DNA of 64,000 nt from Endozoicomonas sp. 4G (GTDB taxonomy: Bacteria; Pseudomonadota; Gammaproteobacteria; Pseudomonadales; Endozoicomonadaceae). Positions 1 through 64,000 of the stretch are shown here, piece after piece. A program made the position numbers and the translations under genes. How positions within the stretch are numbered: position 1 is the stretch's first letter; the number at the start of each line of letters is the position of its first letter. The notes under the pieces are model-generated. The model was not told the DNA's origin and did not search any database. It was given only the letters and a program-made list of their open reading frames with translations. The stretch is taken from NCBI RefSeq assembly GCF_023822025.1, contig NZ_CP082909.1:4942001-5006000 (forward strand), given 5' to 3'.

Positions 1-1
1 C

Positions 2-121
2 ACCCGCGAAAAGGATGGCACCGAAATCCGCGCGCTCCCCATGAAGTCCTCCGGACTGCTGATGGTAGGCCCACGCAGAGCGATGCCAGCCGTAAACGAT
101 TTGAAAATGAATACCATCTGA
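2..121 (+). CDS. C-terminal end of an unidentified protein (5' truncated by window)
   Basis: An open frame enters from the left edge and stops at TGA 119-121, leaving 39 residues that end in ...VNDLKMNTI. I do not recognise the fragment. It lies 51 bases upstream of the AcfC-like gene on the same strand, so the two could be co-transcribed. No signal peptide or domain can be judged from this remnant. The frame is open over only 120 bases, so its reality is likely but not certain. Confidence 0.45.
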   Translation, partial: TREKDGTEIRALPMKSSGLLMVGPRRAMPAVNDLKMNTI

Positions 122-172
122 GCAGGCATGAAAAGCCTGACTGAATAACCATTAGTTGAGTGAGAGACAAAC

Positions 173-1021
173 ATGAAAAAGCTTAAAGCATTAGCAACTT
201 CCATTGCCCTGGCTACCCTGGCAGCCTCTTCCATAGCTTCAGCCACTGTTGCTGCAACTGCCGCTACAGGCACCGCGAATGATCGCGAAGGTGTGTTCTA
301 CGACGCTGCTATTGAGCATCAGCCTGCCGATGGCGTGATCAGACTTTACGGTCCGGGTGGTCCTCACACCGCCCTGATTAAAGTGGCTGAAGCCTATGAA
401 AAGAAAACAGGTAAAAAAGTAGAGGTTATTTTCGGACCTGAAACTAAGTGGACCCATGATGCCCAGGCCAAGGCTGACATTATCTTTGGTGCCTCTGAGC
501 AGTCCATTACTGCGTACCTGGAAAACTACCACTTCATTTCCGAAAAAGATGTCCAGCCGGTTTACCTTCGTCGTGCCACCATCGCCGTTAAAGAAGGCAA
601 CCCAAAGGACATTCAAGGCTTTGATGATCTGCTAAAGCCGGGCATCAAAGTGGTTGTGACCGAAGGCAAGGGTGTCTACAACACTTCAGGCACGGGTCTC
701 TGGGAAGATATCGCAGGCCGTGAAGGCTCACTGCAAGACATCCAGAAACTGAGAAAGAACATTGTTGCTTTCGAAAAAGGCAGTGGTGCGGCCTTTAAAG
801 CCTTCGATAAAAAAGCTGACGCGTGGATTACCTGGATCGACTGGCCTCTGGCTAACTCCAGCAAAGTGGATTATGTAGAGCTGGAGAAAACCAGAACCAT
901 TTACCGGGACATGAACATCGCCGTATCTCCAAAAGCGGACCCGGCAACAGCTGACTTCGTTAAATTCCTGAACAGCAGCGAAGGGGAAAAGCTCGTCGCA
1001 ACTCTCGGCTGGACTCGCTGA
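173..1021 (+). CDS. AcfC-like periplasmic substrate-binding protein
   Basis: A 282-residue protein with a clear Sec signal peptide (MKKLKALATSIALATLAASS, cleavage near residue 24-30). The mature part begins with the LYGPGGPHTALIKVAEAYEK block seen in accessory colonization factor AcfC and related proteins of the sulfate/molybdate-type periplasmic binding fold. Later landmarks are ADIIFGASEQ, GTGLWEDIAGR and AWITWIDWP. In Vibrio cholerae AcfC belongs to a colonization locus; here no other acf gene and no ABC permease or ATPase is adjacent, so the ligand is unknown. It probably binds an oxyanion or small organic anion in the periplasm. The ATG at 173 follows a weak purine-rich stretch (GAGAGAC). 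Family assignment is good; function is inferred. Confidence 0.75.
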   Translation: MKKLKALATSIALATLAASSIASATVAATAATGTANDREGVFYDAAIEHQPADGVIRLYGPGGPHTALIKVAEAYEKKTGKKVEVIFGPETKWTHDAQAKADIIFGASEQSITAYLENYHFISEKDVQPVYLRRATIAVKEGNPKDIQGFDDLLKPGIKVVVTEGKGVYNTSGTGLWEDIAGREGSLQDIQKLRKNIVAFEKGSGAAFKAFDKKADAWITWIDWPLANSSKVDYVELEKTRTIYRDMNIAVSPKADPATADFVKFLNSSEGEKLVATLGWTR

Positions 1022-1025
1022 CAGT

Positions 1026-1063
1026 AAAAACTGGTCAGATTGATGCTGGCAAGCATCAGTCTG
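1026..1063 (-). terminator. Candidate rho-independent terminator of ptsP
   Basis: Arms 1036-1047 and 1052-1063 pair over 12 positions with one mismatch around a 4-base loop. On the minus strand five T residues (1026-1030) follow after a short gap. The right arm overlaps the last codons of ptsP. The stem could also stop + strand readthrough from the AcfC-like gene. Confidence 0.5.
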
Positions 1064-3338
1064 GCAGGCCAGAAAAACGCTTACTTTTGATACCCAGAAC
1101 CTGGCCGAGCCCCTCACGACAAAGGGCCAGCTCCAGAGTACTCCGGATCAGATGAGCGTTGTCCAGCGTCATCACATCATCAAGCATTTCCCTGGCTCTC
1201 TCCATAGTGATTTTCCTGAGCACCCATTTCACCTTAAGCAAGTTGGCCGCGCTCATGGAAAGCATGTCGAACCCCATGGCCAGAAGCAGAACAGAAGCCA
1301 CCGGATCGCCCGCCATTTCACCGCAAATAGCGACTGACCGGCCTTCTTTGTGGCAATCTTCGACAATTTTTCGAAGTGCCTGCAAAACAGCCGGATGGAA
1401 AGAATGATATAAGCCCGCCACCCTGGGGTTATTACGATCCACCGCCAGCAGGTACTGCGTAAGGTCATTGGAACCGATCGACATAAAGTCCACGCTCTGG
1501 GCCAGTTCACGAACCTGATAGACGGCAGCAGGCACTTCAATCAAAACGCCAACCGGAGGCATCACCACAGTCAGGCCCTCGGCTAACACTTCACCATGTG
1601 CCCTGTGGATAAGATACAATGCATCTTCTACTTCATGGACACTGGTTATCATGGGCAGCATGATTCGAAGATTATCCAGGCCAACACTGGCCTTTAGCAT
1701 CGCCTTGATTTGCACCAGAAATATTTCCGGATGATCCAGTGTGACCCGGATACCCCGCCAGCCAAGGAAAGGATTGTCTTCTTCAATGGGAAAATAGGAC
1801 AACGCCTTGTCACCGCCCACATCCAGCGTGCGCATGGTGACCGGCCTGGGTGCAAAAGCCTCAAGTTGCTGACGATAGATTTTTTCCTGTTCCGCTTCAC
1901 TGGGGAATCGATCCCTGAGCATAAAAGGAACTTCGGTACGATAGAGACCGACACCTTCCGCGCCACGATCCAGGGAGCGAACCGTATCCGTCATAAGACC
2001 GGTATTCACCCAAAGCGGCAACCGGTGTTCATCCACAGTGACACAGGGCAGATCGCTGATCGCTTCAAGCCCTTCACTGAATTCTTTTTCTTCTTCAACA
2101 ACGGCCTGATAGTGTTCCAGCAGTTCTTTGGAAGGCGACGCATAAACCAGGCCAAGGTTACCATCGACAATCAACTGCTTGCTGGACATCTTGTGATAGG
2201 GCAGGTCGACAGCCCCCATCACGGTAGGAATGCCCATAGCCCTGGCCAGAATGGCCGCATGGGAGTTGCTTGAGCCCCGCACGGATACAAGGCCAGCCAG
2301 CTTCTCCCGGGGAACATCCGCCAGCATACTGGCGGTCAGCTCTTCGCTGATCAAAACAGTCTGATCAGGGTAGCTTATGTTTTCATGGTCCTGTTTCTGA
2401 ATGCTGGCCAGAACCCGACGACCAAGGTCTTTTACATCAACCGCACGCTCCCGCATATAAGCGTCGTCCATTCTTTCAAAATTACGAATGTGCTCGTCTA
2501 TAACCTGCCTGAGCGCTCCCGGTGCCCAGTTCCCCTGTTTCACCCGGTTCCTGATTTCCAGCCCCAGGGCATTGTCGTCCAGCATCCGTAGATAGACATC
2601 AAACAAGGCCTGCTCTTCTGCTGGCAGATGGCCAGAGAGCTTTTCGGCTGTGGCTTTCATTTCCGAGCGAACCGACGCCAGGGCCAGATCCAGCGACTCC
2701 AGCTCTTTCTTGATGTCATGACAAATACGATCAGGAACAGCGCGCAGATAAGCCACCGGTGCAACGACAACGGCTTCACCAATGGCAACACCGGTGGCAC
2801 TGGGCGTCCCTTGAAAACGAGCTGTTTTTTGGGTATCTACCGTAACATGCAAGGAACCGGTGGCCTCAGCATGGGCGATAACACCGGCAAGCTGGGCAGA
2901 CATGGTGACCAGGAAAGCTTCTTCATGTTCGTCAAAACGACGCTGTTCTTTTTGTTGAACCACCAGTACACCCAGAGTCATCCGGTGATGAATGATGGGA
3001 ACGCCAAGAAAAGCATGAAACTTTTCCTCACCGGTTTCCTTGATGTAACGGTATTTAGGATGAGAGGAGGCCATTTTCAGGTTGATAGGCTCTTCTCTGA
3101 GACCCACCTGGCCGATCAGACCTTCAGACTGGGATAAACAGGCGACACCGACAGCCTTTTTATTCAGGCCTTCTGTCGCCATAAGCGTATAGACAGATTG
3201 TTCAGCATCGTAGAGATAAACAGAACAGACTTCAGTGGCCATAGCCTGCCGAACCCGCTGCACAATGATGTCCAGCGCCATCCTCAAATCCGAAGCGGCA
3301 CTGACTTCCTGTACAATTGTACGCAAGGTGTTCAGCAT
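1056..3338 (-). CDS. ptsP: PEP-protein phosphotransferase with GAF domain (EI-Ntr)
   Basis: A 760-residue enzyme that transfers phosphate from phosphoenolpyruvate to the nitrogen-branch HPr (NPr). Domain order: GAF sensor (about 1-155), EI N-terminal helical domain (about 170-300), swivelling phosphohistidine domain with the phosphorylated His360 in SSNSHAAILARAMGIP, and the PEP-binding TIM-barrel (about 430-720) with GVGLYRTEVPFM, GSNDLTQYLLAVDR and ICGEMAGDP. Length matches the family. It acts in the cytoplasm as first enzyme of PTS-Ntr, which tunes potassium transport, nitrogen-related sigma-54 functions and often virulence. It lies about 100 bases downstream of rppH on the same strand, the usual gammaproteobacterial order, so the two are probably an operon. 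Start is the ATG whose complement is 3336-3338. Confidence 0.95.
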   Translation of the reverse strand: MLNTLRTIVQEVSAASDLRMALDIIVQRVRQAMATEVCSVYLYDAEQSVYTLMATEGLNKKAVGVACLSQSEGLIGQVGLREEPINLKMASSHPKYRYIKETGEEKFHAFLGVPIIHHRMTLGVLVVQQKEQRRFDEHEEAFLVTMSAQLAGVIAHAEATGSLHVTVDTQKTARFQGTPSATGVAIGEAVVVAPVAYLRAVPDRICHDIKKELESLDLALASVRSEMKATAEKLSGHLPAEEQALFDVYLRMLDDNALGLEIRNRVKQGNWAPGALRQVIDEHIRNFERMDDAYMRERAVDVKDLGRRVLASIQKQDHENISYPDQTVLISEELTASMLADVPREKLAGLVSVRGSSNSHAAILARAMGIPTVMGAVDLPYHKMSSKQLIVDGNLGLVYASPSKELLEHYQAVVEEEKEFSEGLEAISDLPCVTVDEHRLPLWVNTGLMTDTVRSLDRGAEGVGLYRTEVPFMLRDRFPSEAEQEKIYRQQLEAFAPRPVTMRTLDVGGDKALSYFPIEEDNPFLGWRGIRVTLDHPEIFLVQIKAMLKASVGLDNLRIMLPMITSVHEVEDALYLIHRAHGEVLAEGLTVVMPPVGVLIEVPAAVYQVRELAQSVDFMSIGSNDLTQYLLAVDRNNPRVAGLYHSFHPAVLQALRKIVEDCHKEGRSVAICGEMAGDPVASVLLLAMGFDMLSMSAANLLKVKWVLRKITMERAREMLDDVMTLDNAHLIRSTLELALCREGLGQVLGIKSKRFSGLPD

Positions 3339-3440
3339 GGTGACTTAATCCAGTCTGATTATCTGTCTCCTGTATCTGCTATCCCAGGAATAACAGACGC
3401 CCGATTCTGTTGTTTGCCATGAAATGTCAAAGATCGCACT

Positions 3441-3947
3441 TCACTGCCTATTGTCTGAGCCTTTGTTACCTTGCAGTTGTCCTATCCGGGGAGCCAGCTC
3501 ACGCAAAGCACGGCGGTAGACCTCCCTTTTGAATGAAACGACCTGCCCCAACGGATACCAGTAACTGACCCATCGCCAGCCATCAAACTCCGGTGATCCG
3601 GTATGATCCACACTAATCCGATCATCACCGCTCAGCAGCTCCAACAGAAACCATTTCTGTTTCTGTCCAATGCAAAGCGGGTACTGATCTCTACGAACCA
3701 GCCTTCTGGGCAGGCGATAACGCAGCCAGCCACGAGTGCAATCCAGAACTTTGACGTCTTGGGGCTGAAGCCCAACTTCTTCGTACAGCTCGCGATACAT
3801 GGCCTGTTCGGGGGTTTCATCATCGTTTATGCCCCCCTGGGGAAACTGCCATGCTTCCTGTCTGATTCGCCTGGCCCACAGGACCTGTCCGTGACGATTA
3901 GCGAGGATTATGCCCACATTGGGCCTGAATCCATCTGTATCAATCAC
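3441..3947 (-). CDS. rppH: RNA pyrophosphohydrolase (Nudix)
   Basis: A 168-residue Nudix hydrolase that removes pyrophosphate from 5'-triphosphorylated mRNA and so triggers RNase E decay. The N-terminus ([15 protein letters not shown]) is the family signature. The Nudix box spans residues 38-60 (GG, then REL-EE-VGL), with the metal-binding glutamates intact. The start is GTG at 3945-3947. The gene precedes ptsP on the same strand, a conserved pairing. The upstream 350 bases hold an inverted-repeat element that could influence transcription. Confidence 0.93.
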
Positions 3948-4012
3948 TTAAGCGACTACCTTAAACTCTTTCTTATCCGGCATTGTTTCATAAACCACTG
4001 CACAACAGCAAT

Positions 4013-4178
4013 CTAGGAGCCTGACCGAGAATAGCTGCCCTACTGCGGCGACAGCAAATTGGTCTAAAAATCCGCTTTTGTTCGTCAAATAGCTAGCTAT
4101 TCTCCTCACAAAACCGAATTTTTATCCTCAATTTTCTGCCGTCCTCGCTACGGGCGCCATTCTCGGTCAGGCTCCTAG
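4013..4178. repeat. MITE-like element with 23-bp terminal inverted repeats
   Basis: The segment is bounded by nearly perfect inverted arms, 4013-4035 and 4156-4178, starting CTAGGAGCCTGACCGAGAAT on the left; one mismatch separates the arms. The 120-base interior has no open frame. It sits in the 350-base gap between divergent rppH and the HAD phosphatase gene. A similar 14-base start (TAGGAGCCCGACCG) occurs at about 44483, and TAGGAGCC recurs at the last eight bases of the window, suggesting a dispersed family. The rest of the gap (4179-4299) holds only the leader of the next gene. Confidence 0.65.
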
Positions 4179-4299
4179 AGCTCAGCAATCAGGATGCCAC
4201 TTTTGCTTTCCTGAAAAAAATCATCAACAATCTTTAGGAAGATTTTCATAGTACAATCCCCCCTTCATTTTTCAGAAGTGCAATCTGACAGGAGTATTT

Positions 4300-4956
4300 G
4301 TGGCTCTGGCAATTTTTGATCTTGATAACACCCTGATAGCCGGTGACAGCGACTATCTATGGGGACAGTTCATGGCTAATGAAGGTCTGGTGGATGCTGC
4401 CCACTTTCATGCCGGCAATGATCGTTTCTATCAACAGTACGAAGCGGGCACGCTGGTTCTTAGTGAATACCTGGACTTTTGTCTTGAGCCACTGACCCGC
4501 TACACTCTGGACGAACTTAAAACCTGGCACGACCAATTCATGGAGCAAAGCATTCGCCCCATCATGCTGGAAAAAGCGGTGAACCTCCTGAAAAAGCACC
4601 GGGAACAGGGTGATCACCTGATGATCATCACCGCCACCAGCCGATTTGTTACCGAGCCTATTGCCAGAGCATTTGATGTCGACACGCTGCTGGCCATAGA
4701 ACTTGAGATTGAAGATAACCGCTACACCGGAAAAGTGGTCGGCACGCCGACGTTTCAGGAAGGCAAGGTGATCCGCCTTAAGCAATGGTTGCAGGAAAAC
4801 CCGGAATACTCTCTGGAAGGCAGCCACTTCTATAGTGATTCAAAAAATGACCTGCCTCTGCTGGGTCAGGTAGATCACTCTTTCGCTGTTGATTCTGACC
4901 CTGAGTTGACCGCGGTGGCTACTGAGAAAGGATGGCCTGTGATCAGCCTCAGGTAA
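4300..4956 (+). CDS. HAD-IB family phosphatase
   Basis: A 218-residue haloacid dehalogenase-superfamily phosphatase of subclass IB (SerB-like). Motif I is FDLDNTLIAGDSD at the N-terminus with the nucleophilic Asp, motif II is the T of IITATS, and motif III is FYSDSKNDLPLL. The start is GTG at 4300, well supported by AGGAG at 4290-4294 with good spacing. The substrate is unknown; relatives act on phosphoserine or histidinol phosphate. A gene of this kind beside rppH-ptsP is common in gammaproteobacteria. Confidence 0.85.
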   Translation: MALAIFDLDNTLIAGDSDYLWGQFMANEGLVDAAHFHAGNDRFYQQYEAGTLVLSEYLDFCLEPLTRYTLDELKTWHDQFMEQSIRPIMLEKAVNLLKKHREQGDHLMIITATSRFVTEPIARAFDVDTLLAIELEIEDNRYTGKVVGTPTFQEGKVIRLKQWLQENPEYSLEGSHFYSDSKNDLPLLGQVDHSFAVDSDPELTAVATEKGWPVISLR

Positions 4957-5101
4957 ATTTGATTTATTTCTTCAGAACAGTCCGTTTCTGTGCTTTATTT
5001 AGGGGGCGTCGGCAGCTTGACCAAGCCATTGCTGATACCTCCACAAGAGTAAGTCCCTTACCCGGACTCTGCTCACAATCATTAAAACAAGCGGAGAGAC
5101 G

Positions 5102-5848
5102 ATGGACAGATCCCACTTCTACGCCTTGATGGAAGGTGAAGGTAAACTGGACTACGAAGTTTATCTCAACACGCCACAGATTCTTAAAGCCCAGAAACCG
5201 ATGGCTGATCTTTGCAATAAAGATGAACTGATGTTCCAGGTCGTTCATCAGGTCGAAGAACTCTGGATGAAACTGATCGGCTACACCCTTCTGGACATTG
5301 ATGATTACCTTCAGGAAACCAATACCCATCGCGTCATTACCCTGTTCCAGAGAGTACATCGAACACTGACTATGATGACCAGCCAGCTGCAACTGCTGGA
5401 AAGCATGTCACCAAAAGAGTATCAGGAGATCCGGCTGCAACTGGGTAATGGCAGTGGCCAGGAATCCCCCGGATTCAGAACGCTATTGAAAATGCCTCCT
5501 TTCCTCTGGGAGAGTTATAAAACCCATTATCTGGATCAAAAAGGGCTGACGGTAGAAAAAATCTATAACTCACAATACCGTCACTGCGACGCCTATGTGG
5601 TGGCAGAAGCGCTCACCGAGTTCGATGAACAGTTTCAGTTTTTCCGTATTCACCACCTTAAACTGATCTACAGAACCATTGGCATTGGCGCTAAATCCTT
5701 AAAAGGCCGCTCTGTAGAGTTGCTGCAAAAAGGCATTCAACACCGGTTCTTCCCCGAGCTCTGGGATATCCGTGGTGCAATGACCGATGCCTGGGGCGGG
5801 GAGTATGGCGTAAAAAGGGATAAACTCAACAACGAAAATGGCTCATGA
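5102..5848 (+). CDS. Tryptophan 2,3-dioxygenase family protein (atypical)
   Basis: A 248-residue cytoplasmic haem enzyme of the tryptophan 2,3-dioxygenase family, expected to open the indole ring of L-tryptophan to N-formylkynurenine. The catalytic-histidine block DELMFQVVHQVEELWMKL near residue 40-57 and the haem-ligand region FRIHHLKLIYRTIG are clear. Two motifs differ from the standard enzyme: the substrate-loop motif reads GNGSGQESPGFR rather than SGFQS..YR, and the usual GTGGSSG loop is replaced by a K/S-rich stretch. It therefore belongs to a divergent subgroup and substrate identity is not certain. It overlaps the next gene by 4 bases (ATGA), so the two are translationally coupled. Confidence 0.82.
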   Translation: MDRSHFYALMEGEGKLDYEVYLNTPQILKAQKPMADLCNKDELMFQVVHQVEELWMKLIGYTLLDIDDYLQETNTHRVITLFQRVHRTLTMMTSQLQLLESMSPKEYQEIRLQLGNGSGQESPGFRTLLKMPPFLWESYKTHYLDQKGLTVEKIYNSQYRHCDAYVVAEALTEFDEQFQFFRIHHLKLIYRTIGIGAKSLKGRSVELLQKGIQHRFFPELWDIRGAMTDAWGGEYGVKRDKLNNENGS

Positions 5849-6966
5849 CCACTGATATTCAAGAACGGTTTTATCAACCGGAACAGGGTGTCTACCTTCT
5901 GAACCACTCGGTTGGTTGTCTGCCCAGAAGTGCCAGCGACGCCTTTGTGAATCATTTTCTGGAACCCTGGAAACAGCAAGGCAGCAATGCATGGGGACAA
6001 TGGCTCGACAACCTGACCCGGTTCAATGGGGCTCTGGCCAATCTGCTGAACGGTGAAACCCAACAGTTTTGCCCACAGACCAACCTGTCCAGCGCTCTGA
6101 CAAAAATAGTGGGGTCGCTGCCACTGCCACCTGCTGGCCATCATATTCTGCTGTCAGAGCGAGACTTCCCTTCGATGGGATTTGTGATCCAGACCCTGTG
6201 TCAACGTTTTGGACTCAAGCCCCGTTTCATACCTCACGAAGCTGACCTTACGGACTTGAACTGCTGGGATGACATGCTGTCCGACGATACTTGGCTGGCT
6301 TTTATCACTCACGTTCAGTCCAATGACAGCCTGCGTTTGCCCGTTGCTGAAATCACAGAACTGACCCACAGGAAATCGGTTATTTCTGTTGTCGATATCG
6401 CCCAGTCAGCTGGCGTGGTTCCTATTGACCTCAAAACCTGGCAGGCCGACTTTGTGATCGGTTCCAGTGTTAAATGGCTGTGCGGTGGCCCCGGCAGTGG
6501 CTATCTCTGGGCCAGTGATCACATCATCGAACATTGTCAGCCCATGGATGTCGGCTGGTTCTCTCATCAGAACCCTATGGAGTTTGATATTCATCACTTT
6601 GACTATGGGGAGGATGCAGGGCGCTTTGCTGGCGGAACCCCGTCCATTATGCCCTTTACCGTCTCGGCAGAGAGTATCCGAACCCTGGACGGTATCGGTA
6701 CGGAAGCGATTTTTCAGCATAACCAGAAGCTGATTAATCGTATTATCGCCCAGATTCGCCAGGGAGAGATTCGCTCACCATTGCAGGAAGATCGTCGGGG
6801 AGGCACCCTGGCTATCTCATTTAAAAATAACCAGAAAGCCATGGCCGCTATGAATAACGCCAGCATAGTCTGCGATCAACGATCTGAAGGCCTGCGTTTT
6901 TCACCTCATATCTACAATACGGAAGAAGACGCAGACCAGCTGGTTGAAGTCATTAACCGGCTCTGA
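5845..6966 (+). CDS. Class V aminotransferase-fold PLP enzyme, kynureninase-like
   Basis: A 373-residue fold-type I PLP enzyme. The N-terminal YLLNHSVGCLP resembles the kynureninase opening, DIAQSAG carries the Asp that contacts PLP, and SSVKWLCGGPGSGYLW holds the PLP-binding lysine. Position right after a tryptophan dioxygenase, with ATGA overlap, suggests that it cleaves kynurenine or formylkynurenine to (formyl)anthranilate plus alanine; this is inference, since class V enzymes also include desulfurases and transaminases. No kynurenine formamidase is nearby. The stop lies directly against the stop of convergent rlmI with no gap. Confidence 0.75.
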   Translation: MTTDIQERFYQPEQGVYLLNHSVGCLPRSASDAFVNHFLEPWKQQGSNAWGQWLDNLTRFNGALANLLNGETQQFCPQTNLSSALTKIVGSLPLPPAGHHILLSERDFPSMGFVIQTLCQRFGLKPRFIPHEADLTDLNCWDDMLSDDTWLAFITHVQSNDSLRLPVAEITELTHRKSVISVVDIAQSAGVVPIDLKTWQADFVIGSSVKWLCGGPGSGYLWASDHIIEHCQPMDVGWFSHQNPMEFDIHHFDYGEDAGRFAGGTPSIMPFTVSAESIRTLDGIGTEAIFQHNQKLINRIIAQIRQGEIRSPLQEDRRGGTLAISFKNNQKAMAAMNNASIVCDQRSEGLRFSPHIYNTEEDADQLVEVINRL

Positions 6967-8160
6967 TCAGGCCCGGGTCACCCGGGCAATGATCGCCTTG
7001 ATGTATTCGGTCTCCGGTATGGCAGGCAGAACAGGATGATCGGGACCCTGATGGCCTTGCTCGATAATTTGCAAATTACGATCAATATGGCGACTGCCCG
7101 CCCTGAGGGCATCGAACAGTGACTCTTTCTGAAGATGCATGGAGCAGGAACAGGACACCAGAATGCCATCCTTTTCCAACAACCTCATGGCCAGCTCGTT
7201 AATGCGGCGATAGGCCTGCTCACCGGCTTTGGTATCCTTGCGTTTCTTGATAAAGGCCGGTGGGTCAACAATCACCACATCGAACTTTTCCCCTTCATCC
7301 CTCAAGGCTTTCAGAGCCGTGAAAGCATCACCCTGGATAGACGCTACACGATCGGCAAGACCGTTAAGCCCGGCATTTTCATGAACCAGGTCTACCGCCT
7401 GTTCAGAAGCATCAACACAGGTTACATGGCTGGCGCCAAAAGCCGCACACTGAACACCCCAGCCACCGACATAACTGAACACATCGAGTACTTTCTTACC
7501 ACTGACGTAGTGACGCAGACGTTCCCGGTTCAGGCGATGGTCGTAGAACCAGCCCGTTTTCTGGCCTTTCATAACCGGGGCCAGAAATTTCACACCGTTC
7601 TCTTCCAGTGCTACTTTTTCCGGCACTTCGCCATAAGCAACTTCTACATACTCAGGCAGTTTTTCCAGCTGTCGACCGGTTCCGTCATTTTTCAAAAGAA
7701 TGCCTGAGGGCTTGAGCACCTTGACCAGGGCATCAACAATATCGCCCTTCACCGCTTCCATACCGGCGGTGGACATCTGGGCAACAACAACATCGCCGAA
7801 ACGATCCACCACCAGTCCCGGCAAACCATCACTGTCGCCAAAGACCAGACGGTAGAAGGGTTTGTGAAATACTCTCTCCCTCAGGCTCAGGGCCACCTGA
7901 AGACGATGCACCAGCAGTGAACGATCCAGAACATATTTGCTGTCTCGACTGACCAGACGGGCACAAATCAGGCTATTCGGGTTTATATAGCCTGTCCCCA
8001 GGGGTTTGCCTTCAGCACTTTCGATATTGATCAGCTCCCCTGTTTCAAAGTTTCTCAGGGGAGAACTCTGGGTATCGACTTCATTACTGTAGATCCAGAG
8101 ATGACCCGCTTTTAATCGACGATCAGCCCGGTTCTTCAGGCGGAGAGTTTTTAACGTCAT
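6967..8160 (-). CDS. rlmI: 23S rRNA (cytosine1962-C5)-methyltransferase
   Basis: A 397-residue class I SAM-dependent methyltransferase. An N-terminal PUA RNA-binding domain (about 1-75, with HLWIYSNEVD) is followed by the EEHEE-like linker and the Rossmann catalytic domain: SAM motif VLDVFSYVGGWGVQCA near residue 225, DVVIVDPPAFIKKRK, and the cysteine motif VSCSCSMHL. Size matches E. coli RlmI (396 residues). It modifies C1962 of 23S rRNA. It is convergent with the kynureninase-like gene. Confidence 0.9.
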   Translation of the reverse strand: MTLKTLRLKNRADRRLKAGHLWIYSNEVDTQSSPLRNFETGELINIESAEGKPLGTGYINPNSLICARLVSRDSKYVLDRSLLVHRLQVALSLRERVFHKPFYRLVFGDSDGLPGLVVDRFGDVVVAQMSTAGMEAVKGDIVDALVKVLKPSGILLKNDGTGRQLEKLPEYVEVAYGEVPEKVALEENGVKFLAPVMKGQKTGWFYDHRLNRERLRHYVSGKKVLDVFSYVGGWGVQCAAFGASHVTCVDASEQAVDLVHENAGLNGLADRVASIQGDAFTALKALRDEGEKFDVVIVDPPAFIKKRKDTKAGEQAYRRINELAMRLLEKDGILVSCSCSMHLQKESLFDALRAGSRHIDRNLQIIEQGHQGPDHPVLPAIPETEYIKAIIARVTRA

Positions 8161-8499
8161 GGAGTTACTACCAGGGCGGCAAGAGGGTAAACAGGAAGGG
8201 AGGATTATAAAGGTTCAGAGCACTTCGGTCATTGCGGGATATTTATCACTTTTTGCCGACAGTTGTCAGGAGGTGAACCGCCACCTCGTTTCCTAATCTG
8301 AAAAAAAGACACTCCTAATAAGTGTTTCCCCCTGCAAAAGCATTGAAAAATCGAAAAAACACTCTGGTAAGTCGAAAAAAATCAGCAGACATACGAATTG
8401 GTTAAAAGATAATCAGACTTTATTCTCAACCTATTAACGGGTTGCCTGGAGCCTGACGCGGCAGAAGTCGTCCGGCAGACTCCCGTAGGAGTGATGACT
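8161..8499. other. Intergenic region, 339 bases, no gene seen
   Basis: This gap lies between rlmI (minus strand) and a small plus-strand gene, so it holds both upstream regions. A short inverted repeat (ACACT...AGTGT, about 8309-8325) is visible but has no clear role. I see no convincing RNA gene or open frame. Confidence 0.5.
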
Positions 8500-8820
8500 A
8501 TGAGAGCACAGCTTCAAGAAAGCCTGGCTGAAATGCTTCTGGGTTTTAATGATCTGGACGATCTTGAGCAGATAAAGTCTCTGGTAGACTCTGCCAACAA
8601 GGGATCGGCTTCCGGTGCCAACCACTTTGTCGAGCATTCCGGTCAGGCTGTTCAGCCACACGACCTGAAAAATTTCCTTCGCATCTATCCGATGGCGCAG
8701 GCCATGGTCGCCATGGTTCGCCATTACGAACTTAACAAAGAGACGGATACTCTCAAGGTCGTTCTCGAATCCCTGCTGGAAGATCTGGAAGAAAGAGAAG
8801 CCAACGAGACACTTCACTGA
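8500..8820 (+). CDS. Small acidic helical protein of unknown function
   Basis: A 106-residue protein from ATG 8500, chosen because AGGAG at 8487-8491 sits 8 bases upstream; earlier GTG/ATG codons at 8491 and 8494 overlap or crowd that site. The sequence is rich in Leu, Glu and Asp (MRAQLQESLAEMLLGF...; LESLLEDLEEREAN at the end), predicted almost entirely helical with an amphipathic C-terminus. It has no signal peptide, membrane segment or motif I recognise. It is followed immediately by the 19-bp repeat tract. Confidence 0.6.
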   Translation: MRAQLQESLAEMLLGFNDLDDLEQIKSLVDSANKGSASGANHFVEHSGQAVQPHDLKNFLRIYPMAQAMVAMVRHYELNKETDTLKVVLESLLEDLEEREANETLH

Positions 8821-8830
8821 AACAGGCTTG

Positions 8831-9020
8831 CAGGACTGTTTATTCGGTTCAAGACTGTTCATTCGGTTCAAGACTGTTCATTCGGTTCAAGACTGTTCAT
8901 TCGGTTCAAGACTGTTCATTCGGTTCAAGACTGTTCATTCGGTTCAAGACTGTTCATTCGGTTCAAGACTGTTCATTCGGTTCAAGACTGTTCATTCGAT
9001 TCAGGACTGTTTACTCTAAA
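8831..9020. repeat. 19-bp minisatellite, ten units
   Basis: Ten head-to-tail 19-base units. Seven from 8850 to 8982 are identical (CAAGACTGTTCATTCGGTT), the unit at 8983-9001 has one change, and the outer units (8831-8849 and 9002-9020) are degenerate. The tract ends 32 bases before the start codon of the oxygenase gene at 9053. The unit length is not a multiple of three, so an open frame that crosses it is a by-product. There are no unique spacers, which excludes a CRISPR array. Confidence 0.97.
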
Positions 9021-9052
9021 ACAACACCTGAACTGAATCAGTGAGGCTAAGC

Positions 9053-9865
9053 ATGTTGACTCTGTCCAAGGAAAACAGACGCCAACTCAGCGAGAACGGT
9101 TATACGGTTATTCCTGACGCTGTTCCGCTGTCCCTGTGTGATGACGCCATTGATTTAATCACACACTTTCTTGATATTGACCTCAGCAATCCCCAAAGCT
9201 GGTACCAAAAAGATCTCGGATACAACGGTCTGGTTCCTGTTCATCAGCATCAGAGCCTCTGGAATATAAGACAACACCCTAATATTCACGCCCTTTTCTC
9301 ACAACTCCTTGGTACTGAAAAACTCTGGGTTCGCATGGACAGGCTGTCCTTCAAACCGCCCTCTCTTGATCCCGAAACGGACCAGCTAAAACGTCATATC
9401 CATCTCGACTTTCCCGCAGAAAAACTCACATCATTGCGCTTGCAGGGCATTCTCTATCTGACTGACACCGAAAAAGACCAGGGGGCATTCTGCTGTGTGC
9501 CCAGCCTTTTCAAAAAAGATGATGTGCTTAAACACCGTGAAAGTCTCTGGTTCTCTGAAGAAGAACTCAGTCAGTATCCGATCGAACCGATAGCAGCACA
9601 GGCCGGTTCGCTGATCATCTGGGATTCAGGTCTTCCCCACTCTGGAATGCTGAATATTTCAGACAAACCCAGGCTGGCAGTCTATATTTCTATGTTTCCG
9701 GCAGGCTCTGAAGGAACGGCTGAAGAACGTATACAGCTCTGGCAGGAAAAACGAGCACCAGAAAAGTGGCGGGGCCTGCGCTATCAACAAGATCCGGAAC
9801 CGGGAGAACCTGCTCAGCTCAGTGAGCTGGGCAAGAAACTGTTGGGACTGGAAAAATACACCTGA
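9053..9865 (+). CDS. Phytanoyl-CoA dioxygenase family protein
   Basis: A 270-residue Fe(II)/2-oxoglutarate-dependent oxygenase of the PhyH family. The iron ligands are the H-x-D pair in RHIHLDFP and the distal His in DSGLPHSG, followed by KPRLAVYISMFP with the Arg that binds 2-oxoglutarate. The substrate cannot be read from sequence; bacterial relatives hydroxylate small metabolites or amino acids. I prefer ATG 9053, with GTGAGG 6 bases upstream, over the GTG at 9041. The minisatellite that ends at 9020 lies where the promoter or leader should be, so copy-number change could alter expression. Confidence 0.82.
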   Translation: MLTLSKENRRQLSENGYTVIPDAVPLSLCDDAIDLITHFLDIDLSNPQSWYQKDLGYNGLVPVHQHQSLWNIRQHPNIHALFSQLLGTEKLWVRMDRLSFKPPSLDPETDQLKRHIHLDFPAEKLTSLRLQGILYLTDTEKDQGAFCCVPSLFKKDDVLKHRESLWFSEEELSQYPIEPIAAQAGSLIIWDSGLPHSGMLNISDKPRLAVYISMFPAGSEGTAEERIQLWQEKRAPEKWRGLRYQQDPEPGEPAQLSELGKKLLGLEKYT

Positions 9866-9912
9866 CTGTTCCCGTCCTGCCGACGGAGCTTTAAACGACA
9901 AGGGTTAAGTAC

Positions 9913-11496
9913 TTGAAACATTATATGGCCCTGTTCCTTGCTTCGCTATTTTTGTTGCACAGTTTACAGGCTCAGGCGGCGACTCAACCTACAGCCTCTA
10001 CAGTACCATCATGCGACTCTCTGACAGGACAAACGCTGGGCGTGCAGCGACGGCTAGACCAGTATAAAGAGTTTTTTCGCGGAAAACAGTGTCTTGTTCT
10101 CAGTGCCAACCGGAAAGAAAATTTAAATGAATTGATCCATCAGGCTCCTGAAAATACGGTGATACTGCTCTCCTCCAACATTGTTCCTGTGAGAGGTAGA
10201 ACCGCGGTTGAGTACTTTACATATAAAATAGTTTTAAAGGATGGCCAAGACATTATTGGAGCCGCTGACGACGGTTTTGAAATCGTCGTCATGTCCAGAG
10301 GTCACGGAAGCGAACATATGGTCGAGGTAGGAACCTCTGAAAATTTCCGGTTTGGAGAAACAAGAGACAGCCATATCAAACACCTTACTTTCCGGCCACT
10401 TGGATACACCGCGGGTCACCCAGACGGTGGCTTCCCCGAACCTAACTCTATTATTTTCGCAGAATGTTACAACCGGAGACTGATTGTAAAAGACAACATA
10501 TTCCATCTTCCCAACCGATCCGCAATGAATCTTGATTGCAAAAAATCGCTGGATGCAACGGCCGATAGCAATCGCCCTGGTCCGGGCCTGCAGTTTGCCA
10601 ATAACACGATCAGAGGTCACCTAATCCAGAACAGGTTCCTGAACTATATGCCCGAAGATGGGGTATTTGTAAATCTTCCTGCTATCAGAAACCAGTCACA
10701 GAGAATCTCTGTTACCGATAATACATTCCTGGGCAGAGTGGCAGAGGCGGGTGAATTTACTCTTGGGCCCGGAAGCCGTATGGATATCTTCAGAAATACC
10801 GTAGACATTATCAATAATGGCAGCACTAACACATTTCGCGATGCTTCTGCCCAACGATCACCACGAGTGGGAGGCTTTACTCTTATAGGTCATACCGATG
10901 CCAATGCAGAGCCTCCTCTCTTTAACCTGGCAGGCAACTGGATCCAGGTAAGTCCCCGGGCAGAAGAGGCCGCTATAAACGTCAGCCCCCCTCTCAGACT
11001 GGCCCTGGCCTGTAATCACCTGCAGGCCATCCGTCCATGGCGACAATTTCAACCACACTTCAGCCTGAAAGCTGATGATCCGTTACCGCTGGCAGGTGAG
11101 TGTGAAAGACCGATGACGTCGCCCGTTGTCACGCCAACGCCAAATTCAACGGTTGCCATGCCATCAGCAAGCTCAACCGTTTTTACGCCAACACCTGCTC
11201 CCTATTCCATCAGCCAGATTCTAAACACCTGGACGGCCATTAACTCCTCTGCCACGGCCTGTGATGGACTGGTCAACTACGAAGGTCGTTTTTTCTTTAA
11301 ATCAGCAGTCTGCCCGACTGTCACTACGCCCTCTGCTTTTGTTACTGATAAAGCTTTTAGCGGCAACACGACCTCCAATAAAAAAGGCCTGATCTCTACT
11401 TCATCAGCAGATTCAACCAGAATGACTGCGGGTTCAGGTGTTATAACCACTCTGGCCATATTGTTGGCTCTATATCAGAGCGCAAGCAGTCTCTAA
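9913..11496 (+). CDS. Secreted right-handed beta-helix-like protein
   Basis: A 527-residue exported protein. The start is probably TTG 9913, with AAGGG 8 bases upstream and a good signal peptide (MKHYMALFLASLFLLHSLQA). Residues about 60-380 contain repeated short strands with Asn turns (DNIFHLPNRSAMNL, NTIRGHLIQNRFLNYM, VTDNTFLGR, MDIFRNTVDIINNG), the pattern of pectin-lyase-type parallel beta-helices found in polysaccharide-acting or adhesive proteins. A Thr/Ser/Pro-rich linker follows (about 395-440), and a final hydrophobic stretch (VITTLAILLALYQ) could anchor it. No catalytic residues are assigned. Confidence 0.65.
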   Translation: MKHYMALFLASLFLLHSLQAQAATQPTASTVPSCDSLTGQTLGVQRRLDQYKEFFRGKQCLVLSANRKENLNELIHQAPENTVILLSSNIVPVRGRTAVEYFTYKIVLKDGQDIIGAADDGFEIVVMSRGHGSEHMVEVGTSENFRFGETRDSHIKHLTFRPLGYTAGHPDGGFPEPNSIIFAECYNRRLIVKDNIFHLPNRSAMNLDCKKSLDATADSNRPGPGLQFANNTIRGHLIQNRFLNYMPEDGVFVNLPAIRNQSQRISVTDNTFLGRVAEAGEFTLGPGSRMDIFRNTVDIINNGSTNTFRDASAQRSPRVGGFTLIGHTDANAEPPLFNLAGNWIQVSPRAEEAAINVSPPLRLALACNHLQAIRPWRQFQPHFSLKADDPLPLAGECERPMTSPVVTPTPNSTVAMPSASSTVFTPTPAPYSISQILNTWTAINSSATACDGLVNYEGRFFFKSAVCPTVTTPSAFVTDKAFSGNTTSNKKGLISTSSADSTRMTAGSGVITTLAILLALYQSASSL

Positions 11497-11582
11497 AATA
11501 AAACACACTCAGCTCGTCCCAGACTTCGTTTTATTGACTACTTTAAAGACCACCCATTTCTTTTTATACAGGCGCTGGTCTA

Positions 11583-12965
11583 ATGAAACTCAGGCTCACA
11601 GGCAGTATCGTCCTGCTTTCACTCTGTTTGATGTCCTCACTGGCTTTTGCCGTAACCTATTCGGACAATCTGGTACTGGTGGTCTATGAAAGTAACGCCG
11701 AGGTCAATATGGTGCTGGTCTCGGCAGATCACCCAGAGAAGGTTCTGGCCAGCTCAGTGGCTTCTCCGGTTCATATCAGCTACAGCCAGTCACCGGATTA
11801 TGAAGACTATTATGCAGCCTCTCTCGCCGGTATGGGCCATCCCGGCACGCTGGCATTCCGTGATTCTGAAACCATTCTGTTTGCTGCTGCGCTTGATAAT
11901 CTCAGAAAGTCAGCCCGCTTCCACTGGCCAGGCCTGAAGTATGACGACAAGATCAGGCTTGATGCAGTATTCGTTGGTATTTCCGGATTCTACGAACACA
12001 AGGATAAAACGCTTACGGTTGATGGCAGAACCATGACCAAAGAGCAGTACATTGACAAGAACCTGAGAGAAGTACTGAAGTTACGTAACTTCCCGATATT
12101 CCAGCATAAACTTCTGCAACTGGACTCCGATGCCCGTCTGATGGGCAAAGTGGCCAAACAGAAGGCAGGCGGAAAGGGTGAATTAAGGGATCTGGATTTT
12201 ATTCAACTGACCACTTACGCCGTCGGTTACAAAATTCGGGACGGTATTATGCAGGATGATCTGGTGACTTATGGCAGTGAGGGTGGAAGTTATCAGTACG
12301 GCATCAGCATTCAGGAAAATTTTCTTGATCAACTGCCAGTAACCTGTACAGCCAGTGATTTTAACATACTGGATCTAGAGCACGTACCGGTTCTGAAAGC
12401 CATGAATGCCATGCCAACCGTGGCTGCTTATGAGCAAGCACGCAAAGGTGACTACCTATCCTACCCTGAGCTGGGCTATAGCAAAACGGAACAGGCACGA
12501 TTGAATACCACCTTGCCTACCAGAAAGTTTAATCACCTGTTTGTTCGCTTGAAAAACAAGAAGAATGAAGCGGGCTACGTCGGCTTCTGGGTGCTGCAAC
12601 AGAATACCGTGCCAGCGGGCATCGCTGAGGAAGACTGGTATTACGGCCAAAACACCTTAACCGAATGTGCCAGGATAACCTTTATTCCAGTCATTAAAAG
12701 CGTCGTTGAGGGGCTGAGTGAAGAGGGCATTGACAAAGACAGGGAGGGCAACAATGTGCCTCTGCTCATGGTAGGGGAGTTGCCGGTGGGGCAGACTGTA
12801 CGGGTGAAAGATGCGCTTAATGAGGTTCTGAGCGAAGAAGACCTGAAGCGCATGGTCTGGTTGAACCCTTCGCAATACCGAGAGCTTCTGGCGATAGCGG
12901 GTGTCAAGCTGTTGCAGGGATATGGCTATGCACCTGAGCGGAACAAGCTAAATCCGGAGTTATAA
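11583..12965 (+). CDS. Secreted protein of unknown function
   Basis: A 460-residue protein with a strong Sec signal peptide (MKLRLTGSIVLLSLCLMSSL, cleavage after AFA at about residue 23). The mature part is mixed alpha/beta, charged and low in Cys, with a C-terminal segment (DALNEVLSEEDLKRMVWLNP) that looks helical. I recognise no domain. It follows the beta-helix gene on the same strand after 86 bases and precedes the small antitoxin-like gene by 13 bases, so the three could be one transcription unit. Confidence 0.6.
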   Translation: MKLRLTGSIVLLSLCLMSSLAFAVTYSDNLVLVVYESNAEVNMVLVSADHPEKVLASSVASPVHISYSQSPDYEDYYAASLAGMGHPGTLAFRDSETILFAAALDNLRKSARFHWPGLKYDDKIRLDAVFVGISGFYEHKDKTLTVDGRTMTKEQYIDKNLREVLKLRNFPIFQHKLLQLDSDARLMGKVAKQKAGGKGELRDLDFIQLTTYAVGYKIRDGIMQDDLVTYGSEGGSYQYGISIQENFLDQLPVTCTASDFNILDLEHVPVLKAMNAMPTVAAYEQARKGDYLSYPELGYSKTEQARLNTTLPTRKFNHLFVRLKNKKNEAGYVGFWVLQQNTVPAGIAEEDWYYGQNTLTECARITFIPVIKSVVEGLSEEGIDKDREGNNVPLLMVGELPVGQTVRVKDALNEVLSEEDLKRMVWLNPSQYRELLAIAGVKLLQGYGYAPERNKLNPEL

Positions 12966-12978
12966 ACAAGGATCCGTT

Positions 12979-13254
12979 ATGCATAAACTTGCCCTGCGGA
13001 TAAACGCCAGACTTGTTGAGCACGCTAAAAAATATGCTGCTGACCACGGCAAATCTTTGTCTCAACTGGTAGCTGATTATTTTAATGCGCTACTTGAGGA
13101 ATCTGATGTCAGCAAAAAACTGCCTCCCCTCACACAAAGTCTCAGGGGTATCATGGCAGGTTCTGAAGTATCGAGTGAGGAGGATTACAAAAAATACCTT
13201 GAGGATAAGTATCTATTAACCAGCCCTGGCTCCCTGCTGAATCAGCCTGACTGA
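12979..13254 (+). CDS. Ribbon-helix-helix antitoxin-like protein (DUF6364-type)
   Basis: A 91-residue protein. The N-terminus reads as a ribbon-helix-helix DNA-binding unit: strand KLALRINARLVEHAKKYA, then helix GKSLSQLVADYFNALL, as in DUF6364/VapB-type antitoxins. The tail (GIMAGSEVSSEEDYKKYLEDK) resembles a toxin-wrapping segment. The downstream position, where a PIN toxin would be expected, is occupied by a convergent amidase gene whose 3' end overlaps this one by 39 bases, and no toxin gene is visible. It is either an orphan antitoxin or a transcription regulator. RBS GGAT precedes ATG 12979. Confidence 0.65.
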   Translation: MHKLALRINARLVEHAKKYAADHGKSLSQLVADYFNALLEESDVSKKLPPLTQSLRGIMAGSEVSSEEDYKKYLEDKYLLTSPGSLLNQPD

Positions 13255-13881
13255 CGTTTCTGTTAGCTCGCTAATTCTTTGCCAAAAAAGTGACCGCTGC
13301 TCTCTATCAACAGGCTCCAGTGGCTTAAGCTTTTCCAGAGCAGTCTGAAGCGCCTTTGGGCAGACCGATTCCCGAACAGGCCGGGGCTGGTCAGGAAAGT
13401 TGTCTGAGAAAAGTCGATTCCAATCAAAGCAACAACCCGGATCGGCTTTTCCCCGGAAACCGGCTATCTGCTCATGACCAAGAATCCGTTGTGGATCATT
13501 CAAACTGGGGTAATGCTGCTGCAACTGTTGAATCACATCTTTCAGAGCTGAATATTGCGCATTGGTGAAAGGGAAAACATTCCCGTTATAGTTAACCAGC
13601 TCTATGCCAATGGCGAAATCGTTGAACGCTTCCTTTTCCTGCCAGCGGCTAATCCCTGCATGCCAGGCTCTGTGAGCCGTGCCGTTCAAGCAACTGACCA
13701 GCTCATAGATGGCTCCATCCAGATCAATCACCAGATGGGCTGAAGCCCCACACTCGCTGCTTGAAAAAATGTCCAGCGTGCCCTGAAGGTCTACCGCCGT
13801 GTAATGCAAGACCAGAAACTCTACAGGAATTTCCCGGGCATCAAAGTTGGGGCTGGGGTGTGAAACGAAGCGAAGAGCCAT
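13216..13881 (-). CDS. N-acetylmuramoyl-L-alanine amidase (AmpD/AmiD-like)
   Basis: A 221-residue Amidase_2 domain protein. It opens with SHPSPNFDARE, then LVLHYTA with the first zinc His, SAHLVIDLDGAIYEL, HRAWHAG, IGIELVN, and GHEQIAGFRGKADPGCCFDW with the second His and the Asp of the D-P-G motif. Such enzymes cut the amide bond between muramic acid and the stem peptide in peptidoglycan recycling. No signal peptide is visible, which favours a cytoplasmic AmpD-like role over the lipoprotein AmiD. The 3' end overlaps the antitoxin-like gene on the other strand. Confidence 0.85.
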   Translation of the reverse strand: MALRFVSHPSPNFDAREIPVEFLVLHYTAVDLQGTLDIFSSSECGASAHLVIDLDGAIYELVSCLNGTAHRAWHAGISRWQEKEAFNDFAIGIELVNYNGNVFPFTNAQYSALKDVIQQLQQHYPSLNDPQRILGHEQIAGFRGKADPGCCFDWNRLFSDNFPDQPRPVRESVCPKALQTALEKLKPLEPVDREQRSLFWQRISELTETSVRLIQQGARAG

Positions 13882-13946
13882 TGATTTGCCTGTAAAAGGT
13901 GTGGAATCCGAAGAACTTTTAGCCTAACCAGCCCTCTGTCCAGAGA

Positions 13947-14954
13947 TCAAGGGCGAATGTTAGAAAGTCCACTTCCTGAAAGATAACGAATCGCCACTTT
14001 TATGGCTTCAGTCATGCTGACATCAGAGGCAATACCTTTACCAGCGATGTCGTAGGCGGTGCCGTGATCTACCGAAGTTCTCAGAAAAGGCAAGCCGCAG
14101 GTGATGGAAATGGTTTTGTGGAAGTCCACCATCTTGGTCGCGATGTGACCCTGATCATGGTAGAGCGAGATAACCGCATCAAATTTTCCATTCAATGCCT
14201 GATAAAACACCGAATCAGCAGGCCAGGGGCCGGATACGTTCAACCCAAGCTGTTGCAACCTGAGAACAGCGGGCCTGATTTCTTCCTGCTCTTCATGCCC
14301 AAACAGGCCGTTATCGCCGCAATGAGGGTTTAGCCCTGCTATGGCCAGACTGGGCATCTCGATACCCAGTGATTTCAGGGCTTCAATCGCTTTTTGCGCA
14401 CATTGAATCAAATTATTTCGAGTGACATAGTCACAGGCCTGCCTGAGAGACAGGTGTCGTGAAAGAAAAAAGACTTTCAATCCCGCCACTTCAAACAACG
14501 TCAGTGGGTGCCTGCTGTCTGTCAGATCAGCAAGAATTTCGGTGTGCCCTGCCTGTCTGATATTGGCTGCGGCCAGGGACATCTTGTTAATAGGCGGTGT
14601 TACCAGAGCATGAACCTGTTGCTCCAGGGCCAGCTGTGTTGCCAGTTGAATGCAGTCGTAAGCCATCTTCCCGGCGGCAGCTGAAACCGTGCCCGGCTCG
14701 AAATGTTGAGGAGGAACAGTGGGTTCGAGGAGATTGAGAATATCGGTCCGGGGATCAATATCGGTACAAGCCTTCACAGGCTTGATGGTCAGGGGCAAAC
14801 AGCAGGTCGAGATAACCTGTTGAAGAACCGCACCATAGCCGACCACCAGCAATCGACAGCTATTAGAGAAGTCATTGGCAGCAAGTGCTTTTACCAGGAT
14901 TTCCGGGCCGATGCCGGCCGGGTCACCCATTGGAATACAGATCAGGGGATTCAT
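13947..14954 (-). CDS. pdxA: PdxA2-like 4-phosphoerythronate/4-hydroxythreonine-4-phosphate dehydrogenase family
   Basis: A 335-residue NAD-dependent decarboxylating dehydrogenase of the PdxA family. It begins IPMGDPAGIGPEI; metal ligands are His in AGHTEILADL, SLYHDQGH and SVDHGTAYDIAGKG. The loop NPHCGDNGLFGHEE matches the PdxA2 branch (which oxidises 4-phospho-D-threonate or erythronate) better than the vitamin B6 enzyme. A DeoR-family regulator sits directly upstream on the same strand, as in PdxA2 loci, but the usual sugar-acid kinase (DUF1537) is not next to it. Biosynthetic use in pyridoxal phosphate synthesis remains possible. Confidence 0.85.
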   Translation of the reverse strand: MNPLICIPMGDPAGIGPEILVKALAANDFSNSCRLLVVGYGAVLQQVISTCCLPLTIKPVKACTDIDPRTDILNLLEPTVPPQHFEPGTVSAAAGKMAYDCIQLATQLALEQQVHALVTPPINKMSLAAANIRQAGHTEILADLTDSRHPLTLFEVAGLKVFFLSRHLSLRQACDYVTRNNLIQCAQKAIEALKSLGIEMPSLAIAGLNPHCGDNGLFGHEEQEEIRPAVLRLQQLGLNVSGPWPADSVFYQALNGKFDAVISLYHDQGHIATKMVDFHKTISITCGLPFLRTSVDHGTAYDIAGKGIASDVSMTEAIKVAIRYLSGSGLSNIRP

Positions 14955-15038
14955 TACTCACAGCCAGCCAGAAGCCTGACGGTCAGGATCCTGACTGGGA
15001 CTCAGTCTGATTGATAGCTGTGAGTTTAGACCAGACGC

Positions 15039-15064
15039 GCAATGATGACGTGCAATGATGACGT
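15039..15064. repeat. Tandem 13-bp direct repeat upstream of the pdxA-like gene
   Basis: GCAATGATGACGT occurs twice head to tail (15039-15051 and 15052-15064) in the 128-base gap between the deoR-type gene and the pdxA-like gene. It could be a regulator-binding site or a simple slippage duplication. Confidence 0.5.
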
Positions 15065-15082
15065 GCAGACATTGTCGCACAA

Positions 15083-15841
15083 TCAGGAGCGAATGATATT
15101 ACCACCCGCTTCCCTGATAGCCGCCAGACTTTCATCATCGAAACGGCTGTCCGTGATAATAGTATCCAGCTCATCCAGCTGGCAGATAGTCTTCATGCTG
15201 GAAGCACCAAACTTGCTGGAGTCTGCCAGCAGAACGCTGCGGGTTGCCCGATCCAGCATCTTGCGACGAATAAAGTAATGGTCGGTCGACGCTGTGGTCA
15301 TACCGTGCTCCAGACTCCAGCTGTTGGTGGCCAGAAAGGCAATATCGGCATTAATGCTGTCCAGGAAAGACAGGGCGGTAGTATCACAGTGAGCCTTGGT
15401 AATGGCGCTGACCAGACCCCCGGTGGTGTAGACCTTGGCGGTCGAAGAATCAGAAAGTTGCAGGGCGATTTTCAGGTCGGGAGTGATCACCGTGACCTTC
15501 ATGCGCATCAACAGCTTGGCCAGGGCCATGGTGCTGGTTCCCGCATCCAGCAGAACGATCTGCCCTTCCTTAACCAGCTTGAGGGCTTCGTAAGCAATGG
15601 ACTTTTTCTCTTCGATGTTGACAGCATTCTTCTTTTCGTAAGGGATATCTTCCATCAGGAAGCTTTTGGATACCGCACCGCCATAGGTGACGCGCAGTTT
15701 GTCTTCCTGTTCCAGGGTTCGTATATCGCGACGAATGGTCATCTGGGAAACATCGAATTTCTCCGCCATCTCTTCGATGTTGGCACAGCCTTTTTCCTCT
15801 ACGTAAGTCAGAATGTGCTCTCGACGCTCAACGGGAAGCAT
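15083..15841 (-). CDS. DeoR/GlpR-family transcriptional regulator
   Basis: A 252-residue regulator. The N-terminal winged helix-turn-helix reads RREHILTYVEEKGCANIEEM, then MTIRRDIRTLEQEDKLRVTYGGA, which is the DeoR signature. The C-terminal DeoRC sensor domain shows IVLLDAGTSTMALAKLL and SWSLEHGMTTAS. These proteins bind phosphorylated sugars or sugar acids. Its position 128 bases upstream of the PdxA2-like gene on the same strand suggests that it controls that gene in response to a sugar-acid phosphate. Confidence 0.88.
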   Translation of the reverse strand: MLPVERREHILTYVEEKGCANIEEMAEKFDVSQMTIRRDIRTLEQEDKLRVTYGGAVSKSFLMEDIPYEKKNAVNIEEKKSIAYEALKLVKEGQIVLLDAGTSTMALAKLLMRMKVTVITPDLKIALQLSDSSTAKVYTTGGLVSAITKAHCDTTALSFLDSINADIAFLATNSWSLEHGMTTASTDHYFIRRKMLDRATRSVLLADSSKFGASSMKTICQLDELDTIITDSRFDDESLAAIREAGGNIIRS

Positions 15842-16010
15842 ACCTAAACCTCTTGAATCATTGCGTATCTGTTATTTACGCCGCTCACCAGCTGTGGGGC
15901 GTAGTACTGGTTCGTGCTGCCGATATAGAGACAAGGCAATCAGAGCAGCTAAAATTCACTGGCGGATTATATGGCAGAATTTGTTCAGTTTCTTCCCCAG
16001 ATATACCTAT

Positions 16011-16649
16011 ATGGTTAAAAAAGAAACGAGTTTTGACTCAGGAATCAGGCTCTGTCCTGACTGTGACCTGATGATAAAGACCCCGACCTTTGCTCATGAC
16101 CCGGCCTATCGGCAGCAGGCTTCATGCCCCCGATGCGGCTGTGTGCTGGAGTCTCACCGACCTGCGGGCATCCAGCGCTGCCTGGCTCTGGTTGTGACCG
16201 GCTTAATCCTGTTTATACCCGCCAATTATTACCCCGTTCTCTCCATGGATATTCTGGGGAATGTGCAGCAAAGCACGATTTCTGAAGGGGTAATCGCTCT
16301 TTACCAGGGAGGTTATGGTGCCGTCGCTCTGCTGGTTCTGTTGTCTGCCATCCTGATCCCTTTTCTGCGTCTTGTGATTTTGTTTCAGGTTCTTGTTTCT
16401 GTCGGCAACGGTTGGGGACGCAGAAGATCCAGAACCTTGTTGAGAATTTATACGCTCTTGCAAGAGTGGGGTATGACAGAAATCTATTTCCTGGGCGCCC
16501 TGGTAGCGGTTATCAAGCTGGCAGATATGGCCAGTGTGCAGACCGGTGCAGGCTTATATTGCTTTGCCGGGCTGATGCTCTGTGAACTGATGATCACCCT
16601 GAACCTGAATGAGCATGAGCTGTGGAAAATGTTGGGAGAGGATCCATGA
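16011..16649 (+). CDS. PqiA/LetA-family membrane protein, first half (split LetA)
   Basis: A 212-residue inner-membrane protein with one PqiA domain. ATG 16011 is preferred because the family N-terminus (VKKETSFDSGIRLCPDCDL) begins there; the longer frame upstream runs into the deoR-type promoter region. A zinc-ribbon pattern CPDC...CPRCGC precedes four hydrophobic segments, including GLILFIPANYYPVLSMDILG, the PqiA hallmark. E. coli LetA (YebS) and PqiA carry two such domains in one chain; here the second is a separate gene that overlaps by 4 bases (ATGA). Its partner is the MCE protein downstream, for lipid movement across the envelope. Confidence 0.85.
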   Translation: MVKKETSFDSGIRLCPDCDLMIKTPTFAHDPAYRQQASCPRCGCVLESHRPAGIQRCLALVVTGLILFIPANYYPVLSMDILGNVQQSTISEGVIALYQGGYGAVALLVLLSAILIPFLRLVILFQVLVSVGNGWGRRRSRTLLRIYTLLQEWGMTEIYFLGALVAVIKLADMASVQTGAGLYCFAGLMLCELMITLNLNEHELWKMLGEDP

Positions 16650-17293
16650 CCGTAACAGATCCATCCAGCCAGATGTCCAGCGGTGCTGAGCGCAGGATAA
16701 AACTTTGCCTGAACTGCCACAGGGTGTGTCGGGCAGGTGAGATCCGATGTCCCCGATGTGGCAGCAAAGTACGTCTAAGAAAAAAGGACAGCCTTTCTCG
16801 TTGCTGGGCTCTGACCCTGAGCGCCGCGCTGCTCTACATACCTGCAAACCTGCTGCCGATAATGACGGTAAGCCGGTTTGGGCGAGGCAGGCCAGATACC
16901 ATTATGTCGGGCGTCATAGAGCTGATGCACCATGGTATGGCACCCATTGCCCTGCTGGTTTTTACCGCCAGTATTCTGGTGCCCCTGATGAAACTTCTGG
17001 GCATGGCATGGCTGCTGGTTTGTGTGCAAACAGGGGCAATGAACCCGGATCGTCAGACCCGTCTGTATCGACTGATTGTCTGGATTGGCCGCTGGTCCAT
17101 GCTGGATATTTTTATTATTTCCCTTCTTGTCGCACTGGTGCAGTTCGGTCATCTGGGTACTGTGACGGCCGGTCCTGCTGCTTTTGCGTTTGCTGCGGTG
17201 GTGGTGCTAACCATGTCGGCAGCCATGAGTTTTGATCCCAGACTACTTTGGGATCGGTCCAGTCAGTTGAGCTTAAAAGGAGATCAACAGTGA
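16646..17293 (+). CDS. PqiA/LetA-family membrane protein, second half (split LetA)
   Basis: A 215-residue inner-membrane protein with a second PqiA domain. ATG 16646 overlaps the previous stop (ATGA) and follows GGGAGAGG. The N-terminal zinc ribbon is CLNCHRVC...CPRCGSKV, then ALLYIPANLLPIMTV and three more membrane segments. With the preceding gene it reconstitutes the two-domain LetA/PqiA arrangement. The GTG start of the MCE gene overlaps its stop. Confidence 0.85.
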   Translation: MTVTDPSSQMSSGAERRIKLCLNCHRVCRAGEIRCPRCGSKVRLRKKDSLSRCWALTLSAALLYIPANLLPIMTVSRFGRGRPDTIMSGVIELMHHGMAPIALLVFTASILVPLMKLLGMAWLLVCVQTGAMNPDRQTRLYRLIVWIGRWSMLDIFIISLLVALVQFGHLGTVTAGPAAFAFAAVVVLTMSAAMSFDPRLLWDRSSQLSLKGDQQ

Positions 17294-19593
17294 GCGACGA
17301 AAAGATGGCTGTGAACGCAGATCTGAAAGAGCATCGTCGTGTTCCAGCGATCTGGCTGCTGCCGGTGATTGCCCTGATGATCGTTTCCTTTCTGGTCTGG
17401 AGAACCCTTTATCACACGGGTCTGGAAGTTCACGTTCATTTTGACAATGCCAAGGGCATGAAAGCAGGCAAAACCGAAGTCAGGTACAACGGCCTGGCGG
17501 TTGGAAAAGTGACCCGAATGACCATGACAGAAGACCTGAAAGGTGTCGATGTCGAGCTGGAAATGGATCGGCAGATGAAGCCGTATCTCAGGGAATACAG
17601 TCAGTTCTGGCTGGTTCAGCCTCAGCTTTCTGTAGCCGGCGTGTCCGGTCTGGAAACGCTGGTCTCTGGCAACTACATCGCCTTCAGGCCCTCTGGGAGG
17701 GGTGAGACAAAGCGGTCATTTTCGGCGCTAGAATCGCCACCCGCCCCAGGCGTTCGAGAAGGAGGGCTGAGCCTGATACTTCAGGCTGATGAGTTATCTT
17801 CTGTGCAGGAGGGAAGTCCGGTCTATTATCGCCGTCTGAAGATTGGCGAAGTGACTCGCTACGCACTCTCGCAGGATGACGAAAGGGTTGATATTCATGT
17901 GTACATCAAGCCGACATTCAGCCATCTGGTAAGAAAAAATACCCGCTTCTGGAATGCAGGGGGGGTGGATATCTCCGGGAGTCTGACCCATCTGAAAGTA
18001 AGAACCCAGTCTTTGACTTCCATGATTCAGGGCGGTGTGGCTCTTTATACCCCGGATTGGGAAGAACAAGAGCCGGAGGCTGCCAACGGCACCCGCTTTC
18101 CTTTGTATAACGATTATGATGCCGCAGAAGCGGGCATCAGTATTGCCATTGAATTCCCTCTGGATGTTGCCCTTGGACAGGAGAAATCAAAAATACTTTT
18201 CCACGGTATGGAAGTGGGTGTTATCAAAGATGCCTCGTTTAATGAGGATTACTCAGCCATTATCGCCGAGGCCGTTATTCGCCCTGAAGCCAGACATATT
18301 CTGGTCAAAGGTGCCCGTTTCTGGATGGTGGCACCACAAATCAACCTGAAAGGCATCACGGGTCTGGAAACCCTGTTGGCTGGCCGTTATATCGCTATGG
18401 ATGTCAGTCAGGTTGATATGAAAAAAGCGGAGCCGGAAACGAAATTCATCGGTCTGGCCAGCAAGCCTCCGGCATCGCCTTCCTCTCCGGGCCTGCACCT
18501 TGAACTCAGGGCTGACTCTCTTGAGGGTCTGAGCCAGGGTAGCCCTGTCCTCTATAGAAAAATGCCCGTCGGGCAGGTGGAGTCCTACACACTTGGGAAG
18601 GATGGGGTCGTGGTCAAAATATTGATCATGCCCAAATATCAACACCTTGTGAATAAAAGCACGCTTTTCTGGAATATCAGCGGTGTCACCCTGGAGGGTG
18701 GATTGCAGGGGTTCAAGGTCAGGACAGGCACACTCAATTCCATGCTTTCAGGAGGCATTGCCTTTAAAACCCCCAACCCTGATGCCGCCAGAGTAGCCAA
18801 CAAAACCCGGTTTGTTTTATATGACGATATGAGCCGGGCAAGCGAAACAGGCCAGGTGATAGACATTCAGTTTGAATCTGCGGACGGTCTGCAGGTAGGT
18901 ACACGGCTGAAGTACAAAGGTCTGGAGATGGGAAGAGTGACAGAACTGAATCTGGATGAGACTAAAAAAGCCATCCTGGCCCGTGTGTTACTTAACGAAG
19001 GCGCTGATTGGCTGGCTCGCACGGGTTCCAGATTCTGGCTGGTTAAACCCAGGCTGGGCCTGACCAACACGGCGCACCTGGAAACGCTGTTGACAGGTCT
19101 TTATATCGGCGTGTCACCGGCACGCTCTGAAACCGCTGCTAAACGTGTTGCTTTTGTCGCAAACCCGAGGGCACCTGATGACCAGCCTCGCGCCGGCGGC
19201 CTTCGTATTCAGTTAGTCAGCACTCAATTGGGCTCCATTAAACCGGGCAATCCTGTTTATTACCGAGAAATACCGGTAGGCGTGGTCACCGGATTCAAGT
19301 TAGGTAATCCCGCCGACAAGGTTATTATTTTTCTGAACATCGAAGATCACTATGCGCCGCTGGTCACTGACAAAAGCCGGTTCTGGAATGCCAGTGGGGT
19401 CGATTTCCAGTTTGGTTTATTCAGTGGTGCCAGGCTTCGAACAGAGTCTCTCGAAGCGATTCTGGCAGGTGGTATCGCGTTTGCGACGCCAGAGCAGGGA
19501 GATCCGGTGACTCCGGAAACTTCGTTCGAACTGGCCGACGAACCGAAACCTGAATGGCTGAAGTGGACTCCGGGTATCCTGCACCCCGAATAG
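17290..19593 (+). CDS. LetB/PqiB-like MCE protein with six MCE domains
   Basis: A 767-residue protein from GTG 17290, which overlaps the previous stop and has AAGGAG 7 bases upstream. A single N-terminal membrane anchor (IWLLPVIALMIVSFLVW) is followed by six MCE modules, recognisable by repeats such as AKGMKAGKTEVRYNGLAVGK, LSSVQEGSPVYYRRLKIGEV, LEGLSQGSPVLYRKMPVGQV and LGSIKPGNPVYYREIPVGVV. E. coli PqiB has three MCE domains and LetB seven, so this is closest to LetB with one ring fewer. Such proteins form a stacked hexameric tunnel across the periplasm for lipid transport, working with LetA (the two genes upstream). Confidence 0.88.
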   Translation: MSDEKMAVNADLKEHRRVPAIWLLPVIALMIVSFLVWRTLYHTGLEVHVHFDNAKGMKAGKTEVRYNGLAVGKVTRMTMTEDLKGVDVELEMDRQMKPYLREYSQFWLVQPQLSVAGVSGLETLVSGNYIAFRPSGRGETKRSFSALESPPAPGVREGGLSLILQADELSSVQEGSPVYYRRLKIGEVTRYALSQDDERVDIHVYIKPTFSHLVRKNTRFWNAGGVDISGSLTHLKVRTQSLTSMIQGGVALYTPDWEEQEPEAANGTRFPLYNDYDAAEAGISIAIEFPLDVALGQEKSKILFHGMEVGVIKDASFNEDYSAIIAEAVIRPEARHILVKGARFWMVAPQINLKGITGLETLLAGRYIAMDVSQVDMKKAEPETKFIGLASKPPASPSSPGLHLELRADSLEGLSQGSPVLYRKMPVGQVESYTLGKDGVVVKILIMPKYQHLVNKSTLFWNISGVTLEGGLQGFKVRTGTLNSMLSGGIAFKTPNPDAARVANKTRFVLYDDMSRASETGQVIDIQFESADGLQVGTRLKYKGLEMGRVTELNLDETKKAILARVLLNEGADWLARTGSRFWLVKPRLGLTNTAHLETLLTGLYIGVSPARSETAAKRVAFVANPRAPDDQPRAGGLRIQLVSTQLGSIKPGNPVYYREIPVGVVTGFKLGNPADKVIIFLNIEDHYAPLVTDKSRFWNASGVDFQFGLFSGARLRTESLEAILAGGIAFATPEQGDPVTPETSFELADEPKPEWLKWTPGILHPE

Positions 19594-19606
19594 CGGCTCC
19601 GTTAAC

Positions 19607-20701
19607 TCAGACAACCTCTTTACTGGCTGAGTGCTGATATGAAAGGGGAACCCGGTTTATATTACAAAACAGCTGATAGGGAATAGTACCGGCATACCTT
19701 GCAACCTCAACCACTGGCAGGTCTTTGCCCCAGAGCAACACAGGATCGCCCACTTTCACATCAGCCATTTCTGACAGATCGACCGTTAACATATCCATGG
19801 AGACTCGACCTGTCAGTGGCACTGACTGACCGTTGACGAGCACAGGTGTGCCATTCGGAGCCAGGGGATAGCCATCAGCGTAACCCATGGCTATGACACC
19901 CAAACGAGTGGTCTTGTTGGTCACCGCTGTACCGGCATAACCGACCGGACTGCCAGCGGGCACTTCCTTGATATTGATAATGGCGGAATGGAGTGCCATC
20001 ACCGGCCTGAGCCTGGCTTCAATGTCATGGCAGTGATCAAAAGGAGAGGCTCCGTAAAGCATCAGTCCGGGCCGGCTCCAGTCTGCTCTGGCACTGGCGC
20101 AATGAATAAGACCGGCTGAATTGGCAATACTTCTTTCACCCGGTAATCCCAGCGTATGCTGCTCAAAGACTTCAAGCTGCTGCCGGGTGTAACCCGTGTC
20201 CGTTTGGTCGGCACAGGACAGGTGAGTCATCAGGAGAATCTCGCTGACCCAGGGCAGTTGCTCAAGTCTTGTCCAGGCCTCGCGATAGTGACCGGGAAGA
20301 ATGCCCACCCTGTGCATACCAGAGTCCATTTTCAGCCAGACCCTGATGGGCTTCTCCAGCGGGGTCTGTTCAAGTTGTTTTATCTGTTCCGGATTGTGTA
20401 CAACGATATCAAGGCTTTCTGAGGCAACGTCTATGAGTTCGGACTGATCGAAAAAACCTTCGAGAATAAGCAGGCGGTTGCTGATGCCGGCGGCCCTGAG
20501 TTCCAGCGCTTCTTCAATGCAGGCCACTGCAAATCCGTCGGCTTCCTCTGACAGGGACCGTGCACAAGGAATGGCACCATGACCGTAGGCGTCGGCTTTG
20601 ACAACCGCCAGGGCTTTGCCCTTGCCTGACAGTGATTTAGCCAGTCGATAATTATGTTTGAGAGCGTCAAGATGAATGACGGCCCTGGCCGGACGACTCA
20701 T
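19607..20701 (-). CDS. alr: Alanine racemase
   Basis: A 364-residue PLP enzyme of fold type III that interconverts L- and D-alanine for peptidoglycan. The N-terminal motif AVVKADAYGHG carries the PLP lysine (about residue 34), and the second-base region VGYAGTAVTNKTTRLGVIAMGYADGYP is intact, as is GRVSMDMLTVDLS. It is convergent with the MCE gene (13-base gap). The 246-base space upstream (20702-20947), shared with the divergent propeller gene, is AT-rich and holds both promoters; no gene is seen there. Confidence 0.95.
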   Translation of the reverse strand: MSRPARAVIHLDALKHNYRLAKSLSGKGKALAVVKADAYGHGAIPCARSLSEEADGFAVACIEEALELRAAGISNRLLILEGFFDQSELIDVASESLDIVVHNPEQIKQLEQTPLEKPIRVWLKMDSGMHRVGILPGHYREAWTRLEQLPWVSEILLMTHLSCADQTDTGYTRQQLEVFEQHTLGLPGERSIANSAGLIHCASARADWSRPGLMLYGASPFDHCHDIEARLRPVMALHSAIINIKEVPAGSPVGYAGTAVTNKTTRLGVIAMGYADGYPLAPNGTPVLVNGQSVPLTGRVSMDMLTVDLSEMADVKVGDPVLLWGKDLPVVEVARYAGTIPYQLFCNINRVPLSYQHSASKEVV

Positions 20702-20947
20702 AGTTGCCGCATTTCCCCCGAGTCAAATCAAACAGCCATGAGCCGAAAATGCCGCTCATGCTGAAGTCTCAATGCTATCAATTAATAAGCTATTGCTCTT
20801 TAAGTGTTTTTATTAATTCTATTAGTGACTAAATAATACCCCGTATAGCTAAATCTCCCTACATTTTGTTTCTTATTGTTCTAAGCAGGTCGCGGTCATT
20901 TGTATCTAAACTGTCTCTCCACATGAACAATCACAAGTGGGCGTAAT

Positions 20948-21811
20948 ATGGTTTTTCTTGAAGACCTGGAGCATCCTGAGTCAGCTTTGATATTAAACGA
21001 CGGAAGTATAATTATTTCAGAGGCCGGCAAGGAGAGAGGTTGTCTGATTCGGGTTTCGGCCTCAGGAAAAAAACGCCATATTTTTGCCCGACTCGACAGA
21101 CCCGGCGGTCTGTTGCAGAACCCTTATGATGGCAGTATCTGGGTTACCGAAACCCGTCAATCATCAGTGCTCAGGCTCAATTCTGATGGCTCGCTGGCCG
21201 AGCGTTTTTCCGGCGACAGTGACACTCCCTTGCTTTGGCCCAATGGTATGACTCTGGGGCCTGATGGGGCTATTTATCTGACGGACTCTGGTATCCGTGT
21301 CACTGACCTGATCACGGCAGGAAGGGCTAATCCGGACATCTGGGAAGGGCCAATGCAGGGAAAGTTGTTTCGACTCGATCCCATCAGCAAACAACTGGAT
21401 TGTCTTGATGACGGATTTCGTTTTGCCAGTGGTATTGCCTTTGCTCCGGATGGAAAACTCTATATCAGTGAGTCAGTAACAGGGAATATTTATCGTTACC
21501 CGTTTACTGACCGATTGGAGGTTGCCAGCCGGGAACGGTTTGTAACGGTCACCGATGCTGCTGGCCCATGCCGGGTGGCAGGACCCGATGGCATCACCTT
21601 TGACACGGAGGGTAACCTTTACGTTGCCATGTTTGGTCAGGGTCATGTGGCCACCGTCACTGCCAATGGCGACATTCAGCGAACGATTGTGACCCGGGGC
21701 TCATGTCCTATGGATGTTATTTTTGGCGGCAAGGACAACAACAGACTTTATATCACTGAGTATCAGCGGGGCAGGGTTGAAATGGTTGAGGTGTCTGCAA
21801 GTATTCGGTGA
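20948..21811 (+). CDS. SMP-30/gluconolactonase-like beta-propeller protein
   Basis: A 287-residue protein with repeated propeller blades: NPYDGSIWVTETRQSSVLRL, GPDGAIYLTDSG, APDGKLYISESVTGNIYRY and GPDGITFDTEGNLYVAMFG. This is the SMP-30/gluconolactonase/strictosidine-synthase-like fold, usually calcium-dependent lactone hydrolases. No signal peptide, so probably cytoplasmic. Substrate unknown. It ends 108 bases before the toxin-like gene on the same strand. Confidence 0.75.
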   Translation: MVFLEDLEHPESALILNDGSIIISEAGKERGCLIRVSASGKKRHIFARLDRPGGLLQNPYDGSIWVTETRQSSVLRLNSDGSLAERFSGDSDTPLLWPNGMTLGPDGAIYLTDSGIRVTDLITAGRANPDIWEGPMQGKLFRLDPISKQLDCLDDGFRFASGIAFAPDGKLYISESVTGNIYRYPFTDRLEVASRERFVTVTDAAGPCRVAGPDGITFDTEGNLYVAMFGQGHVATVTANGDIQRTIVTRGSCPMDVIFGGKDNNRLYITEYQRGRVEMVEVSASIR

Positions 21812-21919
21812 ACACACAACACAACATTGTTCCTCTGCCGGATGAAAGACCTTGGCATTCGGCAACTCTTCCCGAGAAACTCGTCTATCCTTGTGCTTTT
21901 GCCGAATTCGTAGCCGGAT

Positions 21920-24142
21920 ATGCGCTGTACGGAGTTGCTGGCCAGACTTTTATTCGCCCTTCTGCTGGTGACTTCCGGCAACGCCGTGCCTGATGATGTT
22001 GGTACCGGAGAGTCTGTCGCTTATCTCAAAACCCTCCTTATACGGAGCCTGGACGACGAAGAGGCGTTTTCCCGTCATGCCATTCACTACCTGGCGCTGA
22101 CCGGTCAGGAGTCCATACCTTTCGTGGACAATCTTGCTGGCAATTATCCTTTAGTCTGGCTGAACCTGATTCAGCAGTTCCAGCAGTTTCTGCCAGACTG
22201 TCCTGAAGCACTCTCCTTGCTGGACTCAATTCTGAACTTTTTTATCAGAGAGTCGTCGTTTGTCGTGCATTGGGAAAGGCAATGGAAAGACTGGCAACAA
22301 AAGCTGGAAGAACAGCCGGACAAATTTTTATTGCACTGGCTTGTCAGGGAGTGGTTGCGACTTGTTCCCGGAGGTGGTCACTGGAAAGCAGAACAGTTCT
22401 GGCAATCGTGGCTAACGGGGCAGACAATAACACCTGAGATGGAGCAGCTTGGGCAACTGCATTATCCAGCCCCCTGCCGAAATACGCCAAAACCGGATGA
22501 AGGCACTTTCGGATTACCCGGTGCGAGCGCCCATCTCCTCCATGACCGGGGTGGAGGCCCTGATGTGGTGATTCGTCCGGGTGGTTCAACACCCTATCAT
22601 CCTAACCGTCAAAAGTTGGAGCATGCTGCCCGGTTTCATCATTTTGCTGCCAGTCATCCTTCACGTCGTAGCAATGCTCACACCGCCCGGAACCAGGTAC
22701 AGGAAAATTCGCTACAAAAGTCCTTTGATGATCAACAGGCACAGATTCAGCAACGTTTAAACAACCAGCCTCTGTCAGCGGAAAACTGGCAGGCCATGAT
22801 TAGCCTGTTGAAATCGGGATTGCCCAAAGCGTCCAACCCGGAAGAGGTCGAGCAGTCCATCAGGCACCATGAGAACCAGCTTGTCAGAGTGAAAACCCAT
22901 CATGGCATTATGGCGCGTTTCAATACGGAACCGCTTCAGGCCAGGAAAGACCATATTGCCTTTTTGGAGAACGAAGGCGGTTACCTTTTTTCCGAAGCAA
23001 GGCAGCAACATGATATAGAAGCGGCGCAGTGGGAAATTCGCAGCCTTGAGACCTTTGAGGCCATGTCACAGAACCGGCAACAGATGACCATGGTTGAATA
23101 CCGTCACTGGCTGGAACATAACATGGCTGAATTCACGGGTCTGCGCCATCATCCGCAACTGACCGCCCCGATACAGTGGGAGCAGCAAGGGGTGCAGCTC
23201 AGTGGCAGGGTTTGCCACAGGAAAGCCGGGTGCTTCAAAAAAACCTGGCTTTCAGGCATCACAGCCCTGAGCGAAGCAGATAACCCTGGCGCACTCCAGA
23301 ACCAGAATGCGCTGATGGTGCTTTTGGATGGTATTGCCGATTTGGAAAAACTTCGTCGGCAGACGCTAGCAGATATTCAGGCTCAGCAGCAACAGACACC
23401 GGATGAAAACCTGCTGTTCACTGCCCTGGAAACCCTTGGTCGGGGTGAAGACCCGCTGACCCAGGGTATTGAGCAGGCAACGGAAAGTATGGTCAGAGTC
23501 TCTTACCAGCACTTTCCAGAAGGAACTGAACGGGTTCTTCATGCTCTAAGTCGTGTCGATAGCGCCATGGATGCCGTGGTGGAGTTTATCGACGACAGCA
23601 CTGGCAACCGGGTCAGTGCCGTCTGGCAACAACTGGACGAAATCACTCAGGCTCGTATACTGGGAGCCGGGAAGGTGCTTTCGGTGCTGGTGCCGGTTGC
23701 CAAAGTGAGGGCTTTGGCTGAGCTGGCCAGAGTACCGTCACCTGCGCTGAAGAAAGATGGCTGGCATCCGGACAGTGTGGAGGCTCGGCATAAGGAATGG
23801 CAGGAGTTTTATTCTCCAGATAGGAGAATACCAGGAGCTTCAGAGTTTGAAGCATCACTATTTCGAATGTCTTCCGGAGAAAGGGTTGCTCATATTAAAG
23901 TTACTCTTAAAGTGGTTGCACAGAACTACGGCTGGGTGAAAGACAATAAGATCAGTAAAATGAATGATCGAGACGTTTACAAAGGAAACGATGGCTTTTT
24001 GTATTCCATTGATAGTCAGCATGGTAGGTTTGAAAAAAATGATCCAAAAAGCGGTAAACATATAGATGAGGTTGATATTGACTTAAATCCTGTTGAGAAA
24101 AAATATGACAGCTCAGGACAGCATGATCTGAAGGTTAAGTAA
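21920..24142 (+). CDS. Exported polymorphic toxin with C-terminal colicin E3-type rRNase domain
   Basis: A 740-residue protein. The N-terminus is a plausible Sec signal peptide (MRCTELLARLLFALLLVTSG); residues about 30-620 are mostly helical, Gln/His-rich and match nothing I know. The last ~80 residues resemble the cytotoxic domain of colicin E3: DSQHGRFE aligns with DSQHGELE of colicin E3, so Asp698, His701 and Glu705 match its catalytic Asp, His and Glu. That domain cuts 16S rRNA near A1493 and stops translation. The stop overlaps the start of the next gene (TAATG), as for an immunity gene. The toxin tip and the following gene are visibly more AT-rich than the body, a sign of tip exchange. 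No SD site is obvious at the start. How it is delivered is not evident. Confidence 0.72.
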   Translation: MRCTELLARLLFALLLVTSGNAVPDDVGTGESVAYLKTLLIRSLDDEEAFSRHAIHYLALTGQESIPFVDNLAGNYPLVWLNLIQQFQQFLPDCPEALSLLDSILNFFIRESSFVVHWERQWKDWQQKLEEQPDKFLLHWLVREWLRLVPGGGHWKAEQFWQSWLTGQTITPEMEQLGQLHYPAPCRNTPKPDEGTFGLPGASAHLLHDRGGGPDVVIRPGGSTPYHPNRQKLEHAARFHHFAASHPSRRSNAHTARNQVQENSLQKSFDDQQAQIQQRLNNQPLSAENWQAMISLLKSGLPKASNPEEVEQSIRHHENQLVRVKTHHGIMARFNTEPLQARKDHIAFLENEGGYLFSEARQQHDIEAAQWEIRSLETFEAMSQNRQQMTMVEYRHWLEHNMAEFTGLRHHPQLTAPIQWEQQGVQLSGRVCHRKAGCFKKTWLSGITALSEADNPGALQNQNALMVLLDGIADLEKLRRQTLADIQAQQQQTPDENLLFTALETLGRGEDPLTQGIEQATESMVRVSYQHFPEGTERVLHALSRVDSAMDAVVEFIDDSTGNRVSAVWQQLDEITQARILGAGKVLSVLVPVAKVRALAELARVPSPALKKDGWHPDSVEARHKEWQEFYSPDRRIPGASEFEASLFRMSSGERVAHIKVTLKVVAQNYGWVKDNKISKMNDRDVYKGNDGFLYSIDSQHGRFEKNDPKSGKHIDEVDIDLNPVEKKYDSSGQHDLKVK

Positions 24143-24477
24143 TGAAATGGATGAAACTTGTTGATTGTAATATGGATTGGTTTTCACATGGCACTGTTTT
24201 CAGAGTACCAGGAAAATATCCATATGAAAATCTAGTCGACTTTATGGTTTATGACCCAGCCATGATAGACAGAGGGCAAGGGTTGATGGTTAGTTCCGGA
24301 TATAAGGCAGGTCTGATTTTAGTCTTACTACCAAAAGAATCATCAATTAAAGACAGCCTTTACAGGCGCTCTATAGAGAAGAACTGGCTTATCGAGAACT
24401 GGTCCCAATGGGTATACCCTGAATGTCCTGTATCAGAGGTTTACGTATCTGAAGGTTATAAAGCCGATCCTTTATAA
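24142..24477 (+). CDS. Probable immunity protein (Imm45-like) for the E3-type toxin
   Basis: A 111-residue acidic, Trp-rich cytoplasmic protein with no signal peptide. Landmarks are DFMVYDPAMIDRGQGLMVSS, GYKAGLILVLLPKES and WSQWVYP. The segment around GQGLMVSSGYKAG recalls the Imm45 family of polymorphic-toxin immunity proteins; I give that name from memory of the motif only. It starts on the last base of the toxin stop codon, so production is coupled, and its base composition matches the toxin tip. It should bind and neutralise the nuclease domain. Confidence 0.65.
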   Translation: MKWMKLVDCNMDWFSHGTVFRVPGKYPYENLVDFMVYDPAMIDRGQGLMVSSGYKAGLILVLLPKESSIKDSLYRRSIEKNWLIENWSQWVYPECPVSEVYVSEGYKADPL

Positions 24478-24481
24478 ATTG

Positions 24482-24940
24482 CTATGGCGGATCATGCCCC
24501 CGCATCACCTCCAACCTTTCCTCACCCATCTCCCAAGGCAACCACTCGGATAAATCATCCGGCGGCTGTCGGTTATTATCGGCACAGGCCTGAAGGTAAC
24601 CGCTCAGCCAGGTGTGAAGATTGATACCCCAGAGATTCAGCGTCACGAAAATAGAAAACAGCCAGGCAGTCAGCTGACCACTCCACTCACTGCCTGCACC
24701 ATAATAGTTCTTGCGCCCCACAACAGGGTTGTGTAATGCTCGCTCGGCGGCATTATTATCCAGTGGAATACCCGGATCATCCACAAACCGGGTCAGATCT
24801 TCCCAGTGCCGCTGAAGACTCTTGAGGACTTTCGTGGGTTTCTTCCTTAACCGTGGGCGGGGCAGTAGTGAGAACGGCAGACTGGGACATGCCAGAGCTG
24901 TAGTAGACAATGGCTGAATATCCGTGTGTTCACCGAACAC
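24482..24940 (-). pseudogene. IS66-family transposase remnant (C-terminal part)
   Basis: The open frame ends with the IS66 transposase C-terminus: FVDDPGIPLDNNAAERALHN, VVGRKNYYGAGSEWSG, and a helical tail. The Glu of AAERA is the last acidic residue of the DDE triad. Only about 125 of the usual 500 or so residues remain; the first ~30 residues of the frame look unrelated, so the break lies near 24840-24860. The N-terminal DDE residues and the tnpB/tnpC partners are missing. It abuts the immunity gene (5 bases away), suggesting an IS66 insertion or recombination event shaped this end of the toxin locus. Confidence 0.85.
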
Positions 24941-25025
24941 TTACAAGTGTCTAACGAGGGTTTTACTGTTAACTAAAACGAGAGTACAACACTCTGAAAC
25001 AGAGTCCTCTCGAAAACGTCAAAGC

Positions 25026-27398
25026 TTAAAAATCGTACTTCATTCTCAGGAAGTAGTTCTGGGCTTTGTAGTCTGAACTCTTGTTCAGTTCATAACCCAC
25101 AACAAAGCTCATGTTGTCGTTGCGACGGTAGGTCACGTTGGCTGAAACCTGATAGCGGTTCTTGACGGCATCGGCTCCCTTATAGGGCTCTTCTTTGCCG
25201 GGCAGAAGCAGATAACTCGTTGTGGTTTCTACCACATCACCCTTGAAATCATGCCAGGCCATCAATCTCAGGGAAGGCTCGACTTCACCCTTGCTGACCC
25301 TGAAAGCCTGACTCAATTCAACGCCAGCACCCAGCTCAACCTTTTGATACTTCTGGCTGTCGACATCCATGGCAAAACCGGTGGCATATTTGTCTTCTTC
25401 TTTGAAGGCTTCACTTTTGACCATGGTGTAGTTGAAACCTAGCATTGGCACCATCTTCATCGCACCAAAGTTCTGGCTCATTCCTAATATAGTGGTCAGG
25501 CCGTACTGATGACTGGTGTAATCTGAAGTGATCGGGGCATCAACAAAGCCATCGATGTACCGGCTGCGCTGGTTGTTACTGCGACCGATGTTAATCACAC
25601 CGTCCAGGAACCAGTTTTCCTGCTCCCAGGAACCGTAAACGCTGAGCTGGTAGTTTTTGATGGTGGAGTTGTCATTCGAGTTATGTTTGTCGATATCAGC
25701 ATTGGCGACAGTGAACGCGGCTCCCACCAGATAGTCATCGTTGATAGTGGTTTCGGTGCCCAGTGTCAAACCATTCAGATCGGCATCAAAACCGAAAAGC
25801 TGGTCGCCACCGTCGTTTTTGCGATCATCCTGAGTGATGTCTGAACCCAGAACCTGCAACCAGAAACCCTGACTGGTGTAACTGCCACCGTAGGCAAGCC
25901 CGTTTTCTGGCGCTTCATCTTCCTGAACCGCCCTGACGTGGCTCAGGACGTTGGTCTTGACCTTGGTTTCTACCGTCACGTTGGTCGTCTGGATGGCATC
26001 GGAGTTGTTGACTTTACTCTCTCTGGCGAGTTCAGCCAGTTTGTTCACATCCGTAATATTGGCGATGGTGTTGTAAAAGTTATTGAAGCTTGTGGAGTTG
26101 GTGGGATCCTGAGTGATCACTGCCATCATAGCCGCCAAAGCTTTTTCAGTGGAGGCACCAGCACCTTCTTTTGCAATCATTTCCTGAAGTGACTCGCGGG
26201 TTCTTGGTGTCACGTCTACTTCCAGAGCATCGTTATCCAGTGTGATTTCGGAAACATCAATCAGTACAGAGTGCTCAACGGGTATATCAGAAACATCGCC
26301 GGAAACATCCAGATTGGTGTTGGCTTCAATGATTTTTGCATCTTGCACAGCCTCGCCTAATTCCATGACTTCCTGAGAAGGAATAATTTTCAACTTCGAG
26401 CCTGAGTCAATAGTGGCAGTACCGGTGACAACCAGAGCGGGATCGGTGTCGGAGTCAGTATCCAGCTCTGTTATGATAAGTCCTGTTGGATCAACCGTCA
26501 GATCACCCTCGATGGTTTGTGATCCAGACTTATCAAAGCTGGTTGTACCGTAGATTTTGACGTTGGCACCATCGGATTCATGTTTGATATCACCTTGGAA
26601 ACGGGTGACGTCCGAACCGGTGTTACCGACTGTAATGGTTTCAACATTCTCAATATCGCCAGTGAATGTGGTGTTACCGCCTGTGTTCAGAGTATCGCCG
26701 CTGTGGGCAGCAGAACCCAGCACTTTACCCTCTATCGTACCGTTATTGACACTCATGAGGAGGTCACCACCGGCACCGCTGAAGTCAACGGCAGTATCAC
26801 CATTTGATTGCAGCTTACCGCCCTTAACGACGATCGCAGCATCCTCTCCCAGCTTACCGCCTTCGGTTGCTTTAATGGCTGTTTTACCATGCAGTACCCC
26901 GGTGATGGTAACGGTACCTAACAGCTCTTCTTCAATTCTGTAAGCATCCCCGTCTTCGACCTGAATAGTACCGCCGAGTTTGGTATCTCCAACATCGATC
27001 TGAATAACGCTGGCGTCGCCGTTACTCAGCAGAATACCGTGGGCTGAACCTTTAGCGCTCAGTCTGCTGAGTGCAGACATATTCACAGCGTAACCGGAAT
27101 TGGTGTCACGATAGAGCAGAACGGCTTTGCCTTCCGGGTTGTCGAGATTGATACTGACGGCCTGGTATAGCGTGCCCTGAACGTAGAAAGTCCCGTTATC
27201 GGCATCCAGAATGAAGGCGTACTCGTCAGTCGCTCCAGCATTAACATTTAAGGTCACTGCACCGAAGATTCCGGTGGCGGCATAACTATCACCATCAGCG
27301 GTGATTTCTGTAACGGCACTGGACTTGGCGGCCATGAGTGGAACGGTCGCAGCAATAACAGCGGCAAGCGTTTTCTTCCTGAACAGGCTCTTGTTCAT
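25026..27398 (-). CDS. Autotransporter (type Va secretion) protein
   Basis: A 790-residue protein. A signal peptide (MNKSLFRKKTLAAVIAATVP, cleavage around residue 28) precedes a Gly/Asp/Thr-rich passenger (about 30-490) with the short strand periodicity of a beta-helix (TVTITGVLHGKTAIKATEGG, TLNTGGNTTFTGDIENVETI). The C-terminal ~280 residues form the autotransporter barrel, from SYTSQGFWLQVLGSD to the terminal NYFLRMKYDF with the closing aromatic Phe needed for outer-membrane insertion. No protease triad is visible in the passenger, so it is likely an adhesin or surface protein. The 97 bases upstream and 85 bases downstream hold no other gene. Confidence 0.88.
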   Translation of the reverse strand: MNKSLFRKKTLAAVIAATVPLMAAKSSAVTEITADGDSYAATGIFGAVTLNVNAGATDEYAFILDADNGTFYVQGTLYQAVSINLDNPEGKAVLLYRDTNSGYAVNMSALSRLSAKGSAHGILLSNGDASVIQIDVGDTKLGGTIQVEDGDAYRIEEELLGTVTITGVLHGKTAIKATEGGKLGEDAAIVVKGGKLQSNGDTAVDFSGAGGDLLMSVNNGTIEGKVLGSAAHSGDTLNTGGNTTFTGDIENVETITVGNTGSDVTRFQGDIKHESDGANVKIYGTTSFDKSGSQTIEGDLTVDPTGLIITELDTDSDTDPALVVTGTATIDSGSKLKIIPSQEVMELGEAVQDAKIIEANTNLDVSGDVSDIPVEHSVLIDVSEITLDNDALEVDVTPRTRESLQEMIAKEGAGASTEKALAAMMAVITQDPTNSTSFNNFYNTIANITDVNKLAELARESKVNNSDAIQTTNVTVETKVKTNVLSHVRAVQEDEAPENGLAYGGSYTSQGFWLQVLGSDITQDDRKNDGGDQLFGFDADLNGLTLGTETTINDDYLVGAAFTVANADIDKHNSNDNSTIKNYQLSVYGSWEQENWFLDGVINIGRSNNQRSRYIDGFVDAPITSDYTSHQYGLTTILGMSQNFGAMKMVPMLGFNYTMVKSEAFKEEDKYATGFAMDVDSQKYQKVELGAGVELSQAFRVSKGEVEPSLRLMAWHDFKGDVVETTTSYLLLPGKEEPYKGADAVKNRYQVSANVTYRRNDNMSFVVGYELNKSSDYKAQNYFLRMKYDF

Positions 27399-27495
27399 GC
27401 TTTCTTCCTTGCAGTAGCGGACTGAGATTTTTCCAATTTAAGAACTGGCTGATGTCCACTATCGGCAGGTAACAGGAAATACTTCAATAATAATT

Positions 27496-27807
27496 TCAAT
27501 GCCTGTTGCTTTGTTGATAACTCTCAATAGCGTCCTGACGACGCTTGCTGAGCGTTAACTGTTCCTTTATGCGATCTCGTTCCAGCTGGCAGGTTGATAT
27601 CATTTCCTGATAAAGCACCTGAAGCTCTTCAAGCAGCGGCTTTACTGCTTTGGCAGAAACGGGGTCACTTTTCAGGGCCTCATCAATGGCCTGGCGGGCT
27701 TCTGAATCCAAAGCGTTCAGCCTGGTCCAATCTCTGCTGCGAATAGCCTCCCCAAGATTATCAATAGACTTTTGCAGTCGCTTTTTGACAATGTCAGGTT
27801 TTTTCAT
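27496..27807 (-). CDS. Small coiled-coil protein, possibly FliT-like
   Basis: A 103-residue, highly charged and almost wholly helical protein (MKKPDIVKKRLQKSIDNLGE; LLEELQVLYQEMISTCQLER). No signal peptide. Size, helix content and position opposite fliO suggest a flagellar chaperone of the FliT kind, but no diagnostic motif supports this. It is divergent from fliO with a 176-base gap that holds both promoters. Confidence 0.5.
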   Translation of the reverse strand: MKKPDIVKKRLQKSIDNLGEAIRSRDWTRLNALDSEARQAIDEALKSDPVSAKAVKPLLEELQVLYQEMISTCQLERDRIKEQLTLSKRRQDAIESYQQSNRH

Positions 27808-27983
27808 GAGGAACCTCGATGGAATCAGAGATATAGGACGATGATCACTTTCTATATCGTTGAGTCGTTGTCATTGTTTAAGCTCGTCGATGACTGGTCG
27901 GCAAAACTTGTTCTTCATGCTTCTCACTTAATATGGTAAGAATGAAAGGACTTTAGATCATGTAAGCGCAAGCAGGAGGCGGC

Positions 27984-28427
27984 GTGAAAAGCCGATTCAA
28001 ACACTATCCTTATGGGCTCAGTCTGATTTTACTGTCCGGTTTTTCAGCCATTGCTTCTATTGAAATGGCTTTTGCAGAAGAGACCGCCGACAAGCCAGCC
28101 GACCTGAGTCTCACTCAGGTTGTTGCGCCTCTGTTTTTTGTTATTGTGCTGATTTTTGCCCTGGCCTGGGTCGTAAAAAAACTGAACGTAGGCACGCCCG
28201 CCGTTGGCCAGGGGATAACCGTCGTTTCCAGCATTCCGGTTTCCAGTCAGGCCAGAGTCTGTCTGATTCGAATCGGCGAAAAGGATATCCTGCTGGGGGT
28301 CACCAATCAGCAAGTCAATTTAATTCACACCTTTGATGAGTCTCCCCTGCCTCCTGATAACAGGGGAAACCAGCAGGATTTTGCGGCACAATTCAAAAAC
28401 CTGCTGAAAGGTAGTCGCTCGAAGTGA
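27984..28427 (+). CDS. fliO: Flagellar biosynthetic protein FliO
   Basis: A 147-residue membrane protein. A signal-like first hydrophobic segment (residues 12-31) is followed by the conserved transmembrane helix VVAPLFFVIVLIFALAWVVK (about 45-65) and a cytoplasmic domain with VVSSIPVSSQARVCLIRIGE and LLGVTNQQVNLIH, the FliO/MopB signature. FliO helps assemble the FliP-FliQ-FliR export gate. Normally fliO lies between fliN and fliP; here its neighbours are a small coiled-coil gene and a ceramidase gene, so it is isolated from the flagellar cluster. Confidence 0.85.
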   Translation: MKSRFKHYPYGLSLILLSGFSAIASIEMAFAEETADKPADLSLTQVVAPLFFVIVLIFALAWVVKKLNVGTPAVGQGITVVSSIPVSSQARVCLIRIGEKDILLGVTNQQVNLIHTFDESPLPPDNRGNQQDFAAQFKNLLKGSRSK

Positions 28428-28434
28428 GCCACCG

Positions 28435-30579
28435 TCAATTTTTACACGAACAGCTCTTTTCTGGGCTTTGGACGGAATTGGGTAAATATCCGCTATACAG
28501 ATGAGTGTCAGGATCAGGATAATGGGCAGAATAATAGAATACCCGTGACGTCGACTCATAGTGCTTTTTCACCCGATCTCCCTCGGCGTCGGCGGTGTAA
28601 TAATCACCACGAATGACGATACGATAAAGACCCTCTTTGTCGTAACGATCAGGTGTCCATTCGACGGTAGCAACACCCGATTGCCATTTAAACCGGGTGG
28701 TCCAGTCATCATCTGTGGCAACCGTATCCCATGATTCTGTACAGTCATTCTTCTTCTGCACATAAAAAAAACTATCAAGATTCATACCCGATCCTGGGTG
28801 TGATGCAATATATTGAAGCTTCACTGACTGGCCTGAGTCGATGCTACCCTGACTGGCGGCCACTATCCTTCCATATCGGGCATCTTCTTTTTCCAGAACA
28901 TCCTCCACATGAACATTGTCGTACAAATAACTCAAATCCAAAGGTACTGCTTCATCCACAGGAGGTGGCTGTTGTTTGCTTAATTGCCTGTAGAGACTGG
29001 AAAAAGCCTGCATCATGGCATTCAGTTCCCAGGGGCCAAATAAAGTGGAAGCGCCTTCATAATGCTGTTGGGAAAACTCCTCTGTTGTGGTCAGATAGCT
29101 GACATAATCGTTAGAATAACCGGCGATCACGATATTTCCGGGAAAAATACCTGAAAGTTCTGACAACCTGTTTCGAAGCCTTCTCCCAGCCATGGCCGTT
29201 GGTTCAACGGGCAACGCAGCAATCTGAACATTCCCCAATTTAGCCAGCATCAAGGGCAGGACTTCGGGCACCCAGGGCTGATTAATCACTTCCCGGTGCA
29301 TATTGCCCGGGGGAAACACGCCGTTGAAATAGTGGAAGTTTTTCCCACGCCCCAACGACAGCATAACCGGCTTGGGCTTTTGACATTCCAGCTCTTCTTC
29401 TGACGGTGAGGTCAGAAAATTAGTGACTTTTCTGACCCACCATTGTTCATCACTGCGGCCCTCATAGGCCCCCAGTAATAGCCTCACCAGATAAGGTGGC
29501 CGACCATCTTCCGTGCCTGCGGCAAAACTGTACCCCATTGCCGGGCTACAGGTTTTAACCGGTTTCTGCTGTCCCGAATATTCCTGCCGGACTTCGTAGT
29601 TGGAAAAATCCACCCAGTTTTGCACCGACACAATGGGTCCAAACACTTTCCTGCCTTTGCTATTAAACATTTCCAGGGCTTTTTTAAACTGCCTTTTACC
29701 AATTTCCCTGACACTTTCATCGGGATTTTTACCGGGTCCGGTGCCATCAAGGTTCAGGTTGGGCGTCAGATCCCCAGCGTTCGTTTGTGGAAAAGCAGCA
29801 ATAAAAGAAGGCACTCCCCAGTTGTACTTTGCATAACGTTCAAAAGCCCAGCTGGCATAGCCTTTGTTGTCACTGCTCAACAGGTGATTACTGCCGGGAA
29901 AAGAGACGCCATGGGTCGCAAACCAGGTGATGGCACCTAATGGTTTACCTTGCCGGGTAAACCTGAGTTGCTGAACAAACCGGTCGATAGGCTCTTGTTC
30001 GCTGGCATCCACATTATTTTCATAGGCCGGCAAAGAGCGATTGCTGCTGGCATTATCCAACAACCCCGTTTTCATCCAGACCTCTGAAGGAGCAAGGTCC
30101 GCATGAGCCATCCTGATGGCCTGAACAATGCCTGACACCATCTTTTCAAAAGTCCGGTCATCGAATACGCCATAGGGCATATTGTATAAAAAATGATGGG
30201 ACTGACCGGCAGCGGCACTGTGGGTATGGGTCGCTGACAGGATGACGTTGTGACGGTTATAAAGAGCACCAAACTGCTGTTCCAGTCGGTTGAGAACCGC
30301 CTGATAAACACTGGCAAAGATAGCTCCGGCATCAATAACCACAATGGCAAGACGATGACCTTCGCCATCCTGACTCACGACAAATGCCCTGGCCCATTGG
30401 CGATCATTGATTCCGGCACTGATCTGGCTGCTCTCGGCATAGCCCATCATGCCACTGCCCACGGCTGGGCCGGTGATATCCGTTTTACTGACCCCAACCC
30501 AATAAGAAGCACTGGCCTGGGATACCAGAAAGAGAAGGGTTAAAAAGAGACCAACGGGAGTTAATGTGAGTCGGTTCAT
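28435..30579 (-). CDS. Neutral/alkaline ceramidase, secreted
   Basis: A 714-residue exported amidohydrolase that should split ceramide into sphingosine and a fatty acid. A signal peptide (MNRLTLTPVGLFLTLLFLVS) precedes VGVSKTDITGPAVGSGMMGY, the family opening. Zinc ligands include His in SATHTHSAAAG and ATHGVSFPG. The active-site motif that reads N-A-G-N-L-S-P-N in Pseudomonas ceramidase is NAGDLTPN here, so the nucleophilic Ser is Thr (codon ACG at about 29768-29770 in complement). A C-terminal Ig-like domain follows (about 570-700). Most bacteria lack sphingolipids, so the substrate is probably host or dietary ceramide. The tail-to-tail gap with fliO is 7 bases. Confidence 0.88.
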   Translation of the reverse strand: MNRLTLTPVGLFLTLLFLVSQASASYWVGVSKTDITGPAVGSGMMGYAESSQISAGINDRQWARAFVVSQDGEGHRLAIVVIDAGAIFASVYQAVLNRLEQQFGALYNRHNVILSATHTHSAAAGQSHHFLYNMPYGVFDDRTFEKMVSGIVQAIRMAHADLAPSEVWMKTGLLDNASSNRSLPAYENNVDASEQEPIDRFVQQLRFTRQGKPLGAITWFATHGVSFPGSNHLLSSDNKGYASWAFERYAKYNWGVPSFIAAFPQTNAGDLTPNLNLDGTGPGKNPDESVREIGKRQFKKALEMFNSKGRKVFGPIVSVQNWVDFSNYEVRQEYSGQQKPVKTCSPAMGYSFAAGTEDGRPPYLVRLLLGAYEGRSDEQWWVRKVTNFLTSPSEEELECQKPKPVMLSLGRGKNFHYFNGVFPPGNMHREVINQPWVPEVLPLMLAKLGNVQIAALPVEPTAMAGRRLRNRLSELSGIFPGNIVIAGYSNDYVSYLTTTEEFSQQHYEGASTLFGPWELNAMMQAFSSLYRQLSKQQPPPVDEAVPLDLSYLYDNVHVEDVLEKEDARYGRIVAASQGSIDSGQSVKLQYIASHPGSGMNLDSFFYVQKKNDCTESWDTVATDDDWTTRFKWQSGVATVEWTPDRYDKEGLYRIVIRGDYYTADAEGDRVKKHYESTSRVFYYSAHYPDPDTHLYSGYLPNSVQSPEKSCSCKN

Positions 30580-30693
30580 AAAAGCCTCTGCCTATTTAGG
30601 AAAAGGGAGTATAGCTGGCTATCAGATTCGACAAGGCTTATGTGGCGTGCAACTGGGGAAAACTACCATAAGAAGACCACAACAAAGACACAG

Positions 30694-30714
30694 TTATCCA
30701 ACAAGTTATCCACA
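30694..30714 (+). promoter_or_regulatory. DnaA-box-like pair
   Basis: TTATCCAAC (30694-30702, near match) and TTATCCACA (30706-30714, perfect match to the DnaA consensus) lie 3 bases apart upstream of the ceramidase gene. Confidence 0.5.
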
Positions 30715-30779
30715 GGTTTCAGCGTGGGAACCCATGCCTGTCTCGCGCTGTAGAGTCGGCTTTTAAGGGGAGGTATGCA

Positions 30780-30800
30780 TTCCCACGCAGAGCGTGGGAA
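30780..30800. repeat. REP-like palindrome
   Basis: Nine-base perfect arms, TTCCCACGC and its complement, are separated by AGA. A half copy (GCGTGGGAAC) occurs at 30722-30731. Palindromes of this sequence are scattered in many gammaproteobacterial genomes. It lies in the 264-base gap between the ceramidase gene and a small gene. Confidence 0.75.
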
Positions 30801-30843
30801 CGAGTGGTAAGAGGATGGGAATACGTTGTCGGAGTGTGTTTCG

Positions 30844-31188
30844 CTATTGCTTCATCATCATGCCAACCAGTTGCAGCATCTGCATTTCTGTCTGGCAAAT
30901 TCTCTGAAGATCTTCCTGGGTCTCTCTGCTCATATCACCCAGTCGATCGCTCATTTCATCCTGCCCATGCCACTTTTCAGCGGCCATATCGTCCGGGTAA
31001 GCGGCGACCAGTCGATCATGGAGTCCCTGCTGCTTTTCCCAGAGAACACTGAGCATAATGATAAGAATGGGAGGAGCCTGCCCTGTTAGTGAACGAAGCT
31101 TGATGTAAGTCCAGTACAACTGAGCAATTCGAAAAGTGCTGTTGCGCAGACACAAAAGCGATAGATAAGCTTCTTCCTGATCAGTCAT
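30844..31188 (-). CDS. Small protein of unknown function
   Basis: A 114-residue protein rich in Leu, Met and Gln (MTDQEEAYLSLLCLRNSTFR; QTEMQMLQLVGMMMKQ at the end), predicted helical. One stretch (APPILIIMLSVLW) is hydrophobic enough for a membrane segment. No signal peptide or known motif. It stands alone between two non-coding stretches that carry DnaA-box-like sites. Confidence 0.55.
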   Translation of the reverse strand: MTDQEEAYLSLLCLRNSTFRIAQLYWTYIKLRSLTGQAPPILIIMLSVLWEKQQGLHDRLVAAYPDDMAAEKWHGQDEMSDRLGDMSRETQEDLQRICQTEMQMLQLVGMMMKQ

Positions 31189-31541
31189 GAAGTATCTCCT
31201 CAGTCCATTTAGAGCACCCGGAACCCCTTCTCTGAAGACTTAGGAAAGTCTCCAGCCTTGAGTAATACTGCGGATGAGGGTCACTTGCACAGCGTTAGAA
31301 AAGTGACCCATAAAATTACTGTAACATGGCCATCACCATTACCTATAGATAAAATCGACCGGTTTCCCGACATCCAAACAAAAGGCTATGAAAGTCGGAA
31401 AAATCCCTGGTTCAAAAAACTTATCCACTTTTCCACAAAAACCCTGATCAACCCCCTGAATGAACTGTGGATAAGTGAGAGATAGCCTTTAAATCTGGCT
31501 TCGCTGAGAAACTGATCAAAAAATAACCAGCCACCAATAAA
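31189..31541. other. Intergenic region with DnaA-box-like sites
   Basis: A 353-base gap between two minus-strand genes. It holds TTATCCACT (31421-31429), TTTTCCACA (31429-31437) and, in inverted orientation, TGTGGATAA (31466-31474, a perfect DnaA box on the minus strand). I see no convincing gene: the one short open frame needs a poor start and has no family features. With the pair at 30694-30714 this makes five box-like sites in about 800 bases. Confidence 0.5.
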
Positions 31542-34031
31542 TCACTGTTTAAGAACGAGACCCGGTGACTGTCGGATCACACGTCTGACGCCAAGCCAGC
31601 CCGACAGGCCAATCAATATGGCACTGACCACGGGAAGCGTAAACCAGAGCCAGATAGCAGGCTGCCAGGAAAGCTCAAAGACCTGAGCATTCAGCCACGC
31701 ACTGCAAAGCTCTGTGCCCACCACAGCGATCACGCCGGAAAATGCGCCTATGATGAAGAACTCTCCCACCTGCATGATCATCAGTTGCTTTGCGCTCCCA
31801 CCCAGAGATCGGATCAGGGCCCCTTCACGCAGTCGGGTATCAAGACTGGCTTCTATGGCCGACGCCAGAACCAGTAAACCTGCCAGCAGCAGCGCCAGCA
31901 GCATGGCTTCCACCGCAAGAATGGATTGCTCAAGCATCACCTGAACCTGACTGATGACCGCATCCATATCCAACAGGCTGATGGTTGGAAACTGTCTGAC
32001 CAGTTCATTCAAAACCAGCCGATCCTGCGGTGGCAGATAAAAACTGTTCAGCCAGGTCGTTGGCAGATCCTTCAGGGAAGCTTCTGGCAACACCATGTAA
32101 AAATTGGGTTGGAAGGATTCCCACTGAACTTTCCTGATGCTGGTGACTTTGGCCGTCAGTTTCGTCCCCACAATCATAAACGTCAGCTCATCACCCAGCC
32201 CGACGCCCAGATGTTCAACAATCGACCTCTCAATGGAAATCTCACCGGTATCGCCCGGTTGCCACCATTCGCCTGCCACCGTCTCCGTTGCAGGTGCGGG
32301 CTGGTCTGACCAGGTCATGTTCAGCTCACGATGCAGGGAGTTATGATCCCTCTGCTGTTCTGAAACAGCCTCTTTGGCTGGCTGCCCATTGATTTCAATC
32401 AGCCGACCCCGAACCATGGGATAAAGAGACGTTCCCTCGACATCATTGCTCTGCAGGAAGTTCTGAAAGGGTTCAACTTCGGCTGGCTGAATATTGACTG
32501 CGAAGTAATTGGGGGTTTTCTCGGGTAATTGTTGCTGCCAGCGTTCCAGCAAATCCGTTCTTACCAACAGTACCAGCGCCATAGCCATAAACGTCAGGGT
32601 AAAGGCGATTAACTGGGCAGACGTTTGTCCCTGTTCCTGTAGCAGTCGTTTCAGACCCAGCCGCCAGGGCATGGGGACGGGCTGTTCTGACAAACGACGT
32701 TGAACGCTTGTTAAGCCAGCTTTAATCGCCAGGGTGATCAGTAATATAACGACACCGACGCCGAGAATTATCCCTGCTGTCATCAACAACCGGCCTGTGT
32801 GATACCAGAGCAGCACCAGCATGGCAATCAGAGAGAGCCCATAAACCGACCAGACCCCTGCGACAGCCGGTGACAGCTCACGCCGGAGTACCCTCAGTGG
32901 CGTAACGTCCTTCAGCCTGAGTAAAGGCGCCAGCCCAAAACCGATCAAGGTAATAATGCCGGTCAAACCACCCACAACCATGGGTACGGGACCGGCTTCA
33001 GGGAGCCATGCAGGCAAAACACCCGCCAACAGTTTGACCGCGCCCATTTGCAACAACCAGCCAATGATCACCCCGGGTACTGCCACCAGAACAGCCAGCC
33101 AGAGCAACTCTGCGATAAAAATCTGCATAAGCTGATTTTGCTGTGCGCCCATGCAGCGCATCACTGCGATACCATCAAAGCGTCGTTCAGCAAAACGGCG
33201 GCTGGACATAGCAATCGCAATACCGGCCAGCAGCATGGCGGCAATGCTGCCCAGTCCCAGAAACTGTTTTAGCAGTGAGACGGAGCTGCGCAGGTCTTCC
33301 CGGTCATCTTCTGCCAGATTCAGCTTTTCACTGTCAGATAAAAGGGGCTCAATCGCCGTTCTGAATCCGGCCAGCTGGTGGGCGTCGCCGGCAATTAATG
33401 TTTGCCAGTAAACCCGACTGCCCGGCTGGATAATGCCAGTGGCATCCAGATCGTTGATGTTAAACATTAAGCGGGGAGACAGACTGTAAAAACCACTGCC
33501 ACGATCGGTTTCCAGAGTGATGGCCCGTGCGACTTTGAATGTGGCTTCGCCAAGCAGTAAGGTGTCGCCTACTTCGACGCCCAGTAGTGGAAACAGTCTG
33601 GGTTCCAGCCAGACTTCTCCCTGGCCGGGGGTGTCCTTAGCCACTGTATCCGTGGCAAAAGGCTGATGGGCCGTCCTTATGTGTCCACGCAAAGGATAAT
33701 TGTTGGAGACCGCTTTCGCTGAAACCAGCTGCATCTGGTCTCCAGCCATAACCACCGAAGGAAACTCCAGCACAGTGGCCCGCTCAACAGGTTGGTCTGC
33801 TATGGCCTGACTGACCTCTTCAGATAGCCTTTTGGGACTGCTGATAACCAGATCAGCCCCCATCACCTCGGCCACCTGTCTGCCCAGGGAAAGCTGAAGC
33901 CGGTCACTGAACATCGCAATGGCGGTGCTGACGCTGACAGCCATTAGCAGGGATAATATCAGCAGCCAGAGTTCGCCGGATCGCCAGTCCCTCACCAGAA
34001 AACGCCACGAGAGCAAAAGACTTCGATTCAT
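31542..34031 (-). CDS. ybbP: FtsX-like ABC transporter permease (YbbP)
   Basis: An 829-residue inner-membrane protein of the MacB/FtsX permease superfamily. A first membrane helix (residues about 20-40) is followed by a large periplasmic domain, a cluster of helices around 250-480 (GLGSIAAMLLAGIAIAMSS; VPGVIIGWLLQMGAVKLLAG), a second periplasmic part, and a final FtsX block (about 700-829; EAMLLALLLAGLLVLASAIE). E. coli YbbP is about 804 residues. It overlaps ybbA by 4 bases. The pair is encoded opposite tesA, the conserved order. The substrate is not established. Confidence 0.88.
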   Translation of the reverse strand: MNRSLLLSWRFLVRDWRSGELWLLILSLLMAVSVSTAIAMFSDRLQLSLGRQVAEVMGADLVISSPKRLSEEVSQAIADQPVERATVLEFPSVVMAGDQMQLVSAKAVSNNYPLRGHIRTAHQPFATDTVAKDTPGQGEVWLEPRLFPLLGVEVGDTLLLGEATFKVARAITLETDRGSGFYSLSPRLMFNINDLDATGIIQPGSRVYWQTLIAGDAHQLAGFRTAIEPLLSDSEKLNLAEDDREDLRSSVSLLKQFLGLGSIAAMLLAGIAIAMSSRRFAERRFDGIAVMRCMGAQQNQLMQIFIAELLWLAVLVAVPGVIIGWLLQMGAVKLLAGVLPAWLPEAGPVPMVVGGLTGIITLIGFGLAPLLRLKDVTPLRVLRRELSPAVAGVWSVYGLSLIAMLVLLWYHTGRLLMTAGIILGVGVVILLITLAIKAGLTSVQRRLSEQPVPMPWRLGLKRLLQEQGQTSAQLIAFTLTFMAMALVLLVRTDLLERWQQQLPEKTPNYFAVNIQPAEVEPFQNFLQSNDVEGTSLYPMVRGRLIEINGQPAKEAVSEQQRDHNSLHRELNMTWSDQPAPATETVAGEWWQPGDTGEISIERSIVEHLGVGLGDELTFMIVGTKLTAKVTSIRKVQWESFQPNFYMVLPEASLKDLPTTWLNSFYLPPQDRLVLNELVRQFPTISLLDMDAVISQVQVMLEQSILAVEAMLLALLLAGLLVLASAIEASLDTRLREGALIRSLGGSAKQLMIMQVGEFFIIGAFSGVIAVVGTELCSAWLNAQVFELSWQPAIWLWFTLPVVSAILIGLSGWLGVRRVIRQSPGLVLKQ

Positions 34032-34741
34032 TGGGCGACTCCAGAGTGTTCAACCGTTTCTTCCAGATGTCCCTGAGTCAACCTTAAAACTCGCTGACAG
34101 CGCCGGGCCAGATGCAAATCGTGAGTTACCAGCACCAAAGTGGTGTTGTTCTCCCGGTTCACTTCAAAGAGTAAGTCAATAATGCTTTCGCCGGTTTTCT
34201 CATCCAGATTGCCCGTCGGTTCATCGGCAAAGAGTATGTCTGGCTGCCCGACAAAGGCTCTGGCAATGGCAACCCGCTGTTGCTCGCCGCCGGATAACTG
34301 TCTGGGGTAGTGAGTCAGCCTTTCAGATAAACCCACTCTTTCGAGTAATGTTTTGGCCTGTGTCTGGGCATTCTCTTTTCCTGCCAGTTCAAGGGGCAAC
34401 ATGACATTTTCCAGGGCGGTCAGATTAGGCAGAAGCTGGAAAGACTGAAACACAAAACCGGTATGATTTGCCCGAACCCCGGCTCTGGCGTCTTCATCAA
34501 GATGATCAATCCGGTTGCCAGCCAGGGCCACTTCACCTGCAGTTGGCCGATCAAGACCGGCAAGAATGCCCAGCAGAGTGGATTTCCCGGATCCGGAAGT
34601 TCCGATGATGGCGACAGACTCCCCGGACTTGATCTTGAGATTGAGTCCGGACAAGATGGAGAGTGAACCACTTTGGGCCGTCACTGTTTTCGTCAGGGAT
34701 TTCGCCGAAACGGCAATGGAGGATTCTGTGCTAATGGTCAT
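34028..34741 (-). CDS. ybbA: ABC transporter ATP-binding protein (YbbA)
   Basis: A 237-residue ATPase of the LolD/MacB type. Walker A is GTSGSGKST, the Q-loop region is [13 protein letters not shown], the signature [15 protein letters not shown], Walker [14 protein letters not shown], and the switch His lies in LVTHD. It pairs with the YbbP permease gene downstream (ATGA overlap). The start lies 91 bases from the divergent tesA start. Confidence 0.92.
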
Positions 34742-34832
34742 ACGCAGTTGTTTGCCGATGTTTACGTTAATTGTTATTGGGCGGTTGTTTTCCGTGAAAA
34801 CTATTTTGCGTTACCCGCGTTCCTGTTCGAGA

Positions 34833-35546
34833 ATGACACAAAATCGTTTTTTAAGCTCATGGCTTTTCATACGCTCATGGCTTTCAATACGCTCATGGCT
34901 TTCAATACGCTCATGGCTTTCAATACGCTCATGGCTTTCAATACGCTCATGGCTGTTTATCGGATCTCTCGCACTCAGCTGCAGTGCATCCGCTGCTGAG
35001 AAAACCCTGCTGGTTTATGGCGACAGCCTCAGTGCGGCTTACGGTATTGACATTAATCAGGGCTGGGTTTCTTTATTACAACAAAAAATGCAAAAAACTA
35101 ACCCTGATTGGCAAGTGGTCAATGTCAGTATCAGTGGCGAGACGACAGCAGGCGGCCTGAGTCGGTTAAAAACGACACTGGATAAGTATAAGCCGGACCT
35201 TATGCTGTTGGAACTGGGTGCAAACGACGGGCTGCGGGGTACTTCTTTAAAGAGCACCCAACAGAATCTTGAAAAAATGATTGCAATGGCTCAGGCCAAC
35301 CAGGTCAAAACCGTCCTGTTTGAGATGCAGATTCCGCCCAATTACGGACCGCTCTACACCCGTAAATTCACACAGATTTTTCAGGAGCTGGGCAAAACCT
35401 ATAACCTGAAAGTCGTGCCTTTCTTTCTGGAAGGTGTAGCGGGAAACAGTGACCTGAATCAGCCCGATGGCATCCACCCAACCGCCCAGGCTCAGCCAAA
35501 GCTGCTCGAAAATGTCTGGATTATTCTCCAGCCACTGCTGGATTAG
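34833..35546 (+). CDS. tesA: SGNH-family arylesterase/lysophospholipase TesA with repeat-expanded signal region
   Basis: A 237-residue multifunctional thioesterase/lysophospholipase. The SGNH blocks are VYGDSLSAAYG (catalytic Ser), the Gly of SISGETTAGG, LGANDGLRG (Asn) and DGIHPTAQAQ (Asp, His). ATG 34833 gives an N-terminus that should be an export signal but contains repeated Ser-Trp-Leu-Ser-Ile-Arg hexamers (about residues 9-43) before SLALSCSASAAEK, where cleavage would fall. Normal TesA signals are about 26 residues. The repeat places an Arg every six residues in what should be the hydrophobic core, so export may be impaired, or real translation may start further down. It is divergent from ybbA. 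Confidence 0.88.
   Translation: MTQNRFLSSWLFIRSWLSIRSWLSIRSWLSIRSWLSIRSWLFIGSLALSCSASAAEKTLLVYGDSLSAAYGIDINQGWVSLLQQKMQKTNPDWQVVNVSISGETTAGGLSRLKTTLDKYKPDLMLLELGANDGLRGTSLKSTQQNLEKMIAMAQANQVKTVLFEMQIPPNYGPLYTRKFTQIFQELGKTYNLKVVPFFLEGVAGNSDLNQPDGIHPTAQAQPKLLENVWIILQPLLD
34856..34963. repeat. 18-bp minisatellite in the tesA signal-peptide code
   Basis: Six head-to-tail 18-base units. Units two to five (34874-34945) are identical, CTCATGGCTTTCAATACG; the outer two are diverged. Each unit adds six codons without changing frame, so copy-number change would lengthen or shorten the N-terminus of TesA. Confidence 0.95.
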
Positions 35547-35590
35547 TCTATTCTCATATTCGTTTTTTTTATTTAAAGACGGATTTAGTT

Positions 35591-36649
35591 ATGAATCATC
35601 ATTTTGTTTATCAGTCGAGATGGCTTTTTTTATTGGTTTTGTTATTTAGCCTGCAAACAATGGCTACCAACTGTGATAAATGCGGCAAAGATAAAGAACC
35701 GGGTCAGAATGGGCAAACGTTATGCCGAACCTGTGACTCCGAAAGTGAGGAAGGGCAAGCCTGTGCCCCCGAAAAGTTGCCTTCTTCCGGTCCGTCATCC
35801 GACAGAATGTGGGTAGCGGAGGGTAAAGATGAAGAAGGAGAAGAAGATGAAAGTGCGTTAATAGCCGAAATACAACTTGATGACAAAGATCTGGATGCTA
35901 TTAACAAGGAACATGGCGATACATTTACTCAGGGATCTTCTCAGGAAATTAGCCAGAAGCTGTTGGAGATTGCTAATGACTTGATGGAGCGTCAACAGCA
36001 AACTCAGCTAGAGATTGAGGAGCAACGGCAAAAAGAGAGGGAGATGTTGCAAAAACTGCAACAGGCACTGATTAGTGCAGGCGCTGATCAGAGAGAAAAG
36101 CAGCGCATCCACGAACAAATCATCGGTCTGACTCAGCAGAGATCTATGGCAATAACCCAATCTACATGGTCAACTGACCTGTCAGGTATGGGACTCTTTT
36201 ACCTGTCCAGTGCTGACCTTCAGAATGCTCAACTGATGATGGATCTTACTGGCGTTTTTCAGGCCATTCAGGAAGGAGATACGATACAGCTGATCATTAC
36301 CCATACGCAGGTGGCAAACGAGGGCAGTCAGGCTGCCGCAGGCACAATCACGCCAGTTTTGCTTGGCGCTATTATTCCAGACCCTGATGTGCACAGTCGT
36401 ACAAGATTTACGAATATGCACCTGTTAATTGGAACTGCGCCAGTTCACGTTACAAGAAATAATTTAATGAGCGTGCTCATAGCCGCTATGAATACACTCC
36501 GTGAAAACGTGAGCACTGGTCATTTAACCTTACACTTTTTCCTGAGTCCCCAAGTGTACTCTCAGGATAACTTAGACTTTCTGCCACCAGCCCCCGACTT
36601 CGATCCGTTTGACCGTAACTTTCCTGCTGGCGATTTTGCCACTGATTAG
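35591..36649 (+). CDS. Secreted Cys-motif protein of unknown function, paralogue A
   Basis: A 352-residue protein with a signal peptide (YQSRWLFLLVLLFSLQTMA) followed at once by a zinc-ribbon-like pattern CDKCGKD...CRTCDS (about residues 25-50). Then comes an acidic linker, a Gln/Glu-rich coiled coil (QQQTQLEIEEQRQKEREM), and a conserved C-terminal domain with MDLTGVFQAIQEGDTIQLII and SQAAAGTITPVLLGAIIPD. It shares all of these parts except the linker with the next gene, so the two arose by tandem duplication. I recognise no family. The domain after the coiled coil is free of Cys and looks globular. Confidence 0.65.
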   Translation: MNHHFVYQSRWLFLLVLLFSLQTMATNCDKCGKDKEPGQNGQTLCRTCDSESEEGQACAPEKLPSSGPSSDRMWVAEGKDEEGEEDESALIAEIQLDDKDLDAINKEHGDTFTQGSSQEISQKLLEIANDLMERQQQTQLEIEEQRQKEREMLQKLQQALISAGADQREKQRIHEQIIGLTQQRSMAITQSTWSTDLSGMGLFYLSSADLQNAQLMMDLTGVFQAIQEGDTIQLIITHTQVANEGSQAAAGTITPVLLGAIIPDPDVHSRTRFTNMHLLIGTAPVHVTRNNLMSVLIAAMNTLRENVSTGHLTLHFFLSPQVYSQDNLDFLPPAPDFDPFDRNFPAGDFATD

Positions 36650-36701
36650 GCCTTGTGACGGCGGATTAAATGTTCATTTTTTATTAAGGGCCGATTGAGA
36701 T

Positions 36702-37853
36702 ATGCATCATTATTTTATTCATCAAACAAGATGGCTTCTTTTATTTGTTTTGTTATTTAGCCTGCCACTGCTGGCCAGCCCCTGTAAGCATTGCGGCAAA
36801 GAGAGTAAGCTCGGCAAGGATGGGCAAATGTTCTGCCAGACGTGTAATTCCGGGAAATTTACTTTTACATCTCATGATCCGTCATCCTTCGCTAATAAAG
36901 GTTTGAAAAGCTCTATAGCCGGAAAGAACTCTTCAGCCAGGAAGAGCGTTTCAGGAAAGAAAACCACCCAAGCAACGAACCCTGAGATACCTGCTCCCGA
37001 GTTAGATTCATCATCCTTTACCATCCTGTTGATGAAGGATGAAGATGGAAGAGTGGTGGCTCACGTTCAACTCAGTGACATGGCTTGGGATGCTATTGAA
37101 CGGGGAGGTGGCAAACAGCTTCTTGAGACAATTGATAAGACTCTTAGGGGTATTCGCACTAGCATGAAACTGACGCATCTGAAAGTTGTGCGTGAGCGAA
37201 GAGGTCATCTGAAAAAGGTATTGGTCAATCAAAATAATAAGAAGACAGTGCTAAAACTGCGTCAGGCGCTGCTCAGTGCAGGAGCTGAAGAGATAAGAAG
37301 GATACCGATCCATGACAGTGCAATCGCTCTGACTCTTGAAAAAGCCAGAAAAATAAGGGAGTCTCAATGGCCGAACCTGTCAGGTACGGGAATGGTTGAG
37401 CTTGTCACTGCTGAGTTTCAGAGTGTCCCACTGATGGATCTTAGTTCTGTTTTTCAGGCTATTCAGGCAGGAAATATGATACCGCTGATCATTACTTCTA
37501 CGGAGGCAGCACATGAGGGCAATCAGGCTGCCGCAGGCACAGTGACGAGCGTGATGCTGGGGGCTATTATTGCAGACCCTGCGAACAGTCATACAGGGTC
37601 TACCGATATGCTTCTGTTAATGGGGAATCAGCCACTGCATATTACTCAAAATAATTTAATGAACATACTCACAGCCATTGTCAACGCACTCGGTGAAGAC
37701 ATGCACAATGTTCATTCATCCTTACACCTTCTCGAGACCCCGCAAACGCATAATCAGGATAACCCGGATCATTTATCATCAGTCCCCAATATTGAAGATT
37801 GGATTAATCGCGCCCCTAACCTTGGCGGATCTGCTGGTGGATCAGGGCAGTAG
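36702..37853 (+). CDS. Secreted Cys-motif protein of unknown function, paralogue B
   Basis: A 383-residue paralogue of the preceding gene. Signal peptide HQTRWLLLFVLLFSLPLLAS, then CKHCGKESKLGKDGQMFCQTC, a basic Ser/Lys linker (where the other copy is acidic), a helical segment, and the shared C-terminal domain with MDLSSVFQAIQAGNMIPLII and NQAAAGTVTSVMLGAIIADP. The 52-base spacer also resembles the leader of the first copy. The C-terminal domain is the best conserved part, so it likely carries the function; the linkers have diverged freely. Confidence 0.65.
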   Translation: MHHYFIHQTRWLLLFVLLFSLPLLASPCKHCGKESKLGKDGQMFCQTCNSGKFTFTSHDPSSFANKGLKSSIAGKNSSARKSVSGKKTTQATNPEIPAPELDSSSFTILLMKDEDGRVVAHVQLSDMAWDAIERGGGKQLLETIDKTLRGIRTSMKLTHLKVVRERRGHLKKVLVNQNNKKTVLKLRQALLSAGAEEIRRIPIHDSAIALTLEKARKIRESQWPNLSGTGMVELVTAEFQSVPLMDLSSVFQAIQAGNMIPLIITSTEAAHEGNQAAAGTVTSVMLGAIIADPANSHTGSTDMLLLMGNQPLHITQNNLMNILTAIVNALGEDMHNVHSSLHLLETPQTHNQDNPDHLSSVPNIEDWINRAPNLGGSAGGSGQ

Positions 37854-38047
37854 ATCCTTTACATTGCAGAACAGATTCAGCACTTGTATATTTCCTGCGT
37901 GTACCATACCCTTCTCAACCCGTGACTGAAGGCTTGTTATATCAGCCAGCAGTCACAGCTAGAAGGTACCCCGGTGTACACCACACCTGGGAACAATCCG
38001 GTAATTTTCACCATGCCCAAAACTACCTGAATCAGACGTTTGCTGAA

Positions 38048-38536
38048 ATGAGAAGTCGAAAAGAAGTCGTCCGGCAACTGGACAGGATTGATCGTAATAT
38101 TCTTCGCACACTCCAGGAAAACGGTCGTGTTTCCTACGTGGATCTGGCAGATCGGGTGGGACTGAGTACCACACCCTGCATGGAAAGGGTCAAACGTCTT
38201 GAGCGGGAAGGCATCATTCAGGGCTACAGTGCCCGATTAGACCCCCAATACCTTCAGGCGGGTTTGCTGGTCTATGTTGAAATCAGCCTCTATACCAAGT
38301 CGGCGGATATCTTTGACGAGTTTCGACAAGCGGTTATCGCTCTGCCTAACGTGTTGGAATGCCATCTGGTTTCCGGCAACTTTGACTATCTGGTCAAAGC
38401 CCGTATTTCCGAAATGGCCTCATACCGGGAGTTGCTGGGTGACATACTGCTGAAGCTTCCGGGCGTCAGGGAGTCGAAAAGCTACATTGTCATGGAAGAA
38501 GTGAAAGAGACACTGAATCTCCCAATTCCTGATTAG
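38048..38536 (+). CDS. Lrp/AsnC-family transcriptional regulator
   Basis: A 162-residue regulator from ATG 38048; an open frame extends further upstream but the family N-terminus starts here. Helix-turn-helix: LDRIDRNILRTLQENGRVSY, VDLADRVGLSTTPCMERVKR. The C-terminal RAM effector domain includes VLECHLVSGNFDYLVKARIS and LPGVRESKSYIVMEEVK. This matches Lrp itself closely in length and in the CMERVKRLE block. Lrp-type proteins respond to leucine and other amino acids. Confidence 0.88.
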   Translation: MRSRKEVVRQLDRIDRNILRTLQENGRVSYVDLADRVGLSTTPCMERVKRLEREGIIQGYSARLDPQYLQAGLLVYVEISLYTKSADIFDEFRQAVIALPNVLECHLVSGNFDYLVKARISEMASYRELLGDILLKLPGVRESKSYIVMEEVKETLNLPIPD

Positions 38537-38537
38537 T

Positions 38538-38894
38538 TCAATAATCCCTGATGAAATAATTCAGGGCGACTGCATCCTGCTCTTCAATATCATGAAGCTG
38601 GAACCCCGCGGCAAAGTCCCTGGTGTGATCGCCCTGTTTATTACCAGACTGACACCAGACACATTTAGCCACCAGCGTTACATGATGTGCGGTGTCATTG
38701 AGGCCGGGCAGAACCATGGTAATATTCCTGATGTCTTCCAAGCGGATGGGTTGATCCGTAAGAATACTGAATCCTCCCCTGGATACATCTTCCAGAACTC
38801 CCAGCAACTGACCACTTTCATTGTCCATGACCTGAGCGGGCTCAGCCAGAACCTTGCGTGGATAGCGCCGCTTCTCAAGTACAGTATCCGTCAT
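38538..38894 (-). CDS. PilZ-domain protein
   Basis: A 118-residue protein from the ATG at 38892-38894 (complement), with GAGAGG 7 bases upstream; a longer frame upstream is less likely. The cyclic-di-GMP-binding motifs are present: RRYPRK (RxxxR) near residue 8-13 and DVSRGGFSIL (D/NxSxxG) near 36-45. A single PilZ domain, cytoplasmic. It ends one base from the stop of the convergent Lrp gene. Confidence 0.85.
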   Translation of the reverse strand: MTDTVLEKRRYPRKVLAEPAQVMDNESGQLLGVLEDVSRGGFSILTDQPIRLEDIRNITMVLPGLNDTAHHVTLVAKCVWCQSGNKQGDHTRDFAAGFQLHDIEEQDAVALNYFIRDY

Positions 38895-39028
38895 GTCATG
38901 TCCTCTCTCGTTCATAGAGCGAAATTTCAAGATACCGGCTTTTGCACAAGATGACAAAATTCTCCTGCCTGCACCGACCTGCTTATGTTGTAAGATACCC
39001 TTTTTTCACAGTTTAAATACGGCTTACT

Positions 39029-39373
39029 ATGTTGCTATCCCTTCCACCTGCCCTGACGCTGACCTTTGCCATTGTATTAGAGGTCTTTGCCACGTCCTGG
39101 CTGCCCAAGACCAATCAATTTACTTCACCGATACCCACCATGGCGGTATTGATTGGCTATGGCCTGGCTTTCTATCTGTTGTCGATTACTGTTGAAACGA
39201 TGTCACTGGGTGTGGCTTACGCGATCTGGTGTGGTGCAGGCATTGTTTTGGTGGCAGCTTTATCATGGCTGATCTACGGGCAAAAGCTGGATATCTATGC
39301 ATTAGTGGGCATTGGCTTTATTTTAACCGGAACGGTGATTATCAATCTTTTCTCTTCTTCTGTGAGTCATTAA
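39029..39373 (+). CDS. Small multidrug resistance (SMR/EmrE-like) transporter
   Basis: A 114-residue four-helix inner-membrane protein. The essential Glu lies in the first helix (FAIVLEVFATSWL), followed by VETMSLGVAYAIWCGAGIVL with the conserved Trp and the GxG of helix 3, and a final helix LVGIGFILTGTVIINLF. SMR proteins exchange protons for quaternary cations or guanidinium. No partner subunit is nearby, so it is probably a homodimer. Confidence 0.88.
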   Translation: MLLSLPPALTLTFAIVLEVFATSWLPKTNQFTSPIPTMAVLIGYGLAFYLLSITVETMSLGVAYAIWCGAGIVLVAALSWLIYGQKLDIYALVGIGFILTGTVIINLFSSSVSH

Positions 39374-39481
39374 CGGGTCATCAGAGTGTCGACAAGAGTG
39401 TCGACATTGCGACTGGCTACAATCAGATTAAAAACGGTGGCTTCGTTTAAAGAGAATAAGCCAGCGGAGCCTCCCGGCTTG

Positions 39482-40084
39482 TTAAAGCAGCATATCCTGT
39501 CGACAAGCCTCAGCCCATACCAACGGAGAGCGCTTCATCAGGAAGCTCTCTGTATATTCCCCTTGAATGTATTCATAATAATGCCGGGCACGCATTTCAC
39601 GGTTACTCCTGTCATCCAGCTTTAAACGTTTAATGGTGTCATCAACCTTTTGGAAAACATTCTCTGGCAGTCCCGGAGCTGGAAAAATACGCCCACTCAC
39701 TAACTCCACATGAAACCAGCCATTCTCTATTTCAAAAGGATCCAACACATCTTCATAATCGTTTTTGCGGCTATTGATGATAGAGCTTGCTAACCGGTAG
39801 TTACTCCACTCATAAGCCAGGTCCACCCGTCGGGATTTAGCTGCAAAATGTTCCACCGTAGCACCACCGGTAGTGCGTTCAAAGTGTACTGCCAGGTAGC
39901 CGCAAATACCTGAATAAGCCTGATATAACTCATCCATACAGTCACGCCAATAGGGAGAGATCTTCACGCCTTCAGGCAGAGGCTTGTCCAGGTCAATACC
40001 TTTTTCTTCAAGATGACGAATCCCCTTCTGGCGTACCTTCACATTAAAATCCACTGGTTCCGGCTGAGGGTTTACTTTAATCAC
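39482..40084 (-). CDS. HNH-type nuclease of a Septu-like (PtuB-like) pair
   Basis: A 200-residue protein. The core VEHFAAKSRR, then YEWSNYRLASSIINSRK is the HNH nuclease pattern seen in PtuB-like proteins and TIGR02646-type HNH enzymes. The first zinc position, usually CxxC, keeps one Cys (SGICGYLAVHFE), so zinc binding may be altered. It overlaps the AAA ATPase gene by 8 bases, upstream on the same strand, which marks the two as a unit. In Septu defence the ATPase controls an HNH nuclease that acts upon phage infection. Confidence 0.75.
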   Translation of the reverse strand: MIKVNPQPEPVDFNVKVRQKGIRHLEEKGIDLDKPLPEGVKISPYWRDCMDELYQAYSGICGYLAVHFERTTGGATVEHFAAKSRRVDLAYEWSNYRLASSIINSRKNDYEDVLDPFEIENGWFHVELVSGRIFPAPGLPENVFQKVDDTIKRLKLDDRSNREMRARHYYEYIQGEYTESFLMKRSPLVWAEACRQDMLL

Positions 40085-41381
40085 TCAACCACCCCTTTTT
40101 CTCAGCGAAGGAGCGCCAGCGCATCCAGAAAGGGTCGGTATCACTCAAAACAGTCCGCAGTTTTTTATCTATGTTTCTGACCTGCAGTAATGTCACAGAA
40201 TCGCTACTTAAAACCTTACTGGCTTCTTCCATTATGATTTCTGCCTCCAATGAGTATGAGCTTTTTAAATCAAAAGCTTCACTGGAAAGCCAGTTATTGG
40301 CATTACCTTGTCGAACAAAATGCCTCTCTGAAATAACAGCACAACCCCTCCCTTTTTTATCTATTTCAAAGTCCAGGTCCAGCCAGCCATCTTTTTTAGC
40401 GTCAAAGAAAGGCTCTACTGACGCCATCACCAGAGGGGAGTGCGTGGCCGTGATGAGTTGCACATTTGTATGCTTTGCCACCAGCAATTTCACCACTTCC
40501 AGCAGGGACACGATAATACTGCGTTGCCATTTGGGGTGAAGGTGCGCTTCAATTTCATCAATCAGGAAAATGATCTGTTGGGTCGGTGTCTGACCCAGTA
40601 ACTTGCAGGCTGCCACATGTTCCCGCCAGGCCCATACCAACAAATAGGCTAGGGCAATGATCCGCTTCATGCCTGAAGAAGCATGAATCACAGGCACTTC
40701 CTGCCCATAGGGCATTTTCAGGGTAGGAATATCTCTTGAGTCATTCAGGCTAATCCGCGCCAGTTGGCCCGCTTCAATAGGTTCTTCCGGGGAAGGGGAC
40801 AAAGCGGAGAGTACTTTTTGCAGTAGTGCAAATGTCTCACCTTTTTCTTTCTGCCAGCCTGCCCAGTCCTGTATCAGACCATTACAGAGGGGCTTACCGT
40901 CTTCACCTCCAAGGCCATCCCAAACATTTTCGGGAGTAAACACATAAGCTGCACGCCTCTCGTGGGTCGCCCCGGTTTTGGCATCTGAATAGTTTCTGGC
41001 CGGATCCCACACTGCAAACCCACCATTGGGCAGGGCATAAAGGACCAGACCTGCCAGTGCCGGTTTGGATCTCGGAAAGACCCATTGCTGTTCTGCCCGA
41101 CGAAATGGAACTTTAACCTCAACAAGCCGGGACTTTCCCTTTGACTCAAAGCCAATGCTGGCTGGTTTTTCCGGATTCACCGGACGTGCCATATAGCCAG
41201 ATGTTAAGTTATGGTTTACTTCCTGAGGCCACTTTCTGGTCAGCGCCCACCAAGCAATATCCAGCAGGAAGCTTTTACCCAGACCATTATCGCCGGTAAT
41301 CAGATTCAGTCGGGGAGCAAAAGGGATGGCTTGGTTTCCTTCTGCTGGCCCGACATTGGTTAAGGTTAACGATTTCAGCAT
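40077..41381 (-). CDS. AAA/ABC-type ATPase of a Septu-like (PtuA-like) pair
   Basis: A 434-residue ATPase of the RecF/SMC-like ABC type. It starts MLKSLTLTNVGPAEGNQAIPF, then Walker A GDNGLGKSF near residue 30; Walker B with catalytic Glu is IIFLIDEIEAHLHPKWQ, and the switch His is in ITATHSPLV. ASSGMKRIIALAYLLVWAW stands in the signature position. The C-terminal tail (SYSLEAEIIMEEASKVL onward) probably contacts the HNH partner. The gene comes first, with the nuclease second, overlapping by 8 bases. Confidence 0.8.
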   Translation of the reverse strand: MLKSLTLTNVGPAEGNQAIPFAPRLNLITGDNGLGKSFLLDIAWWALTRKWPQEVNHNLTSGYMARPVNPEKPASIGFESKGKSRLVEVKVPFRRAEQQWVFPRSKPALAGLVLYALPNGGFAVWDPARNYSDAKTGATHERRAAYVFTPENVWDGLGGEDGKPLCNGLIQDWAGWQKEKGETFALLQKVLSALSPSPEEPIEAGQLARISLNDSRDIPTLKMPYGQEVPVIHASSGMKRIIALAYLLVWAWREHVAACKLLGQTPTQQIIFLIDEIEAHLHPKWQRSIIVSLLEVVKLLVAKHTNVQLITATHSPLVMASVEPFFDAKKDGWLDLDFEIDKKGRGCAVISERHFVRQGNANNWLSSEAFDLKSSYSLEAEIIMEEASKVLSSDSVTLLQVRNIDKKLRTVLSDTDPFWMRWRSFAEKKGWLSD

Positions 41382-41870
41382 TCAATAATCTCTACAGGCA
41401 CGCAATTAACATAGTTCCACGCCGGTTACGGACTGTTGCCAGTATCCCCACCACAAATGGGATGACGATACCCCTTTTTGGTGGAAAATTCGTCCTGACC
41501 GAAGGCTGCTTTCCTTGACATACTCACCACCCTAAAGGGTAGCGATTCTGCACTAATTAGATAGCGCAGGCTTCAGCCCACGGCTTTAGCAGTTTCCTGT
41601 TGCCGACGACATTAAAGCGTCGTTCGCTTGGCAGGCTCTAAGGGTATGACCTACCCCGAATTTCTTATAGAGGAAATCTGTGTCTACATCAACAATATAT
41701 TTCAACGGAAACATTGATATTGTTAATAGAAGGATTCTCAACGGACTCTCGACGAACTCCTCCTACCTAAAAGACTGTCTCTTAGTCACAAATTCCGAAA
41801 GGCCATAAAACCTTCCAATCCCTTTATTCCCAAGAGGTAAGGGATTACTCAGTATGTCGATTCAGAGATT
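41382..41870. other. Intergenic region with possible IS200/IS605-type end remnant
   Basis: A gap between the Septu-like operon start and the IS1634-type element. Around 41510-41600 lie ACCCTAAAGGGT (41529-41540, short stem) and an imperfect hairpin, CTTCAGCC-CAC-GGCTTTAG, which resemble the ends of IS200/IS605 tnpB elements. No tnpA or tnpB frame remains. The rest shows no gene. Confidence 0.4.
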
Positions 41871-41875
41871 TTTAA

Positions 41876-43611
41876 TAACCGACATTCACCACCTCACCTG
41901 ACATTTTCCTGAATTCTGCTATTTATGAGATAAGCAAATATCAGGACCCCCCCTTATGCCTCCTGTTCAATACCGCAGTCAGGTCATGGATCACCTTGGT
42001 TTAGTGGCTGGAATGTGCAAAGAGCTTGGAATTGCCGAACATATCGATAAAAGAGCCCCCAAGGTATCTGATGACTGGCATATATCCCATGGTGAGTCTG
42101 TCGTTGCCATGATCATCAATGGTCTGGGCTTTACCGGACAATCTCTGCATATGTTTCCCCGGTTCTTCGCCAATAAACCTCTTGATAAACTGATCAGGCC
42201 CGGTATTAAGCCTGAGCATATAAACGACAAGGTTCTTGGCAGGACACTGGATGAACTCTTTGAACTCAATGTCAGTAAAGTCTATTTTGAACTGGCTATC
42301 AAGGTCGTAAAACATCTCAAGCTCCCATGCGATGCCCTAAATCTCGACGGCACCAGCATACACGTCGATGGACGTTATAACAGCGACAGCGAAGAGGACG
42401 ATGAAGACCTCAACTGCATTAGGTTGTGCAAAGGCTACAGTCGTGATCATCGTCCGGATTTAAATCAGGCCATATTGCTTCTGATGACAGAAAACAAAGC
42501 AGGCATCCCCTGTTTATGAAGGCTGCCAGTGGCAATGTAACGGATAAGACCAGCTTCAAACTGGTGGTATCTGAACACTTGAAAAGTTTCAAAGCGGCTC
42601 TGGAATCCAGGTACTTTGTCGGTGATGCTGCTTTGTACACCTCAGAAACGGTTAAGGAGCTTGACCAGCAGGATCAGTGGTTTATTTCCCGGGTTCCTCT
42701 CAATATTGGGGCCAGCAAAGAACTGGTGCAAAGTGCACCGTCACGCGTCATGAAGGCGGTCGAAGGTTTTGAGCATTATGAAGCTGTGGAAGTGTCGTCT
42801 GGTTATGCGGATGTGAAGCAACGCTGGGTCATGTATCGCAATAAGCAGAGCCAGGAGACAGAACAGAAAGCGCTCACAAGGCGTATGCAGAAAAAATCCA
42901 CCAAAGAATTTCAAAGGTTGGAAAAGCTCAGCAAAAAGGCATTCCGGTGCAAAGCTGATGCCATGGAAGCCTTTAAACAATGGCAGAAACAATCAGAACT
43001 CTGTCAGGCAGAACCTCAGATCACCTCCAAACCCTGCTATAAAGGCAAAGGTCGTCCCGCTGAAGGAGCGGAACCCGATCATCAGGAATATTACATAAGT
43101 GGTTGCTGCTCAGTAACGGTGCAAACAAGGCGGGATGCACAAGCCTCTTTGGGGTGCTTTGTGTTGGCTACCAATGATACCGATACTGACCGTCTGAACA
43201 CTGCTGAATTGTTGAAGACCTACAAATCACAACAACAGGTTGAAAGAGGTTTTCGCTTCCTGAAAAGTCCGGATTTTCTGGTATCTTCACTGTATCTCAA
43301 AAAGCCGGAACGTATCGAAGCACTATTAATGATCATGACTCTTTGTCTGATGGTCTATGCTGCTATCCAGCACAGAATCCGCTATGAACTGAAAAAGCAG
43401 AGTCGAACGTTTCCAGACATGAAGAAGAAACCCGGCCAGAATCCGACAGGAAGATGGGTTTTCAGCTGCTTTGAGGGCATTCATGTTTGGGTCATCGATG
43501 GGACGGAGAAACATGTGGTAGGCATCACGGAAAGCCAGTCGACAATCATTTTTATTTTAGGGTCTACGTACCAGTCGATTTATTCCTGATTGGGGTGGTG
43601 AATGTCGGTTA
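41876..43611 (+). mobile_element. IS1634-type insertion sequence (DUF4277 transposase), frameshifted
   Basis: Terminal inverted repeats are TAACCGACATTCACCACC at 41876-41893 and its exact complement at 43594-43611, 18 of 18 matching. The element is 1736 bases long. It encloses a transposase broken into two frames. I found no convincing target duplication; the flanks are AT-rich on both sides. Confidence 0.88.
41956..43589 (+). pseudogene. IS1634-family transposase split by a one-base deletion
   Basis: The first frame (41956-42519, 187 residues) carries the DUF4277 domain (MPPVQYRSQVMDHLGLVAGM) and the first catalytic Asp (LNLDGTSIHVDG). The second (42516-43589, 357 residues) starts MKAASGNVTDKTSF and holds GDAALYTSE and the C-terminal helices (QQQVERGFRFLKSPDFLVSS). 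Reading GGC ATC CCC TGT TTA TGA, an extra C would restore Gly-Ile-Pro-Leu-Phe-Met-Lys, the normal continuity, so one C was lost from a C run near 42509-42512. The second ATG overlaps the first stop (ATGA), so some coupled translation is conceivable, but a working enzyme is doubtful. A sequencing error in the C run is also possible. Confidence 0.85.
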
Positions 43612-43625
43612 ATAATCAAACAATG

Positions 43626-43727
43626 ACTAATATACGACAATGTAAAAATTAAAATACAGCACCTTTTTTCGTCTCCAGCACAGTGATAGTGACGGACTAA
43701 GCATATAAAACAATGTCGTATATTGGT
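43626..43727. repeat. Small inverted-repeat element
   Basis: Arms ACTAATATACGACAATGT (43626-43643) and 43710-43727 are inverted copies with 16 of 18 matches, enclosing 66 bases without a gene. It lies 14 bases beyond the IS end, in a 348-base gap that otherwise holds nothing recognisable (43728-43937 is AT-rich leader to the transporter remnant). Confidence 0.6.
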
Positions 43728-43937
43728 TGAATAACACGATTATGTCCGAAATTCTGATTTTAACCGGGAAGCTGCGTACTGATTGGACTTCGGGCGTTTT
43801 TTCTACATTCAATTATTCAAAAGATCTGTCTAAGAGACAGACCTAAAAGAAAGGGGTTATGCGTTCGTCGAAAAGAAGTTAGTACTTTGATATCCCATTT
43901 ACATTATCGATAGATTTTTAAAGTGCCAAGGTAAGCC

Positions 43938-44485
43938 ATGAGCGCCTTCTCTCAACAATTTTCGAACCGGTTAAAGGTGCTGCTTTTTACTGCATCTTTA
44001 CTGATACCGCTGGTGACGTTCTGGCTGGTGCCTTTTGGTTACTCCGTCTATATCAGCTTCACCGACTGGGACTACATTGCTCCGGAATACAACTTTATTG
44101 GTCTTGAGAATTACCAATACATGGTCGAGGACTTTGAGTTTATTCAAGCCTTGCTCAATACCTTTTGGTTCTCACTCGGGGTGGTCATTCCGACCATTGT
44201 TCTGGGTCTTATGCAACTTTAAAGGTAGCCAGTTTTATTGGTTCCCCAGCGATGAACATCATTAAAGTCCGCATTGATGAAATCAATGGTGTTATGAATG
44301 TGATGGTGGTGGAGTCTGTGGGCAATGAGCTTTACCTCTATTTTCAGTTGGGAGGTGACAAGATGATTTCAAGAATACCCTTCGATGCTGACAGGGTAGT
44401 GGCAAGTGGTGACTCTGCTTTGTTGAAATTTAAGGTGTCTCATTGCCACTTGTTTGATTTGGATACCGAAGAAACATTGGGCTAG
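43938..44485 (+). pseudogene. Deletion-fused remnant of a sugar ABC transporter operon
   Basis: The 5' part (43938-44222, 94 residues) is the N-terminus of a MalF/UgpA-type permease: first membrane helix, then FGYSVYISFTDWD and NFIGLENYQYMVED, where the family continues for ~200 more residues. It stops at LGLMQL. In another frame from about 44205 the text reads KVASFIGSPAMN, the MalK/UgpC motif near residue 230, then a complete TOBE-like end, finishing CHLFDLDTEETLG at 44485. So the permease body, any second permease and two thirds of the ATPase were deleted, with a junction near 44210-44225. Neither product can work. Confidence 0.8.
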
Positions 44486-44500
44486 GAGCCCGACCGTTTT

Positions 44501-44524
44501 AAGTGCCATCCCCCGATGGCACTT
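44501..44524. terminator. Perfect hairpin after the transporter remnant
   Basis: Ten-base arms AAGTGCCATC / GATGGCACTT enclose CCCC. No T tract follows on the + strand, so terminator function is tentative. A second short stem (GGGGCT/AGCCCC) is at 44591-44605 in the leader of the dehydrogenase operon. The rest of 44486-44709 shows no gene; TAGGAGCCCGACCG at 44483 resembles the end of the MITE-like element at 4013. Confidence 0.45.
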
Positions 44525-44709
44525 CTGGGACAACCTGCCTGACAATTCTCCAGTTGACAATACACCCGCCGACGTATTGTAATCGCTGAAGGGGCTAAAA
44601 GCCCCTGTCATCGCTGCTGTCGGTCATCACCCTGACCTTCGGCAACTGCAAAATAACAATAAACAAAACAGAGCCTTATCAGCTCTGACACATACGGAGA
44701 GATCCCGTT

Positions 44710-45744
44710 ATGTTCAGACAGATAACCGAGGCCCGGCTCAATGACATCCATCTGAAATACGATGAAGCGTCAGGCCTCAAAGCCATCGTTGCAATCCATA
44801 ATACCCAAAGAGGACCAGCCCTCGGCGGTTGTCGTATAATTCCCTACACCTCCACTGAAGATGCAGTCACTGATGCCATCCGTCTTGCCAAAGGTATGAG
44901 CTACAAAGCCGCGCTTGCCGGTCTTGATCTCGGGGGTGGCAAATCCGTCATTATGGAGCCCGAAGGTCCCTACGATCGGGAACAGCTGTTCAGGGCTTTT
45001 GGCCAATTCATAGACGAACTGGAAGGCCGCTATATTACTGCCATGGACAGCGGCTCAAGAGTCTCTGATATGGATGCCATCGCCTCTCAAACCCAACACG
45101 TTTCCTGCACTTCTTCGAGCGGTAATCCAGCCCCCTCAACCGCCCTCGGAGTTTACAAGGGCATTCAGGCGACCCTCAAAGCTCATCCGGAATTTGGCTC
45201 CTCACTTAAAGGTATGACAGTCGCTGTTCAGGGGCTCGGTAATGTTGGTTTTGCGCTGTGCCAGTTACTGCATAAGGACGGTGCCAAACTGATTGTCACT
45301 GATATTAATGAACAGAAAGTTCAGCAGTGCGTTCAGGAGTTTGGGGCAACCGCTGTCGGTGCTGAGGACATCTATTCAGTCCCCTGTGATATTTTCAGCC
45401 CCTGTGGTCTGGGCGGCATTCTCAATGAAAACACCATTCATCAGTTGCAATGCGCGGCGGTAGCAGGCTCTGCCAACAATCAACTGCTGACGCCTGAGTG
45501 TGGCCAGTGGCTGTTTGACAGGGGCATCCTCTATGCGCCGGACTATCTTATCAACGCCGGTGGCCTCATTTTTGTTGCGATGACACATCAAGGTCAGTCA
45601 CAGAATGAAATGAATCATCGCATCAACGCCATAGAAGACACTTTGCTACAGGTGTTTCGCTATGAGCAACAACGCCAGTCTCCCAGCAGCCTGATTGCCG
45701 ATCATATGGCAGAAGTTTTGCTTTATGGAGAGCAGGTTGGGTGA
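44710..45744 (+). CDS. Leucine (Glu/Leu/Phe/Val-type) dehydrogenase
   Basis: A 344-residue NAD-dependent amino acid dehydrogenase. The dimerisation/catalytic domain shows AIHNTQRGPALGGCRIIPY, YKAALAGLDLGGGKSVI (catalytic Lys) and MDSGSRVSDMD; the Rossmann domain has VAVQGLGNVGFALC. It deaminates leucine, valine and isoleucine to branched 2-oxoacids. Its place before E1-alpha, E1-beta and E2 genes fixes the pathway: the oxoacids are then decarboxylated by the complex encoded downstream. AGAGAT lies upstream of ATG 44710. Confidence 0.9.
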   Translation: MFRQITEARLNDIHLKYDEASGLKAIVAIHNTQRGPALGGCRIIPYTSTEDAVTDAIRLAKGMSYKAALAGLDLGGGKSVIMEPEGPYDREQLFRAFGQFIDELEGRYITAMDSGSRVSDMDAIASQTQHVSCTSSSGNPAPSTALGVYKGIQATLKAHPEFGSSLKGMTVAVQGLGNVGFALCQLLHKDGAKLIVTDINEQKVQQCVQEFGATAVGAEDIYSVPCDIFSPCGLGGILNENTIHQLQCAAVAGSANNQLLTPECGQWLFDRGILYAPDYLINAGGLIFVAMTHQGQSQNEMNHRINAIEDTLLQVFRYEQQRQSPSSLIADHMAEVLLYGEQVG

Positions 45745-45785
45745 CCAAAAGAACCCGATGTTAAAAATATGCGAGAGCGCAGCTG

Positions 45786-46865
45786 ATGAAAGCCAAAGAT
45801 TCCTGTCAGATTCCCTTCTATCAGTATCTTGATGAGGAGGGGGAAGTCCTTCAGAGCTTGCCTGAATGGACTGAAAATAAAGACACCCTGATTCATTACT
45901 ACCGCACCATGGTCATCGCCCGGGCGGGGGATGCCAAAGCCGTTGCCCTGCAAAGAACCGGTCAGATGGGAACCTACCCTTCCTGTCTCGGGCAGGAGGC
46001 AATCAGCACTGTTTATGGTTCTCTGATGGAGAAAAAAGACGTACTGATTCCTTACTACCGTGACCTGCCCGGTTTGCTGTCACGGGGGGTTCCGCTCTCC
46101 GATGTCATGCTTTATTGGGGTGGCGATGAGCAAGGCAGTTCCGGTTCAGCCTGGGGTCTTGACTTCCCGAACTGTGTGCCTATTGCTACCCAGGCAGGCC
46201 ATGCTGCGGGAGTGGCTACTGCCATTAAAATACGACACGAGCCTCAGGTAGCGGTGGTGTCCCTGGGCGATGGCGCCACCTCCAAAGGCGACTTTACGGA
46301 AGCCCTGAACCTTGCCGGTGTCTGGCAGCTACCACTAATATTTATCATCAATAACAACCAGTGGGCTATTTCTGTTCCCCGCAACATTCAGTCCGGAGCC
46401 CCGACACTGGCGCAAAAAGGCATTGCCGCCGGACTGCCTTCTGTGCAGGTTGACGGTAACGATGTGGTGGCCCTGCACGAAGTCGTCACTGAAGCCATAA
46501 AACGTGCCAGAAGCGGCAAAGGCGCTACCGTGATTGAAGCCATCAGCTATCGTCTGGGCGACCACACTACAGCAGACGACGCCAGTCGTTATCGTAACAG
46601 TGAAGAACTGCAGGATGCCTGGAACAAGGAGCCGGTCAAACGACTTAGAAACTTCCTGTATCACCGTGGCCTGTGGGACGAGCAGAAAGAGCAGGCACTA
46701 AAACAGGAAGCCGCCGCGCTGGTTGAGAAAGAAGTCAAAACCTATCTGGAAACACCACTCCCTGCTATCAGCGACCTTTTTGACTACACCTACGCCAATA
46801 TGCCCCCGCAGCTGGAGCAGCAAAAGCAGGCTGCCATGGCTAAAGCCAACGGAGGAAGGCAATGA
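45786..46865 (+). CDS. 2-oxoacid dehydrogenase E1 component, alpha subunit
   Basis: A 359-residue thiamine-diphosphate enzyme subunit. The ThDP motif runs from GDGATSKGDFTEALNLAG to IINNNQWAIS; YRLGDHTTADDASRY is the phosphorylation-loop region of PDH/BCKDH E1-alpha. Context (leucine dehydrogenase upstream) points to branched-chain 2-oxoacids rather than pyruvate, although sequence alone does not settle it. The stop overlaps the next start by 4 bases. Confidence 0.88.
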   Translation: MKAKDSCQIPFYQYLDEEGEVLQSLPEWTENKDTLIHYYRTMVIARAGDAKAVALQRTGQMGTYPSCLGQEAISTVYGSLMEKKDVLIPYYRDLPGLLSRGVPLSDVMLYWGGDEQGSSGSAWGLDFPNCVPIATQAGHAAGVATAIKIRHEPQVAVVSLGDGATSKGDFTEALNLAGVWQLPLIFIINNNQWAISVPRNIQSGAPTLAQKGIAAGLPSVQVDGNDVVALHEVVTEAIKRARSGKGATVIEAISYRLGDHTTADDASRYRNSEELQDAWNKEPVKRLRNFLYHRGLWDEQKEQALKQEAAALVEKEVKTYLETPLPAISDLFDYTYANMPPQLEQQKQAAMAKANGGRQ

Positions 46866-47896
46866 TGAACAGCTCAGTATCTGAAAACCTGATTCAATCC
46901 ACCGTGGGCAGCACCGTGAAGAAGATCACTCTGGTGGAAGCCGTCAACCTGGCTCTGGACCACGCTATGAAGCAAGATCCTGACGTGGTATTGCTGGGTG
47001 AGGACATCGGTGTCAATGGCGGCGTTTTCCGGGCCACTCAGGGTCTGAGAGACAAGTATGGTCTGAAAAGGGTCATGGATACGCCCCTGGCTGAAGCTCT
47101 GATCGCTGGTATGAGTATCGGGATGGCCACTCAAGGTCTGAAGCCTGTGGCAGAAATTCAGTTTATGGGATTTATCTTCCCGGCCATGGAACAGTTAATA
47201 TGCCATGCCGCCCGAATGCGCAACCGTACCCGTGGACGCCTGAGCTGCCCTATGGTGGTCAGAGCCCCTTTCGGTGGCGGTATCCGCGCTCCCGAGCATC
47301 ACTCTGAAAGCACCGAAGCCCTGTTTGCCCATATTCCTGGTATCAGAGTGGTCATTCCATCATCCCCGGTCAGGGCTTACGGACTGCTGCGCTCTGCAAT
47401 TAATGATCCTGATCCGGTACTGTTTCTTGAGCCCAAGCGCATCTATCGAGCGGTTAAACAGGATGTTTCTGAACAGACGCCACTGCTGCCACTGGACAAG
47501 TGCTTCACTCTCAGGGAAGGCTCCGACCTGACTCTGATCAGCTGGGGAGCTTCTGTCAGTGAAACACTTCAGGCAGCCAAAACCCTGGAACAATACGCCG
47601 TGTCAGTCGAAGTGATTGATGTCGCCACGATCAAGCCGCTTGATATGGAGACCATCCTGACTTCAGTTCGCAAAACCGGTCGTTGTGTGATTATTCACGA
47701 AGCCTGCCGCAGCTTTGGCGTCGGTGCTGAAATTGCTGCCGAGCTGGCCTCGCAAGCCCTCATGGATCTGAAAGCACCGATCGAACGGGTGACAGGCTAT
47801 GATACGACCATGCCCTATTATCGGATGGAAAGTCATTATCTTCCCCAGCCTGATGACATCATCAAGGCATCTCTGAAAACACTGGCGTATCACTGA
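46862..47896 (+). CDS. 2-oxoacid dehydrogenase E1 component, beta subunit
   Basis: A 344-residue transketolase-fold subunit that pairs with E1-alpha. Conserved parts: VVLLGEDIGVNGGVFRATQG (catalytic Glu region), DTPLAEALIAGMSIGMA, APFGGGIRAPEHHSES and the C-terminal transketolase_C domain (VIIHEACRSFGVGAEIAAEL). GGAAGG lies just before the start; ATG 46862 and ATG 46865 are both possible. Length is a little greater than typical (~325). Confidence 0.9.
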   Translation: MMNSSVSENLIQSTVGSTVKKITLVEAVNLALDHAMKQDPDVVLLGEDIGVNGGVFRATQGLRDKYGLKRVMDTPLAEALIAGMSIGMATQGLKPVAEIQFMGFIFPAMEQLICHAARMRNRTRGRLSCPMVVRAPFGGGIRAPEHHSESTEALFAHIPGIRVVIPSSPVRAYGLLRSAINDPDPVLFLEPKRIYRAVKQDVSEQTPLLPLDKCFTLREGSDLTLISWGASVSETLQAAKTLEQYAVSVEVIDVATIKPLDMETILTSVRKTGRCVIIHEACRSFGVGAEIAAELASQALMDLKAPIERVTGYDTTMPYYRMESHYLPQPDDIIKASLKTLAYH

Positions 47897-47920
47897 TATC
47901 AGCTGGAAAGGATAACAACG

Positions 47921-49009
47921 ATGAAATTTTTCAACCTGCCCGACCTGGGTGAAGGCATTCCCGAAGCCGATATTATTAAATGGCACATTAAGGAAGGCGA
48001 CTCCGTGACAGAAGACCAGATCATTGTCTCTGTCGAAACCGCCAAAGCGATTGTCGACGTTCCTGCGCCAATAAGCGGTGTGGTGGCAAAACTCTATGGT
48101 AAACCCGGCGACACCATCATGACCGGAGCACCTCTGCTGGAGTTCGTCAGTGATCAGGAAGATGCTGGCACAGTTGTCGGCGAGCTGGCAACCACCGCTC
48201 ACGATAACAGTTCTGATGACAGCTTTTTTATTGGGACACCACCCGATTCCGGAAAAGCCCCCGCTACCGCAACCCGGGGTGACATCAGTGAACTGGCCGC
48301 CAGACTGGGTGTCTCCATTGCTGCGAAAAATGCTCCGAAAAATGTTAGCAGAAACTCTATTGGTCAAAGCTACCCCCTGGAAAACCCTGAACCCATCAAA
48401 GGTGTCAGAAAACACATGGCAAGGACTATGGCGCAGTCCCATGCCGAAGTGGTGCCCGTCACTCTGTTTGATGATGTGGATATCGAGCACTGGCCAAAAG
48501 GGACAGACATTACCGTTCGACTGATTCAGGCCATTACCGCAGCCTGTAAAGAAGAACCGGCACTGAATGCCTGGTTTGATGAAACGGTGATGAGTCGTGA
48601 AGTCTTTACGTCTGTCCATTTGGGGCTGGCGGTTGACAGTGACGATGGTTTGTTTGTGCCGGTCATCAGAGACGCAGAAAAACAGGATGCCGCTGCTCTG
48701 AGAAACAGTATTAATGAATTTAGAAAAGCCGTTGAAGAGCGCAGCCTGCCACCCTCCGAAATGCAGGGTGCCACCATAACCCTGAGCAACTTTGGCGTCT
48801 TTGCGGGTCAGTTTGCCACCCCTGTTGTTGTGCCGCCAATGGTATGCATCATTGGTGTGGGTCGACTGAGAAACCGGGTGGTGAGCGAGGACGGTCAGAT
48901 TCAGAATCACCGGATTCTTCCTATTTCTCTGACCTTTGATCATCGAGCCGCTACTGGTGGAGAAGCGACTCGTTTCTTGCATTGTATGCTTCAGAAGTTA
49001 TCTGAATAA
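47921..49009 (+). CDS. 2-oxoacid dehydrogenase E2 component (lipoyl acyltransferase)
   Basis: A 362-residue E2. One lipoyl domain (1-75) carries the lipoylated Lys42 in VETAKAIVDVPAP. The E3/E1-binding domain that should follow is poorly formed (ISELAARLGVSIAAKNAPKN lacks the GTGPxGRI end). The acyltransferase domain runs from about 145; its end motif is FDHRAATGGEATRF, so the His is kept while the usual Asp of H-R-x-x-D-G is Thr, a variant I recall from related short E2 proteins. No E3 gene follows, so lipoamide dehydrogenase must come from elsewhere. RBS GGAAAGGA precedes ATG 47921. Confidence 0.88.
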   Translation: MKFFNLPDLGEGIPEADIIKWHIKEGDSVTEDQIIVSVETAKAIVDVPAPISGVVAKLYGKPGDTIMTGAPLLEFVSDQEDAGTVVGELATTAHDNSSDDSFFIGTPPDSGKAPATATRGDISELAARLGVSIAAKNAPKNVSRNSIGQSYPLENPEPIKGVRKHMARTMAQSHAEVVPVTLFDDVDIEHWPKGTDITVRLIQAITAACKEEPALNAWFDETVMSREVFTSVHLGLAVDSDDGLFVPVIRDAEKQDAAALRNSINEFRKAVEERSLPPSEMQGATITLSNFGVFAGQFATPVVVPPMVCIIGVGRLRNRVVSEDGQIQNHRILPISLTFDHRAATGGEATRFLHCMLQKLSE

Positions 49010-49016
49010 TCTATAT

Positions 49017-49042
49017 CGGCTTTTGCCAATGGGTAAAAGCCG
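49017..49042. terminator. Hairpin shared by the E2 gene and array copy 1
   Basis: Stem CGGCTTTT...AAAAGCCG with the inner bases GCC/GGT. On the + strand it is followed by ATCATTTTTG, so it should end the dehydrogenase operon. On the minus strand it lies just past the stop of copy 1. The same hairpin recurs in the array spacers. Confidence 0.7.
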
Positions 49043-49074
49043 ATCATTTTTGAGCAAGATGAAAGTTGAATCTG

Positions 49075-50508
49075 TCAGTTAAACAGAGTCGAGAGATAAT
49101 CCAGTGGCGCGTAGAACTTTTTCCACTGAGTCCAGGCGGTCTCTGAAAGGCTTTGTTCCAGTGGATAGCCATAAACAGCGTAGTTTGAAAGACTATTGAT
49201 AACAGCGAAAGTCAACGCAGGTGCCAAAGTGACACCGGCTTTGATACACAGGTTGTCTGAGGTTGCCTTCGAACTGGCCAACATAAGCAAGTTTCCTACT
49301 CCGATCAGGGCTACGGCTATGAATCCGACTCCCAGTGTGACTCCGAGTCCGTCTTCGATTCCGTTTCCGAGTCCGGATCCAGCTCCGGCCAGGGCTCCGG
49401 ATAGGGTTCCGATCAAAGATCCTAATCCTGCTCCGTATCCTGCTCCTGCTCCCGCTCCTGCTCCTGCTCCTGATCCGACTCTTGATCCGATTTCTGCTCC
49501 GACTACGCCTCCGGTTACACCTCCAAGTCCAACTCCGACTGCGGCTACGACTCCAGCGCCAACTACGGGTCCGGATACAGCTCCGGATAAGACTCCAGCC
49601 AGAGCTCCGACTACGGTTCCGGCTCCTGCTCCGATTCCGGCTCCGGCTGCCGCTCCAGATACAGATCCAGTTATGGCTCCAGCCAGGGCTCCAGCCAAGG
49701 CTCCGAATCCGGCTCCGATTCCAGCTCCGACTCCGGCTCCGACTCCGGCCTTTGTCTGTTCGTCCACATCCATTATTAACCCTGAACTAATTCCCGAGAG
49801 GACTCCCACCATCGCTGCGCTGACAACAGCAGCAAGACTCGCTCTTGCTGGCCTGAAGCCTTTATGGATCAAGGCTTCATAAGTGACAGCACCAACTATA
49901 ACCCCATTAATCGCAGACAATATTGCGTATTCCGCAGTCACATACCGTTTAGTTGTAATATCTCTGACGAACCTCATGTTTCTTAGCATTGACACCGAAA
50001 TAGCACTGGCTCCGGTTCTTAATAGCGCTTCTGAAGCAAGGTAAGTCAAGAGTTCGACAGGTATGCGCTTCCTCGTTTCCGTCGCATAAATGTCCATTCC
50101 TGCACCAGCAAAAAAAAGGAGTTTCCACCAGTGCTGTTCCAGGGGCCAGGAAGACACATGCCCGGCCAGCGCCACTTCGGCGGTGGTTATCACGGGAGCC
50201 AGTTGCAAACAGAAATCCGTTTTCAACTCTTCCAGCTCCTTTGTATCCGATGCAGCCAGATCATAGGTGCCTGAAAGCCCGGTGACTATTCCCGTTGTTT
50301 TACAGACAGCCCACCATACACCCAGGTTGAGCAGGGTAGACACAGAGACTCCGGCAACGCTTCCCGCTAACTCAAGCCCGTTTGCCACCAGTGCGCTGTC
50401 ATTAAAAGGCTTAATAAAATCAAAATCATTTTGTGAAGGAGGGCTGGCCTTTGCCGTCGAATAAAACAAACACAAAAGTAACGGAAACAGGTTGAATAAC
50501 TTTTTCAT
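49075..50508 (-). CDS. Array copy 1: secreted glycine-zipper protein, long centre
   Basis: A 477-residue protein of no family I know. Signal peptide MKKLFNLFPLLLCLFYSTAKA (cleavage about 21). Mature N-terminal part: NDFDFIKPFNDSALVANG, then WWAVCKT (Cys69), ELKTDFCLQLAPVITTAEVA (Cys100), GHVSSWPLEQHWW. Several hydrophobic stretches lie between 100 and 245. From about 253 to 395 the chain is almost only Gly, Ala, Val, Ser and Leu in GxxxG steps (AGVGAGVGAGIGAGFGALAG). The C-terminal part is VTLAPALTFAVINSLSNYAV, then YPLEQSLSE and WKKFYAPLDYLSTLFN. It could form a pore, a membrane-packed helical bundle or a fibrous surface layer; these are guesses. Confidence 0.85.
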   Translation of the reverse strand: MKKLFNLFPLLLCLFYSTAKASPPSQNDFDFIKPFNDSALVANGLELAGSVAGVSVSTLLNLGVWWAVCKTTGIVTGLSGTYDLAASDTKELEELKTDFCLQLAPVITTAEVALAGHVSSWPLEQHWWKLLFFAGAGMDIYATETRKRIPVELLTYLASEALLRTGASAISVSMLRNMRFVRDITTKRYVTAEYAILSAINGVIVGAVTYEALIHKGFRPARASLAAVVSAAMVGVLSGISSGLIMDVDEQTKAGVGAGVGAGIGAGFGALAGALAGAITGSVSGAAAGAGIGAGAGTVVGALAGVLSGAVSGPVVGAGVVAAVGVGLGGVTGGVVGAEIGSRVGSGAGAGAGAGAGYGAGLGSLIGTLSGALAGAGSGLGNGIEDGLGVTLGVGFIAVALIGVGNLLMLASSKATSDNLCIKAGVTLAPALTFAVINSLSNYAVYGYPLEQSLSETAWTQWKKFYAPLDYLSTLFN

Positions 50509-50638
50509 GGTGATTTCCCGAATACAGCGAATGAACAGGAAATATAGATCCTAAATAGAGCTATGAATGAAAATATCCTTAACTACCAAGTGCGGAAATA
50601 AGTCAGCCCCTGAGTCAGCAGTTTTTGGCTGCCAAACT

Positions 50639-50667
50639 TTTACATTAACTTAGTCGTATAATTTCAA
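50639..50667 (-). promoter_or_regulatory. Promoter candidate of array copy 1
   Basis: On the minus strand TTGAAA, 17 bases, TGTAAA. The block is kept in six spacers at the same distance (about 130 bases) from the start codon. Confidence 0.5.
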
Positions 50668-50680
50668 CCTATAAGTAGTA

Positions 50681-50708
50681 CCGGCTTTTGCCAATGGGTA
50701 AAAGCCGG
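50681..50708 (-). terminator. Hairpin after array copy 2
   Basis: CCGGCTTTT/AAAAGCCGG stem in the spacer past the copy 2 stop. There is no T tract in gene direction (a T-rich stretch lies on the other side), so terminator function is likely but unproven. Confidence 0.5.
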
Positions 50709-50739
50709 TCCTTTATTTGAAAAATAAAAATTGAATCTG

Positions 50740-52212
50740 TCAGTTAAACAAAGTCGAGAGGTAATCCTGGAGCGCATAGAACTTTTTCCACTGAGTCCAG
50801 GCGGTCTCTGAAAGGCTTTGTTCCAGTGGATAGCCATAAACAGCGTAGTTTGAAAGACTATTGATAACAGCGAAAATCAACGCTGGTGCCAAAGTGACAC
50901 CGGCTTTGATGCACACGTTGTCTGAGGTTGTCTTCGAACTGGTCAAAATAAGCAAGTTTCCGGCTGCGTACAGGACTACGGTTGTGAATCCGACTCCCAG
51001 TGTGATTTTGACTCCGTCTTCGATTCCGTCTCCGGCTCCGACTCCGAGTCCGGATGAAGCTCCGGCTAAGGCTCCGGACAGGGTTCCGATAAAAGCTCCC
51101 AATGCTGCTCCTGACCCGACTCCTGACCCGACTCCTGACCCGACTCCTGACCCGACTCCTGATAAGACTCTTGATCCGACTCTTGATCCGATTTCTGCTC
51201 CGACTACACCTCCGGTTACACCTCCAAGCCCAACTCCGACTGCGGCTACGACTCCAGCGCCAACTACGGGTCCGGATACAGCTCCGGCTAAAACTCCAGC
51301 CAGAGCTCCGGCTCCGGTTCCGGCTCCGGCTCCGATTACGGCTCCAGCTCCGGCTCCAGATACAAATCCAGCTATGGCTCCAGCCAGGTCCCCAGCCAGG
51401 GCTCCGGCTCCGGCTCCGGCTCCGATTCCGACTCCGACTCCGGCCTTTGTCTGTTCGTCCACATCCATTATTAACCCTGAACCAATTCCCGAGAGGACTC
51501 CCACAATCGCTGCATTGACAACAGCAGCAAGACTCGCTTTTGCTGGCCTGATGCCTTTATGGATCAAGGCTTCATAAGTGACAGCACCGGCCATAACCCC
51601 ATTAATCGAAGACAATATCGCGTATTCCCCAGCCACATACCGTTTAGTTGTAATATCTCTTACGAACCTCGTTTTTCTTAGAATTGACACCGAAATAGCG
51701 CTGGCTCCGGTTCTTATTAGCGCTTCCGTAGCAAGGTAAGCTAAAACTTCGACAGGCATGGCGTGCTCGATCGTTCCCCTCATAGAGGCATAAGTGACCA
51801 TTCCGGCACCGGCAAAATAAAGGAGTTTCCACCAATGCTGTTCCAGGGGCCAAGAAGACACATGCCCGGCCAGCGCCACTTCGGCGGTGGTTATCACGGG
51901 AGCCAGTTGCAAACAGAAATCCGTTTTCAACTCTTCCAGCTCCTTTGTATCCGATGCAGCCAGATCATAGGTGCCTGAAAGACCGGTAACTATTCCCGCT
52001 GTTTTACAGACAGCCCACCATACACCCAGGTTGAGCAGGGTAGACACAGAGACTCCGGCAATGCTCCCCGCTAACTCAGGCCCATTTGCCACCAGTGCGC
52101 TGTCATTAAAAGGCTTAATAAAATCAAAATCATTTTGTGAAGGGGGGCTGGCCTCTGTCGTCGAATAAAACAAACACAAAAGTAACGGAAACAGGTTGAA
52201 TAACTTTTTCAT
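50740..52212 (-). CDS. Array copy 2: secreted glycine-zipper protein, longest copy
   Basis: A 490-residue paralogue. Residues 1-130 are nearly identical to copy 1, as is the upstream spacer, so 1 and 2 are the youngest pair. Signal peptide MKKLFNLFPLLLCLFYSTTEA. The centre (about 255-420) contains a stretch absent from copy 1, four tandem Val-Gly-Ser-Gly units coded by a perfect 12-bp repeat (51111-51158). The middle part (residues 140-190) has more substitutions than the ends (EHAMPVEVLAYLATEAL, SILRKTRFVRDITTK). Ends in YALQDYLSTLFN. Confidence 0.85.
   Translation of the reverse strand: MKKLFNLFPLLLCLFYSTTEASPPSQNDFDFIKPFNDSALVANGPELAGSIAGVSVSTLLNLGVWWAVCKTAGIVTGLSGTYDLAASDTKELEELKTDFCLQLAPVITTAEVALAGHVSSWPLEQHWWKLLYFAGAGMVTYASMRGTIEHAMPVEVLAYLATEALIRTGASAISVSILRKTRFVRDITTKRYVAGEYAILSSINGVMAGAVTYEALIHKGIRPAKASLAAVVNAAIVGVLSGIGSGLIMDVDEQTKAGVGVGIGAGAGAGALAGDLAGAIAGFVSGAGAGAVIGAGAGTGAGALAGVLAGAVSGPVVGAGVVAAVGVGLGGVTGGVVGAEIGSRVGSRVLSGVGSGVGSGVGSGVGSGAALGAFIGTLSGALAGASSGLGVGAGDGIEDGVKITLGVGFTTVVLYAAGNLLILTSSKTTSDNVCIKAGVTLAPALIFAVINSLSNYAVYGYPLEQSLSETAWTQWKKFYALQDYLSTLFN
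51111..51158. repeat. 12-bp tandem repeat in the centre of copy 2
   Basis: CTGACCCGACTC occurs four times in a row on the + strand, with diverged units on both sides. It codes for Val-Gly-Ser-Gly units on the minus strand and is missing from copy 1. Confidence 0.9.
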
Positions 52213-52342
52213 GGTGATTTCCCGAATACAGCGAATGAACAGGAAATATAGATCCTAAATAGAGCTATGAATGAAAATATCCTTAACTACCAAGTGCGGA
52301 AATAAGTCAGCCCCTGAGTCAGCAGTTTTTGGCTGCCAAACT

Positions 52343-52371
52343 TTTACATTAACTTAGTCGTATAATTTTAA
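52343..52371 (-). promoter_or_regulatory. Promoter candidate of array copy 2
   Basis: On the minus strand TTAAAA, 17 bases, TGTAAA, at the same distance from the start as in the other copies. Confidence 0.45.
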
Positions 52372-52384
52372 TCTGGAAGCAGTA

Positions 52385-52412
52385 CCAGCTTTTACCAATG
52401 GGTAAAAGCCGG
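52385..52412 (-). terminator. Hairpin after array copy 3
   Basis: CCAGCTTTT/AAAAGCCGG. The one change relative to the other copies gives a G-U pair in the minus-strand RNA, so the stem is kept. Confidence 0.45.
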
Positions 52413-52444
52413 TCCTTTATTTGAAAAAATAAACATTGAATCTG

Positions 52445-53662
52445 TCAGTTAAACAAAGTCGAGAGATAATCCAGGGGCACATAGAACTTTTTCCACTGAG
52501 CCCAGCCGATCTCTGAAAAGCCTTCTTCCAGCGGATGGCCATAAACAGCGTAGTTTGAAAGACTATTGATAACAGCGAAAACCAGCGCAGGCGCCCAAGT
52601 GACACCGGCTTGGATATACCGGTTGTCTGAGACTTTCTTCGAACTGACCAACATAAGTGAGCCTCCGAATAAACCCAGCATTGCGGCTGAGCATCCGCTG
52701 AAGGTTCCGACTACAAACTCAGCTCCTGCTGCTGCTCCAGCAACGGCTCCGGCTCCGGCTCCGACTATGGCAGTGACTATGGCTCCAGCTTTGGTTACAG
52801 CTCCTGCTGTGGTTCCGGTTCCGCCTTTGGTTACGTATATGGGTACAAGTGCAGCCACGCCTCCGGAACAGACTACGGCTACGACCCAGACTCCGGCCTC
52901 TGTCTGTCCTCCGCCCAAATCAACTGTTAACAGTGAAAAAATGTCTGAGAGGGTACCCACAATAAGTGCGCTGAACACGGAAGCAAGCGTCGCTCCTACT
53001 GGACGATAGCCTTTATAGATCATGGCCTCATAACCGACAGTCCCCGCGATAACCCCATTAATTACCGACAACATTGAGTATTGCCAAACCGCATACGATT
53101 CAGTTGAAATATCCCTTACGTCCATTTTTCTTAGAAGTAGCGCCGAAATAGCACCCGTTCCAGTTCTTGATATCGCTTCTGACGCAAGGTAGGTCAAAAC
53201 TGCGACAGGTACGCGCTCCCTCTTTTTCGCAGCAACGGCATGAGCTGCCATTCCGGCACCGACAAAATACTGGGGCTTCCACCACCACTGCTTCAGGGGC
53301 CAGGGAGACACATGCCCGGCCAGCGCCACTTCGGCAGTGGTTATCACGGGAGCGAGTTGCAAACAGAAATCCGTTTTCAACGCCTCCAACTCCTGTGTAT
53401 CCGATTCAGCCAGATCGTATGTTCTTGAAAGCCCGGAGACTATTCCCGCTGTTTTACAGACCCCCCACCACATACCGAAGCTGAGCAGGGTAGACAAAGA
53501 AACTCCAGCAATGCTTCCCGTCAACTTAAGCCCATTCGCCACCAGTGCAGTGTCATTAAGAGGCTCAAGAAAATCAAAATCATTTTGTGGGGTGGGACTG
53601 GCCTGTGCCGTCGAATAAAGCAACCACAAAAGTAACGGAAGCAGGTTGAATGACTTTTTCAT
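52445..53662 (-). CDS. Array copy 3: shortest copy, reduced zipper
   Basis: A 405-residue paralogue. Signal peptide MKKSFNLLPLLLWLLYSTAQA; Cys69 and Cys100 are kept (WWGVCKT, TDFCLQLAP), as is GHVSPWPLKQWWW. The Gly/Ala region is cut to about residues 280-335 (AGAVTKAGAIVTAIVGAGAG), the remainder being ordinary hydrophobic sequence, with two extra Cys (VVCSGG, SGCSAA). The C-terminal part is diverged (YGHPLEEGFSEIGWAQW) but ends DYLSTLFN. It has its own promoter block upstream. Confidence 0.85.
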   Translation of the reverse strand: MKKSFNLLPLLLWLLYSTAQASPTPQNDFDFLEPLNDTALVANGLKLTGSIAGVSLSTLLSFGMWWGVCKTAGIVSGLSRTYDLAESDTQELEALKTDFCLQLAPVITTAEVALAGHVSPWPLKQWWWKPQYFVGAGMAAHAVAAKKRERVPVAVLTYLASEAISRTGTGAISALLLRKMDVRDISTESYAVWQYSMLSVINGVIAGTVGYEAMIYKGYRPVGATLASVFSALIVGTLSDIFSLLTVDLGGGQTEAGVWVVAVVCSGGVAALVPIYVTKGGTGTTAGAVTKAGAIVTAIVGAGAGAVAGAAAGAEFVVGTFSGCSAAMLGLFGGSLMLVSSKKVSDNRYIQAGVTWAPALVFAVINSLSNYAVYGHPLEEGFSEIGWAQWKKFYVPLDYLSTLFN

Positions 53663-53779
53663 GGTGATTTTCCAGATACAGCGACTGAACAGGAAATATA
53701 GATCCTAAACGGAGCTATGAATGAAAATATTCTTAACTACGAGTGCGGAAATAAGTCAGCAGTATTTGGCTACCAATCT

Positions 53780-53808
53780 TTTACATTAACTTAGTCGTAT
53801 AATTTTAG
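53780..53808 (-). promoter_or_regulatory. Promoter candidate of array copy 3
   Basis: On the minus strand CTAAAA, 17 bases, TGTAAA. The -35 element is weaker than in the other copies. Confidence 0.4.
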
Positions 53809-53824
53809 TTTGTAAGTAGTCGTA

Positions 53825-53852
53825 CCGACTTTTGCCAATAGGTAAAAGTCGG
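53825..53852 (-). terminator. Hairpin after array copy 4, with a compensatory change
   Basis: CCGACTTTT/AAAAGTCGG. Both arms differ from the common CCGGC/GCCGG stem at the paired position, so pairing is restored. This covariation supports a real RNA or DNA structure. Confidence 0.55.
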
Positions 53853-53885
53853 CCCTTTATTTGAAGAATGTAAAAGTTGAATCTG

Positions 53886-55271
53886 TCAGTTAAACAAAGT
53901 CGAGAGATAATCCAGGGGTGCATAGAACTTTTTCCACTGAGTCCAGCCGGTCTCTGAGAGGCTTTGTTCCAGTGGATAGCCATAAACAGCGTAGTTTGAA
54001 AGACTATTGATAACGGCGAAAGCCAACGCAGGTACCAAAGCGACACCGGCCTGGATATACCGGTTGTCTGAGGTTTTCTCCGAACTGACCAACATAATAA
54101 AGGCTCCAACTCCACCCATGGCTGCGACTGTGGCCCCAACTCCGATTCCAACTGCGGCTCCGGCCACATCTCCGGCTGCGTCTACGGCTCCAAGTGCGGC
54201 TCCGGATACAGATCCGGATAAGGCTCCGGATACAGCTCCGATTACAACTCCAGGTACTGCTCCGAGTCCGGTTACGGCTCCGGCGGCAGCTGCGGCTGCG
54301 GCTCCAGCTCCAGCTCCGGCTCCAACTCCGGCTACGGCTACGGTTCCAACTAAGGATCCGACTAAGAATCCGGCTACGGCTCCGGCTAAAGCTCCAGCTC
54401 CAGCTCCAACTCCAGCTCCAACTCCAGCTCCAACTCCAACTCCAGCTCCGACTGCGGCTCCAACTCCGAGTCCGGCTCCGGTTCCTGTTACGGCTCCGAC
54501 TCCGAATCCCACTGCGTCTCTGCCCGCATCAATGATTAACTCTGAAATAATGGTTGACAGGCCACCCACAAACCCTGTGATGAGAACAGAAGCATAAACC
54601 GCGTTTGCTGGTCTGCAGCCTTTATGGATCAAGACTTCATAAGCGACATTCCCTGCCAAAAACCCATTAATCGCGGACAATACTGCGTATTCCTCAGCCA
54701 CATACCGTTCAGTTGTCATATTCCTTACGTTCATTGCTCTTAGAGTTAACACCGAAATAGCGCTGGCCCAGGTTCTTGATACCGCTTCTGAGGCAAGATA
54801 GGTAAAGATTGCGGCAGGTACGTACTCCCTCGTTTTCGTAATAGCGCCATAAGTTGCCATTCCGGCACCGGCAAAATACAAGGGCTTCCACCAGTGCTGT
54901 TCCAGGGGCCAGGGAGACACATGCCCGGCCAGCGCCACTTCGGCGGTAGTTATCACGGGAGCCAGTTGCCAACAGAAATCCGTTTTCAACTCTTCCAGTT
55001 CCTTTGTATCCGATGTCGCCAGATCGTATTTACTTGAAAGTCCGGTAACTATTCCCGCTGTTTTACACACACCCCACCATACGCCCAGGTTGAGCAGGGT
55101 AGAGAAAGAGAGCCCAGCAATGCTTTCCGTTAACTCAAGCCCGTTTGCTACCGGCGCGCTGTCATTAAAAGGCTTAAGAAAATCAAAATCATTTTGTGAG
55201 GAGCGGCTGGCCTGTGCCGTCGAATAAAACAAACACAAAAGTAACGGAAACAGGTTAAATGTTTTTTTCAC
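53886..55271 (-). CDS. Array copy 4: glycine-zipper protein with GTG start
   Basis: A 461-residue paralogue that begins with GTG (complement at 55269-55271) where the others have ATG. Signal peptide follows the pattern KKTFNLFPLLLCLFYSTAQA. The cores WWGVCKT and TDFCWQLAP are kept. The centre (about 255-400) is a long zipper with many AGAG/VGAG steps (TGTGAGLGVGAAVGAGVGVG). The 133-base spacer to copy 5 lacks both the promoter block and the hairpin found in the other spacers, so copy 4 probably depends on transcription from copy 5. Confidence 0.85.
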   Translation of the reverse strand: MKKTFNLFPLLLCLFYSTAQASRSSQNDFDFLKPFNDSAPVANGLELTESIAGLSFSTLLNLGVWWGVCKTAGIVTGLSSKYDLATSDTKELEELKTDFCWQLAPVITTAEVALAGHVSPWPLEQHWWKPLYFAGAGMATYGAITKTREYVPAAIFTYLASEAVSRTWASAISVLTLRAMNVRNMTTERYVAEEYAVLSAINGFLAGNVAYEVLIHKGCRPANAVYASVLITGFVGGLSTIISELIIDAGRDAVGFGVGAVTGTGAGLGVGAAVGAGVGVGAGVGAGVGAGAGALAGAVAGFLVGSLVGTVAVAGVGAGAGAGAAAAAAAGAVTGLGAVPGVVIGAVSGALSGSVSGAALGAVDAAGDVAGAAVGIGVGATVAAMGGVGAFIMLVSSEKTSDNRYIQAGVALVPALAFAVINSLSNYAVYGYPLEQSLSETGWTQWKKFYAPLDYLSTLFN

Positions 55272-55404
55272 GGTGATTTCCCAGATACAGTGACTGAACG
55301 GGAAATATAGATCATGAACGGAGCTATGAATGACAATTTGGTGCGGTGCAAATAAGGCAGCTGCCAGAGTTCACCGCTGATTCAGTTGCTGACAGTTGGC
55401 TCTG

Positions 55405-56739
55405 TCATTTAAACAACGTCGAGAGATAATCCAGGGGCGCATAGAACTTTTTCCACTGAGTCCAGCCGGTCTCTGAAAGGCTTTGTTCCAGTGGATAGCC
55501 ATAAACAGCGTGGTTTGAAAGACTATTGATAACAGCGAAAGCCAACGCAGGCGTCAAAGCGACACCGGCTTGGATATACCGGTTGTCTGAGGTTTTCTTC
55601 GAACTAACCAACATAAGCAAGACTCCAACTGCACCCATGGCTCCGACTGTGGCTCCGGCTCCGATTCCAACTCCGACCACATCTCCGGCTCCAAGTGCGG
55701 CTCCGGATACAGATCCGGATAAGGCTCCGGATACAACTCCGACTACAGATCCGGATAAGGCTCCGGATACAACTCCGACTACAGCTCCGGATACAACTCC
55801 GACTATAGCTCCGGGTTCCACTCCGATTCCAGATAAGGCTTCGGCGGCAGCTCCAACTCCGGCTACGGCTTCGGTTCCAACTAAGGCTCCGGCTAACGCA
55901 CTGGCTCCGGCTAAGGCTCCGGCTAAGGCTCCGGCTCCGGCTCCAGATCCACCAGATCCGACTGCAGCTCCGAATTCTACTCCGTCTCCGTCCGCATTAA
56001 TGATTAACTTCGAAATAACGCCCGACAGGCCACCTACAATCATTGTGATGAGAGCAGAAGCAAAAGTCGCTTGTGCTGATCTGCTGCCTTTATGGATCAA
56101 GACTTCATAAGCGACATTCCCTGCCATAAACCCACTAATCGCAGACAATACTGCGTATTCCCCAGCCAAATACCATTCAGTTGTAATATTCCTTACGCTC
56201 ATTGTTCTTAGAATTAACACCGAAATAGCGCTGGCCCCGGTTCTTGATACCGCTTCTGAGGCAAGGTAGGTCAAAACTGCGGCAGGTACGTACTCCCTCT
56301 TTTTCATCGTAGCAGCATAAGCTGCCATTCCGGCACCGGCAAAATACAAGGGCTTCCACCAGTGCTGTTCCAGGGGCCAGGGAGACACATGCCCGGCCAG
56401 CGCCACTTCGGCGGTTGTCATCACGGGCACCAGCTGCAAACAGAAATCCGTTTTCAACTCCTCCAGCTCCTTTGTATCCGATGCAGCCAGATCATGTGTT
56501 CTTGAAAGCCCGGAGACCACTCCCGCTGTTTTACAGACACCCCACCATATACCTTGGTTGAGTAGGATAGATAAAGAGAGTCCAGCAATGCTTTCCGTTA
56601 ACTCAAGCCCGTTTGCCACCAGTGCGCTGTCATTAAAAGGCTTAAGAAAATCAAAATCATTTTGTGAGGGACGGCTGGCCTGTGCCATCGAATAAAACAA
56701 ACACAAAAGTAACGGAAACAGGCTGAATGACTTTTTCAT
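55405..56739 (-). CDS. Array copy 5: glycine-zipper protein
   Basis: A 444-residue paralogue. Signal peptide MKKSFSLFPLLLCLFYSMAQA; Cys69 in WWGVCKTAG and Cys100 in TDFCLQLVP. The centre contains short tandem blocks GSVVGVVSGALSGSVVGVVS made by a near-identical DNA repeat (about 55690-55800). The C-terminal part differs in one notable residue (SNHAVYG for SNYAVYG) and ends DYLSTLFK. No hairpin follows its stop before copy 4, which suggests a two-gene message 5-4. Confidence 0.85.
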   Translation of the reverse strand: MKKSFSLFPLLLCLFYSMAQASRPSQNDFDFLKPFNDSALVANGLELTESIAGLSLSILLNQGIWWGVCKTAGVVSGLSRTHDLAASDTKELEELKTDFCLQLVPVMTTAEVALAGHVSPWPLEQHWWKPLYFAGAGMAAYAATMKKREYVPAAVLTYLASEAVSRTGASAISVLILRTMSVRNITTEWYLAGEYAVLSAISGFMAGNVAYEVLIHKGSRSAQATFASALITMIVGGLSGVISKLIINADGDGVEFGAAVGSGGSGAGAGALAGALAGASALAGALVGTEAVAGVGAAAEALSGIGVEPGAIVGVVSGAVVGVVSGALSGSVVGVVSGALSGSVSGAALGAGDVVGVGIGAGATVGAMGAVGVLLMLVSSKKTSDNRYIQAGVALTPALAFAVINSLSNHAVYGYPLEQSLSETGWTQWKKFYAPLDYLSTLFK

Positions 56740-56869
56740 GGTGATTTTCCAGACACAGCGACTGAACAGGAAATATAGATCCTGAATGGAGTTATAGATG
56801 ACAATATCCTTAACTACAAAGTGCGGAAATAAGTCAGCCCCTGAGTCAGCAGTTTTTGGCTGCCAATCT

Positions 56870-56898
56870 TTTACATTAACTTAGTCGTGTAACTTTAA
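56870..56898 (-). promoter_or_regulatory. Promoter candidate of array copy 5
   Basis: On the minus strand TTAAAG, 17 bases, TGTAAA. Likely to serve copies 5 and 4. Confidence 0.45.
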
Positions 56899-56911
56899 TT
56901 TATAAGTAGTA

Positions 56912-56937
56912 CGGCTTTTGCCAATGGGCAAAAGCCG
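56912..56937 (-). terminator. Hairpin after array copy 6
   Basis: CGGCTTTTGCC/GGCAAAAGCCG, the most perfect of the spacer stems. Confidence 0.55.
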
Positions 56938-56971
56938 GTCCTTTATTTGAAAAATGTAAAAATTGAATCTG

Positions 56972-58228
56972 TCATTTAAACAAAGTCGAGAGATAATCCA
57001 GGGGCGCATAGAACTTTTTCCACTGAGTCCAGCTGGTCTCTGAAAGGCTTTGTTCCAGTGGATAGCCATAAACAATGTGGTTTGAAAGACTATTGATAAC
57101 AGCGAGTGCCAACGCAGGCGCCAAAGTGACACCGGCTTGGATAAACGGGTTGCTTGAGGTTTTCTCCGAACTGACCAGCATAAGCGACAATCCGAATCCG
57201 CCCAAGGTTATGGCCTGGACTCCGACCATCACTCCGATTTCGGGTTCGACTTTGACTTTGGTTTCAGCTAAGGCTTCAGCTGCGGCTCCGATTCCGGCTT
57301 GGTATCCGACAAAAGCCCCGGCTATAGCTACGGGTTCGAATAGAGATGGAGCTCCGGTTTCAGCTTTGATTAGATTTACGGCCAGGGCTCCGGCTATTAC
57401 CAAGACTGTGGTTGTGACTGTGTACATGGCTTCGTCGGCTCGGGCTGCGGCCCGGGCTGCGACTCCGGTCTTTGTCTGTCCGTCCACAGCAATCATTGAC
57501 TCTGGAATAATTCCCGAGAGGGTACCCACACCCGCTGCGATGACAACAGCAGCAAGAATCCCTTTTGTTAGACCGAAGCCTTCATGGGTCATAGCTGCGT
57601 AGGCGACACCGCCTGCAGTAACCATATTAAGCGCAGATAATCTTGTGTACTTCCCAGCCACATACCATTCAATTGTAATATCCCTTGCGCTCATTGTTCT
57701 TAGAATTGACACCCACGTAGTGCTGGATATAGTTCTTGTTACCGCTTCTGACACAAGGTAGTTCAAGACTACAACAGGTACGAACCCCCTTATTTGGGCA
57801 ACAGCAGCACAGGCTACCATTCCTGCACCGGCAAAATACATAGCTTTCCACCAGCGCTCCAGGGGCCAGGGAGACACATGTCCGGCCAGCGCCACTTCGG
57901 CGGTTGTCATCACGGGAGCCATTTGCAAACAGAAATCCGTTTTCAACTTCTCCAGCTCCTTTGTATCCGATGCAGCCAGATCATGTGTTCTTGAAAGCCC
58001 GGAGGCCACTCCCGCTGTTTTACAGATACCCCACCATATGCCCAGGTTGAGTAGGGTAGACACAGAGAGTCCAGCAATGCTTTCCGTTAACTCAAACTCG
58101 TTCGCCACCAGTGCAGTGTGATTAAAAGGCTTAATAAAATCAAAATCATTTTGTGAAGGGGGGCTGGCCTGTGCCGTCGAATAAAACAAACACAAAAGTA
58201 ACGGAAACAGGTTGAATGACTTTTTCAT
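56972..58228 (-). CDS. Array copy 6: paralogue with the zipper largely lost
   Basis: A 418-residue paralogue. Signal peptide MKKSFNLFPLLLCLFYSTAQA; Cys69 (WWGICKTAG) and Cys100 (TDFCLQMAP) kept. Residues about 255-350 are not a Gly/Ala repeat but ordinary sequence with charged residues (AARAADEAMYTVTTTVLVIA, AETKVKVEPEIGVMVG). The ends remain typical (NHIVYGYPLEQSLSE, DYLSTLFK). So the centre can be replaced entirely while both ends are held. The group II intron lies upstream, 8 bases beyond its -35 block. Confidence 0.85.
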   Translation of the reverse strand: MKKSFNLFPLLLCLFYSTAQASPPSQNDFDFIKPFNHTALVANEFELTESIAGLSVSTLLNLGIWWGICKTAGVASGLSRTHDLAASDTKELEKLKTDFCLQMAPVMTTAEVALAGHVSPWPLERWWKAMYFAGAGMVACAAVAQIRGFVPVVVLNYLVSEAVTRTISSTTWVSILRTMSARDITIEWYVAGKYTRLSALNMVTAGGVAYAAMTHEGFGLTKGILAAVVIAAGVGTLSGIIPESMIAVDGQTKTGVAARAAARADEAMYTVTTTVLVIAGALAVNLIKAETGAPSLFEPVAIAGAFVGYQAGIGAAAEALAETKVKVEPEIGVMVGVQAITLGGFGLSLMLVSSEKTSSNPFIQAGVTLAPALALAVINSLSNHIVYGYPLEQSLSETSWTQWKKFYAPLDYLSTLFK

Positions 58229-58358
58229 GGTGATTTTCCAGATACAGCGACTGAACAGAAAATATAGATCCTAAATGGAGTTATGGGTGACAATATCCTT
58301 AACTACGAAGTGCGGAAATAAGTCAGCCCCTGAGTCAGCAGTATTTGGCTGCCAATCT

Positions 58359-58387
58359 TTTACATTCACTTAGTCGTGTAACTTTAA
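58359..58387 (-). promoter_or_regulatory. Promoter candidate of array copy 6
   Basis: On the minus strand TTAAAG, 17 bases, TGTAAA. The intron insertion point (58394/58395) is just upstream, leaving the block whole. Confidence 0.45.
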
Positions 58388-58394
58388 TTTATAA

Positions 58395-60252
58395 ATCGGG
58401 ATAGGGCGTAGCCTCACAGCTACGCTCCTCCCACAACACCCAGCATACGGGTCCGTACTGGGCGTTTCGGTCAGTTAAGCAGCCAATAATCTAATCAAAC
58501 CTAATTCATCGAACCAACTATTCGGCAATGCTAAGTGCAGCGCAGGACTCCGGCTTATCCGCCAGTACCCTTTGCTCGATCCTACTGTCTGCCTCGTCAG
58601 CTCTTCACTGACTCCTCGCCTTCTTAGCTCCGCATATCGCTTCGGACTTTTCTTCCATTGATACCAGAGCAAACTTCTCAATCGTCGCCTGATCCAGCAG
58701 TCAAAGTTTTCAAACTCCGAACGGGTTTCAACTTCTCGAAAGTAGTTCTTCCAGCCCCGTAAATAGCGATTCAGAGACTCCAATCTCTGCTCCAGTGACC
58801 GCCCGCCTTTGCGGGTTAGTTGTTTGACCTTGTCCCTGAACCGCTTGCAGGTTTTATCTGCCAGCTTCTTCCTGCCATCTCTGGTAAAGCTGTATCCCAG
58901 GAACGCCCGCCTCCATGCCTTGTCAACTGCACTTTTCGCAACGTTGACTTTCAGCTTCAGCTTACTTTCGATGTAACGAGTCAAACTTGCCATCACTCTC
59001 TCGCCTGCTTTCTTGCTTCGCACAAACACCCGACAGTCATCAGCGTAACGTACAAATCGTAAATCACGCTTTTCTAACTCTTTATCGAGTTCATCCAGTA
59101 CGATGTTAGACAACACAGGTGAGAGCGGCCCTCCCTGAGGCACTCCTTCCGTCTGCGGTTTTACCAGCCCGTTCTCCATCACTCCGGACTGTAGGAATCG
59201 TCGAATTAAACGTAATACATCCTTGTCATCTGTGTGAACTGCCAGTTTTGCCATCAGTCGATCATGGTTAACCCGATCGAAGAATTTCGACAGGTCAATG
59301 TCCACAACCCAGTTATATCCTTCTCGGATATACGACTGAGCCTGATTAATCGCCTGATGAGCTGACCGGTTCGGCCTGAACCCGTAACTGAAAGATGAGA
59401 ACCTTAGTTCCCACTCGGCCTGCAATACTTGCTGTATCGCTTGCTGCACCATTCGGTCTAAGGCGATTGGTATACCCAACTGCCTTTCTCCTCCGTCCGG
59501 TTTGGGAATCAGTACTCGCCTTACGGGAGCAGGACGCCATTCTCCCTGCAAAAGACATTGTCGCAGTTCATGACCATGTTCTTGTAGATGGGTGTACAAC
59601 CCTTCCACTGTCATACGGTCGATCCCTGCTGCGCCTTTATTGCGTTTAACTCGCTGAAAGGCTCTTGTTAAATTATTGGGGTTGGCGATACGCTCCATCA
59701 GTCTAGTACCACCCGCCGGGCTTTCGTAATCCTGTGATACCGACACGACCTCAGCTCTCATAGCCTTGCAGCCTCCGGTTCCGCCGTGACCACTTGGCAT
59801 GAGTTCCAGTGTTTGCTGGATTTGTCTGCGTCCAGTGTATCGAATAACAGAAACTACTCACCACTCTGTACCGTTCAGGCCTTCACTGACATACGCCAGC
59901 TACTATGCCATCTGCTGACTTCTGTGTGGCGGTCAAGTCACCTTACGATGACCTCAGTCCGAAATATCAGACACCACACAGACCTCCCGAGGTAAGTCAC
60001 ACCGCCTTCGCCGCACAACCGCCAGATCTACTGCCTGAATGTCCGGATGAGTATGGACTTCGTCATCATACGCTGACTCGTCCTCACGCAAACAGCCTCA
60101 TATCTGATTTCTGTTCGTCGGCTCGCGGTTTTGCTCCACACTGCCTTCAGCCTGCATCTCACGATACAAACCTTGTGCTTCACTAGTCCTTCGCCCTCAT
60201 CTGGCTGGACAGGGGACTTTCACCCCCAAGCTGTGTGACATGCTCGGCACAC
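58395..60252 (-). mobile_element. Group II intron (probably class C) in the array spacer
   Basis: The 1858-base element is bounded on the minus strand by GTGTGCCGAGCATGTC (5' end at 60252) and ...CCCTATCCCGAT (3' end at 58395). Comparison with the uninterrupted spacers fixes both ends: TTTATAA continues as GTAGTAC without loss or duplication. The region 58400-58466 folds as domains V-VI (CGCCCAGTACGGACCCGTAT, GTGGGAGGAGCG). The 5' part (59801-60252) is the ribozyme and contains no gene. It sits 6 bases beyond the hairpin of copy 7, in the place favoured by class C introns. Confidence 0.9.
58475..59800 (-). CDS. ltrA: Group II intron reverse transcriptase/maturase
   Basis: A 441-residue intron-encoded protein. 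Reverse transcriptase blocks: RVLIPKPDGGERQLGIPIAL, FSYGFRPNRSAHQAI, VVDIDLSKFFDRVNHDRL, TEGVPQGGPLSPVLSNIVL and the catalytic FVRYADDC; then the maturase X domain (SLEQRLESLNRYLRGWKNYF). There is no HNH endonuclease domain, typical of class C. It helps the intron RNA to splice and to reinsert in DNA. All catalytic residues are intact and there is no frameshift, so the intron may still be active. Confidence 0.95.
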   Translation of the reverse strand: MPSGHGGTGGCKAMRAEVVSVSQDYESPAGGTRLMERIANPNNLTRAFQRVKRNKGAAGIDRMTVEGLYTHLQEHGHELRQCLLQGEWRPAPVRRVLIPKPDGGERQLGIPIALDRMVQQAIQQVLQAEWELRFSSFSYGFRPNRSAHQAINQAQSYIREGYNWVVDIDLSKFFDRVNHDRLMAKLAVHTDDKDVLRLIRRFLQSGVMENGLVKPQTEGVPQGGPLSPVLSNIVLDELDKELEKRDLRFVRYADDCRVFVRSKKAGERVMASLTRYIESKLKLKVNVAKSAVDKAWRRAFLGYSFTRDGRKKLADKTCKRFRDKVKQLTRKGGRSLEQRLESLNRYLRGWKNYFREVETRSEFENFDCWIRRRLRSLLWYQWKKSPKRYAELRRRGVSEELTRQTVGSSKGYWRISRSPALHLALPNSWFDELGLIRLLAA

Positions 60253-60258
60253 GTAGTA

Positions 60259-60283
60259 CAGCTTTTGCCAATGGGCAAAAGCC
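60259..60283 (-). terminator. Hairpin after array copy 7, next to the intron
   Basis: CAGCTTTTGCC/GGCAAAAGCCG. In gene direction it is followed by TACTAC and then the intron 5' end. Confidence 0.5.
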
Positions 60284-60318
60284 GGTCCTTTATTTGAAAA
60301 ATGTAAAAGTTGAATCTG

Positions 60319-61545
60319 TCAGTTAAACAGAGTCGAGAGATAATCCAGAGGCGCATAGAACTTTTTCCACTGAGTCCTGCCGGTCTCTGAAAGGCCTTGT
60401 TCCAGTGGATAGCCATAAACAGCGTAGTTTGAAAGACTATTGATAACAGCGAAGGTCAAAGCAGGCAGCAAAGTAATACCGGCTCTGATATACGGGTTGT
60501 CTGAGGCTATCCTCGAACTGCGCAACATGAGCAAGGCTCCGACTCCACCCAGAGTGGCGGCTCCGACTCCGACTCCCACTCCAACTCCGATTCCTGTCCC
60601 GACTCCGGCTGCTGCTAAGGCTCCAACGATGGTTCCGGTTACAGCCCCGGCTACGGCTCCGGATGCAGCTCCGGTTACAGTGCCGGTTACAGGCCCGGGT
60701 AAAGCTCCGGTTACCACTTCGGTTAAAGCTCCGAGTCCGTTTACTGCTGCGGCTGTAGCTCCGACTCCGGCTGCAGTTCCGGCCTTTTTCTGTCCGTCCA
60801 TATCGCTTTTGAACGCTGAAACAATTCCCGAGAGGGTACCCGCAAGCGCTGCGCTGACAACAGAAGCAAGAATCGCTTTTGCTGGACTTGAGCCTTTATA
60901 GCTCATGACTTCATAAGCGACATCCCCTGCCATAACCCCATTAACTACAGACAACACTGCGTATTCCCCAACCTCATAGCATGGAGCTATAACATCCTTT
61001 ATGTTCATTTTTCTTAGAATCAACACCGAAGTAACGCTGGCTCCAGTTCTTGATAACGCTTCTGACGCGAGGTAGGTCAAGACTGCGACAGATACCAGCC
61101 CCCTCGTATTTTTAGCAGTGACATAAGCTGCCATTCCTGCACCAGCAAAATACAGGGGTCTCCACCAGCTCTGTTTCAGGGGCCAGGGAGACACATGCCC
61201 GGCCAGCGCCACTTCGGCGGTAGTCATCACGGGCGCCAGTTGCAAACAGAAATCCGTTTTCAACTCCTCCAGCTCCTTTGTATCCGATGCAGCCAGATCA
61301 TATTTACCTGAAAGCCTGGAGACTATTCCCGCTGTTTTACAGACACCCCACCATACACCGAAGTTGAGCAGGGTAGACAAGGAGGCTCCGGCAATGCTTT
61401 CCGTTAACTCAAGCCCATTTGCCACCAGTGCGGTATCATTAAAAGGCTTCAGAAAATCAAGATCACTTTGTGAGAAGGGTTTGGCCTGTGCCATTGAATA
61501 AAGTAAACACAAAAGTAGCGGAAACAGGTTGAATAACTTTTTCAT
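60319..61545 (-). CDS. Array copy 7: first gene of the array in transcription order
   Basis: A 408-residue paralogue, the most diverged in its signal peptide region (MKKLFNLFPLLLCLLYSMAQ, then KPFSQSDLDFLKPFND). Cys69 and Cys100 kept (WWGVCKTAG, TDFCLQLAP). The centre (about 255-345) is a moderate zipper with Thr (GALPGPVTGTVTGAASGAVA; GVGTGIGVGVGVGVGA). Ends GLSETGRTQWKKF, DYLSTLFN. It has the best promoter block of the set. Confidence 0.85.
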   Translation of the reverse strand: MKKLFNLFPLLLCLLYSMAQAKPFSQSDLDFLKPFNDTALVANGLELTESIAGASLSTLLNFGVWWGVCKTAGIVSRLSGKYDLAASDTKELEELKTDFCLQLAPVMTTAEVALAGHVSPWPLKQSWWRPLYFAGAGMAAYVTAKNTRGLVSVAVLTYLASEALSRTGASVTSVLILRKMNIKDVIAPCYEVGEYAVLSVVNGVMAGDVAYEVMSYKGSSPAKAILASVVSAALAGTLSGIVSAFKSDMDGQKKAGTAAGVGATAAAVNGLGALTEVVTGALPGPVTGTVTGAASGAVAGAVTGTIVGALAAAGVGTGIGVGVGVGVGAATLGGVGALLMLRSSRIASDNPYIRAGITLLPALTFAVINSLSNYAVYGYPLEQGLSETGRTQWKKFYAPLDYLSTLFN

Positions 61546-62065
61546 GGTGATTTCCCGGATACAGTGACTGAACAGGAAATATAGATCCTAAACGGAGCGA
61601 TGGATGACAATTTCTTTAGCTACAAAGTGCAGAAATAAGTCAGCTCCAGGAGTCAGTGTATTTGGCTGCAAATCTTTTATATGACAAAAGTCGTATAATT
61701 TTAACTTATACAACAATGACAAAACCGTTACAAACCTCAATCACTCAGCACACATTTTCTGTGTGTAGAAAAAAAATCGCTATTTTCTGCCTTAAACGCA
61801 ACGACAGCTATTGCAGATTGATCAAAAACTCCACATTATAAAATCTGAGGGGTTGGAATTTTCCTGCCATTGTGTTTGGTCAACATACCGTTGAGCTTTC
61901 CATGATGTCAGCCAATGGACGGCTGCCAGCCCGGGCCACTTCCTATACTTGCTCTCTATAATTATAAGAGTGGCCAATGTACTGATCCTGCCGATAGTCG
62001 TACATAGAGGGGCCTACCCCTGGTGCGATTATCGAATCCAAACGTCAGACAGGGAAGGGCACAAT
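61546..62065. other. Intergenic region between array and prkA
   Basis: A 520-base divergent region. The left part (61546-61710) is one more copy of the array leader and promoter block. The right part is the upstream region of prkA; no gene is convincing in it. An upstream extension of the prkA frame exists but has no RBS and no family match. Confidence 0.6.
61676..61704 (-). promoter_or_regulatory. Promoter candidate of array copy 7
   Basis: On the minus strand TTAAAA, 17 bases, TATAAA, the closest of all copies to the sigma-70 consensus. It would give a leader of about 125 bases. Confidence 0.55.
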
Positions 62066-63988
62066 ATGGACATATTTAACCACTACCAGGAGCGATTCCA
62101 ATCCACGCAGCAGGAAGAGCTTACCATTCAGGAGTACCTCGACCTCTGTAAAGAAGACCCCGGAGCCTATGCCAATGCAGCAGAAAGAATGCTGATGGCC
62201 ATTGGCGAACCGCAGATGACAGACACTTCCCGTGATTCCCGCCTCAGTCGTATTTTTTCCAACAAACTGATCAAGCGTTATCCTGCCTTTGAAGAGTTTT
62301 ACGGCATGGAAGAAGCCATTGAACAGATTGTTTCCTACTTCAAGCACGCTGCCCAGGGACTGGAAGAAAGAAAACAGATTCTTTATTTGCTGGGTCCGGT
62401 AGGTGGCGGTAAATCTTCTCTGGCAGAAAAACTGAAAGCCCTGATGCAAAAGCAACCTTTCTATGCCATCAAGGGTTCACCGGTTTTTGAATCACCTCTG
62501 AATCTGTTCAATGCCGACGAGGATGGTGACATTCTTACTCAGGAATACGGCATTCCTAAACGCTATCTGGGGGGCATCATGTCACCCTGGGCAGTGAAGC
62601 GTTTAAACGAGTTTGGTGGTGACATCACCCAGTTCAAAATTGTCAAACTTCACCCCAGCATTCTTAATCAGGTGGCTATTGCCAAGACCGAACCCGGTGA
62701 TGAAAACAACCAGGATATTTCCAGCCTGGTGGGTAAAGTGGATATACGTCAGTTGGAAGAGTATTCACAGGATGATCCCGATGCTTACAGTTTCTCCGGA
62801 GCACTCTGCCGTGCCAACCAGGGGCTGATGGAATTTGTGGAGATGTTCAAAGCCCCCATTAAAGTCCTTCACCCACTGTTAACCGCCACTCAGGAAGGCA
62901 ATTACAACAGTACCGAAGGGATGGGCGCGATTCCTTTCAACGGCGTCATCCTTGCTCACTCCAACGAATCGGAATGGCAAACCTTCAAGAACAATAAAAC
63001 CAACGAAGCTTTCATTGACCGGGTGAACATTGTCAAAGTGCCCTATTGCACAAGGGTGAAAGAAGAAATTCTGATTTATGAAAAACTGCTTTCCAGCAGC
63101 TCCCTGAGAGAAGCGCCCTGCGCACCGGATACGCTGAAGATGCTGGCTCAGTTCTCGGTGCTGTCCCGAGTTAAAGAACCCGAAAACTCCAACGTTTATT
63201 CCAAGATGCGGGTCTATGATGGTGAAAGCCTGAAGGACACCGACCCCAATGCCAAACCCCTTCAGGAATACAAAGATGCCGCAGGCGTGGACGAAGGCAT
63301 GGAAGGGCTTTCAACCCGTTTTGCTTTCAAGATTCTCTCCAAGGTCTTCAACTTTGATCCCACCGAAGTGGCGGCCAACCCGGTGCACATGCTCTATGTA
63401 TTGGAGCAGCAAATAGAACAGCAGCAATTCCCGAAAGAAATCCATGAACGCTATCTGCGTTATGTGAAGGAATTTCTGGCGCCGAAGTACATTGAATTCC
63501 TGGGCAAGGAAATTCAAACCGCCTACCTCGAATCGTACTCTGAGTACGGACAGAATATCTTCGACCGCTACATTACTTACGCTGACTTCTGGATTCAGGA
63601 TCAGGAATACCGGGATCCCGAAACCGGAGACATACTCGACCGGGCTTCGATCAACGAAGAGCTGGAGAAGATTGAGAAGGCCGCCAGTATCGCCAATCCG
63701 AAAGACTTCCGTAACGAGGTGGTGAACTTTGTACTCAGAGCCCGGGCCAACAATCAGGGTAAAAACCCAAGCTGGTCCAGCTACGAGAAAATGCGCACCG
63801 TCATTGAGAAGAAAATGTTCTCCAATACCGAAGACCTGCTGCCGGTGATTTCATTCAATGCCAAAAGCAGTAACGAAGATCAGCGCAAACACAACGAGTT
63901 TGTCAAGCGCATGGTGGAGAGAGGTTATACCGAGAAGCAGGTGAGACTTCTGGCTGAATGGTATATCAGGGTCAGAAAGTCACAGTAA
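62066..63988 (+). CDS. prkA: PrkA-type serine protein kinase (YeaG)
   Basis: A 640-residue protein from ATG 62066 (MDIFNHYQERFQSTQQEELT), length as in E. coli YeaG (644). The N-terminal PrkA AAA+ domain has Walker A GPVGGGKSS (about residue 115) and the conserved blocks SPLNLFNADEDGD, YLGGIMSPWAVKR and GLMEFVEMFKAP; the C-terminal part is the kinase-like PrkA_C domain (FLGKEIQTAYLESYSEYGQN). In enterobacteria it acts in starvation and nitrogen stress with yeaH (DUF444) and spoVR, which would be expected just beyond the window. GGAAGGG lies upstream of the start. The last bases (GATAGGAGCC) could be an RBS or the start of a MITE-like repeat. Confidence 0.95.
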   Translation: MDIFNHYQERFQSTQQEELTIQEYLDLCKEDPGAYANAAERMLMAIGEPQMTDTSRDSRLSRIFSNKLIKRYPAFEEFYGMEEAIEQIVSYFKHAAQGLEERKQILYLLGPVGGGKSSLAEKLKALMQKQPFYAIKGSPVFESPLNLFNADEDGDILTQEYGIPKRYLGGIMSPWAVKRLNEFGGDITQFKIVKLHPSILNQVAIAKTEPGDENNQDISSLVGKVDIRQLEEYSQDDPDAYSFSGALCRANQGLMEFVEMFKAPIKVLHPLLTATQEGNYNSTEGMGAIPFNGVILAHSNESEWQTFKNNKTNEAFIDRVNIVKVPYCTRVKEEILIYEKLLSSSSLREAPCAPDTLKMLAQFSVLSRVKEPENSNVYSKMRVYDGESLKDTDPNAKPLQEYKDAAGVDEGMEGLSTRFAFKILSKVFNFDPTEVAANPVHMLYVLEQQIEQQQFPKEIHERYLRYVKEFLAPKYIEFLGKEIQTAYLESYSEYGQNIFDRYITYADFWIQDQEYRDPETGDILDRASINEELEKIEKAASIANPKDFRNEVVNFVLRARANNQGKNPSWSSYEKMRTVIEKKMFSNTEDLLPVISFNAKSSNEDQRKHNEFVKRMVERGYTEKQVRLLAEWYIRVRKSQ

Positions 63989-64000
63989 GGGATAGGAGCC

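What the first reader, a model, noticed from the sequence alone, without database searches (positions are those of the whole stretch)
49017..61704. Seven-copy tandem array of signal-peptide proteins with constant ends and hypervariable glycine-zipper centres
The sequence shows seven paralogues in a row with conserved N-terminal halves (Cys69, Cys100, WPL motifs) and C-termini (DYLSTLFN/K), while the centre ranges from ~150 residues of GxxxG repeat (copies 1, 2, 4) to almost none (copy 6). I know no described family with this layout. Constant ends with exchangeable centres is what one expects of antigenic variation, of a diversified pore-forming or surface protein, or of a bacteriocin-like arsenal. 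Function is inference.
Basis: partly seen in the sequence, partly recalled or inferred. Interest (0 to 1): 0.9.

Follow-up and report, generated by a model that had tools for sequence, protein, structure and literature searches.

The report
Amplified fast-evolving exported membrane-protein family
A marine symbiont genus carries up to about 27 copies per genome of an undescribed, probably exported helical protein whose ends stay constant while its middle changes fast and stretches in two-residue steps, which looks like an arms race at a membrane, but its function is untested.

Summary
Seven intact minus-strand paralogues lie at 49075-61545 with conserved N-terminal parts (C69, C100, WPL) and C-termini (DYLSTLF); centres run from about 100 to 183 residues and from 3 to 41 GxxxG motifs. 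This is one of several arrays: 25 copies in this genome, and 7 of 10 genomes of the genus against 0 of 27 in sister genera (E <= 0.001). No protein-family, PDB-sequence, phage or plasmid search gave a match.

The array is syntenic in three species, and centres of copies 1/2, 3 and 6 match their orthologues. Centre length changes in place: repeat periods are multiples of 6 bp, and 42 of 47 centre indels are even. Some gene conversion occurs (8 of 1952 tests). Residues 141-237 and the centre show dN/dS about 1.3-1.4, the constant parts 0.44-0.64, flanking genes 0.01-0.31; only the centre survives multiple-test correction.

Best reading: Sec-exported, possibly disulphide-stapled helical proteins acting at a membrane and diversifying against a host or phage. 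Function is inferred: both structure models failed (pLDDT 36 and 40), and no strain-level data were available.

The parts
49075..50508 (-). copy 1, 477 aa, long glycine-zipper centre (49282-49800)
50740..52212 (-). copy 2, 490 aa, long glycine-zipper centre (50947-51495)
52445..53662 (-). copy 3, 405 aa, short centre with little zipper (52652-52951)
53886..55271 (-). copy 4, 461 aa, GTG start, zipper centre (54093-54560)
55405..56739 (-). copy 5, 444 aa, zipper centre (55612-56028)
56972..58228 (-). copy 6, 418 aa, centre present (57179-57520) but only 3 GxxxG
58475..59800 (-). group II intron reverse transcriptase/maturase (RVT_1, GIIM, TIGR04416)
59878..60168 (-). group II intron RNA matches (RF01998 59878-59956, RF02001 59997-60168); the intron's ends were not determined
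60319..61545 (-). copy 7, 408 aa, centre about 60526-60834 (boundaries from the alignment)
49020..49041 (.). hairpin after copy 1; the T-run follows on the + strand, so it may equally serve the + strand gene ending at 49009
50685..50706 (.). hairpin after copy 2 (T-run on the + strand side)
52389..52410 (.). hairpin after copy 3
53829..53850 (.). hairpin (variant) after copy 4 (T-run on the + strand side)
56915..56936 (.). hairpin after copy 6 (T-run on the + strand side)
60262..60283 (.). hairpin after copy 7, about 95 bp from the first intron RNA match
61546..61610 (-). conserved leader of copy 7 with a GATCTATATTTCC block; a similar proximal leader stands before every copy

Best explanation
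The array is one locus of a multi-array family, found in one genus, of probably Sec-exported, helical proteins. Shown by sequence: a signal-peptide-like N-terminus; a conserved Cys pair (C69/C100); a constant first half and C-terminus; and a variable centre, in most window copies built from DNA units of 6 bp (Gly plus a small residue), whose length changes in even residue steps. The copies multiply by tandem duplication, exchange some tracts by gene conversion, and decay to fragments. Inferred: the proteins cross the inner membrane after signal cleavage and act in or on another membrane (outer surface, vesicle or host cell); the Cys pair is a disulphide staple; and the glycine-zipper centre packs or oligomerises helices there. 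The second half of the N part and the centre are the exposed, diversifying face, most likely in contact with the animal host, less likely with phage.
For: Signal-peptide-like starts in 88 of 92 full-length members by a permissive motif count, and Cys at both positions in 90 of 92 (two have Cys/Tyr). TRF periods are 6, 12, 18, 24, 30, 36 and 84 bp, in copies 1, 2, 4, 5 and 7 but not 3 and 6; 42 of 47 centre indels in 17 chosen pairs are even. Gly is enriched 2.2-2.5-fold at lag 4 in copies 1, 2, 4, 5, 6 and 7 (1.3-fold in copy 3), with odd lags depleted in the zipper-rich copies. dN/dS over 13 chosen close pairs that share no member: 0.44 (residues 23-140), 1.38 (141-237, CI 1.06-1.86), 1.33 (centre, CI 1.13-1.57), 0.64 (C-terminus). 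Flanking genes: 0.012-0.14 in 8 comparisons and 0.05-0.31 in 9. No window copy has more than one segment with a summed Hessa value below 0, against seven in an FtsX-like permease of the window. Helices only in two models, both low-confidence. Distribution: 7 of 10 genomes of the genus, 0 of 27 of the rest of the family at E <= 0.001. Of 20 flanking proteins scanned in arrays and singletons, three are WD40, C2H2 zinc-finger and M60 (enhancin-like) proteins, kinds often seen in host-interaction genes (recalled).
Against: No function, location or partner was shown. Both structure models are poor (pLDDT 36.3 and 39.5), so no fold comparison was made. The proteins could be inner-membrane proteins with an uncleaved first helix: two other frames of the window that look membrane-like (15813-16646 and 16646-17290, not annotated here) have segment values in the range of the family (best four -1.7 to 4.7 and 0.3 to 4.4), so the hydrophobicity argument rests on one control. 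For this reason confidence was lowered from 0.5 to 0.45 on rechecking. The 141-237 signal has Fisher p 0.025, which does not survive correction for five regions; the centre signal (p 0.0006) rests on an alignment of repeats. N and C parts together give dN/dS 0.78. The 13 pairs were my choice of close pairs, not all pairs. N-part dS of array orthologues (0.08-0.18) is far below that of flanking genes (0.39-0.54), which I cannot explain fully. Neighbouring genes differ from array to array. A divergent tandem pair in a relative lacks the Cys pair and the zipper.
Confidence: 0.45

Rival explanations
1. Inner-membrane or envelope proteins that are phage receptors or decoys: polytopic, not secreted, diversifying to escape phage.
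For: About ten hydrophobic segments after the signal region; some segment values overlap those of membrane-like frames in the window; diversifying middle; many copies with a shared leader would allow loss of single copies.
Against: The segments are weaker than those of the one annotated inner-membrane control; 6 proteins gave no match to PADLOC at E up to 0.1 and none of note to PHROGs (best E 0.011, a tape-measure repeat); 25 or more copies per genome is unusual for a receptor (inference).
Confidence: 0.22
2. Antigenic variation by swapping of centres between copies.
For: Constant ends with variable centres; some gene conversion (7 of 976 N-part and 1 of 976 C-part pair tests significant); discordant centre in 18 of 44 members, e.g. 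G026a_7, whose N part is nearest to G026a_8 and centre nearest to G027w_6.
Against: All seven window copies are full length with start and stop, and a conserved proximal leader stands before each, so no silent cassettes and no single expression site are seen; centres of copies 1/2, 3 and 6 match their orthologues in other species. The conversion test was run on the constant parts only.
Confidence: 0.1
3. Bacteriocin or contact-toxin arsenal acting on competing bacteria by membrane insertion of the glycine-zipper centre.
For: Glycine-zipper, hydrophobic centre; many divergent copies.
Against: Five of six spacers are 133-232 bp with no frame over 28 codons, so no immunity gene stands next to the copies; the family was found in one genus only; one query found nothing on plasmids or phages.
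Confidence: 0.08
4. Relaxed constraint: a duplicate family with no strong function, whose centre drifts by slippage.
For: dN/dS close to 1 in the middle; fragments and remnants exist.
Against: All seven window copies are intact and the ends are under purifying selection (0.44 and 0.64); the Cys pair is kept in 90 of 92 members and a set of C-terminal residues in over 93% of 96; the array is kept at the same site in three species.
Confidence: 0.13

Closest known systems
Tandem paralogous surface-protein arrays of host-associated bacteria such as the Anaplasma/Ehrlichia OMP-1/MSP2/P44 families (recalled, not fetched)
   Same: Many tandem paralogues with constant ends, a variable middle, gene conversion and host association
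   Different: Those are beta-barrels (recalled); here the low-confidence models show helices only and centres are glycine zippers. No silent cassettes seen here.
Glycine-zipper membrane-depolarising toxins such as the type VIIb-secreted TspA (recalled; reviews on T7SSb and S. aureus toxins seen only as a search listing)
   Same: Glycine-zipper hydrophobic segment expected to insert in membranes
   Different: No immunity gene in the short spacers, a Sec-type signal, a conserved Cys pair, and large paralogue arrays
Chlamydial inclusion-membrane (Inc) proteins (recalled)
   Same: Lineage-specific proteins with hydrophobic helices, many paralogues with little similarity to anything else
   Different: Incs are type III secreted without a Sec signal and have a bilobed hydrophobic hairpin (recalled); these have a signal-peptide-like start and about ten segments
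Tim17/22/23 family (lead from the listing)
   Same: GxxxG-rich helices; conserved Cys (recalled)
   Different: No Tim17 match among Pfam matches at E up to 1

Membership tests
Any curated protein family | profile match at curated cut-off | tested here: not met
   Pfam: 7 of 7 copies plus 7 relatives, best sub-threshold E 0.095; NCBIfam 7 of 7 copies, best E 0.88; PHROGs 6 proteins, best E 0.011 to a tape-measure repeat; PADLOC 6 proteins, none at E up to 0.1; PDB sequences with two N-part profiles, none at E up to 10
Antigenic-variation cassette system | silent copies lacking promoter or start and one expression site | tested here: not met
   all 7 copies full length with own start and a conserved proximal leader; copy 4 lacks the distal leader block and has GTG; promoters were not mapped
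Antigenic-variation cassette system | centre exchange between copies | tested here: inconclusive
   orthologous centres conserved across species for copies 1/2, 3, 6; 26 of 44 concordant, 18 of 44 not
Antigenic-variation cassette system | variation within one strain or species over time | not testable with these tools
   one genome per species held
Bacteriocin with immunity | cognate immunity gene beside the toxin gene | tested here: not met
   five of six spacers 133-232 bp, longest frame 28 codons; the sixth holds the group II intron
Beta-barrel surface antigens (OMP-1/MSP2 type) | beta-barrel transmembrane fold with C-terminal aromatic residue | tested here: inconclusive
   low-confidence models show helices only; Phe is penultimate, followed by N or K in the window copies
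Glycine-zipper membrane-inserting protein | repeated GxxxG in hydrophobic segment | tested here: met
   14-41 GxxxG in copies 1, 2, 4, 5, 7; but only 5 and 3 in copies 3 and 6
Glycine-zipper membrane-inserting protein | membrane insertion or pore | not testable with these tools
   needs biochemistry
Sec-exported protein | N-terminal signal peptide with cleavage motif | tested here: inconclusive
   88 of 92 meet a permissive motif count; no dedicated predictor was at hand and cleavage is unknown
Tim17/22/23 | Pfam Tim17 profile match | tested here: not met
   not among matches at E up to 1
Group II intron (between copies 6 and 7) | intron RNA domains plus RT/maturase ORF | tested here: met
   RF02001 128.8 bits and RF01998 57.8 bits; TIGR04416 407.8 bits over cut-off 300

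The most novel reading that the evidence does not exclude
An undescribed exported protein family, confined to Endozoicomonas, in which the membrane-inserting glycine-zipper domain is tuned by in-frame hexanucleotide slippage between two constant, disulphide-stapled ends. Each of up to about 27 paralogues per genome would form a differently sized helical assembly in a host membrane: a repertoire diversified by slippage and positive selection rather than by cassette exchange.
Probability: 0.25. Interest if true: 0.8.

Novelty: new variant of a known kind. Interest (0 to 1): 0.6.

Why it matters
Endozoicomonas and its family are widespread symbionts of corals, sponges, molluscs and fishes (abstract of PMC13286007, listed), and many of the molecules by which they meet their host are unknown (recalled). 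A large, fast-evolving, probably exported family kept in multi-copy arrays is a strong candidate for that interface: 7 of 10 genomes of the genus carry it, six of them with tandem copies. It can be tested directly by transcriptomics, deletion of an array and localisation. The centre, whose length changes in two-residue steps, is also a clean natural system for how low-complexity membrane segments evolve.

Tried and rejected
Overlapping antisense genes: antisense open frames lie opposite the centres and dS in the array is low, so all six frames were compared. Only the sense frame is free of stops throughout. Frame -2 is free of stops in the centres of two of four pair sets, but has stops in the N and C parts; its ratios mostly follow the sense frame (0.63 against 0.68 in the w N part, 1.05 against 1.07 in the w centre), being lower in the G023 N part (1.06 against 1.54). 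Other frames with low ratios carry stops. No second constrained frame is supported; this was not a formal overlap test.

High expression with codon bias as the cause of low dS: the effective codon number of the seven copies is 51-57 against 47-52 in five flanking genes, and codon use is odd (AGA/AGG 0.82 of Arg codons against 0.36 in those genes). Rejected.

Pooled run-length test for gene conversion (42 of 512 pairs): biased, because the centre evolves faster than the ends; replaced by region-by-region tests.

Structure prediction: two jobs, both poor, so no fold search was run. Pattern scans gave hardly more sites than shuffles (promoters 13 against 11.5, terminators 13 against 12.9), and the four array hairpins that the terminator scan lists have their T-run on the + strand, against the direction of the array genes; hence I call them hairpins, not terminators.

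Weak hits outside the genus in the order-wide searches (2 of 390 genomes; 5 of 381) have one-genome E-values of 0.0009-0.01, about what that many genomes give by chance, and 5 of the 7 carry stops. These searches scored at most 7 or 15 candidates per genome. A repeated partner gene was not seen among 20 flanking proteins scanned.

Papers: term searches inside four Endozoicomonas genome papers (PMC12491435, PMC13286007, PMC6955870, PMC4671022) gave no passage on such a family. Only listings and those passages were seen, and most subscription papers are not held.
Full report
What is there. Seven minus-strand open frames at 49075-61545 encode paralogues of 405-490 aa; none has an internal stop, and copy 4 starts with GTG. 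Alignment gives 60-85% identity to copy 1, with invariant C69, C100 and WPL and the closing DYLSTLF. The centre runs from 100 to 183 residues in copies 1-6 and about 103 in copy 7. It is rich in GxxxG in copies 1, 2, 4, 5 and 7 (41, 40, 31, 22, 14), and poor in copies 3 and 6 (5 and 3). The finding is therefore confirmed, with one correction: copy 6 has a centre of ordinary length that has almost no zipper. A group II intron (ORF 58475-59800; RNA matches 59878-60168) lies between copies 6 and 7.

How widespread. A profile of the N part finds 25 places in the own genome: this array, an array near 3.19 Mb, an array near 2.79 Mb and singletons. In the family, 7 of 10 genomes of the same genus match at E <= 0.001 (25, 28, 27, 8, 6, 3 and 2 matches, fragments included; 25, 26 and 27 members in the three richest) and 0 of 27 genomes of the other genera do. 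With a broader profile of 47 N parts and one of 41 C-termini and a limit of E 10, the best match in another genus is E 0.079 and 0.27. A divergent tandem pair without the Cys pair appears in one relative. Order-wide searches (390 and 381 genomes, capped candidates) found three genomes of the genus plus weak chance-level hits, a class-wide search (369) only the own genome. Phages and plasmids (copy 7 as query) and viral contigs gave nothing. One relative is Endozoicomonas sp. ISHI1, from which the genus name is inferred. No Pfam, NCBIfam, PHROGs, PADLOC or PDB sequence match reached a cut-off.

How the array evolves. The locus lies between a branched-chain dehydrogenase E2-type gene and a PrkA-type kinase gene in three species, with 7, 4 and 9 copies (the E2 name is from reading the sequence, not from a profile). 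Copies 1 and 2 group with G026w_4 and G027w_8/9, copy 3 with G026w_3, and copy 6 with G026w_1/2 and G027s1 in the N-part tree (FastTree, 92 members; several internal branches have low support, and the C-part tree places copy 6 with copies 4 and 5). Their centres agree: 71-76% for copies 1 and 2, 71% with no gaps for copy 3, 52-58% for copy 6. Over 44 clade members the best centre match is among the three best N matches in 26 and not in 18. So the centre mostly descends with its copy. It changes length by slippage: tandem-repeat periods are 6, 12, 18, 24, 30, 36 and 84 bp, found in copies 1, 2, 4, 5 and 7, and 42 of 47 centre indels in 17 chosen pairs are even numbers of residues. Recombination is present but modest: 7 of 976 N-part and 1 of 976 C-part within-genome tests are significant after Bonferroni. 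Copies 1 and 2 have identical 150-bp upstream stretches although their genes differ. Two copies in G023 are identical. Fragments and a 42-aa remnant show birth and death.

Selection. Over 13 close pairs that I chose, sharing no member, dN/dS is 0.44 for residues 23-140, 1.38 (95% 1.06-1.86) for 141-237, 1.33 (1.13-1.57) for the centre and 0.64 for the C-terminus; N and C parts together give 0.78. Fisher p is 0.025 for 141-237, which does not survive correction for five regions, and 0.0006 for the centre, whose alignment is uncertain. Flanking genes give 0.012-0.14 (8 comparisons) and 0.05-0.31 (9 comparisons); these were compared from stop to stop, so short untranslated stretches are included. 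Two single-copy orthologue pairs give 0.54 and 1.09, so fast protein evolution is not only an effect of arrays. One thing is unexplained: array orthologues have N-part dS of 0.08-0.18, while flanking genes have 0.39-0.54. Codon bias does not explain it and antisense coding is not supported. Exchange of array DNA between species is the remaining idea; yet the upstream stretch of copy 1 and its ISHI1 counterpart differ by 21%, which speaks against a simple recent transfer of the whole block.

What it probably does. By a permissive motif count 88 of 92 members have a signal-peptide-like start, and 90 of 92 have both Cys; 44 of 92 have exactly two Cys after residue 25. About ten hydrophobic segments follow the signal region. 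They are weaker than those of the FtsX-like permease in the window, but similar to those of two other membrane-like frames there, on a position-independent scale. A proximal leader with a GATCTATATTTCC block is conserved before all copies, though copy 4 lacks the distal part. A hairpin follows six of seven copies, but its T-run lies on the other strand where the scan lists it. Copies 5 and 4 may be co-transcribed, because no hairpin and no distal leader block stand between them (inference). The best reading is a repertoire of exported, helical, membrane-active proteins that diversify against the host. Signal-like start, Cys pair, slippage pattern and elevated dN/dS are shown; export, disulphide, membrane insertion, oligomerisation and host contact are inferred. 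Two AlphaFold models failed (pLDDT 36.3 and 39.5), so there is no fold evidence.

Comparison with known systems. In layout it resembles the tandem surface-protein arrays of obligate host-associated bacteria (recalled), but its models show helices and no silent cassettes are seen. In composition it resembles glycine-zipper membrane toxins (recalled), but no immunity gene fits into the short spacers. It is filed under neither. Literature listings and term searches in four Endozoicomonas genome papers show no mention.

Noticed in passing
window 58475-60290: A group II intron lies on the array's strand a short way after the hairpin that follows copy 7, which recalls the habit of bacterial class C introns to insert beside hairpins (recalled); its ends and class were not determined.
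   Followed up: partly
L103:3079-4308 and 4682-5920: A divergent tandem pair (409 and 412 aa) in a relative shares the C-terminal layout (C-terminal profile E about 5e-4 and 7e-4) but has neither the Cys pair nor the zipper; possibly an older branch of the family.
   Followed up: partly
L105:2202-2330 and L106:2133-2525: A 42-aa frame with a signal-peptide remnant in the own genome and an internally deleted relative in another genome: traces of copy loss.
   Followed up: partly
window 49075-61545 against L046 and L058: Synonymous divergence of array orthologues is several times lower than that of the flanking genes; codon bias does not explain it and antisense coding is not supported.
   Followed up: partly
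L059:13762-16500, L049:1281-2972, L064:1028-2527: WD40, C2H2 zinc-finger and M60 (enhancin-like) genes lie beside family members, in this genome (L049) and relatives; 3 of 20 flanking proteins scanned.
   Followed up: no
window 55272-55404: The spacer between copies 5 and 4 lacks the hairpin and the distal leader block, and copy 4 starts with GTG; these two may be one transcript.
   Followed up: no
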